From the NCBI GenBank assembly GCA_950295325.1, contig OX485808.1, positions 37,592,527-37,656,526 on the forward strand: 64,000 nucleotides of DNA, given 5' to 3'. Positions 1 through 64,000 of this stretch are shown one piece after another. The position numbers were made by a program, and so were the translations under genes. This DNA comes from Polytrichum commune (taxonomy: Eukaryota; Streptophyta; Polytrichopsida; Polytrichales; Polytrichaceae). The notes under the pieces are model-generated. The model was not told the DNA's origin. It saw only the letters and a program-made list of their open reading frames with translations, and made no database searches. Positions within the stretch are counted from its first letter, which is position 1, and each line of letters starts with the position of its first letter.

Positions 1-620
1 AAATCGGAATTGTTGTGCTTTGGTATGCCCCACCAAACGGTCCCCTCCCTTCAACATGTATGGCTTGATGAAGGCCTTGAAATCTGGTACTTCCTCAATC
101 AAGTGCGGAATTACTGGCATATGGTCCAAATCCATATACGATTTCATAAGAAGAGGTATGGTTGGAAAATCTTCTTCATGCAACTTCATGCTCCACCGTC
201 CGAATGATGCATCAATGTCGTCGTGTGTATGTCCCACCATCAAGAAAGACACAAACACCTCCTTGAAGATTTCTTTCGCCACGAGCAATGACCAAAAACA
301 AAATACTTATCGACATTTGTTGTCCTTCGTACAATTATCAAGTTGAACGTGGAGAGTTGGAGGCAATGGTTTTGCACAAATGGGCTCTCCGGGTGGTTTT
401 GGCAATGACGACATACAAACCTCCTTCCCCGCAAGCACTGCCTCATAAAGGGATGTGGTTCCACAACCATCAAAAAGTGCACGGGAAGAATATACCGGTG
501 GCTTCTCAAGATCGCGCAACAGTTTTGCAAATGAACCCACCGTGTGGTTAGCATCCCCAGGGTAAAAATCCAAACCATAATGGGCATACTTTACGTCCCC
601 ATGGCCGTGGGCAATCATAC
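1..620 (-). pseudogene. Element B transposase, exon 2 (DUF7869-type), partial and broken
   Basis: The minus-strand translation begins MIAHGHGDVKYAHYGLDF and contains the conserved LDNC motif, so it matches exon 2 of the intact transposase in element A (15532-17018). The acceptor AG is at 621-622 and the upstream intron covers 621-753. A TAA stop at 307-309 replaces the Tyr codon that follows DNKCR, where A and C have DNKSRY. Homology continues past the stop through a HTHDDID-type motif to the window edge. The gene is also split by element A, so it cannot encode a whole protein. DUF7869 is assigned from remembered family motifs, not from a search. Confidence 0.85.
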
Positions 621-753
621 CTGGAAAAAACAAACGATGCGTGACCAAAATAATCAAATAACCACTAAACGGATGTATGGAGTTGGACATTTGCCAAACA
701 CACCCAAGAAAATTGGATAGACTTTAAACACGTAGTTGTGATTTCATACAAAC

Positions 754-818
754 CTGTGACAGCTACGGGCAACTTGAAGAGACCATCCGTGGCCTTTATT
801 TTACGTGCATAACAAGGG
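754..818 (-). pseudogene. Element B transposase, last part of exon 1
   Basis: The minus strand encodes PCYARKIKATDGLFKLPVAV followed by a GT donor. This is the end of exon 1 and is collinear with the end of exon 1 in element A. The 5' part of the same exon is at 17549-18960, separated by the 16.7-kb insertion of element A. Confidence 0.85.
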
Positions 819-822
819 CATG
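819..822. repeat. Target-site duplication CATG, left copy
   Basis: CATG here and at 17549-17552 directly flank element A. Collapsing the two copies restores the transposase reading frame of element B exactly, which supports a 4-bp duplication. Confidence 0.85.
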
Positions 823-850
823 AACACTATATTCGTTAAAGTGAGACTTT
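823..850 (+). repeat. Element A left terminal inverted repeat
   Basis: The terminus starts AACACTATATTCG. It matches the reverse complement of 17521-17548 at 27 of 28 positions and the left end of element C (48585). Two GAGAC boxes about 15 bp apart follow, as they also do inside the right end of element B. Confidence 0.9.
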
Positions 851-985
851 TTGGGCATTTTGAGACATTCACATAAATAAGAACAAGGATAAATGGAACA
901 CATATTGGAGAAAGTTGTAAGATGCGAACACTTTGAAGCAGGTGTTTAGACCAAGAACCCCATAAATAACTCATATTTGTGATGG

Positions 986-1203
986 TTTAGGGTGGGCAAT
1001 CCAAATCTTAGACCACATTTAAGGGGAAACCTTAAAACATTCATATTATTGCACACAAAATATTAGAGCTTGTATGAATATGGTTTAGGTAGGGCAATCC
1101 AAACCATAGATCTTATTGAAGGGTTAATATGTTAACCAATATAATATTGCATACAAAATATTCCAAACTCATATTTGTGATGGTTTAGGTAGGGCAATCC
1201 AAA
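986..1203. repeat. Element A subterminal repeats with decayed palindromes
   Basis: There are three copies, at 986-1005, 1084-1103 and 1184-1203, of a 20-bp motif like TTTAGGTAGGGCAATCCAAA inside units of about 100 bp. Aligned to the element's palindrome it keeps both outer arms, with mostly transition-type changes near the centre. Element C has the same arrangement at 48748-48963. The region 850-1370 holds no gene. Confidence 0.65.
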
Positions 1204-1370
1204 CCTTAGACCATATGGAAGGGGAAATCATGTCTAACTTGTATTATTGCAAAAAAAAACATACAAAGTGTGGCATGTAAAATGCATATCATGCTAACAC
1301 CACACATGCATTGGATAGTGCGACCCAAAATGTTCTTGCCTATGGCCCAAAACCCTACGCCTACTATGGC

Positions 1371-1689
1371 CTATCTAGCCTCGGATACTACCTCTTTTTC
1401 TTTTGCTTCATTTTCTTTTGCTTTTTTTTTCTTTTGCCTCTTTTTCTTTTGCTGCAGCTTCTTTTGCTCGCATTGCTTCAACATTCCTGAAAATCTCCGC
1501 CCCGCGACTATAGCCATTCTTGGGGTGAACGCCATCAATAACACATTTTGTATTCCGTCGGCCGCCCGAATTATACGACGAAGAATTCGAATACGATGAA
1601 GTGGACTGTCTTGCATTTCTGGTCATGGAGTAGAAACGCTCCAACTCGATGGACGCACTAGACCGCATAGGTTTACGGGTGGGAGCAAC
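1371..1689 (-). CDS. Element A gene 1, exon 6: basic Ser/Tyr-rich tail
   Basis: This exon follows an acceptor (GTTGCAG at 1690-1696) and continues in phase 0 from exon 5. It encodes VAPTRKPMRSSASIELE, then a Ser/Tyr-rich stretch, then the block GYSRGAEIFRNVEAM that is conserved in elements B and C, then a Lys/Ala/Glu-rich tail. A run of T (A on the coding strand) near 1425 differs in length from element C. The frame therefore stops early at 1408 after KSKRK instead of continuing to VVSEAR at 1371. The highly charged tail suggests nucleic-acid or chromatin association, but I recognise no domain. It may serve as an alternative C-terminus of gene 1. Confidence 0.6.
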
Positions 1690-1827
1690 CTGCAACGCGT
1701 CAACGCAAGAACACATGTGTTAGTTTAGGGAGGAAGACCCAAACGTGTCACACGATCATTTTTTAAGTGCAAAATGATTGTAATGCGCGGATAACCATGT
1801 TTTTTGGGGGGGTTGGGGGGGGTTCAC

Positions 1828-2181
1828 CTTGTCACCGGGGGCGTTCCCGTTGGAGTTGGCGAGGAGGGGCAAGGCATCCCGCAAAGGAATAGGAAGGGTT
1901 CCACTCTTCGTAGGCCGAGCGTCCATCCGCAGCCGCCGTTGAGGTGTACTACTGCCGCCGGGCCGAGAGGGGGATGTCCGGACGCATTTGCGATTTATGC
2001 CTTTGAGCGGTGACGGGGACGCAGATCGCCGGAAGATTTGCTTGGGTGGGGGGCTATCGACGACGCCGGCGTCAAGAGGCTCCTTGGAGTAGTCGATGGT
2101 TGACGCGGCGTCGTAAACGGTCTCGTAGAAGAAGCTCCCCAAGTCTGACTCGCTGACGACGTCAATCGAGGGCTCCAAACG
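1828..2181 (-). CDS. Element A gene 1, exon 5: conserved unknown segment
   Basis: The exon is 354 bp (118 codons) between acceptor CCAG (2182-2185) and donor GTGAAC (1822-1827), in phase 0 at both ends. It encodes RLEPSIDVVSESDLGSFF, then YDAASTIDYS, then a Pro/Ser/Arg-rich stretch. Element C has a collinear copy (49667-50020) and element B a longer one (29835-30344) sharing the DAAS..DYS and VV(D/N)SPP blocks. No ATG starts the reading frame, so it is either an internal exon of gene 1 reached by skipping exon 4, or a separate gene whose first exon I did not find. Function unknown. Confidence 0.6.
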
Positions 2182-2324
2182 CTGGAGCCAAAATTGGAAC
2201 AAAACAAAACCCAAGGAAAAGGGGGGAGATAGAGCGCGTGAAAATCAAGATACATATGAAGCGTAAATTACACAAAATGGGCAGGCGCATATACACACAC
2301 GCACATACAAACACACGTACTGTC

Positions 2325-3137
2325 TCAAATGAGCTTGTTAAATTTCGCGTGAGATAACAACTCTCTGTACAAATGGTCTCGTGGATCCAAGTATCTCTCG
2401 CCTATGGGATTATTCCTAACAAAATTGTTTACGGGAAGTCCGCTTCCCCAGAGCGCCTGGAGGTATTTACTAAGGTCTAACAAAAATCGGTCCCGGACCT
2501 TCTCGACCGTCCAGGTAGGGCACACTATGAAGTTGGCCGTCGGGTTCAACATGTTCTTTGCGGCGCTGTCGTCCACCATGAGCGTGTTCTCGCGGGTGGG
2601 GCGGACGTCGTAGGGGACGCCTATCAAGGACGGTCGCTGGTCCCAAAAAATGGGCTTCAAGACCTTGAGGTATTGGGGGGAAGCGGGGTTGTTTGGTTTT
2701 TTGACGACTTTGCCGTCCTGTGTGTACAATATTCTACAGGCTTCCTGTGCTAGGACCATGCAGGGGGGCTCGATGCCCTTGAAGATGAACTCCACGACCG
2801 CATTGGTGTTCTCGGCCGTCATGGAGCTCCACACGACCACCCACCATCGTTGTTGGGCGATCTGGAGGAAGGTCCGAAGCCACGGGCGGAGGTGAACTAG
2901 TTTGCTCTTTATGAACGTGGGCGGCCCGTCGTAATTAGCGTCCTCGGGCTTGCAAAAGGGCACTGTGGGGGCCCTAGGGCAATGAACGCACTGCACGAGG
3001 ACACCGTTCAGGTCTAACACCAGGAATCGTTTCTTCGGCAGCGGGGGCGGGGCGGGTAAAACCAGGGGGGCCGCCGTGCTGCCCTCTGCGCTCCTTGGAG
3101 AAGAGCGTCGGGGAGCCGCTACGCTATGCTCCGAGCC
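2325..3137 (-). CDS. Element A gene 1, exon 4: FCP1/NLI-interacting-factor-like HAD domain
   Basis: The exon is 813 bp, from acceptor CCGCAG (3138-3143) to the stop TGA (2325-2327). After a Pro-rich linker it reads FLVLDLNGVLVQ (HAD motif I, Asp42 of the exon), then VVVWSSMTAEN (motif II), then TLMVDDSAAKNMLNP (motif IV). This is the layout of FCP1/SCP-like phosphatases, including plant NLI-interacting-factor-like proteins, which dephosphorylate proteins such as the RNA polymerase II tail. Motif I is DLN instead of the canonical DxD, so the second Asp (general acid/base) is Asn. Activity is uncertain and a pseudophosphatase is possible. The exon is intact and its length is identical in element C. 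Confidence 0.8.
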   Translation of the reverse strand, partial: GSEHSVAAPRRSSPRSAEGSTAAPLVLPAPPPLPKKRFLVLDLNGVLVQCVHCPRAPTVPFCKPEDANYDGPPTFIKSKLVHLRPWLRTFLQIAQQRWWVVVWSSMTAENTNAVVEFIFKGIEPPCMVLAQEACRILYTQDGKVVKKPNNPASPQYLKVLKPIFWDQRPSLIGVPYDVRPTRENTLMVDDSAAKNMLNPTANFIVCPTWTVEKVRDRFLLDLSKYLQALWGSGLPVNNFVRNNPIGERYLDPRDHLYRELLSHAKFNKLI

Positions 3138-3612
3138 CTGCGGATACGAGCGAGAGAAAATGGTGGGCGACTTATGTCATGCTATGTCCAAACGAAGCAT
3201 TAAGGAAACGAGTGTTCTTGGTGCAAACACAAAACCAATTGATTCATTTTGGAGGGGGGTGCAACAAGGGATACAAGAGAGACAAGAGCATACAAAATAC
3301 ATTCAAACACAATATACAAGTATATAGGAGTCAAAAATGGTGATTGTATTGTATACAATGCTCTATGTACATTTTGATTGGGGGGAGCCGCGTTGAACGA
3401 TGCGTTCAAACTAGCCTACTTCTAAATCTAGAAAAAATTTGAAGAGACGGGCCGCCGTGATGAAGACTTCGTCGCAAGCCGGGGTAGGTGGACGAACGAA
3501 TGGTCGGGGGGATGTGGCGAAGGGCGCGAGTGCCGGGGGGGGGGGCGACGTGTGTGTGAGTTTAGGGTAGCTAGGGGACACGACCAAGGCAAGAAGACAA
3601 AGACCCATGGAG

Positions 3613-3632
3613 TTTGGGTCGACCGACCCAAA
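3613..3632. repeat. Palindrome in intron 3 of element A gene 1
   Basis: One perfect TTTGGGTCGACCGACCCAAA about 22 bp inside the donor of intron 3 (intron 3138-3654). Element C has it at the homologous place (51473-51492). The rest of the intron is unremarkable. Confidence 0.9.
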
Positions 3633-3654
3633 CTGAGTGGGGTCAGTGCATTAC

Positions 3655-5125
3655 CTCGCCTTGGTCGTGCCTTGACGACGTTGATGCCGGCATCGCCTGC
3701 GCTGCCCCACCTCTGTCACCGCCGCCTCCGACGACGACGTCAGCCGCAACCTGCTCCTGCAAAGGCTGACTGTCAGGCCTTTGTCCCAACCCAACCTCCG
3801 CATGCGCATCATGCATTGGTTCATCGACTGGGTTAGGAGTAGAGGTATCACCAGGCCCTTGCGGGCCTTCAACGTCTAACATGCCCTCGTCCACCGGGGT
3901 CTGGTCGGGGACGGGGTTTGGGTCGGCCGACCCAAACCCTGCTGCTTGGCGAGCGTCGCTCTGGGACGCTGCAACGTCGGCACTGTTTGGGTCGGACGAC
4001 CCAAACATGTGGGGGTCGTCCCGCTGGTGGTGTGGGGGCGAGAGGATGGGAGGCCGGAGTGGCGGGGGCGCCAACGAGCTGGACGCACCGGGGACGCGCC
4101 AAAGGTTGGGGTCGTCCACCTGCTGGACGGGCGCGTAAGGATGGGCGTGCGGCTGCAGCAACTGTGCGAAGCTGAAGGAATGCTGCAGCGTGGGCCGCGG
4201 GGCGATATCCTGTGGCGGGAAGCCTGCGGGCAAGTGCGGGAATGAACTCGGGGGAGCCATCACCAATCCCTGCGCCAGCATGCCCTGGATCACTTGCGTG
4301 ATGAGCTCCGCTTGGGACGGAGTTTGGGCCATCGCCCTTTGCCGCTCCTGCTCCAACAGGAGAGCCCTCAACTCCGCCACTTCGTTGCGGACCGAGGGTT
4401 CCTCGGCGGCAGCCTTCTGCAGTCGCACACGCTGCTCCTCGTCTCGGAGCATTTTTGCGTTCGCCTCCTCCACGGTGAGGACCTCCGGTTTCACCCTCAC
4501 ATTCCCGGCGAACGCTCTGGGGGAGGCAGGATCCGACCTCAGCCTCTTGGCGAGTTCCATGTCGTCCTCGTCCTCTGAGCTTATTGCGATTGTCTCCTCC
4601 ACCGCATAGTCCCCGTACAGCTTCTTCCCCTTCATCCTTCTCCGCTCCCTGAAGGTGGCCGTCGCGTCCCTCGAGTACATGTCCTTCGCGTCGTCCACCG
4701 TCAACGCGGGCACCAGCCTGCTTTGCGGCGTGGCAGCCCGCATGGCCTTCTTCCGCTGAGGAGCCTCGGATTCTTGAGTGAATCCTGTTGCCCCTTCCTC
4801 CACCTCCCCCTCCACTTTCTCTGCTTCCTCCTCCTCCTCCTCCCCCCCCCTCCTCCCCAACCTCGCCACCTGCTCCCATCGACGGATTGCCCGGATGCAA
4901 CCCGATGAGCGGCTCTGGCAATTGAACGGGGGCACGCATGGCGAATTCACCCGGGTTGATTCGCCTCGCCATATCCAAAGGATTCTCGCCCCCCTCGACT
5001 ATCTCTTCAACGTAGGATCCGGGTATCCAGTCAAGGATGTCCATTTTCTTGGCCAGTGCCTTCTGGGTCCTGTAAAATTGAACATCGGCATCCTCCACAT
5101 AGGAGTAGATGTTCAACCCAGACAT
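3655..5125 (-). CDS. Element A gene 1, exon 3: acidic, coiled-coil, Pro-rich segment
   Basis: The exon runs from acceptor GTGCAG|ATG (5125) to donor GAG|GTAATG (3655). It opens MSGLNIYSYVEDADVQFY. A Glu-rich tract follows, then EETIAISSEDEDDMEL (a SUMO-interaction-like motif), VRVKPEVLTVEE (containing the sumoylation consensus VKPE), a Glu/Arg/Gln coiled coil and a long Pro/Ser-rich tail. Two palindromes are embedded in the coding frame (3917-3936 and 3986-4005) and read FGSADPN and FGSSDPN. The length is 1471 bp, one more than a multiple of three. The frame breaks at a C run around 4847-4855, whereas element C stays open across that tract. This could be a true mutation or a homopolymer sequencing error. 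It is probably a scaffold region of the protein. Confidence 0.75.
3917..4005. repeat. Two palindromes inside coding exon 3 of element A
   Basis: Perfect 20-bp palindromes lie at 3917-3936 (spacer GC) and 3986-4005 (spacer GA), in frame with the coding sequence. Element C keeps both (51777-51796 and 51846-51865). Element B has its own different palindrome at two places in the same part of exon 3. Confidence 0.9.
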
Positions 5126-5209
5126 CTGCACAATCCAAATCAATAGTATTAGTATAAACTAATGAAGAGTAAGGAAAAATGACATCCAAAATAAAATAAG
5201 AATAGTTAG

Positions 5210-5407
5210 TTTGGGTCGAGCGACCCAAACTATGGGCATACCCAGTTTGGGTCGCTCGACCCAAACTAGGGCGTGCACAGTTTGGGTCGCTCGACCCAAA
5301 CTAGGGCATGCACAGTTTGGGTCGAGCGACCCAAACTATGGGCATACCCAGTTTGGGTCGCTCGACCCAAACTAGGGGCAAACACAATTTGGATCGCTCG
5401 ACCCAAA
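5210..5407. repeat. Six palindromes in intron 2 of element A gene 1
   Basis: Copies of TTTGGGTCGNNCGACCCAAA start at 5210, 5246, 5281, 5316, 5352 and 5388, about 35 bp apart. The last has one mismatch. They fill most of the intron (5126-5442). The central dinucleotide is AG or CT. Confidence 0.92.
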
Positions 5408-5442
5408 CCGTCCGTATAGGGCTTTCAGGGTTCTTTGCTTAC

Positions 5443-6773
5443 CATTGCTGCAAAAATCGGTTTGGATCCCCCGAAAACGTTGAAGATGCAGTCTCCTCTC
5501 TTCGTGAGGGTCCTCATCATCCGCAGGTAGAACTCCATGCGCAGCTCATCCGCGGGGTAGTTGGCGTACTTCGCCTCGTCATACAAGCTCCTGCTGGTAC
5601 CCAACCCTTCTTGGACTTGGAAGAGCTTTTCCATCCTCGCTATAGGATGGTTGGGCACCTTAAGTAGATCAGCTTTGTACACGAAGTACAAGCACAACAC
5701 GTTGACGATCTTCGTCTTCTTGTCTTTCAACGTGCTGTACGCCCCCTCCGCCGGTGCAGTAACGTAGTGAGATTTCGAGACGGCATACTCCGGCTGCAAT
5801 TTGCGCACGATCTCGTAAACCTGCTCTGCCCTTCTGTCCTCGACAATCCAGAGCCAGACGTCGACCTCCCTGAATTTGGGGCTGGCGTAGTCCACGAACT
5901 TCGACAAGAAAGCATCGTAAAAAGGGGTGCTCATAGTCCCCTCGAATGAGGCTCCAGGGATATTCCTGAAGTCTATCATTCCGAAGGGGAAGCGGTCCCC
6001 GGCTTTAGTCCTGATCGCCTTCCTGGACTCAGAGCCCGGCCAACCTTGGATCCTGAGAGGCTCGACGGTGACCATGTTGAATTGCGCATCGCCTTCGAAA
6101 CTGACGATCTTCTTCTCCTTTATGAAGTTGGAGAAGGCCCGCACTGAGTGTTCGGGAAGCACCCGGTTCCTCCCCCCCTTCACGAGCTTGGATCTGAGGA
6201 AGTCGTCTCCCGCCTCCCTCATGAGTGCCGCCATGGACGCACTGGTGAACTTATATTCGGCTTTGAAGGCCCTCCAGTGCGCCTCGTCGACCTCTCCGTC
6301 CACGATGAGCTTCTTCTCGGGCACCAACTTGTGCAGCTCTTGGACGATGGTCGTCTTCTTCTTCCTGTTCTCCGTCCATTCCTTCATGGTGTAGCATGAA
6401 GGGACGAAGATCTTGGGTTTGGTGAAGACGATCTTGGGGTGGACCCAGCATCTCTTCGCCGTCGTCTCCACGTGTAGGATGTGGGACGCCGTTTTTCCCA
6501 TCTCTGTCTCGGAAAGACCTTGAAGCGCTCTGAAGAACTCCCTCACCAGAGGCTTCATTTGCTTGAAGCGCGTAGTCTGGTTGAAGAGCATGCCGGTGTC
6601 GGGGTCCATAAGGTTCCCCGTCTCGTGTTTTTCAAAAACACTCCTCCATTTTCCCCACACGGAGTCGGACGCGGTGATCAAATATATTTCTCCTCGCAAC
6701 TCGTTATACTTTTTTTGCTTGTGGCTAGCATTGTCTATCAAGGAGAATTTATTGATCATCTGATATTGAAGTC
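5443..6773 (-). CDS. Element A gene 1, exon 2: novel conserved block
   Basis: The exon lies between acceptor GTGCAG (6774-6779) and donor ATG|GTAAGC. It encodes about 444 residues that I do not recognise. Blocks conserved in elements B and C include MINKFSLIDN, LRGEIYLI, REFFRALQGLSE, the stretch around YTMKEW, FGMIDFRNIPGASF, VDVWLWIVEDRR and NVFGGSKPIFAAM. It is hydrophobic/charged like a globular domain, with no membrane segments. Compared with element C, one A is missing near the acceptor (TTCAATATCAG against TTCAAATACCAG), which puts the first codons out of frame. Either the gene uses the cryptic acceptor directly before ATG at 6759, or this is a homopolymer error. Confidence 0.75.
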
Positions 6774-6836
6774 CTGCACACGTAGCCAACAATTCATGTT
6801 AGACAACATCTCATGGAATAACAAATGAAACAGCAG

Positions 6837-6970
6837 TTTGGATCGATCGACCCAAACTATAAACCTGGTAAAGACAACAAAGCCATGCAAGAGTTTGGGT
6901 CGAGCGACCCAAACTATGAATTTGTTGAAGACACTAAAACAATGAAAGAGTTTGGGTCGGTCGACCCAAA
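6837..6970. repeat. Three palindromes in intron 1 of element A gene 1
   Basis: Copies lie at 6837-6856 (one mismatch), 6894-6913 and 6951-6970. The last begins within about 10 bp of the splice donor. The intron is 6774-6979. Confidence 0.92.
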
Positions 6971-6979
6971 CATACTCAC

Positions 6980-8305
6980 CTCCCATTTGGGGTTCTTATC
7001 TTTAGCATTCTCCCTTTCCCTGGGAGGCCTGCCATAAAACTCCCACACCTCCCTCGAGGCCATGATGTTTCTGATCCACGATGCCTGATAGGCCCTCTTT
7101 TTGTTCCCCATGTTGAAGAACCTGGAGATGTCGCTGAGGACCGTCTTGTTGTCCGACCAAACCACCAAAGCCTTCCAAACTTTTAGTTTCTCCTTCTGGT
7201 TGTTCGGGTCGTTCCACTCGGTCATCAGCTGGATTTTTTTTGATGCCTCCACACTGTGCTGCCCGTCAATCAACCAGAAGTCTCCTTTGGAGATTGTCGG
7301 CCACATATCAGGCGTCGGCATTCTCTTCAACCCTTGTGGCATGACAACAATCGTCTGCCTGTCGTCCTTGAACTGCCCGCCCAAGATTTGAGCGACCATC
7401 CAGTCGATGTAGGCGTCCTCCTTGGCTCGGACACATTTCTCGGGTGGCGCAAGGTGGCACTGCGCAATGTTGACCTCGAACTTGAAGTCCCTGCCCATGA
7501 AGAAGCATTGCAGGCATTTTGTTTCGAAGTTGGTGTTTATTTTTTGTATTTCGCCTGCATCCACCTCCTGGCCAGGCTTCGGCATCCGGAGCTCCGGGGA
7601 AACAGGCTCGTTAGTCATCACCGATGACTCTCTTCCCCTTTTGGAAGGGGTCGTTTGACGGCTTGTTGATGGCGTTGGCGTCTCGCTATCAGCCGGCGTT
7701 GTTGTAGTACTTGTCCGTCTCGACTCCACAGGGACCGCCCGCGGTTTCCTCACAGTTTGTGGTCTTGAGGACCCTGCGCCTTCTTCCGTCGGTGCCTTCC
7801 GCCTCACAGGCTGTTGTGTCTTGGGTTTGCTTTGCAGCGCCTTGTTTAGAACCGTGATGGCCTGTTTTAACTTCGTGAACCTGCTCGCAACCTTCGTGTT
7901 GGTTACACTACCATCTATGAATATGGCCTCCGGTTGTATGGTTTCAGGGTCGACGCAGGTCTCCTTGGCGTACAGGGGGTCGAAGGGCTCGGAGAACTGG
8001 TGCATGAACATGTGGACGTTCTGCACGGCGGAGTTCTCCAGTATGACGTCTACATAGTCCCCGAGAGACTGGACAGACGCAACCTCCCATCCCGTCAGCG
8101 TTGCCCAGGTGTGCTGCTCGTGGGTCCCCACCTTCACCACGAATAGCAGCTTGAACATGGATGCCTTCACCACCTGAACGGACCATGCCAGAACGACGCC
8201 ATCTTTTGGGACGTAAGAATCGTCCTGTGGAGTTTCATACTCCTGCCAAAGGTGGTCTGGCGCGAGCATGAACCACCTTTCACCTGGTCTCTTTTTAGGG
8301 GCCAT
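6980..8305 (-). CDS. Element A gene 1, exon 1: DGQHS (DGQHR/ParB-like) protein N-terminus
   Basis: The exon is 1326 bp (442 codons) from ATG at 8305 to donor GAG|GTGAGT. The start is chosen because the acceptor TTGCAG directly precedes ATG in all three elements. It opens MAPKKRPGERWFMLAPD. A Pro/Ser/Thr-rich linker follows (about residues 190-270), with a basic stretch. Near residue 343 comes FWLIDGQHSVEASKK, which resembles the IDGQHR-type signature of DGQHR-domain/DndB proteins and the ParB-fold nucleotide-binding loop. That family is mainly prokaryotic and associated with DNA binding or modification control, so the relationship is a motif-level inference. The exon is fully open here. In element C the Gln codon of this motif is a stop, and in element B the motif is deleted. 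Confidence 0.75.
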
Positions 8306-8333
8306 CTGCAACCTAAGAAATCGAAACTGTGAG

Positions 8334-9496
8334 TTTCGGTCGATCGACCCAAAGTATTGCAATGTGCATTTAACATTTGGAGGATTGACCCAAACATTAC
8401 TTAATTTTCAAAGTCGTTTTAAAAGATCTTTTAGATTTTAAATTGTGGTTTAGGTGGTCACCCTGCAATGTTTGAGTCGAGCGACCCAAACATGATGAGG
8501 CTGCAAATTTATGTAGTTTAACCCATTCATTTCAGACTGCAATGTTTGGGTCGAACGACCCAAACATTTACTTAATTTTCAAAGTTCTTTTATATTTTAC
8601 AATGTGTTTTAGTTCTTCTCCGTGTAATGTTTGGGTCGACCGACCGAAACATGTTAGGCTGTAAATTTAGGTATCTCAACCCAATCATTTCAGACTGCAT
8701 TGTTTGGATCGCACGACCTAAGCATTTACTTAATTTTGAATGTTCTTTTATATTTTGCAATGTGGTTTGTTCTTCTCCCTGTAATGTTTGGGTCGAGCGA
8801 CCCAAACATGATGAGGCTGCAAATTTAGGAAGCTCAACCCATTCATTTCAGACTGCAATGTTTGGGTCGAACGACCCAAACATTTACTTCATTTTCAAAG
8901 TTCTTTTATATTTTACTATGTGGTTTGTTCATCTCCCTGTAATGTTTGGGTCGAGCGACCCAAACATGATGAGGTTGCAAATTTAGGTAGCTCAACCCAT
9001 TCATTTCAGACTGCAATGTTTGGGTCGAACGACCCAAACATTTACTTCATTTTCAAAGTTCTTTTATATTTTACAATGTGGTTTGTTCTTCTCCCTGTAA
9101 TGTTTGGGTCGAGCGACCCAAACATGATGAGGCTGCAAGTTTAGGAAGCTCAACCCATTCATTTCAGACTGCAATGTTTGGGTCGAACGACCCAAACATT
9201 TACTTCATTTTCAAAGTTCTTTTATATTTTACAATGTGGTTTAGTTCTTCTCCCTGTAATGTTTGGGTCGAGCGACCCAAACATAATGAGGCTGCAATGT
9301 TTGGGTCGCTCGACCCAAACAAGAGGCTGCAATGTTTGGGTCGCTCGACCCAAACAAGACGCTGCAATGTTTGGGTCGCTCGACCCAAACAAGACGCTGC
9401 AATGTTTGGGTCGATCGACCCAAACATTTAGTTCATTTTAGGCTGCAATTCAAATATTTATTATATTTTAATATGAGTTTGGGTCGTCTCCCCAAA
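8334..9496. repeat. Palindrome array in the 5' leader intron of element A gene 1
   Basis: There are about 18 copies of TTTGGGTCGNNCGACCCAAA between the leader-exon donor (9618) and the ATG exon. From 8787 to 9262 the array is built of a 158-bp unit carrying two palindromes each, with spacers AG and AA alternating. From 9262 to 9405 it changes to a 35-bp unit. Sites at 8376 and 8703 are decayed. The first (8334, TTTCGG variant) and last (9478, TTTGGGTCGTCTCCCCAAA) are variants also found at the same ends of the element C array. Confidence 0.92.
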
Positions 9497-9618
9497 CTAC
9501 TGTGTTTCCAGATGCATGTTTAATGCTTCGGCAACATATACAATGCTTATGCATTGTATATGTAACAGGAACCTAAAGGGAATGATGCAAATTGTGTGCA
9601 CTGATGCAAATTGCTTAC

Positions 9619-10270
9619 CTTGTCTTTCAAACTCTTGAAAGCTGCTCTCACAATCTGCTTCTTACAACCAGACTCAGAAACTCTGTTGTGGCACTAAAGA
9701 ACAACTCTCACAAAGACCTCAGAAACACAATGAATCTCTCAAGCACCCTAAAACTTTCTCACAAACCCCCTGATTCTTGCAAACTCAGGCCTAATTTGAA
9801 AGACCTCTACCTTTCTATCACACTCGACCGTGCTCACTTCTACTCAACCTAAAATCACTCCATGCATGAAATTTACAAAACAAGTAAGGAGTTCAACACA
9901 ATAAACCGCTCCGAACTCACTCAAAGCTAACACTCTGGACCAAGAAGAGAGAATAACAAGAGGAATACAATAACAAGAGGAATAGAATGAGAGAAGAGGA
10001 GGAGAAGCATCAGAGAGGAGGACAGGAATGAAGGAGAAAGAAGAATGAAAGGAAGCGGCGCGACCAAGACAAAAGCAAAAGGTGCGAAAGGAAGCGCTTG
10101 GCGCGGCGCTATGGAAAGCGGCGGCGGCGTTTCCAAGAGCGGCGGCGGCGTTTCCAAGAGCGGCGCTTGGCGCGGAGGAAGAGAGGAAGAAAAAGAGAGA
10201 AAGAAAAAAGAGGAGGGGAGAGAAGGAGAGAGCGGAAGGGGTCACCCTAAACCCTCGAATCCGGGCCATT
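9619..10270 (-). promoter_or_regulatory. Element A gene 1 leader exon and proximal promoter
   Basis: A splice donor (GACAAG|GTAAGC, exon end 9619) lies upstream of the array and can join to the CAG|ATG acceptor at 8306. On the minus strand the leader is rich in GAGAG and GTTTGTGAG-type repeats and in pyrimidine tracts near 10150-10250, as expected of an untranslated exon. Elements B and C have comparable repetitive leaders. I did not find a convincing TATA box. Confidence 0.5.
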
Positions 10271-11017
10271 AGATTGCGCCGGGCCCATCAACGGCTCAGA
10301 AGCCTCGCGGGCCAACACCCTGCCAGGTGTCGACACCTCCTTGGTTAAGGTGGTTGCCCGCGAGGCTTGTGGTGTTGACACCTGCCACCCTAGGGAGATT
10401 GCCTTCCTGGTTGTCCTTGCCCCTAGGTGCGGGACATAGGAGGGCCGGCGCCTCTCTTGGCCGCCCGGCCCCGGCCTTCTAACCCGCTATTCATTAGCGG
10501 CAATTCAATACCAGTCAAAAACCTACGTGGACTAAGGTATTCCACAAAATTAACACCATCGCCAACTCATATTTTAATGGTGTTCAATTGAATGATCACC
10601 CGTTGGAATTGATAACATCGTAGAATGTAGCCATTATCGTTTTGGTGTATGAATAATGTAATTTATGGAATCATATGAGAGTGTTACAAAGTCTAAGAGG
10701 AGTAAGTCATAATTATATTGCAATCCACAAAGGCAATTACACGGTGCAATAATATAAATATGGTAACCATTCACATGGTTAACAGTTTAGGATTATGTAT
10801 TGTAATTTATATGATGGTTGTTGGTAGAGGACAATGCTCTAGTCTATAATGGATACCCTAACAAGTAGCATTAGAGTGAACATTAATATATGTACTTAGA
10901 AGTTCACATTTGAAGTACATGGGAGAAACAAATGATTACAAATGTATCTACTGCAACCCCATGGAGTTCACATATCATATGAAGTCATTTAAACATTCAA
11001 TTTGATGTTTGATGATG

Positions 11018-11052
11018 CCTAAACCCTAAACCCTAAACCCTAAACCCTAAAC
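11018..11052. repeat. Telomere-like (TAAACCC)n tract in element A spacer
   Basis: About five units of the plant telomere repeat. Elements B (22109-22170) and C (59551-59578, 60302-60320) have similar tracts in the corresponding spacer. Confidence 0.85.
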
Positions 11053-11889
11053 AACACAAACCATAACTGGATGGCACATAGGTCAAATGACATGGGCCTT
11101 GGTGCTTGTAGTTTCCAATACAAATGTATAATGTCATCACAACATCCTAATTCACAAACGTGAAAGATGGATGTGTGGTTTTTCACGAATGAACGCACTA
11201 AAGGAAATAAATGATATTGTGCTCACAAGTAGGTGATACAATATTAACCTATAACCTTGTCACCTGGTAAGAAGAGCATAAGAACTAGATTATAATAGAT
11301 AGGATGTTGTTCATGTTAACATGTTATTTGGAATAGTGAAATATTATATATTAATTTAAGGTAGATTTCATGTTGTGAATGATATGAGGACATACCTTTT
11401 GAACTTTGCATGTTTTGCTCACACACATTGCTAGAGTTCAAGGGACTTCACGATAGGTTCAAACATCATTGAAACATTGAATGTGCCAAATGTCATTTGT
11501 GGTTTATGGTTCCATTAATGACTTCCACATAGGTACTAGGTTATTGTCACACTTGGAGCCTTGAGGATGAAGCAATATTGGGTGCACACATTACAACACA
11601 ACAGATGTTCTTTTAACTAGCGGAAATTGAAAGTTGGCCAAATTATTCAAGTTTGTCATGGCAGTAATTATTTGTTTTCAAAATATAAGTCCTCATGTGA
11701 GAGTGTAAGTAATTGCATTAACTATTATATTTAGTGACTTTTAGTGACTTTTAGTATATGAAGTTTTGTAATACATGCACATCTTTTGTCAATATATTGT
11801 TTGAAATATACCATAATGTTTGACTACAAGTAGAGTAAAACCCCTTAATAGATATAATCTTACATATTGTCACAGGGTTATTGGTATTC

Positions 11890-11985
11890 AGTGTATGCGT
11901 TCATATGTAGTGTATCAAAATCTTTATATCCTTTTTAGTTATATGATAGTTAGTGTTTGATACACTTAAAACGAACGCATACACT
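11890..11985. repeat. Long inverted repeat (hairpin) in element A spacer
   Basis: The arms 11890-11919 and 11956-11985 pair over AGTGTATGCGTTC and AGTGTATCAAA, interrupted by a 6-nt mismatch, around a 36-nt loop. Weaker pairing extends outward. It could be a small foldback element or a cruciform-forming site. Confidence 0.6.
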
Positions 11986-12360
11986 TCCTATTACTAACCC
12001 TATGAGAGTAAGTAACATTAAATGTAAACTCAAACACTAAATATCCACTGTGGTGATATATGGAAGTTACATATAGGAATTTAGTATTAGTAAGGATGTG
12101 AGAAAAAAATACAACAATGATAAAAGGAGAAAGGAGATGGCAATAGGGAAGGTGGTGGTGTATTCATGTATAAAACTAATTATGAAAGAGTTGAAGAATA
12201 GTGTTGACCAAGTTAGGGTGGTAACAACTTTAAATAATATATGTTGAATTATTCATTTGATGGTTGGGGCAACGAAGAGCCAAGCTAAATATACATTGTC
12301 TATTATTGACAAGAAGCGGGAAATTGAGTCAGAAGGTTTGAATTAACGTCCAAAGGAGAC

Positions 12361-12440
12361 TAGGCGGGAAAGGCATCCAAAGAGGATGCCCAAAGCGGAG
12401 GCGGGTAGTATAAAGAGCCCAACCCCCCCAAATGCTGGTT
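12361..12440 (+). promoter_or_regulatory. Element A transposase promoter
   Basis: TATAAA at 12409-12414 is preceded by GGCGGGAAAGGCATCC and followed by a C-rich start region. Element C has the same block before its transposase (TATAAA at 60750-60755). Transcription probably starts near 12440 and a leader intron then carries the 78-bp array. Confidence 0.7.
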
Positions 12441-12630
12441 CTTTCTTTCATGTCCCAATCCTGAGATTGCTGCAAGCTCTCTAAGTTGGAGCTGTAATAC
12501 ACGGTTTGTGTACGTTTCCATTCATGAGCAGCTAATTACAACAAATATCTACGAGTTCAGTTGTTCCAAATAGGTTATATATAGATTAATAGAGAATCAC
12601 CCGAATAAATAGGCGGATTTTGCGGAATTG

Positions 12631-13746
12631 TTTGGGTCGGTCGACCCAAACCCAGCCTTACAGTGTGGGTGCTCTCTGTTGTGAGCCTGAACCCATCCTG
12701 CCTCAAGGTTTGGGTCGATCGACCCAAACCCAGCCCTACAGTGTGGGTGCTCATTGTTGTGAGCCTGAACCCATCCTGCCTCAAGGTTTGGGTCGATCGA
12801 CCCAAACCCAGCCCTACAGTGTGGGTGCTCACTGTTGTGAGCCTGAACCCATCCTGCCAAAAGGTTTGGGTCGGTCGACCCAAACCCAGCCCTACAGTGT
12901 GGGTGCTCACTGTTGTGAGCCTGAACCCATCCTGCCAAAAGGTTTGGGTCGGTCGACCCAAACCCAGCCCTACAGTGTGGGTGCTCACTGTTGTGAGCCT
13001 GAACCCATCCTGCCAAAAGGTTTGGGTCGGTCGACCCAAACCCAGCCCTACAGTGTGGGTGCTCACTGTTGTGAGCCTGAACCCATCCTGCCTCATGGTT
13101 TGGGTCGATCGACCCAAACCCAGCCCTACAGTGTGGGTGCTCACTGTTGTGAGCCTGAACCCATCCTGCCAAAAGGTTTGGGTCGGTCGACCCAAACCCA
13201 GCCCTACAGTGTGGGTGCTCACTGTTGTGAGCCTGAACCCATCCTGCCAAAAGGTTTGGGTGGGTCGACCCAAACCCAACCCTACAGTGTGGGTGCTCAC
13301 TGTTGTGAGCCTGAACCCGTCCTGCCAAAAGGTTTGGGTCGGTCGACCCAAACCCAGCCCCAAAGTGTGGATGCTGTGTGTAGTGAGCCTGAACTCATCC
13401 TGCCTCGAGGTTTGGGTCGCTCGACCCAAACCCAGCCCTCTAAGTGTGGGTGTTGTCTTTAGTGAGCCTGAACCCATCCTGCCAGAAGGTTTGGGTCGAT
13501 CGACCCAAACCCAGCCCTCTAAGTGTGGGTGCTCTCTGGAGTGACTCTAAACCCATCCTGCCAAAAAGTTTGGGTCGCTCGACCCAAACCCAGCCCCCTA
13601 AGTATGGGTGCTCATTATCGTGACCTTAAACCCATCCTGCCTCGAGGTTTGGGTCGCTCGACCCAAACCCAGCCCCCTAAGTATGGGTGCTCCTTGTCGT
13701 GACCTTAAACCCATCCTCCCAAAAGGTTTGGGTCGCTCGACCCAAA
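12631..13746. repeat. 78-bp tandem array with 15 palindromes, element A transposase leader
   Basis: There are fifteen copies of TTTGGGTCGNNCGACCCAAA at 78-80 bp intervals (12631, 12709, 12787 and so on to 13727). The intervening unit reads CAGTGTGGGTGCTC followed by GTGAGCCTGAACCC. The spacer dinucleotide is GT, AT or CT. The repeat at 13255 has one mismatch. The array probably sits in a leader intron, because an acceptor (TGTGTAG) lies at 13948-13954 just before the start codon. Confidence 0.93.
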
Positions 13747-13960
13747 CCCAGCCTCTAAGTGTGGATGGGATCTGGATGACAGTGTGGCCACTGGCCATCC
13801 AAAACCTTTACGAACCCAATGGCTTATTAGTCATATGAACTTGTATGAGCACTGAGTATTTGCAATTTTGTTTGTATATGATGGTTTTTGTGGTCTTCGA
13901 TTTGAACCTACAATTTTTGTGATTTTTTGACAATGTTCAATGTTCATGTGTGTAGGCAGA

Positions 13961-15404
13961 ATGGATGGGTTTAGTGAAATTGGGGATTGGTCATCTGATG
14001 ACATGGCCACTTGGCCATCTGCATCTGATGATGACTTAGACATTGTCGGGGAGGATACTATGGCTGACAGTGCGGATGAAGATCATTTGGATTTACCTTC
14101 GTCTTCCGTACCGCAGTGTCCCATTGTTGAATGTACGGGACTTTCAAGGGCTTCGTGGGTGAATTTGGAGGTGATACTTCTTAACGATAGTGGAGTTGTT
14201 GTGGCGGAGGGGATTTGCCGTAACACCCATCCGCAAGATTGCATTGATGAAAACCCGCTTGGCACCGAGGACGTTGGGGTTGTCATATTGGAGTCGGTCG
14301 TTCATTCCGAGGTGGATCCCACTCATAGGTTCTCCCTCCGCAGGTGGCCATTGAGGAATGTCACAATTGATGGAGTTAGCTTGCGTGAACATGAGCAACG
14401 ACACATGCAAATCGAAAAGGAGGTGCAAGCAAAAATGCGGCCGCGCAAGGGTCAAAGAAAGTACGATACATTGGCACGTCCTGCTCCGTCTGCAACTGAT
14501 TGTAAACGTCAAAGGTTGCTCGGGGAGGAGTCCATTAGAGAAGTTGCCACAAAGGATTGTTGTGTGCATCGTTGTTGCCAATTGTTTCCAAGGGATAAAT
14601 TGAAGGCCATCCGCGAAGAAATGTGGCTTGGAGATTTCCGTCTAAGATCCACAAGAAAACTTGATGTCCATAGGGCGATACATGTGAATGGGATGGGTCG
14701 CAAGGTCATCACCATTGAAAGCATAGACGTGTGTTGTAAGGCATGGTACACCATTCACGGTGTGTCGAAAGCGGACTTTTATCGACAAGCTGCTTATGCC
14801 AAGGAAGGCCGCCGGTCCCGTCACCATGGTAATGTGGGTTTAAAGAAGCCTAGGGAAGCAACAAAGCAAGCAACGACCACTCTAGCAACCATCATTGTCC
14901 CCCTTGCCGATGCAATGCCGCACAAAACACGCACGCTCACAACCGGTGAAAAGGTTGTGGAGAAAGTTCTTCCCACAGGCACAAAATGGAAAGACATATT
15001 GTTGGACGTGAATGCAGTTGGCGAGAAGATTGGGTTGGAGCCAATTTCATTGTCAAAATTGAGTGCAATTAAGAAACAAAACTTTAGTGAATACATTACA
15101 AAAAGACGAGGGGACAAATTTGCCAGGTGCTCTAATTGCGAGAAGTTGAAGCGCCTCCGGGATGCACACACGATGGGTACCGAGTCATATGCAGCGCATC
15201 AATTGAACTATTTCAAGCACGTAAACATGCAAGAGGCACACCGTAATGATTATTACACAAATAGAGCTTTGTCCATCTCCAGGCCCTTGGAGGTTCTTAC
15301 GGTCATCCATGACAAAATGGACCATGCCAAAACAGCCTCCCCATGTTTTGCAAATCGAATCAAGGCCACGGATGGGTTTTTTAAGTTGCCTGTATCGGTT
15401 ACAG
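13961..15404 (+). CDS. Element A transposase, exon 1 (DUF7869-type protein, N-terminal part)
   Basis: The start is ATG at 13961, directly after the acceptor TGTGTAG; element C starts at the same place. The exon encodes 481 residues. An acidic N-terminus is followed by a conserved region (SLRRWPLRNVTIDGV), Cys-rich motifs (DCCVHRCCQLFPRDK, then DVCCKAWYTIHGVSK) and a C-x2-C pair (FARCSNCEK) that may bind zinc. The last block, IHDKMDHAKTASP, probably carries the first catalytic Asp (about residues 451-454). It is joined to exon 2 by a 127-bp GT-AG intron within a Gly codon. The frame is intact. The best reading is the DDE-type transposase of the element. The family is identified from motifs remembered for plant DUF7869 proteins, not from a search. 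Confidence 0.8.
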
Positions 15405-15531
15405 GTGAACTTCGAAACAATGTCATGACATACCCTAAATGTTGTTGTATTTTATTCCGTGATATACTTGAGAACATGGATTCACTCAAAATGGTTTAAT
15501 TATATCTAATCACGTTGGGTTGGCATTACAG

Positions 15532-17018
15532 GAATGATTGCACATGGACACGGTGATGTCAAGTTTGCTCATTATGCTCTTGATTTGTATCCAGCGGATT
15601 CAAACCACACAATAGGGTCATTTGCAAGGCTTTTACGTGATTTAGAGAAACCGCCAGCCTATTCTTCAGGATTGTTATTTGAAAACACGGGTTCAACACC
15701 TCTATATGAAGCGTTGTTGGATGGAAAAGATGTATGCTTTCATTCGTTGCCAGAGCCACCCAGTGATCCCGTGATTGCCAAAAAGTTGCCTCCCACTTTG
15801 CGTGTCCAATTGGACAATTGTGCCAAGGACAATAAAAGTAGATATGTTTTTGCATATTGGTCGTTGTTGGTTGCGAAAGGCATTTTCAAGGAGGTTTTTG
15901 TGTCCTTCCTATTGGTAGGCCACACGCACGATGATATTGATGCATCTTTTGGGCGGTGGAGCATGAAGTTGCGGGAGGAGGATTTCCCTACAATCCCGTT
16001 ATTGATGAAGTCGTACATGGATTTGGATAACGTTCCGGTCATCCCCCATATGATTGAGGAGGTGCCAGACTTCAAGGCATTTATAGAACCTTATATTCGA
16101 AGTGGAGCTCACCGATTGATCGGGCATACGAAGGCACAACAATTCCGCTTCTATATGCGTGACGATGGTGTCCCGGCCATGCAATACAAGTTGTTGTGCA
16201 CGACACAAGACTGGAGCCCGCCGGAGGGTCTTCTTGTGTGGCGCGTGGATGCGGATGGAAAGACCATGTTACCGGATGGGGAGCCTAGGCCTTGCAAGCC
16301 AATAGCCATGAAGAATTTGGAGGATATTTTGAAAGGTATATCAGGCTTCATACAATATTGGGAGAGTTTGAAAATAGCGGATGTTGGCGGATCATGTTGG
16401 CATCGTTATGGGAGTTGGATACATTATTGGACACGTGTTCGTGCCGCCTTGGCAGACCTCCACCAAGATAGCCCTCATACTTTGAGGCATGGATTTTGGC
16501 CACAAACACGAGTCGATGTACAAGCTTCGGAGCCTAGTCTTTTGGGAAATGGAGAGGTTCGAGAGGAGTTTGATGTGGACGACCATTACGTGGGGCCAGC
16601 TAGTAGTCGTCCACCACCATCTTTCCGCATTGCAGTGGATTGTCATGAAGGTTATATGCTCATTTTACGTCCTGGAGACAAGACATATGCAAAGCCAGTG
16701 TGGGTGGCAAGAGCTTTGTCCAAACCCAATTTTGTAACTTCCAGCCCTCATTTTCGACAGATACAAGTGGAGTACTATCGACCGACAGCAAGGAATGAAG
16801 ATGTGATTCGGCATTATACAGGCTGGGATACAAACCCTAACTTTCGGTGGAAGGTGGATTCTGAGCACGGTCCATCTTGGGTAGATACAGATTCCATATT
16901 CATAGCATGGAAACCACGGAAAAACCATAGTGGATCAGTGTCCATCCCTCAAAAGTACATAACTTTTGCAAAAGACAACCTTGCTCGGATTGCAGAAGAA
17001 GCAACCCACGTTGAATGA
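15532..17018 (+). CDS. Element A transposase, exon 2 (DUF7869 catalytic part)
   Basis: This exon completes a protein of 976 aa. It opens MIAHGHGDVKFAHYALD, followed by LRVQLDNCAKDNKSRYV (Asp near residue 576) and VGHTHDDIDASFGRW (residues about 610-623). Together with the Asp pair at the end of exon 1, this gives an ordered set of acidic residues like an RNase H-fold D-D-D/E transposase. The Asp-Asn pair and the HTH(D/E)DID block are hallmarks of DUF7869 proteins as I know them. The C-terminal 350 residues are less conserved and hydrophilic. No stops or shifts occur. The ORF ends 530 bp before the right terminus. Confidence 0.8.
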
Positions 17019-17520
17019 GAAGTTGGTAGGATTGTGTTAGCATGATTATAGTTTAATACGTAATTATAGCAATATAAATTACACATATGTGTGCTCTTCA
17101 AAATTGGGGCAGAGTTTGGGTAGAACTTACGAATACTATATTGTTTGGAGTTGGATGAATATCCATTTACTATATTTAAAAAAAAAATGAAGTTCATCTT
17201 ATTATTATGTTTGGGACTATATTGTCGAATGAAGAAATATGCATTTATTGCATGCACTTTGTATGTTGCAATGTCTATATTCTATTGTGTATGCTAATAA
17301 TAGAAATCATTTTATATGTTTTTTGGGTGAAACTTGTTTGGAGTGCTCTACCCAATGTGTTTTTGTTGATGAAGTTGGTGTCGAGTGCTCTACCATATGT
17401 GCTTATGTCCGCACATCATAGATTTGGGATATTAGAACATATAATATAATTGAGATTGTTGACAATATAGTTTCGGGCCTCTTCAAGTTCTTTGATCCAT
17501 ATATTAATTTGAGACTAGAG

Positions 17521-17548
17521 AAAGTCTCAATTTAACGAATATAGTGTT
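17521..17548 (-). repeat. Element A right terminal inverted repeat
   Basis: The sequence ends CGAATATAGTGTT and is the reverse complement of the left end with one mismatch over 28 bp. A nested GAGAC/GTCTC pair lies just inside it. The stretch 17019-17520 holds no gene. Confidence 0.9.
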
Positions 17549-17552
17549 CATG
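17549..17552. repeat. Target-site duplication CATG, right copy
   Basis: Direct repeat of 819-822; see the left copy. Confidence 0.85.
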
Positions 17553-18960
17553 CGGTTTTGGCGTGGTCCATTTTATCATGGATAACTGTTAGAACCTCTG
17601 TGGGCCTCATTATGGATAGAGCACGATTCTTATAGTAATCTTGACGGTGTGCCTCTTGATTGTTGACATGTTCAATATATTTTTTCTGGTGTCTGGAATG
17701 AGATTCAGTGCCTATGGGGTGGGCGTCTCGAAGACCTTTGTATTTTTCACACGTCGTACATCTAGCGAACTTGTCCCCGGGTCTTTTCAGAATGTATTCC
17801 GCAAACTACTGGTTTTTAATCACACTCAACTTGGACAAAGAAATGGGCCCACATCCCGCTATGCGACCCACTTCATTGATGTCCGTTAAGATGTTCTTCC
17901 ATTTTGTGCCCGTGGGCAACACCATTTGAACAACCTTCTCCCCTGACGACAATGTCCTCGTCTTGTGGGGCATTGCATCGGCCAATGGCACTATGATGGT
18001 GGATAGTGTCGCGGACGCTTGCAGTATAGCCTCCCTAGGTTTCTTTGTGCCCGAGTTGCCATGAAATCGAGAGCGGCGACCCAACGATGAATACTTTCGA
18101 AACCTATAAAAGTCAGCCTTGGAGACGGCATGGATGGTATACCACGCTGTACAACACACATCAACATTCTCAAGTATCACCACCTTATGCCCATGGGTAT
18201 CAAGGTGCAAATTTCTGTGGACCTCGAGTTTCTTAGCCGACCTCATACGAAAATCCGCAAGCCACATCTCTTGACGCAGAGATCTAATTTTCTCCCGCGG
18301 GAAAAATTGGCAGCATTTCCTCGCGCAACAATCCTTGCCGGACACTAGACGGATAGATTCGTCCCCCAAAAGCCGATCCCGTCGACGCTCCTTATCTCCG
18401 CGAGGCACACGGTTTGAATCATATCTACGGAGGCCTTTGCGAGGACGTGTTGTGGCCAACAAAGCTAATTGTGTTTGCTTATGTCGCCGCTCATGATCCC
18501 ACAAACTCACTTCCTCATGTAGAACTTGACGAAGCGGCCATCGACGCAAGGAAAATCTCCATGTCACCGGGACCTCTACCGGAAGCAAAGAGTTCAAGAT
18601 GCACACGCCAACATCATCGAGACCTAGGGCGTTGGCATCGACACAATCACGGGGATTGGAGTTTCTACATATGCCATCTGCCACCGGGACACCAACCTCG
18701 TTGAATAGAACGACATCAAGGCCAACCCATTGCTCCCTCCCGAAACCGGCACACAACGGAATGTCATCGTGGTCATCTCCGGAATGCAGAGATTGTTCGT
18801 GGACTTCCAAAGATTCATGGGAGGATGTATCCACAAACACCCCCCTCACGTTTGGCACACCATTACTATCTGCCGACGGGGAAGACAGTTCACATTCAGC
18901 ATCGGATGACGATGCATACGTCGACAACTCCAATGAACTATCACCCACATGCAACGCCAT
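17549..18960 (-). pseudogene. Element B transposase, exon 1 (5' part)
   Basis: The start ATG is at 18960, a few bases after a GTCTAG acceptor, as in A and C. The reading contains REQWVGLDVVLFNEVGVPVA, FSLRRWPLRQV, DCCARKCCQFFPREK and DVCCTAWYTIHAVSKADFYR, all homologous to A. A TAG stop at 17806-17808 interrupts it after SVIKNQ. Homology then continues in the same frame through a C-x2-C pair (FARCTTCEK) and IHDKMDHAKTA up to the insertion of element A. An upstream in-frame ATG at 19014 is possible but not conserved. Confidence 0.82.
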
Positions 18961-19179
18961 ACAACCTAGACCAACCACCAGGAAATGATCAACCCAACCA
19001 CCACCGCAATGCATACAAGAGAGGATAGAATATATGTGGAGATAAATGGTCCAAAATTGACAAACAAATTTTGGTGCACCATTGGAGAACCTCACGCACA
19101 AAGACGAACGCGCGTCCCAAAAAAACGTTTTAAGCATACGTCTAGGTTGTTCACTAATGTAAACAATACATGGACAAAG

Positions 19180-19660
19180 AGGAGAACACTCGTTAGTCGT
19201 CCAGGAGGGCCCTGCTGTTCGGACCAGCGCCTGTCCCCATACAACCGACGACGAAATCAGAAATCTGAGAACGCCACATGCATTTACGAACGCGCGTTCG
19301 TGACCTCAGTAACTTCTCCATGTACATCCGGCGGCCTTCGAGATCCCTCAAATGAGAGCACCCTGAGGAATATCGGTTTTGTAGGTCAAAGTACCATGTT
19401 GACTTAGGAACCTGCGCGATATACTATCACAAGAGAACACTTGTCCATACGCACAAAATTAGCAAATCTGCAGATGATGCCTGAATCAACTCCAACAATA
19501 TTTTGAACACTGAGCACCTCCATATTGTGAATTTGATTATGTTGACTTTTGCGTACCTACCCATTTACGAACGGACGTTCGTAAATGGGTGCGACCCCGT
19601 GTTCACATCCTTCACGGACGAGCGATGAGCATATTTTTCTTGCTATTCTGTGTTCGTAAA
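19180..19660 (+). repeat. Diverged internal copy of gene 1 exon 3 end and intron 3 (element B)
   Basis: This stretch aligns with 28262-28850. Shared landmarks are AGGAGGGNCCTGCTG, a palindrome at 19283-19304 (like 28365), GTTTTGTAGG, CTATCAC and GATTATGTTGA. It lies just upstream of B's transposase start, so part of gene 1 was duplicated into the transposase leader. Confidence 0.65.
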
Positions 19661-20536
19661 TTACTGCCATACTGATGTGCATGAATGAAGATGTGTTGCT
19701 GGATGCGTAGACAATAATGACGTGTATTTACGAACGAACGTTCGTAAATTCCCGACCATCAGGTACCAATAGATACGGGTCAAATAAGTATGTATGATCC
19801 TCGAAGGCATATTTACGAACGCACGTTCGTAAATAACTGTCATGGATTAAGTGCATGTGACTAACCATATGAGTACCTCAATCCAGAACATGCTCTCATG
19901 TGGTATTTACGAACGCACGTTCGTAAATTACCGACCATCAGGTACCAATAGACAAGGGTCAAATATGTATGTATGAACCTCGAAGGCATATTTACGAACG
20001 CACGTTCGTAAATAAATGCCATGGATGATGTGCATGTAACTATCCATGAGTAGCTCAATCCAAAACATGATCTCCATTGGGATTTACGAACGCACGTTCG
20101 TAAAATTACCGACCATCAGGTACCAATAGATACGGGTCAAATATGTATGTATGATCCTCGAAGGCATATTTACGAACGCACGTTCGTAAATAATTGCCAT
20201 GGATTATGTGCATGTGACTATCCATGAGTAGCTCAATCCAAAGCATGCTCTCAGGTGGGATTTACGAACGCACGTTCGTAAATTACCGACCATCAGGTAC
20301 AAAAAAGATAAGGGTCAAATATGTCTGCATGGTCCTCGAAGGCATATTTACGAACGCACGTTCGTAAATAACTGAGATGGATTACGTGCATGTGACTATC
20401 CATATGAGTAGCTCAATCCAGAACATGCTCTCATGTGGAATTTACGAACGCGCGTTCGTAAATCCTTGCCATGTTCAGGTCCGAATAGTTTGTCTAAACC
20501 TGAAGCTCTTCATCTTTACGAACGTGCGTTCGTAAA
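19564..20536. repeat. 178-bp tandem array with 11 palindromes, element B transposase leader
   Basis: Eleven copies of the B palindrome start at 19564, 19727, 19812, 19906, 19991, 20083, 20169, 20261, 20347, 20441 and 20515. The main unit is about 178 bp with two palindromes. The linker reads CCGACCATCAGGTAC and CTCGAAGGCAT. This corresponds in position to the 78-bp array of A and the 64-bp array of C, but the linkers are unrelated. Confidence 0.92.
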
Positions 20537-20815
20537 GTTCCGGTATTTACGGCGGTATATGCGGTAGGTACAGCCTGTACTGTACCTGGGTGGTGTAGGG
20601 TTGGCGCACACGAAATGGCTTGAGCGCGTTCGGTGAGGTCTGTAGAGCGCACACTTGCATGTGCCGCTGAAAAGAGCTTTGTTGTGGGGGAAGAGCTTTA
20701 AGTACTTCACCCCGCTGGTTCAAAATCCCTTGGATGCTCTTTAAAAAGCGGATTCCCGCCGCCTTCTTTGACCTAACAATCTCCCATTCCATCCATGCGG
20801 AATTATATAAATAGC
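20537..20815 (-). promoter_or_regulatory. Element B transposase leader exon and promoter region
   Basis: Read on the minus strand, a TATATAA-like box lies near 20800, followed by a GGCGGGAATCC stretch and a transcribed-looking leader down to the array. The placement is by analogy with A and C; the exact start and donor are not determined. Confidence 0.4.
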
Positions 20816-20917
20816 ACTGTCATGTATGGAACATGCCTTGCATGCACGCCAACATATTGAAAATATATAAATCGGTTGCACACCTTAGTTGTGACCAAGG
20901 TCTCATCGAAATATATG

Positions 20918-20955
<38 letters not shown>

Positions 20956-21068
20956 ATGTCTAAATATGGAGATGGTTAACATTGAATATTTAATGATTTG
21001 CGACTAAGGTATGAAGTCCAAGTTAATTGACAATTGATGCCTAATAAAGTTATGAATGTCGAAGTCAT

Positions 21069-21123
<55 letters not shown>

Positions 21124-22700
21124 CACACAATGAGGTCAGAGTGGCTAAGAAACATGTTGCGGACGCCCCTAAAATTATAGGTATCATATGTTTCACATAA
21201 AAAAATGACCGTAATATGGTCACCAAGTGCATGAATACAACTAAAAAATCGGGTTAATCCATAATGGCTTGCACTATGGTAGATTGAGGACACTATGAAC
21301 TAATTATACCTAATAATATATGTAAGTTAGGTCTTCTTTCAAATGGTATCTAGGTGTGAAAATAAGGAATTAAAATGGCATGAGTAGGAAGGATTAATCA
21401 ATTTGTAATGCTGCATAGTATGATAGCGTAATGATCATTGAGACTTGAAACCATACTAGCTACCGTAACGTTGAATCATAGTTACAATTATTATGGGTTT
21501 GACGTCCTATTGGAAATTGAATTTTCGTCCACTTGTTGTAAGGGTACGGATACACATTGGTTAAATGTTTATTAGATCATTGGTGATATTTATAGTTGAA
21601 TGCATTGTTCGATTGTTAGTTTAAGTTGACACATGATTAAATGAGTTGAGGTCCTATTGGAAATAGACTTTTAGGGTTTGGGGAAATGCACTATTAATTT
21701 GGAATGGTGCATACAATAGTATGTACTTACAATTAATATATGTTTTGCATCCTATGAGAAGGATGTGCATCATCATAGCTTAAAGTGTTGATATAAATTG
21801 AAGTCTTAAGACATGCATGTTATTATAATAAGATCGTGGATTGTGTGATGAAATTTCACTCATAACTATTAAGGTAAAAGTGGAAATATTTGAAATTTCA
21901 CTTATCACCTAAACCAAAGTTTTATCTCAAATCTATTAATTTGAAATGTGAAAATGACAATTGGCATCATTATCAATTATTATAGTTGTTATGAACGGAA
22001 TTAAGCATTCTCCATCCAACCAACATTGGTGGACCAATTTGACCTGCCCTCAGAAAACAACATGGCCACATATAAGAAAGGTTGGTAAGATAAAAAGATG
22101 CAGGGATGTAGGGTTTAGGGTTTGCGGTTAGGGTTTAGGGTTAGGGTTTCGGGGTAGGGTTTAGGGTTTGTGAAAGTTGTGTATGTGGTATTTGGGTTTA
22201 GGTTTTAGATTGTTACTAGGATACATTACACACACAAACAATATTGATTCCTGAAAAACCCTTGTAATTGCACTAACTTCATTCATCGCAAGCTCGTAGT
22301 TGATGCTAGGAAAATAGTTGACCACTCCATAAATGCAATAGGTCAAGCTAACACCTAATATTGGAACTTGAATTGACATCCTATCGTATAGCAACTCTGC
22401 GCAATCTCATATTATTATGAATTCCTTTTTGCATGTAATATTTATTTGAGGAACCATCGAATTAATTGAAAGATATCTAGCTCTTACATAAACTATATTT
22501 TAAAACACCATATACATATCTTTGGGGGTGGATTCTACATTGACAACCTAGGAAATGACATGCATTGTTTATTACGAATTAACTGAGCATATTTTCCTAA
22601 AATATGTTTACAAGGAATCCAAATGTAGAGGTACTAAGGAAATAAAACGAGTAAAATTCATGTATTTGAACTAAGCTTTTCAAGTTAATGCCCTAAACGC
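20816..22700. other. Spacer between the divergent genes of element B
   Basis: AT-rich, no gene seen. It holds AT/AC microsatellites at 20910-20955 and 21070-21130 and telomere-like repeats at 22109-22170. Confidence 0.6.
22109..22170. repeat. Degenerate TTTAGGG repeats in element B spacer
   Basis: About eight TTTAGGG-like units with interruptions (TTTGCGG, TTTCGGGG). Same relative place as in elements A and C. Confidence 0.8.
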
Positions 22701-23530
22701 GTCCATTACATATAAATATGTCAAAGCATGAGAATAACATGAAGGGTTCCAATATACAACCATCTCCCATCTCCCATCGCATCCCATCCCATCCCATCCC
22801 TTCCCATCACCTCCCATACCATCCCATCCCATCTCCCTCCCAGCCCTAGCCAGTGGAGTTGTGCCACGTGGCAGGTGCTGGGAAACCCTAGCGGCGCACC
22901 TACCTCCCCGCGCCCCTTCCTCTTCTCCTCATTTGTCATTTCGAGGAGAGGAGAAGTGGAGCGCTTAGAGAGCGAAGCTCTTGCTTTTTTTAGTCTTGAA
23001 GTTTTAAATTAGTTTTGTTGCAAGTTTTGAGAGATTTCAGATTGAGAGCTTGTGTGAAAGCTTTTGAGTTTGTGAAAGCTTTCATTGTGAAAGCTTTCAT
23101 TGTGAAAGCTTGTGAGTTTGTGAAAGCTTTCAGTGTGAGAGTTTGTGAGTTTCAAAAGCTTGAGAGCTTGAGTAGGAAAGCTTCAGAGTTTCGGATTGAG
23201 AGCTTGAGGGTGATCTTTAGAAGCTTCAGAGTTTAAGGAAGCTTCAGAGTTGAAGCTTAAGAGTTTAGGGAAGCTTCAGAAGTGAAGCTTGAGAGTTTAG
23301 GGAAGCTTGAGAGTTTAGGAAAGCTTGAGAGTTAAGGGTTTGCTTAAGAGTTCAGAAGCTTGAGAGCTACAAGGTTGTGAGTTTTGTGTACATAGGAGTA
23401 TACTAGGGTTTGTATATAAGCTGTGAAGGCTTGAGGTCTGCATTAGAGAGTTATCTGAGTGTGCATTTGAAAGGCAATTGAGTGTGCAGTTGTGAGGATT
23501 TCTGGGATTTTCAGAAAGAGAAGAAGCAAG
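22700..23530 (+). promoter_or_regulatory. Element B gene 1 promoter and repetitive leader exon
   Basis: TATAAATA lies at 22711-22718, CCATCCCATC repeats at 22760-22840, and a G-box core CCACGTGG at 22864-22871. From 22990 to 23370 short tandem repeats of AAGCTTGAGAGTTT type form a leader. A candidate donor, AAGCAAG|GTTTGA, ends at 23530. The actual start site is not known. Confidence 0.45.
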
Positions 23531-23851
23531 GTTTGAAGTGTGCAGCATTTCAATGTAATTTGTTATCCTTTCCAACTCCTCTCACATTCTGAAAATGTTG
23601 CTTCTTGAATTCAATTTCTTTTGTTACATGCAATGTGAATTATCATTCTTTTCTTCATGTTTCATTCTGCATCTCATTCTGCATCTCAATTGCTTTATGA
23701 TTGAAGATTTGCATCATTCTGACCAAATTTTTGCAGGCACGGCTGCAAGCAGAGTAGCTAATAAGTGAGTTATATACATATTCGTATATATACATATTCG
23801 TATATATACGAATACATATATGTACGGACAGGGGATTCCAAAACCATCACA

Positions 23852-24434
23852 TTTACGAACGCTCGTTCGTAAATGGACATACACTGCATACCGAACCTCC
23901 ATTTACGAACGTGCGTTCGTAAATACGCACTCCACGTTCTTTGAAATGATCTATATTTACGAACGCACGTTCGTAAATATACTCAAAATATCACTCAGAA
24001 GGAACCTTAACTTTAATATGAACCTCTATGAATATCTAAAGAACAAATATAATTTTGCGAACACCAATAAGACAAATCACATGTACTTACGAAAGATAAA
24101 TCAACCAAATGTCCAAAAAGATAGACCAAATGGACATATTTACGAACGCACGTTCGTAAATGAATCCAAATCTATAAAACCAATATCTTTTACAAACGAT
24201 CGTTCGTAAAAATAACCAAATATATTACAAACACAATCATGACGACTAGTCTCTTTGATCTTCATATCTTTTACGAACGCTCGTTCGTAAACTCAATACT
24301 AAAAAATTATATGTTCTTGCAACCCCTCATTTACGAACGAACGTTCGTAAATATAATTACATCAATTGCAAAGACGCATTAACACTGCGTTGTCTGTGGG
24401 ATATGCATGTCACTTACGAACGTTCGTTCGTAAA
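23852..24434. repeat. Eight palindromes in the leader intron of element B gene 1
   Basis: B-type palindromes start at 23852, 23902, 23956, 24139, 24189 (one mismatch), 24270, 24330 and 24413. They stop 28 bp before the CAG|ATG acceptor. Position corresponds to the 8334-9496 array of element A. Confidence 0.92.
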
Positions 24435-24462
24435 GTCACTAATTGTTTATATTCTGTTGCAG

Positions 24463-25437
24463 ATGGCAAGATCAAGCAGAAGTGCCATTGAGATGTTCGC
24501 GGTGAAGGTCGATGGCCTCCCAGAGTCGGTGTTAGACGATAACGGCAACGACAACTATGTCCCCAAGGAAGACTTCATGGGGGAGTGGACGGCACTGCCA
24601 GAGAAGATCGGGGACGGCCTCTTCTGCATGCGCTTCACATACGAGCTGGAGACAAGACCGGACCAGCCCGAACAGTGGGTTCAAATGAAGACGTGGGAGA
24701 TAGAGTCCATAGAGGCCCAGGGGGAGTATGTAATTCTGGACATGAAGAACAAGAAGGATCATATCAACCTCTTGTTGCATTTTCAGAAAAATACCTTCTC
24801 CTACCAATACGCCACCAATAACGTAGCGGAAGATGCCAAGCACTTCGACCTGGACGGCCTCTTCTCCAAATATGCGTTAAGCCCATACTGGACGGCAAGG
24901 AAATTGACCGCCCTTGCATTGAACATCTCCAAATACAACAGTGTGGTCACTGAGGCAAACAAGAAGAAGAAGAGCCCCAGGAAACCATCCACATCAGGGG
25001 CAGGAGGATCTAGAAGTGCACCCAGGCATGTGCCTTCCGCTAGCAGGGCGACGGAGGGCCCCAGTAGACACTCCACGCCATCGAAGAGGACAAGGGAGGA
25101 GATGGAGAAATCGGGAGTAACGGAGACCGCAGAGGTGACCTCGCCTGTCGTAATGCCCACCCCCTTGAAAAAGGGTGAGAACCCTGATGCTGGGAAGGCC
25201 ACGAGGATCCTTCGAGACTTCAACAACTACTCGAAGGATTGCTGGCCCATGGGACGCCACTTCACATTCAACGTGGACTGCTTCAAGTGCGAGATGTCCC
25301 CCAACAAATGGGTGGTTTGCTCTCGCGAAAGCGGTGGTGTGAAGTGGCAGATAAATAATCTAATGAACAACGTCAAGTGGGACAGGCAGACCGTCTGCGT
25401 CATGCCGAAAGGGCTGACATCCCGTCCGACGGTGGAC
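24463..25437 (+). pseudogene. Element B gene 1, exon 1 (truncated before the DGQHS motif)
   Basis: ATG follows the acceptor GTTGCAG. It encodes MARSSRSAIEMFAVKVDG, then DNYVPKEDF (matching DDSYVPKDG in A), a Ser/Pro/Lys-rich linker, a Cys-containing block and VCVMPKGLTSRPTVD. There the homology to A stops, just before the region that carries DGQHS. The sequence jumps directly into exon 2 and changes frame. About 110 codons, the exon 1 donor and the whole of intron 1 are missing, which fits an internal deletion. Confidence 0.75.
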
Positions 25438-26762
25438 AGTCCAAGTTCTCCTCCATGGACAAGTTCTCCTCCATCGACATGAAGTCTACAACAACCAAGT
25501 CTGTCCTGGAGCTCAAGGGTGAGCTCCGCCTCATCTGTTGCAACAGGGACACTTGGGAGTTGTGGACACAATTTTTTGATGCGCACAGCTCGGGCGATCT
25601 GGTCAACCCCGACACCGAGGAGAAGTACAGCGCGGAGAAGACCGGGGAGGCCCCTCCACTATTGAGGGAGTTCTTCAGGTCCCTTCAAGGGTTAACAGAG
25701 TCCGAGTTGCAGAGGTGCGCGGTGCATCTTCTTGGGAACACTGTGGGAAGAACCATCCCATACCCGAAGATATTTTTGAAGAGGCCAAGACACAAGCCCG
25801 GCACGTATTCCATCAAGGAATGGTGCGAACACCGCAAGCTGAAGACTGCTGCAATGAGGGAGTTGAGCGCCCTAATACCAGAGTACGCACTCATCCTAGC
25901 CGACGGGGACATTAATTGGGCCAGCTGGAAGATGTTCAAGGTCGACTACAACATCTCCGGACCCTCAATGCGTTGTCTTGTCAAAGAGCACGCCTCCATT
26001 TTGAAGCAGAAGGGGAACAAGAGGACAAAGAAAACCGAGACGGATCCCCAGGAGGTGGAGCAATACAGAAGCTTTTTGGCGCGGAAGAGGTTGGCCACAT
26101 TCGAAGGAGTGGCCAGATTTTGTCTGGTGACAACCGGAGTGGAGAGGGTGACATTCTCCAAGTGGGACCGGACCATGAGCAGGGCCGAGGTGAGGGAGGA
26201 TCGACGGGGGTGCCCATTTGCCCTGATCGATTTCAAAGGGATCCTCGGTGCGTCGAGGCAGGGGGGGAAGGACATACCTTTCTACGACCCCTTCATGGCC
26301 AAGTTCAAGGAGCACAAGTCTCCGGACATGAGGGAGCCTCACGTTTGGCTGTGGATAGTGGAGCAAGAAAAGCTCTCTGCTGTAGTCGACCTGTACGAGA
26401 AGATGATCAAATTCGAGTACAGCATCTTCCACAGCACTTACGTGCCCGCCAAGACGGAAGGGATCGTGGCCATCAACGAGGCCAGGGGAAACAAACAGGT
26501 GGGGGCGGTTAGCCTCGTTTTCTTGACGTACAACGCGCTTCGGAATGGGCGAGCCCCTATCAAGGCGAACACTACGTTCAAGAAGATCTACAGCATCCCC
26601 CATCCCCCTCCCAAGGATCTGCTGCAGGAGACCTTGTACACTGTCTTCCCGGCGATGGAACTCAGGTTGGAGTTCTACGTCTTCGTTTTGCAGAGCGTGG
26701 CAATAAGCGGAGAGACCGTGTACAACGTTTGTGGCGGCAGCAAGTTCATGTACGCTGCGATG
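25438..26762 (+). pseudogene. Element B gene 1, exon 2 block (fused by deletion to exon 1)
   Basis: This encodes MDKFSSIDMKS, LKGELRLICCN, REFFRSLQGLTESEL, FALIDFKGILGASR, PHVWLWIVEQEK and VCGGSKFMYAAM, collinear with exon 2 of A and C. It ends in the same donor (ATG|GTAAGC). The block is open but not in frame with exon 1, so the joined gene is broken. Domain function is unknown. Confidence 0.75.
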
Positions 26763-26781
26763 GTAAGCTCTCCAACTAATA

Positions 26782-26877
26782 TTTACGAACGCTCGTTCGT
26801 AAAGTTCACCTCAACTTGTCTTGGGGTTTGATGACATTGTTTCTCGTCGTTGATGTTTACGAACGCACGTTCGTATA
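26782..26877. repeat. Two palindromes in intron 2 of element B gene 1
   Basis: B-type palindromes at 26782-26803 and 26856-26877 (last bases decayed) within the intron 26763-26903. The equivalent introns in A and C contain six and three A-type palindromes. Confidence 0.9.
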
Positions 26878-26903
26878 TTCTAACGTATTTGCTTGAATCT
26901 CAG

Positions 26904-28337
26904 ATGCTGGGGCTGGTCGTCAACAGCTTCATTGAAGCCATCGACGAGGAGGACTTCCACGTGCACAGGGCGAAGGCCTCCACGATGGACCTGGAGGACA
27001 TGTCCCTCCCGAGGACGGACATCAACATGCCCGTCGACGAAGGCATGCCCGCCATGGAGACGGACGACGACGAGCCCGCGCCCTCATACAACGTCGAGGC
27101 GATCCTCCGATCCTTGGACGTCACTCCTCTCCGCATTTTGGCGCCGTCGGGAAATCCATCCGACGTGCAAGGGACTCCGGGTGGATACACGGGGTCGTCG
27201 GCGGGGACAACCCAAGATGTCCTCCCTGCGAGAACGTCTGGAGCGGAGGCATTCGGCACTCCCGGGGGATGCTCGACATCCGTGTCGCCCAGGCCGATCG
27301 TGGTTCCCAAGATGGAGAACCTCGACCTTCTGGACCAACGGTCCCGACCGACGTTGGACCAGTACCGCAACATGAGGCGGAGGATGAAGAAGACCCCCTA
27401 CGTGGAGCTGCCTCCGGGGGCAATCATCGAGGTCTCCGATGAGGACGAGGGCGACATGGAGATCATGGTCGAGCTGGGGGTAGACTTTGACAAAAACAAG
27501 AGGGTCAAAGAGGAGGCGTTGTCCGTCGCCGAGCTTAACGCCAAGCTCGAGCAAAAGATGAAGGAGGACATGGCGAAGGCGGCAGAGGAGAATGCCAAGA
27601 AAATGTTCGCAATTCAGGAGGAGCTGAGGCAGTCAAACGAGAAGACGGACGCCATCCTCGCCATGCTCCAGCGTATGCAGAGCTTCTCGGCGCCCCCCCA
27701 GCCGGCCTACCCCTTCCCTGGAGGATACCCCTCCCAATCCCCTCCACCGGGCATGTTCACCGGAGGGCCTTCCCGCCAGCAGGCGCCCCACCCGACGCCT
27801 GTTGGCACTCCTCCGCCACCAGAGGTTCCCTCGACCACCTCCCACGATGCTGTGGCGGCGGCCATCCAGGAGGACGAGGATTTACGAACGCGCGTTCGTG
27901 AATCTTCAGGTCCTCCAGTCCTCACCCCTCCCCCTTCAAGGGTAGGACTGCCCTCATACACCGATGCGTCGTCTTTCACCGTCGTCCCCAGGGTAGTAGA
28001 CAGACATGGCGATGACTCTGCGCGACACACTGACATGGTCATTGTGGAGGACACGCAGGGGAGCCCCAATGACGCACCAAGGGTGCATGGGATGGACGTG
28101 GAAGAAACCCATGCGGCGTGGATGGAGGATGTCAGGATGGACGCGCTCGACCTGGGCGCCGAGGAAGAAGACGCGCTGCGCATCCAGGCGACACAGGCGT
28201 CTCAACCGGAGCGTGAGGCAGAGGCCATGGAGACAGAGGCGGCTGCAGCTGTGGAGGTTACGAACGCGCGTTCGTTAATCGTTGAGGAGGGACCTGCTGC
28301 TCGGTCCAGCGCCGCTGCCCCTCCCCCCGATGACGAG
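26904..28337 (+). CDS. Element B gene 1, exon 3: acidic, coiled-coil, Pro-rich segment
   Basis: The exon is 1434 bp (478 codons) between acceptor CAG|ATG and donor GAG|GTAACT, open throughout and phase 0 at both ends. It begins MLGLVVNSFIEAIDEEDF. Later come PGAIIEVSDEDEGDMEI (a textbook SUMO-interaction core followed by acidic residues), KRVKEEALSVAELNAKL (sumoylation consensus VKEE), a coiled coil (about residues 205-255) and a Pro-rich tail. Two B-type palindromes lie in the coding frame (27881-27902 reading DLRTRVRES, 28258-28279 reading VTNARSLI). Sequence identity to A is low, but the order of these features is the same. Confidence 0.72.
27881..28279. repeat. Two palindromes inside coding exon 3 of element B
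   Basis: TTTACGAACG half-sites with GC spacer at 27881-27902 and a shorter-armed copy at 28258-28279. They occupy the same C-terminal Pro-rich part of exon 3 that carries two A-type palindromes in A and C. Confidence 0.85.
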
Positions 28338-28364
28338 GTAACTCTCCTCTGAGAATACCATTTT

Positions 28365-28823
28365 TTTACGAACGCGCGTTCGTAACCTCTCTAACATCGC
28401 GATGTTTTTCTCTTCATCGACATCCAGTGGCCTTGCAAGAGCCCTCTTCAGCGGTCCCCCTTAGGGCCGAACAGTTTTGTAGGACACGGCATCATTTTGC
28501 CTTAGGAAAATGTGATAGACTATCACGTGAGAAATGTAAATATTCAACGGATTAATATATGAGCCTATGTTATCTGCATCGCGTTGCTTCAAATTCTCTG
28601 CCCTCGACCCCTTCTCGTATGTTGTATATGTTGATGAGATTATGTTGATTCTTGCATACCCACCTCATTCGCGAACGCTCGTTCGTGAAAGGTTGCGACC
28701 CACTGTCCACCTCATTCGCGAACGACCGCTCGTAAATGTACGTGTAGCCGCGCTCACGAACGAGCGCTCGTAAATGATGCGCACCGCCCCCGCAGCCTTC
28801 ATTCACGAACGCTCGTTCGCAAG
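28365..28823. repeat. Palindromes in intron 3 of element B gene 1
   Basis: One good copy at 28365-28386 and four decayed ones at 28668, 28715, 28752 and 28802. The arms TTCGCGAACG or CTCACGAACG replace the canonical one. The intron is 28338-28955. Confidence 0.8.
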
Positions 28824-28955
28824 TGTGCCCTTGAGCACATTTTCCTTGCACTCTCCTCACTTCCTCGTCTTTCCCCATAATGCACCGTCTTCATTTTCTA
28901 CGCAAAGTTTCATTATTGGATCATAGAATTAAACTAGTCGAGTTGTTCATCACAG

Positions 28956-29723
28956 GACCCCCCGGAGATAGGTCGCAACCCCTCGACCAGTGGACCTCCC
29001 ACCCGGCACAAACCTTTCATCGTTTTTTACCTCAACGGGGTGTTGTGTCACACCCAACACATCCCAAGGGTCCCCACGCGTCCCTTCCGTCACCCGGACG
29101 AAAGGGACTACGACGGCGAGCTCGACACCCTCATTAACCGCAAGGCTGTCCGCGCCCGTCCCGGCTTGCGTGACTTCCTTCGCGAGGTGGTCGAGTTCGC
29201 TCACGTCATTGTGTGGAGCTCCATGGTCATGGAGAACACCGAGCCCATCGTGCACTTCTTGTTCCGCGATCTCCCGAGCCCTTGCCTCGTCCTCGGCCAA
29301 GAGGACTGCGACGAGCTGCTCGACGAGAAAGGTCAACCGGTGCCCAAGTTTGGCGGTCGGGGCGGAGGACAACAGTTCCTCAAGGTCCTCCGCTCGAGAC
29401 TCTGGCGAGGCGTCCCCCGTCTGCAAGGGACGCCGCACGGGTGGTGGCCGACTCCAGAGAACACCGTCCTCATCGACGACAACCCCACCAAGAGCGTCTT
29501 GAACCCCCCGGGCAACGTCATCTTCCCGGACACTTGGACCGGCGATAGGCAAGACACATTTTTGGTCGATAGGCTAGCCCCCTACCTTAGAAGGCTCGTG
29601 CTCCACGCCGGTAGCATACCATTTTTTGTTAGGTCCAACCCCTTCGGCAATGCGGCGCTAAGCCCCCGCGATAATGTATTCAAGAGCATCATGAGGCTCG
29701 CCAAACTCAATAAATTGATTTGA
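28956..29723 (+). CDS. Element B gene 1, exon 4: FCP1-like HAD domain lacking the nucleophile Asp
   Basis: The exon runs from acceptor CACAG to stop TGA (29721-29723), 255 residues, in phase 0. The domain reads PFIVFYLNGVLCH where A has FLVLDLNGVLVQ, so the catalytic first Asp is Tyr. It continues with VIVWSSMVMEN, NTVLIDDNPTKSVLNPPGN and a conserved end (KLNKLI). The fold is probably retained but phosphatase activity should be lost. Either this is decay of an old copy or the domain works as a binding module. The frame has no stops. Confidence 0.75.
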   Translation, partial: DPPEIGRNPSTSGPPTRHKPFIVFYLNGVLCHTQHIPRVPTRPFRHPDERDYDGELDTLINRKAVRARPGLRDFLREVVEFAHVIVWSSMVMENTEPIVHFLFRDLPSPCLVLGQEDCDELLDEKGQPVPKFGGRGGGQQFLKVLRSRLWRGVPRLQGTPHGWWPTPENTVLIDDNPTKSVLNPPGNVIFPDTWTGDRQDTFLVDRLAPYLRRLVLHAGSIPFFVRSNPFGNAALSPRDNVFKSIMRLAKLNKLI

Positions 29724-29834
29724 AATGCCTCCATGTCTTTGCTTGTATCATGTGGTTCACATTTACTAATGCTTGCTTCGTTTTTGGATGTCTTTTGTTG
29801 TTGTGATTGTTGTTGTTGTTGTTCTTGCCCATAG

Positions 29835-30344
29835 TCTGCCCCCATATGCGACGGCCCTTCCCGTCCCCTCTCGCCCCCTGCCTCCCCTTCCCGCGACGTC
29901 ACGGACTTCCAAATGCCATCCCTCTACCAGTTCTCGGCGGTGGATGCGGCCTCGGCCGTGGATTACTCCCGCGACATCGGCATCGACGACGGCGTCGTCA
30001 ACAGCCCGCCCCCCGCACTTGTCGCCCGCGCCTACGCCCCGTCGCCCTCCCCCCTCTCCAAGGAGAAACGGACGCTCGTTCGTTTGGGGCACCTCTCGCC
30101 CTCTAAGGACGACGCCGTCGCTCGTCGCGGGCCGAGCCGGCGTCTCCGCATGGAAGGCCCCCGTTGCCACACCTCCCCCGCCGACTCCGTTCCTCCCCGC
30201 GCAACGTCCTCCGCCATCGTGAGCCCCCCACGCCTCGACTCCCCCCCGCCACTCACCAATACAATAGTTCCATCGGCTCCGGATGCTCCCGTCGACGCCC
30301 CCCTCGTTCCCACCGTTCCCCGCATGGACGTCCCCAAAGCCAAG
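29835..30344 (+). CDS. Element B gene 1, exon 5: conserved unknown segment
   Basis: The exon is 510 bp (170 codons) between acceptor CCATAG and donor AAG|GTGCCC. It contains SAVDAASAVDYSRDI and DDGVVNSPPPA, matching exon 5 of A and C, followed by a longer Pro/Ser/Arg-rich part. A half palindrome (GCTCGTTCGT) occurs near 30074. There is no conserved ATG, as in the other elements. Function unknown. Confidence 0.55.
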
Positions 30345-30496
30345 GTGCCCTCCTCAACCCTAAACCCCTTTCCCGCTTTTGCTTCCCTTGTCTTCCGTTT
30401 GCGTGCCGTTCTCTTTATGAGCGCCCATCCCAAACCGCCCTCATTATTTTCCCCACTCCATTCCTATTCTTATCTTCCTATGACGTTGTTTCGCAG

Positions 30497-30817
30497 GTGG
30501 TTACCCGCTCGCTTGGTGCCCGGCCCTCCTCCACGTCCTCCTTGGATAGGCACGCCCTCAAGGCCGCATCTTCCGAGTCCGATTGTTGTCTAGCCCTCCG
30601 GAGAAACGCAAGACGTTCCCTTTCGCAAACACCCTCGCATTCTACTTATAATACCACCTCTTACAATTCGGGAGCGCGTCCTGAAACATGCAAGAACGAC
30701 ACATATTCCTGTCCAGGCAACACGCAAGGATACAGTCGTGGGCCTGAGATTTTTAGAGCCATGGAGGCCGCCAAAAAAAAGGGCTTAGCCGCAAAAAAAA
30801 ATAGTGGGTCGGACTAG
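30497..30817 (+). CDS. Element B gene 1, exon 6: Ser/Tyr-rich basic tail
   Basis: The exon follows acceptor TTTCGCAG and ends at TAG (30815-30817). It encodes RRNARRSLSQTPSHS, then TSYNSGARPE, GYSRGPEIFRAMEAAKKKG and a short Lys/Ser end. The block (G)YSRG(A/P)EIFR is the best conserved part of this tail in all three elements. No known domain was recognised. Confidence 0.55.
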   Translation: MVTRSLGARPSSTSSLDRHALKAASSESDCCLALRRNARRSLSQTPSHSTYNTTSYNSGARPETCKNDTYSCPGNTQGYSRGPEIFRAMEAAKKKGLAAKKNSGSD

Positions 30818-31181
30818 TGTGACGTCTAGAAGCGTACTAGTGGGACGGACTCCCTAAATGGGCTTAGGTGTAGAACATATTTAAGTGCTTACTTTCTATG
30901 CTATTCCAAGTTACTCAAGACATTGATGGTATTTCCATTATAATTGTATTTCAATCCCAATTAATTCATTCAACTTCCATTCATTCTTCGCACCTTCCCT
31001 TCCATTCATAACGAGTTGTGATTTCATACGCAACTATTTTCATGTATGCCTCACATTTTTGTTCACTTCCATGCCTTTATGTATAATAATAGTAGCATAC
31101 CATTATACATATGGGATTTTTAGTCGTCATTACTGGTCCAATTTTGAAAGGTGCATCCTTATATAGTCTCATAATCAACAA

Positions 31182-31209
31182 AAAGTCTCCAAATACCGAA
31201 TATAGTGTT
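31182..31209 (-). repeat. Element B right terminal inverted repeat
   Basis: It ends CGAATATAGTGTT, identical over 13 bp to the ends of A and C, with two GAGAC-type boxes (GTCTC on plus) further in. The next bases are TGGG, so the target is not always CATG. Confidence 0.85.
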
Positions 31210-34200
31210 TGGGATTGCAAGTTGTCTCATCCAGTTAGCAATTCTGAATCACGAAGATTGTCACTTGAAGTGTCAGAATCGGAGTTGAGATGCAAAAGTT
31301 ATGAGTGATCGAAGTGAAGATTATTGATTTTTTAAAACCATCGCGTAGACGCAATCAGTTGTGTTGATTGTTGAACTTAGAATGGTGTCCTTATTTTGAG
31401 TGCATAGTCCAATCTCATCGTAACACGCACCCTTTTGGTGTCCGTTATTAACTACAAGCCTTGCCATATATCATTCAAATACAAGGATTTGCATAAGATT
31501 TGTGGGCACTCGCAACTCCATAGACAATTTTGATTTTTGGACTGCACTAGGAAATGTCTCGTTTGCTTTGCAAATGAAAATCACAAATATTGTTATTTCA
31601 AGTTTAAAAAAATAGAGTTGAAATGCAAAAGTTGCAAGACATCAAAGTGAAGTCCTTGGTTCTCTTTCTCTTTGAATGATCACATATATCCTTCTAATGA
31701 TGATGACTATTGAACTTATAGTGATGTCTAAGGTAAGTTGACCTAGTTCAGTTACTTATATGTATCGGACACCTATACATGAGTGATGTGTACTTAGATG
31801 AGGATACAAGAACAAATATTTTTGAGAAATGAGCCTAAACAAAGATTGCATTATGTATGCATAAACTAGGTCTCGGTGAGTGTTAGGAAACCAAACCGGC
31901 CATTGAGCTCATGTTGAAGGGTAAGGGTACCCAACTCAATTCTACACCGTCCCTAAAGGATGCCCCTTACCCAACCACCCAAATATATAAATAAATAATA
32001 ATTTGAATAATTGATACCTTTAAGGGTGTTAAGTACCCAACCCAAATTTATGCCCATCATTGAGGGGTACCCTTCATCCAGCTAATTTTGGTGGGCAATC
32101 ACATGAAGGGTAAATGTGGGTAAAGGGTGATGCAAAATGGTTTACAAATTACTATGTTTTGACACATGAGAAACCCATTATTAATCTTTAGAGTAACACA
32201 ACTTCTAACTACATAAGAAACTACTTTCGTACATTGCACCTTGGATACAACATACACATATAACATATTTCAAAAGAAACACAAAGTTCATATGAAAGGT
32301 CAATTTGGAGAACCTTCACATGGCTTCACACATCAATGTTGAAATACACAAATGCAAGCCTAAACAATGTCATCCCAATCTTGTAGTATTTATTTGATGT
32401 ATTCAAATGGCCATAACCTCTCCCTCCAGTCTTCATCAAATTGAACAAGAGATGAATCTATCTTTTAGCACGTCTCGTGACCTTTCCAATGAGACCCCAC
32501 CCAAGTCCAACCATGATAAAGTATACCACTAGGGATCGCATAGAAAATTGTCCTCACATTTCATAAGGACTCTTGTTTGAGGCAATAATATCAATTAAGA
32601 TTACAAACTATTAATCAAATGTGATTTCAATGTGATGATATATTATATTCATAAAAAAAAATCAATATTGATTATAAACCTAAAGAAACTTTAAAATGAA
32701 AGCATGACAACTGTTCAAAGGAGTGTTAAGGACTGTGAAAAAATAGTGACATGTGACACAAGTTTGGTACACCTCATTGTGGTTGGACCCACCCATCAAA
32801 ATCTATTGATATTTGTATGGGACACACTCGTTCCGTATTTGCTATAGAACCAAAAAGTTAAATTGAAGAAACATGATCAACTTGTAGCTCAATGTTGAGA
32901 TGCGTTGTCGGGTAGAGAGGGGTCCGCTTTGGGAAAGCATTGGGCTTTTGGCTGCAACTAGATTTGCTAGCCGGACCGACGAATCTTCTTGTCTTCAAAA
33001 GTCTTGGTCTTCAATTTCTTCAAAACTTCAACCTCTTTCCCGTTGGCCTATCCTGTTGCGGCTCTAAACGGGTAAGGGTAGGGTAATAAGAAAACACAGG
33101 CCTCGGACGGGTAAAACGGGACGTCAGAACACGAGCTAACGTCCGACAGATTGGCTCCTAAACTTTCAAACTCACGGTGACTAGCAATCGCGCCTCACCA
33201 ATGGGAACAACAGAATACAACCTTGTGGGTCATCAATCCCACTTCGTTGTCACAAACACAAATTGAGGTTTTTATGATTTCCCATAAAAAAACCCGCAAC
33301 AGTTTTACGATGCAAAGAAATTCAAGTACAGCTAGCCTCCAAATTTGGTTGGGAATCACAAAAAAATGACAACGGACCACAAACCACAACACACTTGAAT
33401 TTTCAAAATTCTTCAATCTTCAAATCTTCACGCCAAATTGATCGATTCAAATCTTTACAAAAAATCTATCAATAAGTGCTACTCCCTCAAATGATTGTTG
33501 CCAACAAAAGACTTGTCCGTCTTTTTGTGGTCGGTCGAAGTCTCAACCCTTCTATGCAAGAGCTAACAGACTTCCCTCCACTCAAACTAGCACAACTTTT
33601 GTTTTTGATAACTCTCATTCAAGCAAGTAATCACTCAAGAGAAAACAGTCTCATAAAACGCAACTCTTGCATATTTTATTTTCCGATTCTCATCAAATCC
33701 ACACAAAACATAACAATGACCTTTCCACAACAAAAAAACTCTTGTCTCCCCAACCTCTCTTCTCTTCAACCACACATGTGAGATAAGGCCAAAAATCCTC
33801 CTCTTATCCTCATCACATGGCTTCTAATTATCCATTGGTTTAAAAATAAACTAAGGATAAAAATAGAAGTAAGGCTAAAAGGGTAATAAGAGTAAACTAA
33901 AAGTCACTAAGAATAAACAAAAAGGTAATCTATTTCTACTCCCTATTACTTTCCTCCAAATCAAAGAATCGTAATGCAACACAAAATAAGTTCACATGTA
34001 AATAATGTACGCATTTACACTAGGACAACGCTTGTCAACCTCAAATTAACATTTAGTATATTATATAATCCACATTACACCCACAATGCATAATCACAAA
34101 AGGAAACCCACAATTCCAACTCACCAAATTTCGAAGGTGATGAGAGTGATTTGGCATATTGGAAATAAGAGGTAGAGATACTCTTAGTTTTGGAGATAGT

Positions 34201-34619
34201 AAAGCTTTAACAAAGCATGAATTCAATTTGGCTTGGATGGAAAAATACCTTCATGTGAATGGGTATTGAAACAAGAGAATCTAGGTCATAGGTAAGGATA
34301 CCCTTGATAAAGAAATTGTACCCATCCATGAACAAGTTTGGGTGAAGAAAAAAATTACAGGTTAGATTATCCAACGGAATTTGTCCTCTTCAAAGATTCC
34401 CGGATTAAGGCTTCCCTTTACCTATCACCGCCCTTTTGATATGGATACCCACCCAACATTGGTATTATTTACCACCGATAATATTTAGCATCGAAGGTCC
34501 ATGTCATCAATAATAATGTCTCTATTGGATTAAAAACAATGTGGATTTGAAAGACTTCCAACATAGGGGAGGGGGATGGAAAGGAGGCAGAAATATCACG
34601 AGGACATGACAATGTAACT
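31210..34619. other. AT-rich DNA without recognisable gene
   Basis: Only short random ORFs (at most about 100 codons) and no family motif. Two similar runs with GTAAGGGTACCCAAC-type words near 31920 and 32030 hint at old repeats. Confidence 0.5.
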
Positions 34620-35100
34620 AGAGTGGCACACTATTTGTCTTGTGTAGTGATGTATAATGCCATACTATAGGATTTGCCCATGATGAATCCTATTATACAT
34701 ATGCCCAAATCATTTACCATTCAATCAATACAATACTATAGCTAGATAGTTGGTCCAACACAAAATAATTTAAAAAAAGATGCCGAATTCTTTTGGAAAT
34801 AATAGGGACATTTTGCCAAATTTTCTATTATATACCTCACACAATTTTTGGAACAAAAATGGTCTCACTTTATACATTGTTTGTCTAGTGTGATGGTGTA
34901 TATCGTGGGCCATATTAAAGGGTTTCCCATGATCAATCCTATTCTACATATGCCCAAAGCATTTACCATATCATTGATATGATACTGTAGTTGGATAATT
35001 GGTACATCACCAAATGATTGTAGAATAGATTTTGGAAATAATAGATTTTTCCATAATTACTGCTATTTACCCTCACACAATTGCATAGTCAATTTTCCCT
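34620..35100. repeat. Imperfect tandem duplication of about 260 bp
   Basis: 34630-34860 and 34890-35095 share CATATGCCCAAA, CATTTACCAT, TTTTGGAAATAATAG and CTCACACAATT in the same order. Non-coding. Confidence 0.65.
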
Positions 35101-37733
35101 CTATACAAGCACATATAGTGATAATAATTTATTGTAGGATATTAAGTAAAGAAAGGGTCCACAATTTATTCTAAGTCATTCTTAGTTATTGCAAAGAATA
35201 TATTAGGTTACCAAGAAAATGCAAGATTATGTATTAAAAGTTTGGTCTATGCCCTTCATAATAGTTTGTGCTTATGATCATGTCCCAACTTCATTTCTCC
35301 CAAATGACAGGGTTTAAAGCCTTGAGTTTGTGGCCTCATGATTGGATTATGTTCATAATTGAATGATCATCCAAATTCAATGAATTTGGTGGAAAATTTA
35401 AGGAATTCAAAAGACATGCTTGCCAAGATTAAGTATTTTATTTTCAGCTCTAGTCAAAATTCTAGAGATTACATTCCCAATTCAACAGATAATTTAGACC
35501 TCAAGCACTTGGTAGGTCAACGTTTTTGCCAAAATGTACTGCCATTTGCACATTGAAGATGCAATCTCTGATGAGGGTACCCAAAGCTCAAACTATCAAA
35601 AAGATTCACCCGAACTTTGCCTAAACTAAAATCCTTGATGAAACTGTAGAGTATATGACTTTGTTGATATCACATTCCAGGTTGATAGATACCCTCGACC
35701 TCAAATAGTGTAATCCATTATTGATTGTTTACACAAATCTCAAAGATTAGGGGATTAGGTTGCTTATAATATTTTATATCTCTAGCTCTTATATTCTAAG
35801 TCTAGAATCTTGAGGAGGTTCCAAGACTGGGAGTCTTCAACTAAGCACCAAAATTAGGCGGTTCTTAACATATTTTTATGCCATGGCCTTGGCCTTTAAG
35901 ACTGGAGGTGTTAGTGTTCCCCTTGTCCCTTTCCTATTTTCCTAGTCCCACTCATGTTTGCCTTGTTCCAGTACTCGTGGCAACTTCTTGTCAAGTTCTT
36001 TTGGTTGTTCTCAAGGGAGAACTTCGTTTTCCCCCTTTCACTAAAGTCCTCATTCTTCTAGTGTCCTCCCTTTGCTCTGCAAGTCCTTCTATCGACTTCT
36101 TGATTGTATTACATCCCTTGTCATTCTCTTGATTATCCTCGTGTTGGTCATCTATGTGGTTGCTATTTTCTTTTCGTGAACCTGCTCTTGGTGTTTCTAC
36201 AAACTTTGACTACCTTGGTGATTGCAACATAAAGGGGTCTCCGATCATATGCTTGTGGACTCCACCTTGAAGCTCATGGTTGGTTTTGCCTTGAAAAGAA
36301 AAAGAAAAAAGAAAAAACCCCATCACGAATTTGTGAGTTTGATGGCAAAGACCACAAGGCGTGCTCTAATGACTTCTAGACTATAATTTTATTTAGCAAC
36401 AAGTGTGAATGCAAAGGTTTTTGCCATCAAGAAGAAACCACATGGCACATCTATTGGCTAAAACACCTCATTCGTGTGATAGGGAGCTCAATAAACCCTC
36501 CCAAGGAATAATTCCAAACTAGTTAAGGGAAAGTTATGTTTGAATAAGGGTATAGCCAAATGATAGGTGGTTTACATTAAAACATGTGAACTTAGCATCA
36601 GGTGGGAAGAGGCTATTATAGATGGTTAGGGAGAGAGCTAGAAGGCAAAAACAACTTTGTTTTCCTTAGGTAACTCTAGCTAAGTCCAGTGCTAACTCAA
36701 CATAGTAGGAGCTAGAGTACCCCCTAACCAACATTGTGGATAGAACTCTGACTTAGAATCATATATTTAGAGTTCAACTCTGGTGTTGCTCCACTAAAAT
36801 TAAGTGGTTTGAGACTTCAATGAGCATTTTAACTCTTATCATACATGGTTTATGTTGGAGGATCCTTGTATGTAACTAATTCATAAGTTGCTCTGGCATT
36901 GAGAATGTTGAGACTAGTAGACTTCTTTTTGGCAACGGCTATTTTTCATCCTTAAGTTGTCAACAAGCAAGTGCAACGGTGCCATCGAGTAAGTCATTGT
37001 TAAAATATGATTAATTATATGCAACTTTAAGTTAAGAAAATAACAATGCTTTGGCCATTCATAGTAGCAGTGTAAGAAGGATGCAAGATTGCTTTAAGAT
37101 AAACACCAACTTGGGCCAATTACAATGGTTGATCATGGATTTATCCATTCAACAAGATGATGTTAGCAACAACAAAAATTGGTGATCTCTGGTATTTGCT
37201 ACCATGATTAAAAAAAATACAATTTTTTTTAATAACGACCAAATCCTAAGGTTTTGGAATCACCAAAAATTGCCACGTGGGAACCCGCCCTTTGACATTA
37301 TGCCTTTGATGCCAGTGTCCAGTTGCAATTTGCCCACGAAACAACACCATCCATCGTTGTTGCTAACACATCGTCGCCCCATCCATCACCATCCATGAAG
37401 TTTGTCCCCTCACCCATCCGTGTCAACCTCGGCGCACAAAGTTAAAGCATCGTTGTGGTCATCCTCCATCCGAAATGCCCTCATCGCTACCCTGCAAACA
37501 TTTGCCCTATCATCATTGTCCACCCCCTCTGTGCTTGCTCTCAGCTAGCCTTGGGCCTCCATATCTAATAGATAGTGCCTTGCAATGATGGTGGAAACCT
37601 TGATGAGATGCATTTTCATGCATGATTGTTGTAAGTAGGATATCTTGGGTTTGTTACAATTTGTTGTCACTAATGGAGGTGGATTTGGATGCAAGGACTT
37701 TGAGTGTGGAGGCACGTTGGCAATGGTGGAGGC
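35101..37733. other. No gene recognised
   Basis: AT-rich sequence with short ORFs only. No repeat structure stands out by eye. Confidence 0.45.
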
Positions 37734-37739
37734 TTATTA

Positions 37740-38327
37740 GGGGCACTTTATATTAGGGCCCATTTCCAAACCCTAGGCATCAACCAATGAGAGTGCTTAG
37801 ATTGCCCAAATGGGCCCTAATATGGGCCCTAGGGCTTTATATTGAGAGTCGGCCCACTTCTCCTAAAGCTTGCGTGGCGGGTGACATGGCGGCGTTTTGG
37901 AGGGAAAAAAGTGGGCCGCATGCAAAAAAATGGGTCAAGGGTTTATGGAGACCCACTTCGCACCTACGGCCCACTTCACCCAACTTCCGTCATATAGTCA
38001 TTTGTGACTTTACGACTTTATGACTTTATGGTTTTATGACTCTATGACTTTATGACTTTAGTTCAAGCAAGGGCATAATTCATTTAAGACAAAGTGGGCC
38101 GTGGATTGGGCCTTACAATATAAAGTCCTTAGGCCCATTTGGAAGGTCCACTTTAAAGTAGAATTTCCAATTTGGGCCCTACAAGTGGGCCCATGGACTT
38201 TATATTGCAAGGCCCACTCAACGGCCCACTTTGTAAAGTAGGGCTAAAGTTAAGGCCCACTTCAAGTCCAAGTGGGCTCCCCTCCAAATGGGCCGGCCGC
38301 CAAATGGGCCCTAATATAAAGCCCCCC
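37740..38327. mobile_element. Tourist-like MITE or foldback element
   Basis: The ends GGGGCACTTTATATTAGGG (plus strand, left) and the reverse complement of the right end (GGGGGGCTTTATATTAGGG) match at 24 of 26 positions. A TTA lies on both sides (37737-37739 and 38328-38330), which fits the 3-bp TTA/TAA duplication of PIF/Harbinger-type MITEs. The interior is full of GGGCCCACTT-type words on both strands and does not code. Confidence 0.65.
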
Positions 38328-38330
38328 TTA

Positions 38331-40559
38331 CTTATGGCTACGAAAGGCATGAGAGTTTCAAAGTTCGAATCCAACATGTATGCGAGTGTTTATCTTCCTT
38401 TGTTTTTCTTTGAAGTTTGCAATGTGCATCTTGGGTTTTGGCAATTGGATTGTGAGTTAATTGTGTTTTTTGTAGTGGGATGGGTGATTTTTTTGCTCAC
38501 ATGTGACTGTTTTTGGCCTTGGCCACCTTTGTGTCCTTTGCCGCATCTCACCACCTTCCTGGCCTTTGCCTTCCACCTTCACCTTGGTCGCCTTCATCTT
38601 CGTCACCTTTGCCTTCGTTGCCTCACCGTCAAGGTTTTTGCCTTCACCTTCATCGTTATCACTATCACTTCACCGCTATTGAGGTCGCCTTCTACTCGGT
38701 AGACTTCCTCAACCTTAGAAAGGGCAACCCGCTACTAACCGGTGAACACAAATATGATAACTTCAGAGGATTAGGTTTGATGTCTTAATTCCTTTGTGCG
38801 TGATTTGTTTGAGTGATGGTATGTTCCAGGTATACTTTGAGCTCCTTTTAAATATTTTAAAGATCACATGTATATGTGTTTTATAGCTTAATTCGTGAAA
38901 CTTTAATATGGTCCCAAAATCTATCCTCTAGTTCTTGAAATCCTTATGAAATTATGTGCTCAAGTTTTGCAAGGTTATGTTTCCCTAAAATCCTAATGTC
39001 AGGGTTAAGAGTCCTTTAAAACAAAAGATGTTTGCAGTTGTTAATACCTCAAATTACACATAATGTTCAATATGAGTGTTTATGCCTAACTCCTAATTTG
39101 TAGGTACTCAGTCAATTGCTCAATTACTACTATTCTAGTCCCATATTTATTCACACTAGATTGTCTTAATTAATCATGACTCTTTCATGATTGATACCTT
39201 TATTCATTAATATCTACTTCCCTTAATAAGAATATAGTCATTTGTAAGGTGAAATCCCAAGTAAGAAGTCTTGAGTGGGGTGTGACGAGTGATTTGCCTA
39301 TTTGATAATAGGGGGGTGGATTCTTCAGACCACGTATAAATGTACATGAGTGTAGAAAGGGGTGTTATTTGAGGGATTAGTGTCCATAGTATACATTAGG
39401 TAAAGGTATTGTTCTTATCTAGTGTGTACATTTGTAAAAACTTATTAAGGATTTTGAAGGGTAAATGCACAAAAGGGGCATGTAAGGTTTTCAAATTACA
39501 TTGACAATAGATGTGCTAGTTTCATCCAATCTATAATTTCATTCATTGTTGTTATATTTGAATTGTCCCCAATGACTACCTTGTCCGCTCTTGTTAGGGT
39601 TTGTAGTTTGGTTCAAAGTTTCCCCAAATTAAAGGCATTTGGAGCGCTCGTTGGGTGCCTTGAGTTTTGCTCATTAGATTATAGCTTAGTTATTATGCTA
39701 TGGTCTTTGTTTGTTTGATGCAATTGGCGAGTTAATAAATGTTCAATAAATTTCTCATTGGAAAGTGAGATTATTATGTAATAAAGACTTCATTATTTCA
39801 TATTTATATTTCCTATATAAACTAGAGGCATTTATCACATTAAATTGAAATGGTTAGTATAAATATATGACTCCATTTTCTAGCCTACTATTAGTATGTA
39901 TGCATCCACTTCTTGCTATAAATTTCTTAAATTGGATTCTTATATATTCACTTTTCTTTCATAGTGACTCACGCATATCATTTAGGTTTCCAATGAAGAA
40001 TCCAATCACCAAAATCCGATGGCTTCATACAAGATTATCTTTCTTCCTTCTTTCACGTGATGATGTTTGCCATGCCGAATCAACCTCATATGCTTTTGAG
40101 TTTTGGTGATTCATATAATCATGTCTTTTTAATTCTATATGTGGGTTACCACATACCTTGGTAATTGATTATGACATTCGAACTTCATGACCTCGAATTT
40201 CAAGTAGATCCGATCATCAATGCTTGGATTCGGTACCTTCGTTTTGAGTCTTGTCTTGTGATTACTTAGTTAAACCAAGAAGCTTCTCTGTACATTAATT
40301 AATCAGTTTGATTTATTCTTCAAGAAATTCCCTCCTTGATATCAATCATGTTGATCAATAACTCTTCAAGTACCTTTCCAACTAATCTCTTTTTACACGC
40401 ACTATAGAGGTAATAAGTTTAAATTACCTTTTTAACTTTACTTTCCAAACTCTTGCATGGTCTTTAAATCCGAATTTCTGTCCGGTTTTCATGTGTCAAG
40501 TGCTTCACAAATACTTCACATCTATCTTCAAGTTTCTTGGGTGGCACAATTTCCAAAAT
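38331..40559. other. No gene recognised
   Basis: Contains a CTTCACCTTC-rich low-complexity patch near 38520-38680 and otherwise AT-rich unique-looking DNA. Confidence 0.45.
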
Positions 40560-40880
40560 TCCAAGTGTCTAAATTTTTGACATTCTTTATGTATCCAAAT
40601 TCTCACAGTTTGGAGTTAAATTGAATTCTCAAGTTCTTCCTTTTCTTCAATTCCTAAGTCAAAGTTTCAAGTATCTAAGTTCTTAAAATTTCTTCGATTC
40701 CTAGGTAAAGTTCCAAGTATCCAAGTCCTTCAAATTTTCTTCAATTTCTAAAAAGTTCCAAGTGTCCTAGTTCTTCAAATCTTTCAATTCTTATGTAAAG
40801 TTCTAAGTATCCAAGTTTTTCAAATTTTCTTTGGTTGTCTTTATTTCCTAAGTAAGAGTTTCAAGTACTCAACTCAAGGT
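40560..40880. repeat. Imperfect short tandem repeat, about 55-60 bp unit
   Basis: Repeated words are AAGTTCCAAGTATCCAAGT and TTCTTCAATTCCTAAG, five to six diverged copies. Non-coding. Confidence 0.6.
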
Positions 40881-42430
40881 AAGAATGTAACATTCCAAGG
40901 TAACAACTTCCAAGGTTACAATTTCAAGTTCCGAGTTTAATGAGAGTTACAGATGAAGGAGACACTTTTGTGTGATCTTGCAGGGCCAATGAAGTGGGTT
41001 AGGGCCCCCAAGTTCCCCCCTTTATATAGTCCTCAAAATTTGACCTAATTATCTTTAAATCCCAAAATAAATAAATATAGCTTTGTTATGTCTATACAAT
41101 CTAATTTTACTATCTATGATCTATCAATTTAGGATTAGAGCCTAAATGTTTCCTAATATATTTATCTTCCATTGACATGCGACGGTTAGGTCATTTCCTC
41201 TAACTATCTCTTAAGTCTAGGACTTCCTTTGATTTTGGTCTTTGGCATTAATTTCAAGGTTGGGGTCTTTAAGTCAGGGTCAAAGCCAGGGTCTTCGGTA
41301 CTTCTCCAAGGCTAGGTTCTTCAACCAGCAATTGTTCCCAAGTTCTCGTATGCCTCCCCTTATTTCTATGACGTTCCTTACATGTTCCCAAACACCACAT
41401 GGCAACCTCTTGGTGATGCTCCCAAACGCATTCCTTTGAGGGGGAACTTCTTCTTCCCCCTCCCACGGCTCTTTGTAACTCACTTCCTCCCATATCGCAA
41501 CTTTGTGCTTCTTCAACCATGCCAAACTCTTGTGTTATTGTTCTTCTCCTTGGCCTTGGTGCAAGGGGGGGGGGGGGGGGGGGGTCACTCCATTGTCAAG
41601 TTGAACACCACGTGCGACCAAAAAAAATCTTCTTTTGGTAAGTTGCATCACCAAAATGGGTCAAAATTTGATCAAATTGTTTTCATGAGTAGATATACAC
41701 AGTACCTATGACATAGTTAAAAGTGGTAACTAAATTTGATGATTTGTTTTTTTCATAAAACATACTGTTTCTAACTAGAATGACACATAATTGAACTAAA
41801 ACAATTACTAAAAATATATAAAGATGACTAAAAATATAAAAAATATAAAAAATATACTATCAATGGTTATGTATATGTAGAAAAAATATCATAAATTTCA
41901 AAATTATATATGGCATGTAATATAGGGGTAGCAAACTTTGTCCGCACATGGTGTCAACTTGACAATGAAGTGACCTCCCCGTGCCTTGGTGTTCTTCATT
42001 TGGTCACAATAGCAACCCCATCCATCCGCCGCCCTGTGAGCACCCATGGTTCATGGGCCATCTTCCACCCTAAACAACCAAGCTTCAAGCAAAGGGTGTT
42101 GTTATAACACCTAGGGGTGACATGTCCATTGCCACGTTGGTGGAGGTGGCTGCCAACAAATATGATGGTGCAAGTTTGCGGGATTCCTCCTCTACCCCAA
42201 CACCTAAGCCCTATTCATCCCCGAGTACATATGCGGACATTTGTGGTTCTAACACCATTATTGATGCTTTGGAGATTGGTGGAAACACGGGGACTCATAT
42301 GGAATGAAACACCAAGCTCATTTCCTTGGTGCATGAGGTGCTTTCGTTTAAGCATAAAGTTGCAAAAAGAAGGTATGGATGTTTTTTCCCTTGCTTGTTT
42401 AATTTGTTTCACATGCTCGTATAATTTGTT
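40881..42430. other. No gene recognised; contains a 20-G run
   Basis: A homopolymer of 20 G is at 41565-41584. Short ORFs at 41242-41711 and 42117-42307 have no recognisable motif. Confidence 0.45.
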
Positions 42431-42439
42431 TCCTCATTT

Positions 42440-42740
42440 TGATCATCTTGGTGATCGTCTTGCAATCGTGATCATCATCTTGCTCTTGATATTGGTCTTC
42501 ATGATCATCTTGTTGTTTGTCTTGTTGATTATCTTGCTCTTGATGTTCGTCTTGGTCAACGTCTTGTTGTTCGTCTTGTTGATCGTGATCATTGTGTTCA
42601 TCGTCTTGCTCTTGGTGGCCGTCTTCATTTTGTTGTTGTTCTTGCTCCTTGTTCTTGCTCCGTGTTCATGTTCCTATTTGTCTTGTTGTTCGTCTTGGTC
42701 ATCATGTTGATGGTCGTCTTGTTGTTCGTTTCCGTGGTTG
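42440..42740. repeat. Low-complexity CTTGTTGTTCGTCTTG-type repeat
   Basis: Irregular repetition of TCTTGTTGTTCGTCTTGGTC-like words. The long hydrophobic ORF across it (Leu/Ile/Val only) is an artefact of the composition. Confidence 0.7.
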
Positions 42741-42780
42741 TTATGGTGGATTGATTTGGTATTGTGGGTGCCAGTTGTAT

Positions 42781-43384
42781 GAGACTTGGCAAACCAAGTA
42801 CCCTTGGTCCGAGCAAGGTCTAGAGGGTGATGGCTTCTATGAGAAGGTGAGATGTGTCATTTGCTTGAACTTCAATGGCAGGGATAAAATTCTTGATGCT
42901 AAAGATGAGAACTTAGGGTGATTACCCTAAATCCTAAACCCTAAACTCATGTTTACACAATTTGTGATTGGGAAAGAGTGCTCTTGTTTCTCACTTTGGC
43001 ATGTGTGACCAGGCTAGTGATGTTAAAAACATAACAAAGATGATCATTGGTGCTCTTGCTAATCAAGGTGGGATGACCCCAAAATTTAGGTATTCATACA
43101 TGGCATTTGAGATATATGGTGTTTTGGTCCTACAAAGGAAAAGGAGTGGTGTAACTAACAAGTTGCACGTCTCTCATTCGCCAAACATGCAAGGCATGCA
43201 TTGTGTGGCGCATCAAAGCATTTTTGCAGTGCAATGTTGATCGAACATGAAAATGGTGAGTAGGATAGAAACTCTCCTAGTTGCCATGCACATGTATTTC
43301 AGTAACTCTTCAGAAAATCATTTGGAGCTTCAAAAGCTTGCGAATAACTTGAGACAAGAGTTAGGAAAATACTTCAAAATATGA
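42781..43384 (+). pseudogene. Decayed hAT-like (zinc-finger/DUF4371-type) transposase fragment
   Basis: The first piece (42781-42921) reads WQTKYPWSEQGLEGDGFYEK and then VRCVICLNFNGRDKILDAK, the zinc-finger start known from plant hAT-like and DUF4371-type proteins. The second (42968-43240) ends in MHCVAHQSIFAVQC, a typical HC.AH block. In the same frame after a TGA come SRIETLLVAMHMYF and SSENHLELQKLANNL. Stops and at least one frame change show it is dead. The family is assigned from remembered motifs. Confidence 0.6.
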
Positions 43385-44879
43385 AATCCTATTAGTATGG
43401 ATCCTAGCCTACAAAGCAATATGCATGTTGAGCACAACACAAGAAAGGGAAGAAAAACAAAAAGAAGATTCCAGTACAAACAAGAATCTTGCATCGGATT
43501 GTTCGATCCAACTTGCACCACATCAAAAAAAAAATCAAAATACGAGATCACACTGCACCATATAAGTCAAATGATTGAAATGGATCGGGAAAATAGAGCA
43601 AAACAATCAGAATGTAGCAACAAAGAAACCACACATCCAAAATTTGGACAACGCTTTTCAACACTACGATAGAAGCAAATATTGCCACACTTGTGTGGTA
43701 CTTTTGGGCCACCCCCTTTCGAGGGAGCCTAAAAGTATCACACAAGCCCTTCGGTGAAGGTGGCCTGCATTTGCAGGCGCCCAAGCCGAACCCGGATGAT
43801 AGGTGTATAACGTGAGTAGTTAGATTTTTAAGGGAGATTAAATATGCGTCGTAGTACCTCCGGAGGTTGGGCCTTAGTTTTTTACTAGTGTGGCTTTAAA
43901 CTCCACTAACCAATTTCATATCTAGTTCTAACCTTAACCTACAACCTATTCTACGCGCAGACGCACCAGCCTTGAAACCAAGGCAATCCTAATTTGTGAA
44001 TTGGGATGGTTCTGATACACCCAACCGGGTGTGACTCATACCACCCTAACTCAACGAACGGAATAACGACAATTTGATGGACCATTCAATTCTTCCTATT
44101 TCTTTATTTAGTTCTATTTAGTTTTCTAAGCGGGGGAACTTGGCCTAAGTCCCACCCTTCACACAAATTCCTTCTTAATTACTTACTTTTGTTTGCACGT
44201 CCTAACTCACTACATTAACATATTAGGCATCACCCCTTACCTCGAGTCTCTTGCCAACAAGGGTTTACGATTTATTTTGTATGTTTTGATTGTTAAATGT
44301 GTTTACACTGGATAGACCACGAAATGCAACTCAATGGGACCAGGGTGACGGGCGACCTGTAGGTTCAACCTGTTGCGCAATCTTCATAAATTGGGGCCAT
44401 TACTCCCAATCTATGGGGCCAACAACATAATAGTGGATTCGCGGGTCATTAACCCCACCTTTCCACCAACAACATTCAGAGTGGTCGTGTCGGTGATTAA
44501 TCCGACTTACCACACACGAAACTTGCTAATAAATGAAGCTACTACCACAAAACATACCAAGGGCCCCGAAAACAATGGAATTGGGTACTCCCTTGGCGGT
44601 CAAGTGGTCAAGCCACTTGACCTTACGAGATAGGTGAGTGGGTTTAGAAATGCGTACCTTAGCCGTGCTCCCTCCAATCCTAAATGGAAGGCTTAAGGTT
44701 AGTTAATTTACCTCAATTTTCCTCGGTTGATTTGGGCTTGATGTAGGCCGAGCCGCTACCTCCTTCTTTGCTCCACTTTCCGAGCGTCGACCTTGCCTCC
44801 TTCTTTGTAACTAGTTTGGTAGTAAGCGTACCTTAGTTAACAATTAAAATATAAAGTGTTATTCTGCCCTGTAATTTAA
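43385..44879. other. No gene recognised
   Basis: A small hairpin (GGCCTGCATTTGCAGGC, 43762-43778) is the only structure seen. The rest looks like old non-coding repeat DNA. Confidence 0.4.
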
Positions 44880-45680
44880 TCCTAAGCATAATATTTATAC
44901 TTAGTGCACCAAATTATCTTTCCAATGATCTAAAAATCACTCTAATCGGATAAGAAATGCAAAAGTTATGAGGGTTGGAAGTGTGAGGTCGATTCAACCG
45001 ACCCTTCCAACCCACCTATCTACCTTCTAACTTCAAAAATTCATAGCACATTCCTTACTACTTGGATCTAGGCTTTCCTTATACCATTGGAAAGCTATGA
45101 ACAAGCTCTAACTAGAAAAATTATGACATCAGCAGGTTAAGCTAATAGAAATTCAGCGGACTCCTTGTAACACAGCAGTCAATCAAGAAGGCTTAAACTA
45201 TGTATCTCGCCTTCAACAATTCATATCTAATTCAAATCTTAGTCAAATCAAACGTTCTATATGACCCTGGAGAGATATTAAAAAGATGTATTTGATAAAA
45301 ATATGTGATTAGAAAGGTAAGCCGAAGTGAACCCAGCAGGTCCTCTGTAATGCAGCAGTCAACCAAAAGTTCTCAAACTATGTGTCCCATCTTGCACAAT
45401 TCATATCTAATTCAAATCATGCTCAAATCAAATGTTCTAAGCCATTTTGGAAAGCTACACAAAAGTTCTACTTGGGAAAAATATAATTTCTTGGAATTAA
45501 AATTCCTATTGGGCTCGCAGGTCTGATCCAGCAGCCGCTACCCACAAGACCACCCAGTTTTTCTACTCCATCTTTGAAAATCCATAACTAATTGTCATCT
45601 CAACCAAATCACAAATGGGAAACGGCTATGGATAGCTATATGAAATCTCTCTAAGAGAAAAATGATAAGTATCTTGTTCT
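44880..45680. repeat. Imperfect tandem repeat, about 180-bp unit, four copies
   Basis: Words AATTCATATCTAATTCAAATC, GGAAAGCTA, GGAAAAATATAA and CAGCAGTCAA recur at roughly 45030, 45220, 45400 and 45580. It may be a piece of a long terminal repeat or a diverged satellite. Confidence 0.55.
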
Positions 45681-47639
45681 AGCTTTTGAACTAAGCCTTC
45701 AGGGCATTGGCAGATGAGGTCTATAATGCCTCTACTCAAAACTCTACCATCCAACCTACCTCTACAAAAGAAGGAATAATTTTGTTGGTGTGTTAATAAA
45801 CATACAACCTAACTAGGAGAGAGAGAGTAGAGGAGGTTCTCAAGCCTTTCTTTTAGACCATTGAGAATACATGCTAAAGGATTTTTTCCTAACTACATTG
45901 AAGCAGGGCTTCGCCCAAAAACTAGAGAAAGAGAGCGAGCTACAAGGTGGAAGGAGGGGTTTTTAAACCCTCTCACAAAAGGGTTGGACCCCCTCCTCCA
46001 CCGGATCCATTTTTCAAACCCTTTCCCGAAATTTTGGCTCGGGGGTTTTCCCGGTTGAGGTTGCCACCCTCTCGCCGAGGTGGCTCCGACAAAAAACCTT
46101 TAGAAATCTTTCTAATTTTTCCGCCATCGAGTTGGCAAGGGGGCAAGTGGGCAAGTATCCCCCTTGCTCTCTTTCTTTTTTGTCTTCAAAATTCTTCACG
46201 CCGATTTTATCTTCTTACGTAAAACACCTCCAATAGTCTTGTGTGCCTCACACTAACTAATAAACTAACACTTGCTTAGCTAGCATCTACTAACATTTGC
46301 TTAATAGCTAGCATCTACTAATATTTGCTTAGCTAGTTGTTTTTACTAGCTAGCACATTTTTTCTACTTTGCTATCTTCTAGCACTACTTAGTTTCATTT
46401 TGACCTTCCTTCTTCTAGGCTAAATGCTAAATGAACTAATTTTTCCTAAATTCCCTATCAATTCTAACTTTTAATGCTAACATTCTAACTAAAAGTGATC
46501 CCGCAGAGTGGTGGACCACTCAAAGGGTTCACAACTTGCCTCTAGACAAACATGCACACCTACGTCCAGAGCGGATTCCACAAATGGAGTGGATAGACAA
46601 AACAATAGCAGTATTTTCACATTAATATAGTTACCAAGCCATATCACCCTAACCCTAAGCCCTTCTCCGACCCAACAACAAGTCCAACACTCACTCCACC
46701 TTGCAACACTACACCACATTAAATCACAGTAGGAGGACGTCCTCCTACTTTGGCTACCACAACTAACAAGTTGCACAAAGAGAAGGAGATGACAACGATG
46801 GACCATAGAAGACAAAAAAAAATGTCAATGCACCACCTCCGGTCCACAATTACAAATCCTAACATAGAAACCCATGCTTCAAGGTCTACACTCTTCATCT
46901 CTATGACTCTTCTCTTCCACATTCCTTCTTGTTGCCATGACCTACAAAAACCACACAAAGCATCAACACTCCACAAAGATTGCTCACTCCACATACAAAG
47001 GTTGCCCATTCCACAAATAAACACAAATTGCCTTATAAATTCCTAAGATATCTTTGAGCACAACGATCCCACCTTACTCAACAACTCTTCTCACATAATC
47101 AACACACAAAAGAATTTTATGAGCTAACACATACATACCACCCAAAATCCTAGTATCACAACACTCACAACCTCACAAATGGCCCATGTTGTTATGTGAT
47201 GTATTCAGTGCTTGACATTCTTTTTATAAATTAAAAAATCAAGCTACTTCTTTGGATTGTATCAATACTCACTATATATACCCCGCCTTCATCACACAAA
47301 AAACACAACCCCTCTTTCTCCGTAAGAAAATACAGAAAGAAAGACAATCCAATGATCTTCATTCCTACATACTACTGTCATTCCACAAAATCAAACGCCA
47401 TACCGAGCTCACTTGTAGCTACAACCACAAATCCTACCCCTCACTCCCAGTGATTGGCCATCAATCCCCCAAACCATGTGATAAAACTAAGGCCCCAAAT
47501 GAAGAGCAACAAATTGGTCTCTCGCATCTTCATATTTCCAACCCCACAAATTTAAAGCCTTGCATGATAGGAATTTGCAAAGCTCGACAACCTATACCCA
47601 ATGCCCTTTACCCTATCAACAATAATGGCCATCACATAA
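45681..47639. other. No gene recognised
   Basis: A TTGCTTAGCTAGCATCTACTAA-like word is repeated around 46270-46340. Otherwise only short spurious ORFs. Confidence 0.4.
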
Positions 47640-48080
47640 GCCCAATCCCAAACAAAGCAAAACACACACACACAAAAACACCAAAAACAACACCCTGACA
47701 TGGCAACATTGGCAACTTCATATACACATCAACAACTCTCCAAGCATCTGTCATCACCACCGACCCTCAAAAAGACCCACAAACCTCAATCACAACAAGA
47801 GCCAACAAAATCAACAAAACTCCACACACAAAAACACCAAAATCAACACCCTTACATGGCAACATCAACAACCTCCTACAAATAGCAACAATGCTTCAAG
47901 GACATGCCATCACCACCAACCACCCAAAAGACCCACACATCTCAATCACAACAAACATTTTCAAGGGGTAATTTTTTATTTTTTATTTTAAAAAAAAAAC
48001 ACTCATACACAAAAATACCAAAATCAATACCCTTACCTAGCAACAACGACAATCCTCTGCAACCAATGCCGATGCTTTGA
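47640..48080. repeat. Imperfect tandem repeat, about 165-bp unit, three copies
   Basis: Units beginning near 47665, 47828 and 48000 share ACACCAAAATCAACACCCT, CATGGCAACA and CATCACCACC. A- and C-rich, non-coding. Confidence 0.6.
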
Positions 48081-48584
48081 GCACCTACTCTCCAACTTCA
48101 AGCCCCACCACCTTCCCGACTTCCACAACAACACCCACTATGGCTACAACGCATTTAATGGATGGTTCTATCTTAGAATACTATCAAGGCTTCTAGTACT
48201 ACTACTTTGTGTTGCATTTCCTATTATCAATGAAGAGACTTGTAAAACTCTCGCATGGATCCTCTCCACTCTCTCAAAGTACATACAAATAATTAAGAAT
48301 AACTGCCTAAAAACACACCAAAGTAACTATCCTTGCTCTCATCCAACTTTATCAAAGATTCCCCAACATCATCACTCCTTACACAAACAAATAACTTACC
48401 CTATTACTAGGTAACATCCCCATCAACCCACACCACGTCACAATTAGAACATCACCCACAAACAACACCACACACTCCCGAGCACCCAAACTCACACTCA
48501 TCACACACTAAAACCTCCCACCCTACAACTTCACACACACTATCTCATCAAAATCCCTAACCTTAACACCACACCTAACAAACA
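48081..48584. other. No gene recognised; left flank of element C
   Basis: C/A-rich DNA. The four bases before element C are AACA (48581-48584); the matching right copy is outside the window. Confidence 0.45.
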
Positions 48585-48612
48585 AACACTATATTCGTTA
48601 AATTGAGACTTT
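48585..48612 (+). repeat. Element C left terminal inverted repeat
   Basis: Begins AACACTATATTCG and matches the element A left end except for one base in the first 28. Confidence 0.88.
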
Positions 48613-48747
48613 TTGGGCATTTTGAGACATTCATAGAAATAAGAACAAGGATAAATGGAACACATATTGGTGAAAGTTGTAAGATGCGAACACTTTGAAG
48701 CGGGTGTTTAGACCAAGAACCCCATTAATAACTCATATTTGTGATGG

Positions 48748-48963
48748 TTTAGGGTGGGCAATCGAAACCTTAGACCAAATTGAAGGGGACATCTTAAAAC
48801 ATTCATATTAATGCACACAAAATATGAGAGCTTGTATGAATATGGTTTAGGTAGGGCAATCCAAACCATAGATCTTATTGAAGGGAAAATCTTAAAACAT
48901 TCATATTAATGCACACAAAATATGAGAGCTTGTATGAATATGGTTTAGGTAGGGCACTCCAAA
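48748..48963. repeat. Element C subterminal repeats with decayed palindromes
   Basis: Motifs like TTTAGGTAGGGCAATCCAAA at 48748, 48846 and 48944 in units of about 98 bp. A fourth, truncated unit follows near 49017. Region 48613-49197 has no gene. Confidence 0.65.
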
Positions 48964-49197
48964 CCATAGATCTTATTGAAGGGGAAATCTTAAAACATTC
49001 ATATTAATGCACACAATAAGGCACTCCAAACCTTAGACCATATGGAAGGGGAAATCATGTCTAACTTATATTATTGCAAAAAAAAACATACAAAGTGTGG
49101 CATGTAAAATGCATATCATGCTAACACCACACATCCATTGGATAGTGCGACCCAAAATGTTCTTGCCTATGGCCCAAAACCCTACGCCTACTATGGC

Positions 49198-49530
49198 CTA
49201 TCTAGCCTCGGATACTACCTCTTTTTCTTTTGCTTCATTTTCTTTTGTTTTTTTTTGTTTTTTTTGTTTTTCTTTTGCCTCTTTTTCTTTTGCTGCAGCT
49301 TCTTTTGCTCGCATTGCTTCAACATTCCTGAAAATCTCCGCCCCGCGACTATAGCCATTCTTGGGGTGACCGCCATCCATAACACATTTTGGAGTCCGTC
49401 GGCCGCCCGAAATATACGTCGAAGAATTCGAATACGATGAAGTGGATTGTCTCGCATTTCTGGTCATGGCGTACATACGCTCGAACTCGATGGACGCACT
49501 AGACCGCATAGGTTTACGGGTGGGAGCAAC
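49198..49530 (-). CDS. Element C gene 1, exon 6: basic tail, open
   Basis: 333 bp from acceptor TTGCAG to stop at 49198-49200. It encodes VAPTRKPMRSSASIEFER, a Ser/Tyr stretch, GYSRGAEIFRNVEAMRAKE and a Lys/Glu/Ala-rich end finishing VVSEAR. Unlike element A, the frame stays open through the homopolymer tract, so this copy shows the likely full tail of 110 residues. Function unknown. Confidence 0.65.
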   Translation of the reverse strand, partial: VAPTRKPMRSSASIEFERMYAMTRNARQSTSSYSNSSTYISGGRRTPKCVMDGGHPKNGYSRGAEIFRNVEAMRAKEAAAKEKEAKEKQKKQKKTKENEAKEKEVVSEAR

Positions 49531-49666
49531 CTGCAACGCGTCAATGCAAGACCACATGTGTTAGTTTAGGGAGGAAGACCCAAACGTGTCACACGTTCAT
49601 TTTTTAAGTGCAAAATGATTGTAATGCGCGGTTAACCGGGTTTTTTTTGGGGGGGGGGGGGTTCAC

Positions 49667-50020
49667 CTTGTCACCGGGGGCGTTCCCGTCGGAGTCGGCG
49701 AGGAGGGGCAATGCGTCCCGCAAAGGAATAGGAAGGGTTCCACTCTTCGTTGGCCGAGCGTCCATCCGCAGCCGCCGTTGAGGTGTACTACTGCCGCCGG
49801 GCGGAGAGGGGGATGTCCGGACGCATTTGCGATTTATGCCCTTGAGCGGCGACGGGGACGGAGAATGCCGGAAGATTTGCTTGGGTGGGGGGCTATCGAC
49901 AACGCCGGCGTCAAGAGGCTCCTTGGAGTAGTCAATGGTCGACGCGGCGTCGTAGACGGTCTCGTAGAAGAAGCTCCCCAAGTTTGACTCGCTGACGATG
50001 TCAATCGAGGGCTCCAAACG
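49667..50020 (-). CDS. Element C gene 1, exon 5
   Basis: 354 bp, the same length and splice sites as in element A (acceptor CGCCAG, donor AAG|GTGAAC), phase 0 at both ends, open. It encodes RLEPSIDIVSESNLGSFF and YDAASTIDYSKEPLDAG, then Pro/Ser-rich sequence. Conservation of length and phase with A supports a real exon even though it has no ATG. Confidence 0.65.
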
Positions 50021-50189
50021 CTGGCGCAAAAAAGGAAACAAAACAAAACCCAAGGGAGGAGGGTTTGATAGAGCGCGTGAAAATCAAGATACATATGAAG
50101 CATATACTACACAAAATGAAAGGGCGCGTGCGCGCGCCCACACACACACACACACATACATACATACACATACAAACACACGTAGTGTC

Positions 50190-51002
50190 TCAAATGAGCT
50201 TGTTAAATTTCGCGTGGGATAACAACTCTCTGTACAAATGGTCTCGTGGATCCAAGTATCTCTCGCCTATCGGATTGTTCCTAACAAAATTGTTTACGGG
50301 CAGTCCGCTTCCGCAAAGCGCTTGGAGGTATTTACCAAGGTCTAACAAAAATCGGTCCCGGACCTTCTCGACCGTCCAGGTAGGGCAAACTATGAGGTTG
50401 GCCGTCGGGTTCAACATGTTCTTTGCGGTGCTGTCGTCCACCATGAGCGTGTTCTCGCGGGTGGGACGGACGTCGTAGGGGACGCCTATCAAGGACGGCC
50501 GCTGGTCCCAAAAAATGGGCTTCAAGACCTTGAGGTATTGGGGGGAAGCGGGGTTGTTTGGTTTTTTGACGACTTTGCCGTCCGGAGTGTACAATATTCT
50601 ACAGGCTTCCTGTGCTAGGACCATGCAGGGGGGCTCGATGCCCTTGAAGATGAACTCCACGACGGCATTGGTGTTCTCGGCCGTCATGGAGCTCCAAACG
50701 ACCACCCACCATCGTTGTTGGGCCATCTGGAGGAAGGTCCGAAGCCACGGGCGGAGGTGAATTAGCTTGCTCTTTATGAACGTGGGCGGGCCGTCGTAAT
50801 TCGCGTCCTCGGGCTTGCAAAAGGGTACCGTGGGGGTCCTCGGGCAATGAACGCATTGGACGAGGACCCCGTTCAGGTCTAACACCAGGAATCGTTTCTT
50901 CGGCCGCGGGGGCGGGGCGGGTAAAACCGGGGGTGCCACCGCGCTGCCCTCTCCGCTCCTTGGAGAAGAGCGTTGGGGAGCCGCTACGCTATGCTCCGAG
51001 CC
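50190..51002 (-). CDS. Element C gene 1, exon 4: FCP1-like HAD domain, intact
   Basis: 813 bp, as in A, open to the stop at 50190-50192. It reads RFLVLDLNGVLVQCVHCPR, VVVWSSMTAENTNAV, LMVDDSTAKNMLNP and ends KFNKLI. Motif I is again DLN, so the Asn in place of the second Asp is shared by both copies and is probably not a random mutation. The rest of gene 1 in this copy carries stops upstream, so the domain is only made if expressed separately. Confidence 0.8.
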   Translation of the reverse strand, partial: GSEHSVAAPQRSSPRSGEGSAVAPPVLPAPPPRPKKRFLVLDLNGVLVQCVHCPRTPTVPFCKPEDANYDGPPTFIKSKLIHLRPWLRTFLQMAQQRWWVVVWSSMTAENTNAVVEFIFKGIEPPCMVLAQEACRILYTPDGKVVKKPNNPASPQYLKVLKPIFWDQRPSLIGVPYDVRPTRENTLMVDDSTAKNMLNPTANLIVCPTWTVEKVRDRFLLDLGKYLQALCGSGLPVNNFVRNNPIGERYLDPRDHLYRELLSHAKFNKLI

Positions 51003-51472
51003 CTGCGGATACGATCAAGAGAAAACGGTGGGCGACTTATGTCATGCTATGTCCAAACGAAGCATTAAAGAAACGAGTGTTCTCGGTGCAAACACAAAAC
51101 CATTTGATTCATTTTGGAGGGGATGCAACAAGGGACACAAGATAGGCAAGAGCATACAACATACATTCAAACACAGGATATGAGTATATAGGAGTAAAAA
51201 ATGGTGATTATATTGTATACAATGCTCTATGTACATCTTGATTGGGGGAGCCGCGTTGAACGATGCGTTCAAACTAGCCTACTTCTACATCTAGCAAAAA
51301 TTGAAGAGACGGGCCGCCGTGATGAAGACTTCGTCGCAAGCCGGGGGGTATGTGGACGAACGAATGGTCGGGGGGAAGTGGCGAAGGGCGCGAGTGCCGG
51401 GGGGGCGACGTGTCCGTGAGTTTAGGGTAGTTAGGGGACACGACCAAGGCAAGAAGACAAAGACCCATGGAG

Positions 51473-51492
51473 TTTGGGTCGACCGACCCAAA
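51473..51492. repeat. Palindrome in intron 3 of element C gene 1
   Basis: TTTGGGTCGACCGACCCAAA at the homologous place to 3613-3632 in A. The intron is 51003-51514. Confidence 0.9.
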
Positions 51493-51514
51493 CTGAGTGG
51501 GGTCAGTGCATTAC

Positions 51515-52973
51515 CTCGCCTTGGTCGTGCCTTGACGACGTGGATGCCGTCACCGCGTGTGCTGCCCCACCTCTGTCACCGCCGCCTCCGACGACGACGT
51601 CAGCCACAACCTGCTCCTGCAAAGGCTGACTGTCAGGCCTTTGTCCCAACCCAACCTCCGCATGCGCATCATGCATTGGTTCATCGACTGGGTTAGGAGT
51701 AGAGGTATCACCAGGCCCTTGCGGGCCTTCAACATCTAGCATGGGCTCGTCCACCGGGGTCTGATCGGGGATGGGGTTTGGGTCGGCCGACCCAAACCCT
51801 GCTGCTTGGCGAGCGTCGCTCTGGGACGCTGCAACATCGGCACTGTTTGGGTCGGACGACCCAAACATGTGGGGGTCGTCCCGCTGGTGGTGTGGGGGCG
51901 AGAGGATGGGAGGCCGGAGCGGCGGGGGTGCCAACGAGCTGGAAGCTCCGGGGACGCGCCAAAGGTTGGGGTCGTCCACCTGCTGGACGGGCGTGCGGCT
52001 GCAGCAAGTGCGCGAAGCTGAAGGACTGTTGCGGCGCCGGCCGCGGGCGGATATCCTATGGAGGGAAGCCTGCGGGCAAGTGAGGGAATGAACTCGGGGG
52101 AGCCATCACCAATCCCTGCGCCAGCATGCCCTGGATCACTTGCGTGATCAGGTCCGCTTGGGACGGAGGTGGGGCCATCGCCCTTTGCCGCTCCTGCTCC
52201 AACAGGAGAGCCCTCAACTCCGTGACTTCGTTGCGGACCGAGGGCTCCTCGGCGGCGGCCTTTTGCAATCGGACGCGTTGCTCCTCGTCCCGGAGCATCT
52301 TCGCGTTGGCCTCCTCCACGGTGAGGACCTCGGGTTTCACCCTCACCATCCCGGCGAACGCTGTGGGGGAGGCAGGATCCGACCTCAGCCTCTTCGCGAG
52401 CTCCATGTCGTCCTCGTCCTCGGAGCTTATGGCGATCGTCTCCTCCACCGCATAGTCCCCGTACAACTTCTTCCCCTTCAGCATTCGCCGCTCCCTGAAG
52501 GTGGCCGTCGCGTCCCTCGAATACATGTCCTTCGCGTCGGCCACCGTTAGGACGGGTACTAGCTTGCTCTGCGGCGTTGCAGCCCGCATGGCCTTCTTCC
52601 GCTGAGGGGCCTCGGATTCTTGAGTGAATCCTGTTGCCCCTTCCTCCACCTCCCCCTCCACTTTCTCTGCTTCTTCCTCCTCCTCCTCTTCCTCCCCCTC
52701 CTCCGCAACCTCGCCACCTGCTCCCATAGAGGGATTGCCCGGATGCAACCCGATGAGCGGCTCTGGCAATTGAACGGGGGCTCGCATGGCGAATTCACCC
52801 AGGTTGATTCGCCTCGCCATATCCAAAGGATTCTCGCCCCCCTTGACGATCTCTTCGACGTAGGATCCGGGTATCTAGTCGAGGATGTCCATTCTCTTGG
52901 CAAGCGCCTTCTGGGTCCTGTAGAATTGAACATCGGCATCCTCCACATAGGAGTAGATGTTCAACCCAGACAT
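51515..52973 (-). pseudogene. Element C gene 1, exon 3, with two stops and a deletion
   Basis: Homologous to exon 3 of A. TGG to TAG at 52875-52877 (DILDW in A), CAG to TAG at 52056-52058 (PQDI in A), and a 14-bp deletion near 51998 relative to A break the frame. Between the two stops it is open and shows the Glu-rich tract without the frameshift seen in A, the SUMO-interaction-like EETIAISSEDEDDMEL, VRVKPEVLTVEE and the coiled coil. Two palindromes lie in the coding part (51777-51796 and 51846-51865). Confidence 0.78.
51777..51865. repeat. Two palindromes inside exon 3 of element C
   Basis: Perfect copies with spacers GC and GA, the same as in element A. Confidence 0.9.
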
Positions 52974-53058
52974 CTGCACAATCAAAATCAATACTATTAG
53001 TATCACCAAATGAACAAATAATGGAAAGTGACATCCAAAACAAAATAAGAATAGTTAG

Positions 53059-53149
53059 TTTGGGTCGAGCGACCCAAACCATGCATGCCCTAGTTTGGGT
53101 CGCTCGACCCAAACAGACTGTGCCCCTAGTTTGGGTCGCTCGACCCAAA
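53059..53149. repeat. Three palindromes in intron 2 of element C gene 1
   Basis: Copies at 53059, 53094 and 53130, spacing 35-36 bp. Element A has six in this intron with the same spacing, so the array length changes by whole units. Intron 52974-53183. Confidence 0.92.
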
Positions 53150-53183
53150 CCGTCCATATAGTTCCTTCAGGTTATTTGCTTAC

Positions 53184-54515
53184 CATGGCTGCGAAAACCG
53201 GTTTGGAGCCCCCGAAGACGTTGAAGATGCAGTCCCCTCTCTTCGTGAGGGTCCTCATCATCCGCAGGTAGAACTCCATGCGCAGCTCATCCGCGGGGTA
53301 GTTGGCGTACTTCGCCTCGTCGTACAAGCTCCTGCTGGTGCCCAACCCTTCTTGGACTTGGAAGAGCTTCTCCATCCTGGCTATGGGATGGTTTGGCACC
53401 TTAAGCAGCTCAGCTTTGTACACAAAGTACAAGCACAGCACGTTGACGATCTTCGTCTTCTTGTCTTTCAGCGTGCTGTACGCCCCCTCCGCCGGTGCAG
53501 CAACGTAGTGAGATTTTGAGACGGCGTACTCTGGCTGCAATTTCCGCACGATCTCGTACACCTGCTCTGCCCTCCTGTCCTCGACAATCCACAGCCAGAC
53601 GTCGACCTCCCTGAATTTGGGGCTGCCGTAATCCACAAACATCGTGAAGAACGGCTCGTAGAATGGGGTGCTCATTGTCCCCTCGAATGAGGCTCCAGGG
53701 ATGTTCCTGAAGTCTATCATTCCGAAGGGGAAGCGGTCCCCGGCTTTTGTCCTGATAGCCTTCCTGGCATCAGAGCCCGGCCATCCTTGGATCTTGAGAG
53801 GCTCGAGGGTGACCAAGTTGAAGTAGGCGTCGCCCTCGAAGCTGACGATCTTCTTCTCCTTTATAAAGTTGGAGAAGGCACGCGCGGAGTGTTCGGGAAG
53901 CGCCCGGTTCCTCCCCCCCTTCACAAGCTTGGACTTCAGGAAGTCGTCTCCCGCCTCCCTGATGAGTGCCGCCATTGACACACTGGTGAACTTGTAGTCG
54001 GCTTTGAATGCCCTCCAGTGCGCCTCGTCGACCTCTCCATCCACTATGAGCTTTCTTTCCGGCACCAGCTTGTGCAGCTCCTGGACGATGGTCGTCTTCT
54101 TTTTCCTATTCTCCGTCCATTCTTTCATGGTGTAGCATGAAGGGACGAAGATTTTGGGCTTGATGAAGACGATCTTCGGGTGGACCCAACATCTCTTCGC
54201 CGTCGGCTGCACGTGAAGGATGTGGGACGCCGCCTTTTCCATCTCTGTCTCCGAGAGACCTTGAAGAGCCCTGAAGAACTCCCTCACCAGAGGCTTCATC
54301 TGCTTGAAGCGCGCAGTCTGATTGAAGAGCATGCCGGTGTCGGGATCCATGAGGTCCCCCGTCTCGTGTTTCTCGAAAACACTCTTCCATCTCCCCCACA
54401 CGGAGTCAGACGCTGTGATCAAATAAATTTCTCCTCTTAGCTCGTTGTACTTCTTCTGCTTGTAGAAAGCGTTGTCAATCGAGGAGAATTTGTTGATCAT
54501 CTGGTATTTGAAGTC
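53184..54515 (-). CDS. Element C gene 1, exon 2: novel conserved block, open
   Basis: 1332 bp (444 codons), phase 0 at both ends, with acceptor GTGCAG|GACTTCAAATACCAG and donor ATG|GTAAGC. It encodes DFKYQMINKFSSIDNAFY, LRGEIYLITASDSVWG, REFFRALQGLSETEM, FGMIDFRNIPGASFEG, VDVWLWIVEDRRAEQ and NVFGGSKPVFAAM. It is the best-preserved version of this unrecognised domain in the window and shows that the acceptor and frame are as predicted. No transmembrane segment or known catalytic motif is visible. Confidence 0.78.
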
Positions 54516-54562
54516 CTGCACATGAAGTAAATAACACACGTGAGAAACTGCGAATGCAAGAG

Positions 54563-54753
54563 TTTGGGTCGATCGATCCAAACTATAAACCTCACGAGAA
54601 AAAGTAAGCAATGTTACAGTTTGGGTCGATCGACCCAAACTATAAACACGACGAGAAAAAGTAAACAATGTTATAGTTTGGGTCGATCGACCCAAACTAT
54701 AAACCTGAATAAAAAAGGTAAACAATTCAAGAGTTTGGGTTGATCGACCCAAA
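54563..54753. repeat. Four palindromes in intron 1 of element C gene 1
   Basis: Sites at 54563 (one mismatch), 54620, 54677 and 54734 (one mismatch), spaced exactly 57 bp. Intron 54516-54762. Confidence 0.92.
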
Positions 54754-54762
54754 CATACTCAC

Positions 54763-56088
54763 CTCCCATTTTGGGTTCTTGTCTTTAGCATTCTCCCTTT
54801 CTTTGGGAGGCCTGCCGTAAAACTCCCACACCTCCCTCGAGGCCATGATGTTCCGAATCCAAGATGCCTGGTACGCTCTCTTCTTGTTTCCCATGTTGAA
54901 GAAGCGTGAGATGTCGGTTAGTACGGTCTCGTTGTCAGACCAAACCACCAATGCCTTCCACACCTTTAGCTTCTCCTTTTGGTTGTTGGGGTCGTCCCAC
55001 TCGGTCATCAGCTGAATTTTTTTAGACGCCTCCACACTGTGCTAGCCGTCAATCAGCCAGAAGTCACCTTTGCATATTGTCGGCCACATTTCAGGCGTCG
55101 GCATTCTCTTCAGCCCTTGCGGCATGACAACAATTGTCTGCCTGTCGTCTTTGAATTGCCCTCCCAAGATCTGAGCGACCATCCAGTCGACGTAGGCGTC
55201 CTCCTTGGCTCGGACACACTTCTCAGGTGACGCAAGGTGGCACTGTGCAATGTTCACCTCGAACTTGAAGTCCCTGCCCATGAAGAAGCAATGCAGGCAC
55301 TTCGTCTCGAAGTTATCATTGATTTTCTGTATCTCGCCTGCATCCACCTCTTGGCCAGGTTTCGGCATCCGCAGCTCCGGGGAAACTGGCTCGGTGGTCA
55401 TGACGGAGGACTCTCTCGCCCTCTTCGACGGGGTCGTCTGCCGGCTTCCGGACGGTGTGGGCGTCTCGCTGTCAGCCGGCGTTCCTATAGTGCTAGGCCG
55501 TCTGGAGTCTGCAGGGACCGGACACGGTATCCTCACAGTTTGGGGTCTGGACGACCCTGCGCCTTCTTCCGCCGTTGCCTTACGCCTCACAGGCTTCTGC
55601 GTTTTGGCTTTACTTTGCAGCGCCTTGTTGAGGACCGTGATGGTCTGTTTCAATTTTGTAAACCTACTTGCAACCTTCGTGTTGGTTACATTGCCATCTA
55701 TGAAAATTGTCTCCGGTTTAATTGTTTCAGGCTCCACGCATGACTCCTTGGTGTATATAGTGTCGAATGACTCGGAGAACTGGTGCATGAACATGTGGGC
55801 GTTCTGCACGACGGAGTTCTCGAGAATTACGTCCACGTAATCCCCGAGGGCTTGGACGGACGCAACCTCCCATCCTGTCAACGTTGTCCAAGTGTGGTTC
55901 TCGTGGGTCCCTACTTTTACCACGAACAGGAGCTTGAACTGGGAGCCCTTTACAACCTGAACTGACCACGCAAGGACAAGCCCATCCTTGGGCACGTATG
56001 AGTCGTCCTGGGGGGTTTCATACTCCTGCCATATTACGTCTGGCGCGAGCATAAAGAACCTTTCTCCAGGTCTCTTCTTGGGGACCAT
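54763..56088 (-). pseudogene. Element C gene 1, exon 1, stop inside the DGQHS motif
   Basis: 1326 bp, identical in length to A, with ATG at 56088 right after acceptor TTACAG. It begins MVPKKRPGERFFMLAPDVIW and is open except for one codon: FWLIDG-stop-HSVEASKK, where CAG (Gln) became TAG at 55042-55044. The rest of the motif and the following MTEWDDPNNQKEKLKVWKAL region are well preserved. A single C-to-T change therefore inactivates this copy at the most conserved site. Confidence 0.82.
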
Positions 56089-56116
56089 CTGTAAGTCCAG
56101 AAATTAAAACTATTAG

Positions 56117-56774
56117 TTTCGGTCGATCGACCCAAAGTAGTCGACAATGCATTTAACATTTGGTGGAAATGGAACAAATGTATTTTATTGACCAGCCCGA
56201 ATTCAAGGTTTGGGTCGATCGACCGAAACCTTGAACACTTGGTGGCTCGTGCTCCTTGTGTGCTGAAATAGACCTATGATGGTTCCTCGTTAGAGAGTTT
56301 GTGTGTATTTAGTATAATATATGTGTATGTACATGATTTCATCAATTTCAATTATGGACATCTGAAGGATTTTTTGATACTTTACTTGTTCAGACGTCGT
56401 GTTTGGGTCGGTCGACCCAAACATGAGGCTTTGTTTTGGGTTTAGGTTCCCAATCATGAGGCCATGTTTGGGTCGAACGACCCAAACATGAGGCTTTCTT
56501 TTGTGTTTAGGTTCACAGACATGTGGCTTTCTTTAGGGGTCAGGGTCCCAAAATGAGGACATGTTTAGGTCGGACGACCCAAACAAGAGGCTATGTTTGG
56601 GTCGACCGACCCAAACAAGAGGCTGTGTTTGGGTCGATCGACCCAAACAAGAGGATGCGTTTGGGTCGATCGACCCAAACAAGAGGCTGTGTTTGGGTCG
56701 ATCGACCCAAACAAGTGGTTGTGTTTGGGTCGATCGACCCAAACAAGAGGCTGTGTTTGGGTCGTCTCCCCAAA
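56117..56774. repeat. Palindrome array in the leader intron of element C gene 1
   Basis: Eleven sites: 56117, 56209, 56402, 56467, 56564, 56596, 56628, 56660, 56692, 56724 and 56756. The last seven follow a 32-bp unit (AACAAGAGGCTGTG linker). First and last sites are the same variants as in element A (TTTCGG start, TCTCC centre). Confidence 0.92.
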
Positions 56775-56894
56775 CAGTATTATTTTATTATATATTTTAA
56801 ACTTGGCATGAAGCATATACATTGCTTATGCGTTGTGTATGCTACAAACCATGAATTAAACATCTCACATTGTGGATATAAGAAAACACAATAC

Positions 56895-57700
56895 CTTTGA
56901 AAGATGTGTTGCAGACACTTTGGAGTAGATCTGGTTCTGTGGCTTCCAAACAATTGTAAATTCTCTCAAACAACTCTTGAATCTCTCAACAAACTCTTGA
57001 ATCTCTGAACGAACTCCTGAACCTCTGAACCAACTACTGAATCTCACACACAACTACTATACCTCTGAAACGAATTCGAAATCTCTCAAGCACTCCTTAA
57101 ACAACACAAACTCCCAAAACTTCAAAGATATAACCACTCCTGAATCTCACAAAAAACTGCTGAATCTATCAAACAAACCTAAAACAACACAAACTCACAA
57201 AACGTGCACCTCACAAACACTCCTGAATCTCACAAGAACTCCTGGACACTCTTCCAACTCTCTTCCAACACTCTTCCAACACTTTCCAACACTCTTCCAA
57301 CAACTCTTCCAACTCTTTCCTTCACCCTCACGCCCTAAAACCTTCCTCCGTGTGTTTCTGGATTTTTCTAAACTCTTCCTAACTTCCAAGGTTGCACAAG
57401 TGCTATTCTGTTGTAGAGCAAGAGAAAGGAGGGATATAGAAGAATGAAATACAAGCAAAACGCGGGAGAAAGCAAACTAAAAGCTACACATGCGCCTGAA
57501 TCGCCACGCCGCTTCGCGAAAGCGGCGCTTCAGGAGAGGCGGCGCTTCCAAGCGAGGCGCGGAGCGTATGCTTGGCGCGGAGAGTAAGAGAGAAAGAATG
57601 AAATTTTGTGACGGTTGGTGTTTTGTTTGCCTCGGGAATTGGCCGCCAACCGCGCGAATAGGGTGCCCACAAGATTAGGGCACCCACGGGAATAGGGCTA
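56895..57700 (-). promoter_or_regulatory. Element C gene 1 leader exon and upstream region
   Basis: A donor (TCAAAG|GTATTG) ends the exon at 56895. The leader carries repeated GTTCAGAGATTCAAGAG and GAAGAGTGTTGG-type words on the minus strand. From 57490 to 57590 it is GC-rich with GCGGCGCTTC repeats, comparable to the 10050-10170 region of element A. No clear TATA box. Confidence 0.45.
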
Positions 57701-60690
57701 TAGGGAACCCTAAATTCGAAAGCCCGACTCTAAACCCTTAGCGGGCCTACCTCTTTAAAAAGGCATAGGCAATTTCCCTCATGGCATAGGTTGCATACTA
57801 CAATATCAAATTTTTGTAAGTTGAAAACCTTTTGAGCCTTTAAGTTACCCGCCAATTGCCTTCAAAACTAATTTTTAGTAGGTTAAAATCCTTCATATCT
57901 TTTAATGTTGTAGGTTTTAAATTCAATTACCCGCCAATTGCATTCAAAATTTGAGTACTAAGTCGTATCCTTGGCAGGAATTGAACCTGGCTAAGCCTTT
58001 CACCACGTTTGAAGGCCAAGGATTAACCATCTGTTTTTTAAAGCGTTGATTATAAGTTATGAAAGGTTGCTTAAATTCAAATGAGTTCAAGGGTGAAAGT
58101 CCTCACCATCTTCTGATTCAACCTCTACTCTTCCTAAGATATAGCCTAAAGATATGTACTTAGGCCAACTAATTTCCTAATTTGAAGAAGGATGAATGGC
58201 CAAAATCCTCTCTTTTAAACAAATTGTATGTAAAATTTCCTACATGTTTTTTATCACATAGGTTGATATCCTATGTTCTTAAATTGTGCATAGGCTCTTT
58301 GTCCTACACTTTCAAAATTTTATAGGCTAAGTCACTTATTTTTTAGGCTACATTTGTATTAATCACTTTATTCGTTAATTTGTGATGGTTTAGGTAGGAC
58401 GACCCAAACATTAGACTATGTTGTTGTGGTCTTACAATAAATATGGTTCTAAGCCCTTGAAATAATTGGATGACTTTATGGTTCTATTCTCAAACCTAAG
58501 TTTGATCCTCGACTTCATGTATAACTCTACTATGATGTATAAAATGGCCCCCACCCCCACCTCGCACCCCACCAAAGCTTTTGTACAAGTTTCTCAAGAT
58601 TTCAATCCCTTGTGCTTGTGATCATTTCCTAATCCACTAGATTGTTTTCTCTAATTAGTGTGGGTTACCATTCGGAGCTACACATTTCTGTAACATTTAA
58701 TAGAAAGTATTTTTTTCATCCAAATAACATAAGTAGGTAGTATGCACACGAAAGATTATGATCTGACTTAGTTGGTTAAAAACGATAATGTCGGTAAAAA
58801 GTTATAGCAAGACATAATTATGAAGTGCACAAGTGCACCTCTCGTTCATCCAACATAAAGCCCTTAAACAGTATGTAACTTGATCTCTGGAGTACACTAA
58901 GGGTCTACATAAAATGTGTTATTCTACAAAACTAACCATTTATATAGCCAATGCATTCTTACAACAAAACTTTATGCTAAACTATTACTTAGCCCCTACA
59001 TACATGACACCATACCCTCCCTTTTCCAAACACATTGAAGGCATTGGTTTCTCTTTTGTTTGACCATGTTAGGAAAACCATACAATTGCGTGATATTTGA
59101 CGATGGAATCATTGACATCTAGACTTTATAAATGATGCCAACAACTCACACGATATTGAATGAATAAAAAAGGGGTCCCACACCCCCCAACATGTGGAAC
59201 AATTTAGAATACGTGAGTGTGGAGCCTATTAAATGAATACCTTCCCCAACTGCATTTTGTAAGGGTTTTGAAATGCATGATCCTTATTTGAAAATACTAA
59301 CATGCGCAAGTTTTAAGTACATCCCTGAGATCGTGACTTTGATGACTTCGCCAATAAACCATGGTTCACGATATATTTAATATATAGATTATGATATAAG
59401 AGTAAATCGGATAAGCACAACATGAAATGAAACCATTCAAGCAATCATGTTGTTATTCATTGTTCCCTCCATGTATATTAGATGATGGCACAAGATAAAT
59501 TAGATGTTGTTTGTATATGGGGGCATCAGTGGACCACAACTACATTTGGTGTTTAGGGTTTAGGGTTTAGGGTTTAGGAGATATGGTTATAACATATTAA
59601 TCTATCCAATGTCAATGTATAACATTGTCTTACTCATGAGAACAGTCTTATAGGAAGGTTATAGTGAAGACGATCTTGATTATGTTAATTTGTTATTTGA
59701 GACGTTCAAACGCGATATATTGATTGGTCGTGTGTTTATTCAAATAACATGAAATATTGTGGATGTTAATAGGGGCTAGGGGTCCAACTTTGGATGTTTC
59801 GCTCAGTTTAGGGAATCACATATTAGTCGCTAATAAACCATCGTTCATGATGTATTTCATATATGGAATGTGATGTAAAAGTAAATCGGAGAAGCACAAC
59901 ATCATGTTGTTATTCATTGTTTTCTCCACGTGTATTAGATAATGGAGGAAGATATAACAGATATTGTTTGCATAATATGAAGAAGAGTCCAATCGGAAGG
60001 TCATAGTAAATACAATCTTCATCATGTTAATATGATATATGGGACGTTTAAATATGATATCCTAATTGGTTTTGTATGTAGTCAATGCGTATTTCATGTT
60101 GTGGATGTTATAAGGGTTTAGGGTCCAATCTTCGATGTTTTGCTCTCACACATTAGTAAACTTGAAGTGAACTTGAGGATGGATTCAAGTAACATTAAAA
60201 GATTGAACTAAAAAGGGACATTGGTAGTTAGTATCCCCTTAACAACGTCCACATACGTTCGTCATTGCCACTCTTGCATGTGAGATAATAGAGCAAGGTT
60301 CTAGGGTTTAGGGTTTAGGGGAGACAAATAAATAATTCTATTCATGATGACAATGGCCTCAAGCCTTGGAAACTCTCTCATAATTGCAGCCTCCAAATGG
60401 CCCAAACCCCACCTAAATAGGTTTACACTTGAAAGCATTGAATGGAGTTGTGTTTGGGTCTACATATTGGTTAAAATATACCTCGATGAGACTTGAAAAA
60501 ATTAATGTGGCCGCCACCCTTCCTCCCAACGGCGTATGTCATATCCACACAAGACAAAAAAAAAAAAAGATTAAATATCATAGACTAAGTCATATGACGG
60601 CTGGGGTATGAGAGGGGCATTGATAGATGCGCATTTTCTACTATAAACAGAAAACGGGGAATTATGTCAGGAGGTTTGAAAAAACCTATG
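57701..60690. other. Spacer between the divergent genes of element C
   Basis: AT-rich with no gene. It contains a palindrome intermediate at 58391 (TTTAGGTAGGACGACCCAAA), an imperfect duplication of about 475 bp (59355-59530 and 59831-60000 share AAGTAAATCGGA.AAGCACAAC and ATGTTGTTATTCATTG) and telomere-like tracts. Confidence 0.6.
59551..59578. repeat. Telomere-like (TTTAGGG)n tract in element C spacer
   Basis: Four units; a second short tract is at 60302-60320. Confidence 0.85.
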
Positions 60691-60770
60691 CAGGAGAACA
60701 AGGCGGGAAAGGCATCCAATGAGGAAGTCGGAGAAACGGAGGTGGATAGTATAAAGGGACGCACCCCCCA
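60690..60770 (+). promoter_or_regulatory. Element C transposase promoter
   Basis: GGCGGGAAAGGCATCCAATG followed by TATAAA at 60750-60755 and a C-rich stretch, aligned with the element A promoter (TATAAA 12409-12414). Confidence 0.7.
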
Positions 60771-61022
60771 AAAGTCTGTCATTTTTTGCTCTTCTCCCAC
60801 TCTTGAATTCGTAGAGAGAACTCTTAGTCGGAGCTATACTTCAAGGTTCGTGCATGCTGCCGTTCATTAGCACTTATCCACAGCATGCAAGTTCATGAGC
60901 ACCTATCCACAGCATGGAAGCCCACCGGGAACTTTGCAATGAGCTCAAAATCATATGGGATTTCGGATTATCCGCCGCATTATCCGCCGGATTTTGAGGG
61001 TTTCAGTGTGACTCTTATCAGG

Positions 61023-61760
61023 TTTGGGTCGGTCGACCCAAACCCCTCCACTAGTGTGGGAGGGTTTCAGCCTGACCCTTACCAGGTTTGGGTCGGTCGA
61101 CCGAAATCCCTCCACTAGTGTGGGCGGGTTTCAGCCTGACCCTTACACAGGTTTGGGTCGGTCGACTGAAACCCCTCCACTAGTGTGGGCGGGTTTCAGC
61201 CTGACCCTTACATAGGTTTGGGTCGGTCGACCGAAACCCCTCCACTAGTGTGGGCGGGTTTCAGCCTGACCCTTACATAGGTTTGGGTCGGTCAACCGAA
61301 ACCCCTCCACTAGTGTGGGCGGGTTTCAGCCTGACCTTTACCAGGTTTGGGTCGGTCGACCGAAACCCCTCCAGTAGTGTGGGCGGGTTTCAGCCTGACC
61401 CTTACCAGGTTTGGGTCGGTCGACCCAAACCCCTCCACTAGTGTGGGCGGGTTCAGCCTGACCTTTGCCAGGTTTGGGTCGGTCGACCGAAACCCCTCCA
61501 CTAGTGTGGGTGGGTTTCAGCCTGACCCTTACCAGGTTTGGGTCGGTCGACCCAAACCCCTCCACTAGTGTGGGAGGGTTCAGCCTGACCCTGATCAGGT
61601 TTGGGTCGGTCGACCCAAACCCCTCGACCAGTGTGGGCGGGCTTGACCAAAATCCCTCGACCCCTTGACATACAATGTTTGGGTCGACCGACCCAATCCC
61701 CAACCCCAGCTTGGGCGGCTGGAGGTTGACCATGAGAAGGTTTGGGTCGGTCGACCCAAA
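61023..61760. repeat. 64-bp tandem array with 12 palindromes, element C transposase leader
   Basis: Twelve sites from 61023 to 61741, mostly 64-65 bp apart, with linker CCTCCACTAGTGTGGG and TTTCAGCCTGACCC. Several right arms read CGACCGAAA (one change). Same position as the 78-bp array of A; the linkers are only weakly alike (CAGTGTGGGTG against TAGTGTGGG). Confidence 0.92.
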
Positions 61761-61949
61761 CCCCCTCCCAAATTTTTTTTGGAACTTGCGCAAAGTATTG
61801 GGAGTTCACATTGTAGTTGTGTTGCAAATGTCTTTATCCTCGGTGTCCCCATTTATCATGATGTCTTGTATTTTTCGATATTTGATTTTTTTGAACCCTT
61901 ACATGGTGTGCATGTTTGTTGAGGTTTCATGTGCATGTGTGTAGGCGAA

Positions 61950-63393
61950 ATGGAGGGAGTTGGTGGAAGAGGGGATGCCTTCTCTGATGACATGGGCAAC
62001 TCCCATTTTTCGTCTGGGGATGACCTAGACATTGTTGGGGAGGATAGTTTTGGTGACAGTGCAGATGAAGGTCATTTGGGAAGTCCTTCGCCATCTGCCC
62101 CTTCTTGCCCCACTGTGGAATGTGTTGGGCTTTCACGAGCTTCATGGGTGAATTTGGATGTGGTACTTGTTAATGATAGTGGAGTTGCTGTGGCGGAGGG
62201 TATTTGTCGTAATACACATCCACAAGATTGCATTGATGAAAACCCCCTTGGCACCGAGGACGTTGGAGTTGTTATATTGGAATCACTCGTACATTCCGAA
62301 GTGAATCCAACTCATAGGTTCTCGTTGCGAAGGTGGCCGTTGAGGAATGTGACAATTGATGGGGTTAATTTGCATGAGCATGAGCGACGAAACATCGAAA
62401 TCCAACAAGAGCTCCAAGCAAACATTCGGCCACGCAAAGGCCTACGGAAGTACGATACATTGGCACGTCCTACTCCGTCTGCAAATGAGTGTAAACGTCA
62501 AAGGTTGCTCTGTGAGGAGTCTATTAGAGAAGTTGCTACAAAGGATTGTTGTGTACATCGTTGTTGTCAATTGTTCCCAAGGGATAAATTGAAGGCCATC
62601 CGCGAGGAAATGTGGCTTGGAGATTTCCGTCTAAGATCCACCAAAAAGCTTGATGTCCATAGGGCGATACATGTGAACGGAGCGGGTCGCAAGGTCATCA
62701 CCCTTGAGAGCATAGACGTGTGTTGTACGGCATGGTACACCATTCATGGTGTGTCGAAAGCGGAATTTTATAGACAAGCCGCGTATGCCAAGGAAGGACG
62801 CCGGTCCCGTCACCATGGGAATACGGGCTTAAAGAAACCAAGGGAAGCAACGAGATAAGCAACAGCTACTCTGGCAACCATCATTGTCCCCCTTGCCGAT
62901 GCAATGCCGCACAAAACACGCACACTCTCAACCGGTGAAAAGGTTGTGGAGAAGGTTCTTCCTACAAGCACGAAATGGAAAGACATATTGTTGGACGTAA
63001 ACGCAGTTGGCGAGAAGGCCGGGCTGGACCCTATTTCGTTGTCGAAACTGAGTGCAATAAAAAAATCTCACTTTAACGAATACATCACAAAAAGACGAGG
63101 TGACAAATTTGCCCGTTGTTCCAAATGTGAGAAGTTGAAACGCCTTCGAGATGCACACACGATGGGGACAGAGTCCTATGCCGCACATCAAATGAACTAT
63201 TTCAAGCATGTGAACATGCAAGAGGTACACCGTAATGATTACTACACAAATAGAGCTTTGTCCATCTCTAGGCCTTTAGAGGTCCTTACAATCATCCATG
63301 ACAAAATGGACCATGCCAAAACAGCCTCACCATGTTTTGCAAATCGAATCAAAGCCACGGACAGCCTTTTTAAGCTTCCTGTTTCGGTTACAG
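61950..63393 (+). pseudogene. Element C transposase, exon 1, with one stop
   Basis: ATG at 61950 after acceptor TGTGTAG. It is 1444 bp, exactly as in A, and closely similar (DCCVHRCCQLFPRDKLKAIR, DVCCTAWYTIHGVSKAEFYR, FARCSKCEK, IHDKMDHAKTASP). A TAA at 62856-62858 replaces CAA (Gln) after REATR. All other codons are open. The intron that follows (63394-63536) is slightly longer than in A. Confidence 0.82.
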
Positions 63394-63536
63394 GTGATTT
63401 TGATAACAATTGTATTGCATTGCATTACCTAAACACAAATTTGTGCGTTTAGGTTTGTACTTGGGACCAAACATGTACATCATGTGAATTTTTTGGTGTT
63501 ATAGTTGAATATTAAACCATTGGGTTGCATTTGCAG

Positions 63537-64000
63537 GAATGATTGCACATGGGCATGGTGATGTCAAGTATGCTCATTATGCTCTTGATTTGTATCCGGC
63601 GGATTCAACCACACGATAGGGTCATTTGCAAAGTTTTTACGTGATTTGGAGAAACCGCCGTCCTATTCATCAAGATTGTTATTTGAAAACTCGGGATCAA
63701 CACCTCTATATGAAGCGGTCTTGGATGGAAGAGATGTATGCGTGCATTCTTTGCCGGAGCCACCAAGTGAAGATGTGATTGCGAAGAATTTGCCCCCAAC
63801 TCTGCGTGTCCAATTGGACAATTGTGCGAAGGACAATAAAAGTAGATATGTTTTTGCATATTGGTCGTTGTTGGTTGCGAAAGGCATTTTCAAGGAGGTT
63901 TTTGTGTCCTTTCTATTGGTAGGCCACACGCACGATGACATTGATGCGTCTTTTGGGCGGTGGAGCATGAAGTTGCGCGAGGAGGATTTTCCAACAATCC
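63537..64000 (+). pseudogene. Element C transposase, exon 2, partial, with frameshift
   Basis: Starts MIAHGHGDVKYAHYALDLYP as in A. One A is missing in GATTCAACC (63602-63610; A has GATTCAAACC), which shifts the frame to a TAG at 63617-63619. Beyond it the A-like frame continues (LRVQLDNCAKDNKSRYV, HTHDDIDASFGRWSMKLRE) to the window edge. The missing base is in a short A run, so a sequencing error is possible. Confidence 0.8.

Follow-up and report, generated by a model that had tools for sequence, protein, structure and literature searches.

The 64,000-nucleotide window of Polytrichum commune DNA analyzed here (contig OX485808.1) raises the question of why a transposon should carry dozens of near-identical palindromes in its own introns and leaders, and whether one of its own proteins reads them. 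The palindromes lie in element A (823-17548), a complete giant DNA transposon of 16.7 kb from one terminal inverted repeat (TIR) to the other, with gene 1 on the minus strand and gene 2 on the plus strand. The exact ends are marked by TIRs starting AACACTATATTCGTT, which occupy 823-850 (plus strand, AACACTATATTCGTTAAAGTGAGACTTT) and 17521-17548 (minus strand), and by a duplication of the target CATG at 819-822 and 17549-17552. A 4-bp target duplication such as this one fits the Sola superfamily. Element A was found to be inserted within another element, C, and deletion of 823-17548 together with one CATG locally restores the reading frame of the interrupted gene, which then reads DHAKT followed directly by ACPCYARKIKATDG and resembles DHAKTASPCFANRIKATDG in element A's own gene 2. 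The giant two-gene transposon proposed for these positions by the first-pass annotation is confirmed.

A total of 43 copies of the palindrome P1 (GTTTGGGTCG-NN-CGACCCAAAC) were found in element A at up to three mismatches, in keeping with the approximately 45 near-identical copies described earlier, although the unit is better described as 22 bp, with two 10-bp arms flanking two free bases, than as 20 bp. Sixteen sites are located in an intron predicted for the 5' leader of gene 1 (8333-9425; 158-bp and 35-bp units), three in intron 2 (6836-6971; 57-bp unit), six in intron 3 (5209-5408; 35/36-bp unit), one in intron 4 (3612-3633) and fifteen in the gene-2 leader (12630-13747; 78/79-bp unit). 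Only two of the 43 fall within the 8587 predicted coding bases of the element; these lie 69 bp apart in exon 4 of gene 1 (3916-4006) and encode FGSADPN and FGSSDPN. The earlier placement in both 5' leaders and twice in a coding exon was therefore correct, whereas its claim for every intron of gene 1 was not, as four of the six predicted introns contain P1 at this threshold, intron 6 has a sole copy at four mismatches (1723) and no P1-like site was found in intron 5. Two further P1-like repeats at four mismatches occur close to the left end of element A (1083 and 1183). The palindrome is the only sequence common to arrays of differing unit, as the spacers vary while the arms remain constant, even within the coding exon. 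None of the 74 altered arm pairs was compensated; on these grounds a hairpin or RNA structure was rejected, and P1 looks like a protein site.

Gene 1, on the minus strand, evolves under purifying selection, and a mutation footprint like that left by methylation was observed. Exon 2 (6980-8305) was defined from its frame, splice sites, predicted structure, fold matches and a 53-row alignment; residues ~11-160 are predicted to be ordered, with a weak PH/PTB-like match, and residues ~273-404 to adopt the ParB N-terminal fold with DGQHSVEA. The GQH is found in 47 of the 53 rows, with four rows gapped, and GERR, from the Box II motif GERRxRA of ParB CTPases (PMC10653881), in none. Exon 3 (5443-6774) is predicted from structure and fold matches to combine a helical half (residues 1-225) with an N6/N4 DNA-methyltransferase fold of the MTA1/CcrM type (residues 226-444) but, unlike such enzymes, lacks their catalytic and SAM motifs, with both [DNSA]PP[YFW] and [FC].G[ST]G absent from all 65 rows; the catalytic place holds an invariant Asp followed by Phe-Arg in at least 90% of the rows. 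Exon 4 (3655-5125), which bears the two coding palindromes, has a frame broken near 4840 in element A; in the sister element B the frame is open there and broken further on. Exon 5 (2334-3137) contains a NIF/FCP1-like phosphatase domain (PF03031, E 3.6e-15). The catalytic motif of FCP1/SCP phosphatases is DxDxT/V, and at its place DLNGV is found in A and B and YLNGV in C, so that this domain appears to be degenerate. Exon 6 (1828-2181; open frame and splice sites) and exon 7 (1411-1689; end uncertain) are predicted. No Pfam match was obtained for exons 2, 3 and 4, Pfam scans of the exon 2 and exon 3 rows gave no ParB or methyltransferase family, and profile searches against PDB sequences returned nothing relevant; no relative of exon 2 in IMG/VR or of exon 3 in GTDB genomes was confirmed by scans that reach distant relatives poorly. 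From these predicted folds, the gene 1 protein resembles a DNA-binding clamp with seemingly dead enzymes attached.

Two other elements share the window. Element B (48585-64000), the sister of A, has 33 P1 sites and the same order of gene 1 and gene 2, and extends past the window end. Element C matches the layout of A with a different palindrome, P2 (TTTACGAACG-NN-CGTTCGTAAA). Its gene 2 (minus strand) was severed by the insertion of A into a first part (17549-18960) and a second part (1-822; 72% to gene 2 of A), and its leader carries 12 P2 sites (19283-20536). Eight P2 sites (23852-24434) precede gene 1 of C (24463-30814, plus strand) in its leader, and nine more P2-like sites lie within this gene, which in this copy comprises a shortened exon 2 (24463-25413), exon 3 (25455-26762) and a stretch judged by eye to resemble exon 5 of A (~28938-29720). 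No P1 site at up to three mismatches occurs between A and B (17549-48584), which agrees with the absence from surrounding host DNA noted in the first-pass annotation, but the DNA flanking A is element C with its own palindrome rather than plain host DNA.

The palindrome arrays and gene 1 together suggest a built-in means for the element to find its own DNA and resist silencing. In the reading that we favor, tentatively and as a whole, elements A, B and C would be giant two-gene DNA transposons, each shielded by its gene 1 protein through binding to the palindromes, in a manner VANC-like in logic and perhaps ParB/VirB-like in mechanism. The protein would form a DNA-bound scaffold from its ParB-fold, helical, dead methyltransferase and dead phosphatase domains, and the 22-bp palindrome would be its binding site, a parS analogue read by a dimer. 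The intron and leader arrays would load it across the whole element, and the bound, perhaps spreading, protein would keep host CG/CHG silencing away from the element genes; gene 2 would supply the transposase. Parallels for such a block are VANC on VANDAL transposons and VirB, a ParB relative that acts against H-NS.

An unlikely alternative is that the palindromes are recognized by a transcription factor or chromatin factor of the host, exploited as an enhancer or insulator by several transposons, with gene 1 having another role. Exact P1 sites number 9231 genome-wide (none for the reversed-pattern control, and none in IMG/VR) and P2 sites 2909. P1 arrays also occur in a second transposon type, D, whose proteins have no similarity to those of element A and whose arrays lie in the leader after a TATA-like promoter; both observations agree with a host factor, and the first rules out strict self-specificity, so that the earlier description of P1 as self-specific is only partly right. 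Against a host factor, the palindrome differs entirely between the gene 1 lineages of one genome: among the fetched loci, P1 was found in 30/30 of the A lineage and 0/30 of the C lineage, and P2 in 30/30 of the C lineage and 0/30 of the A lineage. Also against it, 77 of the first 100 P1 sites listed are outside type D, in three clusters of ~10 kb, of which one includes a gene 1 copy that was scored and the others are assigned from spacing only, and a methyltransferase-like stretch is present at one type D locus too (PF01555, E 3.1e-5, under the curated cut-off). A cluster at C1:640864-646099 is a candidate for a P2 form of type D; beyond this and weak matches, no type D protein was named in Pfam. 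A bolder form of the favored reading, possible though not likely, has the transposon use a ParB-type DNA clamp, carrying the dead methyltransferase and phosphatase folds as fusion partners, which would load at dozens of palindromes of parS type in the introns and leaders of the element, spread and exclude silencing, the palindromes being lineage-specific passwords of which one was adopted by an unrelated transposon. A search for a third lineage by way of P0062 gave copies with 45-48% identity, and at least five of these were A-lineage copies already known.

The new system proposed in the first-pass annotation is only partly new, as accessory genes of the ParB-methyltransferase kind have already been reported from giant transposons of algae; the addition here lies in the arrays of matched target sites. 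In the relevant passages of the Ectocarpus report, the giant transposon Sola1-1_Ec32 has an opposite-strand gene with ParB and N4/N6 methyltransferase domains, and similar green and red algal proteins are cited (PMC12477816). Gene 1 has both domains by predicted fold and shares the setting described for the algal gene, but it differs in its lost catalytic motifs, its phosphatase-like domain and its lineage-specific arrays; the main text of that report contains no word starting with 'palindrom'. Its authors suggest that the transposon's own DNA is bound and epigenetically modified (PMC12477816), and the corresponding alternative, that the gene 1 protein places 4mC or 6mA marks on its own DNA at the palindromes, would suit the predicted exon 3 fold and the methyltransferase-like stretch of type D. 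It is nevertheless quite unlikely, as the loss of the catalytic motifs in all 65 rows and the substituted catalytic place argue against active self-methylation.

The passages on VANC and VANDAL (PMC5735166, PMC10398659) describe tandem motif arrays in non-coding DNA, a motif that varies between related elements, rapid turnover of all but the motif, a conserved gene distinct from that of the neighboring transposase and an unrelated transposon, AT9TSD1, carrying a VANC motif. Elements A and C likewise have non-coding tandem arrays with a lineage-specific motif as the only stable part and a separate conserved gene, and P1 too occurs in an unrelated transposon, so that the VANC-like logic proposed earlier is strengthened, except for strict self-specificity. 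The differences are the 22-bp palindrome, compared to the 9-base YAGTATTAY of VANC21, and the predicted ParB and methyltransferase folds. ParB-parS and VirB, which counters silencing through site binding and spreading, share the ParB fold and palindromic sites, whereas gene 1 lacks the GERRxRA arginines and has dozens of sites within a eukaryotic transposon. If the favored reading is true, this would be a second sequence-specific transposon anti-silencing system beside VANC, ParB-fold based and apparently with at least two motif/protein pairs in one genome, and such systems would arise independently. The role of the ParB-methyltransferase genes of transposons would then be open to a direct binding test, and the pairs might be a source of new sequence-specific DNA-targeting parts.

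Gene 2 (plus strand) consists of exon a (13961-15496; open frame, no match in Pfam), the N-terminal part of the putative transposase, and exon b (15534-17018; DUF7869, PF25273, E 1.4e-40), and from the TIRs and element layout we infer that it encodes the transposase. Repeated internal or subterminal transposase sites are present in many transposons, and the palindromes might be such sites for mobilization, as the P1-like repeats near the left end would allow; this is very unlikely, as P1 sites lie in introns and leaders rather than at the ends and are common to types A and D while the proteins are not. A neutral satellite or hairpin-forming repeat with no binding protein would suit arrays that expand and contract rapidly (intron 3 has 1 to 8 sites among the fetched loci), but is highly improbable given arms that stay constant among differing spacers, even within a coding exon, and change without compensation.

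Two divergent genes were found in each of the giant transposons A, B and C. Element A (823-17548) is bounded by terminal inverted repeats that begin AACACTATATTCGTT and is flanked on both sides by a duplicated 4-bp CATG. Excision of A together with one CATG restores the local frame of the gene it interrupts (DHAKT|ACPCYARKIKATDG), and the rejoined frame matches DHAKTASPCFANRIKATDG of gene 2, the putative transposase gene, of A itself. The interrupted gene is gene 2 of element C, which the insertion splits into 17549-30814 and 1-822, and element B, a sister of A, begins at 48585 and runs past the window end. Repeats of the TTTAGGG type were observed near 11030 inside A; together with the seven contigs represented among the hits and the CHG footprint described below, they suggest that the host is a green plant, perhaps a moss. 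Near the left end of A (968-1258), three imperfect repeats spaced 98-100 bp contain a weak palindrome-like core (GTTTAGG..ATCCAAA) and are possibly transposase sites.

The palindrome P1 (GTTTGGGTCG-NN-CGACCCAAAC) occurs 43 times in A and 33 times in B (up to three mismatches). The first-pass annotation had placed about 45 palindromes in every intron of gene 1, in both leaders and twice in a coding exon; the leaders of genes 1 and 2 and the two exonic sites were recovered, but only four of the six predicted gene 1 introns contain P1. The two exonic sites are the only ones of the 43 within the 8587 predicted coding bases of A. The reported absence of the palindrome from the surrounding DNA was borne out, with no P1 between 17549 and 48584 at up to three mismatches. 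In A, the arrays are built of 158-, 78/79-, 57- and 35/36-bp units; those of B have units of about 64, 57, 35/36 and 32 bp. For 13 sites chosen to represent each array or region of A and B once, among them a single B site with two mismatches, the arms carry 1.6-2.0 bits of information and the flanks 0-0.9. The open frame of exon 4 holds two palindromes in both lineages, exact in A (3916-4006) and with one and two mismatches in C (27881-28278).

Genome-wide, 9231 exact P1 sites were found and none for the reversed control. The first 100 listed fall into six clusters covering 51 kb out of 1.72 Mb, the last cluster having at least the extent listed. Three clusters, each of about 10 kb, account for 77 of these 100 sites; one of them includes a scored gene 1 exon, and two were assigned by site spacing only. 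The remaining 23 form three clusters without similarity to the tested A or C proteins, except for a single match of 46 residues, which coincides with the palindrome array itself. These dissimilar clusters show another transposon type, D, and P1 is therefore common to two transposon types; the idea of a palindrome specific to its own family does not survive in its strict form. In the fetched type D loci (L001, L002, L005, L007, L069 and L070), P1 arrays are found both next to a transposase-like gene and within a leader. The gene, on the minus strand and transposase-like by eye, has a P1 array adjoining its exons and receives no name from Pfam, and the other side carries a TATA-like box and the leader with its array. 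Both halves are united in L070 (96.5% to L001, 87% to the L002 side). The D promoter is similar to the gene 2 promoter of A (z 7.7 for A, 5.6 for B). One D locus contains a stretch matching N6_N4_Mtase (PF01555, E 3.1e-5, under the curated cut-off); 1.5-kb direct repeats were also observed there.

Element C is a parallel system that has a palindrome of its own, P2 (TTTACGAACG-NN-CGTTCGTAAA), with 29 sites (up to four mismatches) in places of the same kinds as those of P1 in A. Exact P2 occurs 2909 times genome-wide (control 0), and the 86 distinct sites among the matches listed form seven clusters, one of which includes a C-lineage gene 1 exon 3 and another begins 113 bp from such an exon. The cluster at G000:C1:640864-646099 is dense, with 33/34-bp spacing unlike that of C, and could be a type D element bearing P2.

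Each palindrome was matched to its lineage. At up to three mismatches, P1 was present in 30/30 A-lineage and 0/30 C-lineage loci fetched around exon 3, and P2 in 0/30 and 30/30 respectively. These 60 loci, which include A and C of the window, are the copies with the highest scores (identity 97-100%, against lower ends of 88% and 83% in the full lists); being close relatives within each lineage, they do not count as 60 separate tests. In translation, 54 of 152 database proteins run into a palindrome (32 P1, 22 P2, none both), and those placed on a quick tree fell 12/12 in the A clade and 14/14 in the C clade. Since both genes travel together, the match between motif and gene 1 is also one between motif and gene 2.

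In 156 distinct P1 contexts (from the window and loci L001-L038), 74 arm pairs were changed, none of them with a compensating change in the partner; in P2, one of 46 changed pairs was compensated (44 contexts). The near-absence of matching changes speaks against selection for base pairing and favours direct reading of the palindromes by a protein. The base pair immediately beyond the P1 arms is variable but complementary in 114/156 distinct contexts (58 expected), an excess absent in P2 (27/44, 25 expected).

Gene 1 encodes a protein with predicted ParB, N6/N4 methyltransferase (without catalytic motifs) and FCP1-like folds. Most likely, this protein would bind the palindromes as a dimer and, once bound, would shield the element from silencing. 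The analysis shows the layout of the elements, the pairing of motif with lineage and the predicted folds; binding, spreading and anti-silencing are roles that we infer for the protein. Exon 3 transitions per site, for CpG, CHG, other C/G and A/T in that order, were 0.18, 0.18, 0.09 and 0.03 in the A lineage (30 copies) and 0.14, 0.18, 0.04 and 0.01 in the C lineage. The CpG observed/expected ratio is 0.79 in A, 0.84 in B and 0.97 in C against 0.44 in 30901-48500. Separate values for A are 0.89 over the gene 1 portion, 0.58 over the middle and 0.63 over the gene 2 portion. This pattern fits elements that would be methylated in plant fashion once silenced, but part of it could stem from young age, base composition or coding constraint.

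Gene 1 belongs with a kind of gene already reported from Ectocarpus, where the 21.5-kb Sola1-1_Ec32 has, on the opposite strand, a gene for ParB-like and N4/N6 methyltransferase domains; the same paper cites similar proteins in transposons of green and red algae, which may form a class that binds and modifies its own transposon, and its main text contains no 'palindrom-' words (PMC12477816). Palindrome arrays together with such a gene are not reported among the literature matches listed, and what this analysis adds is the matched, lineage-specific arrays and the lost catalytic motifs of gene 1. Motif sharing like that of P1 in A and D is described for VANC6 with AT9TSD1. The sources for VANC are PMC5735166 and PMC10398659, and that for VirB is PMC10653881. 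A relative of gene 1 exon 2 at 26-27%, the database protein P0150, is labelled uncultured Synechococcales cyanobacterium and is perhaps plant contamination of that bin.
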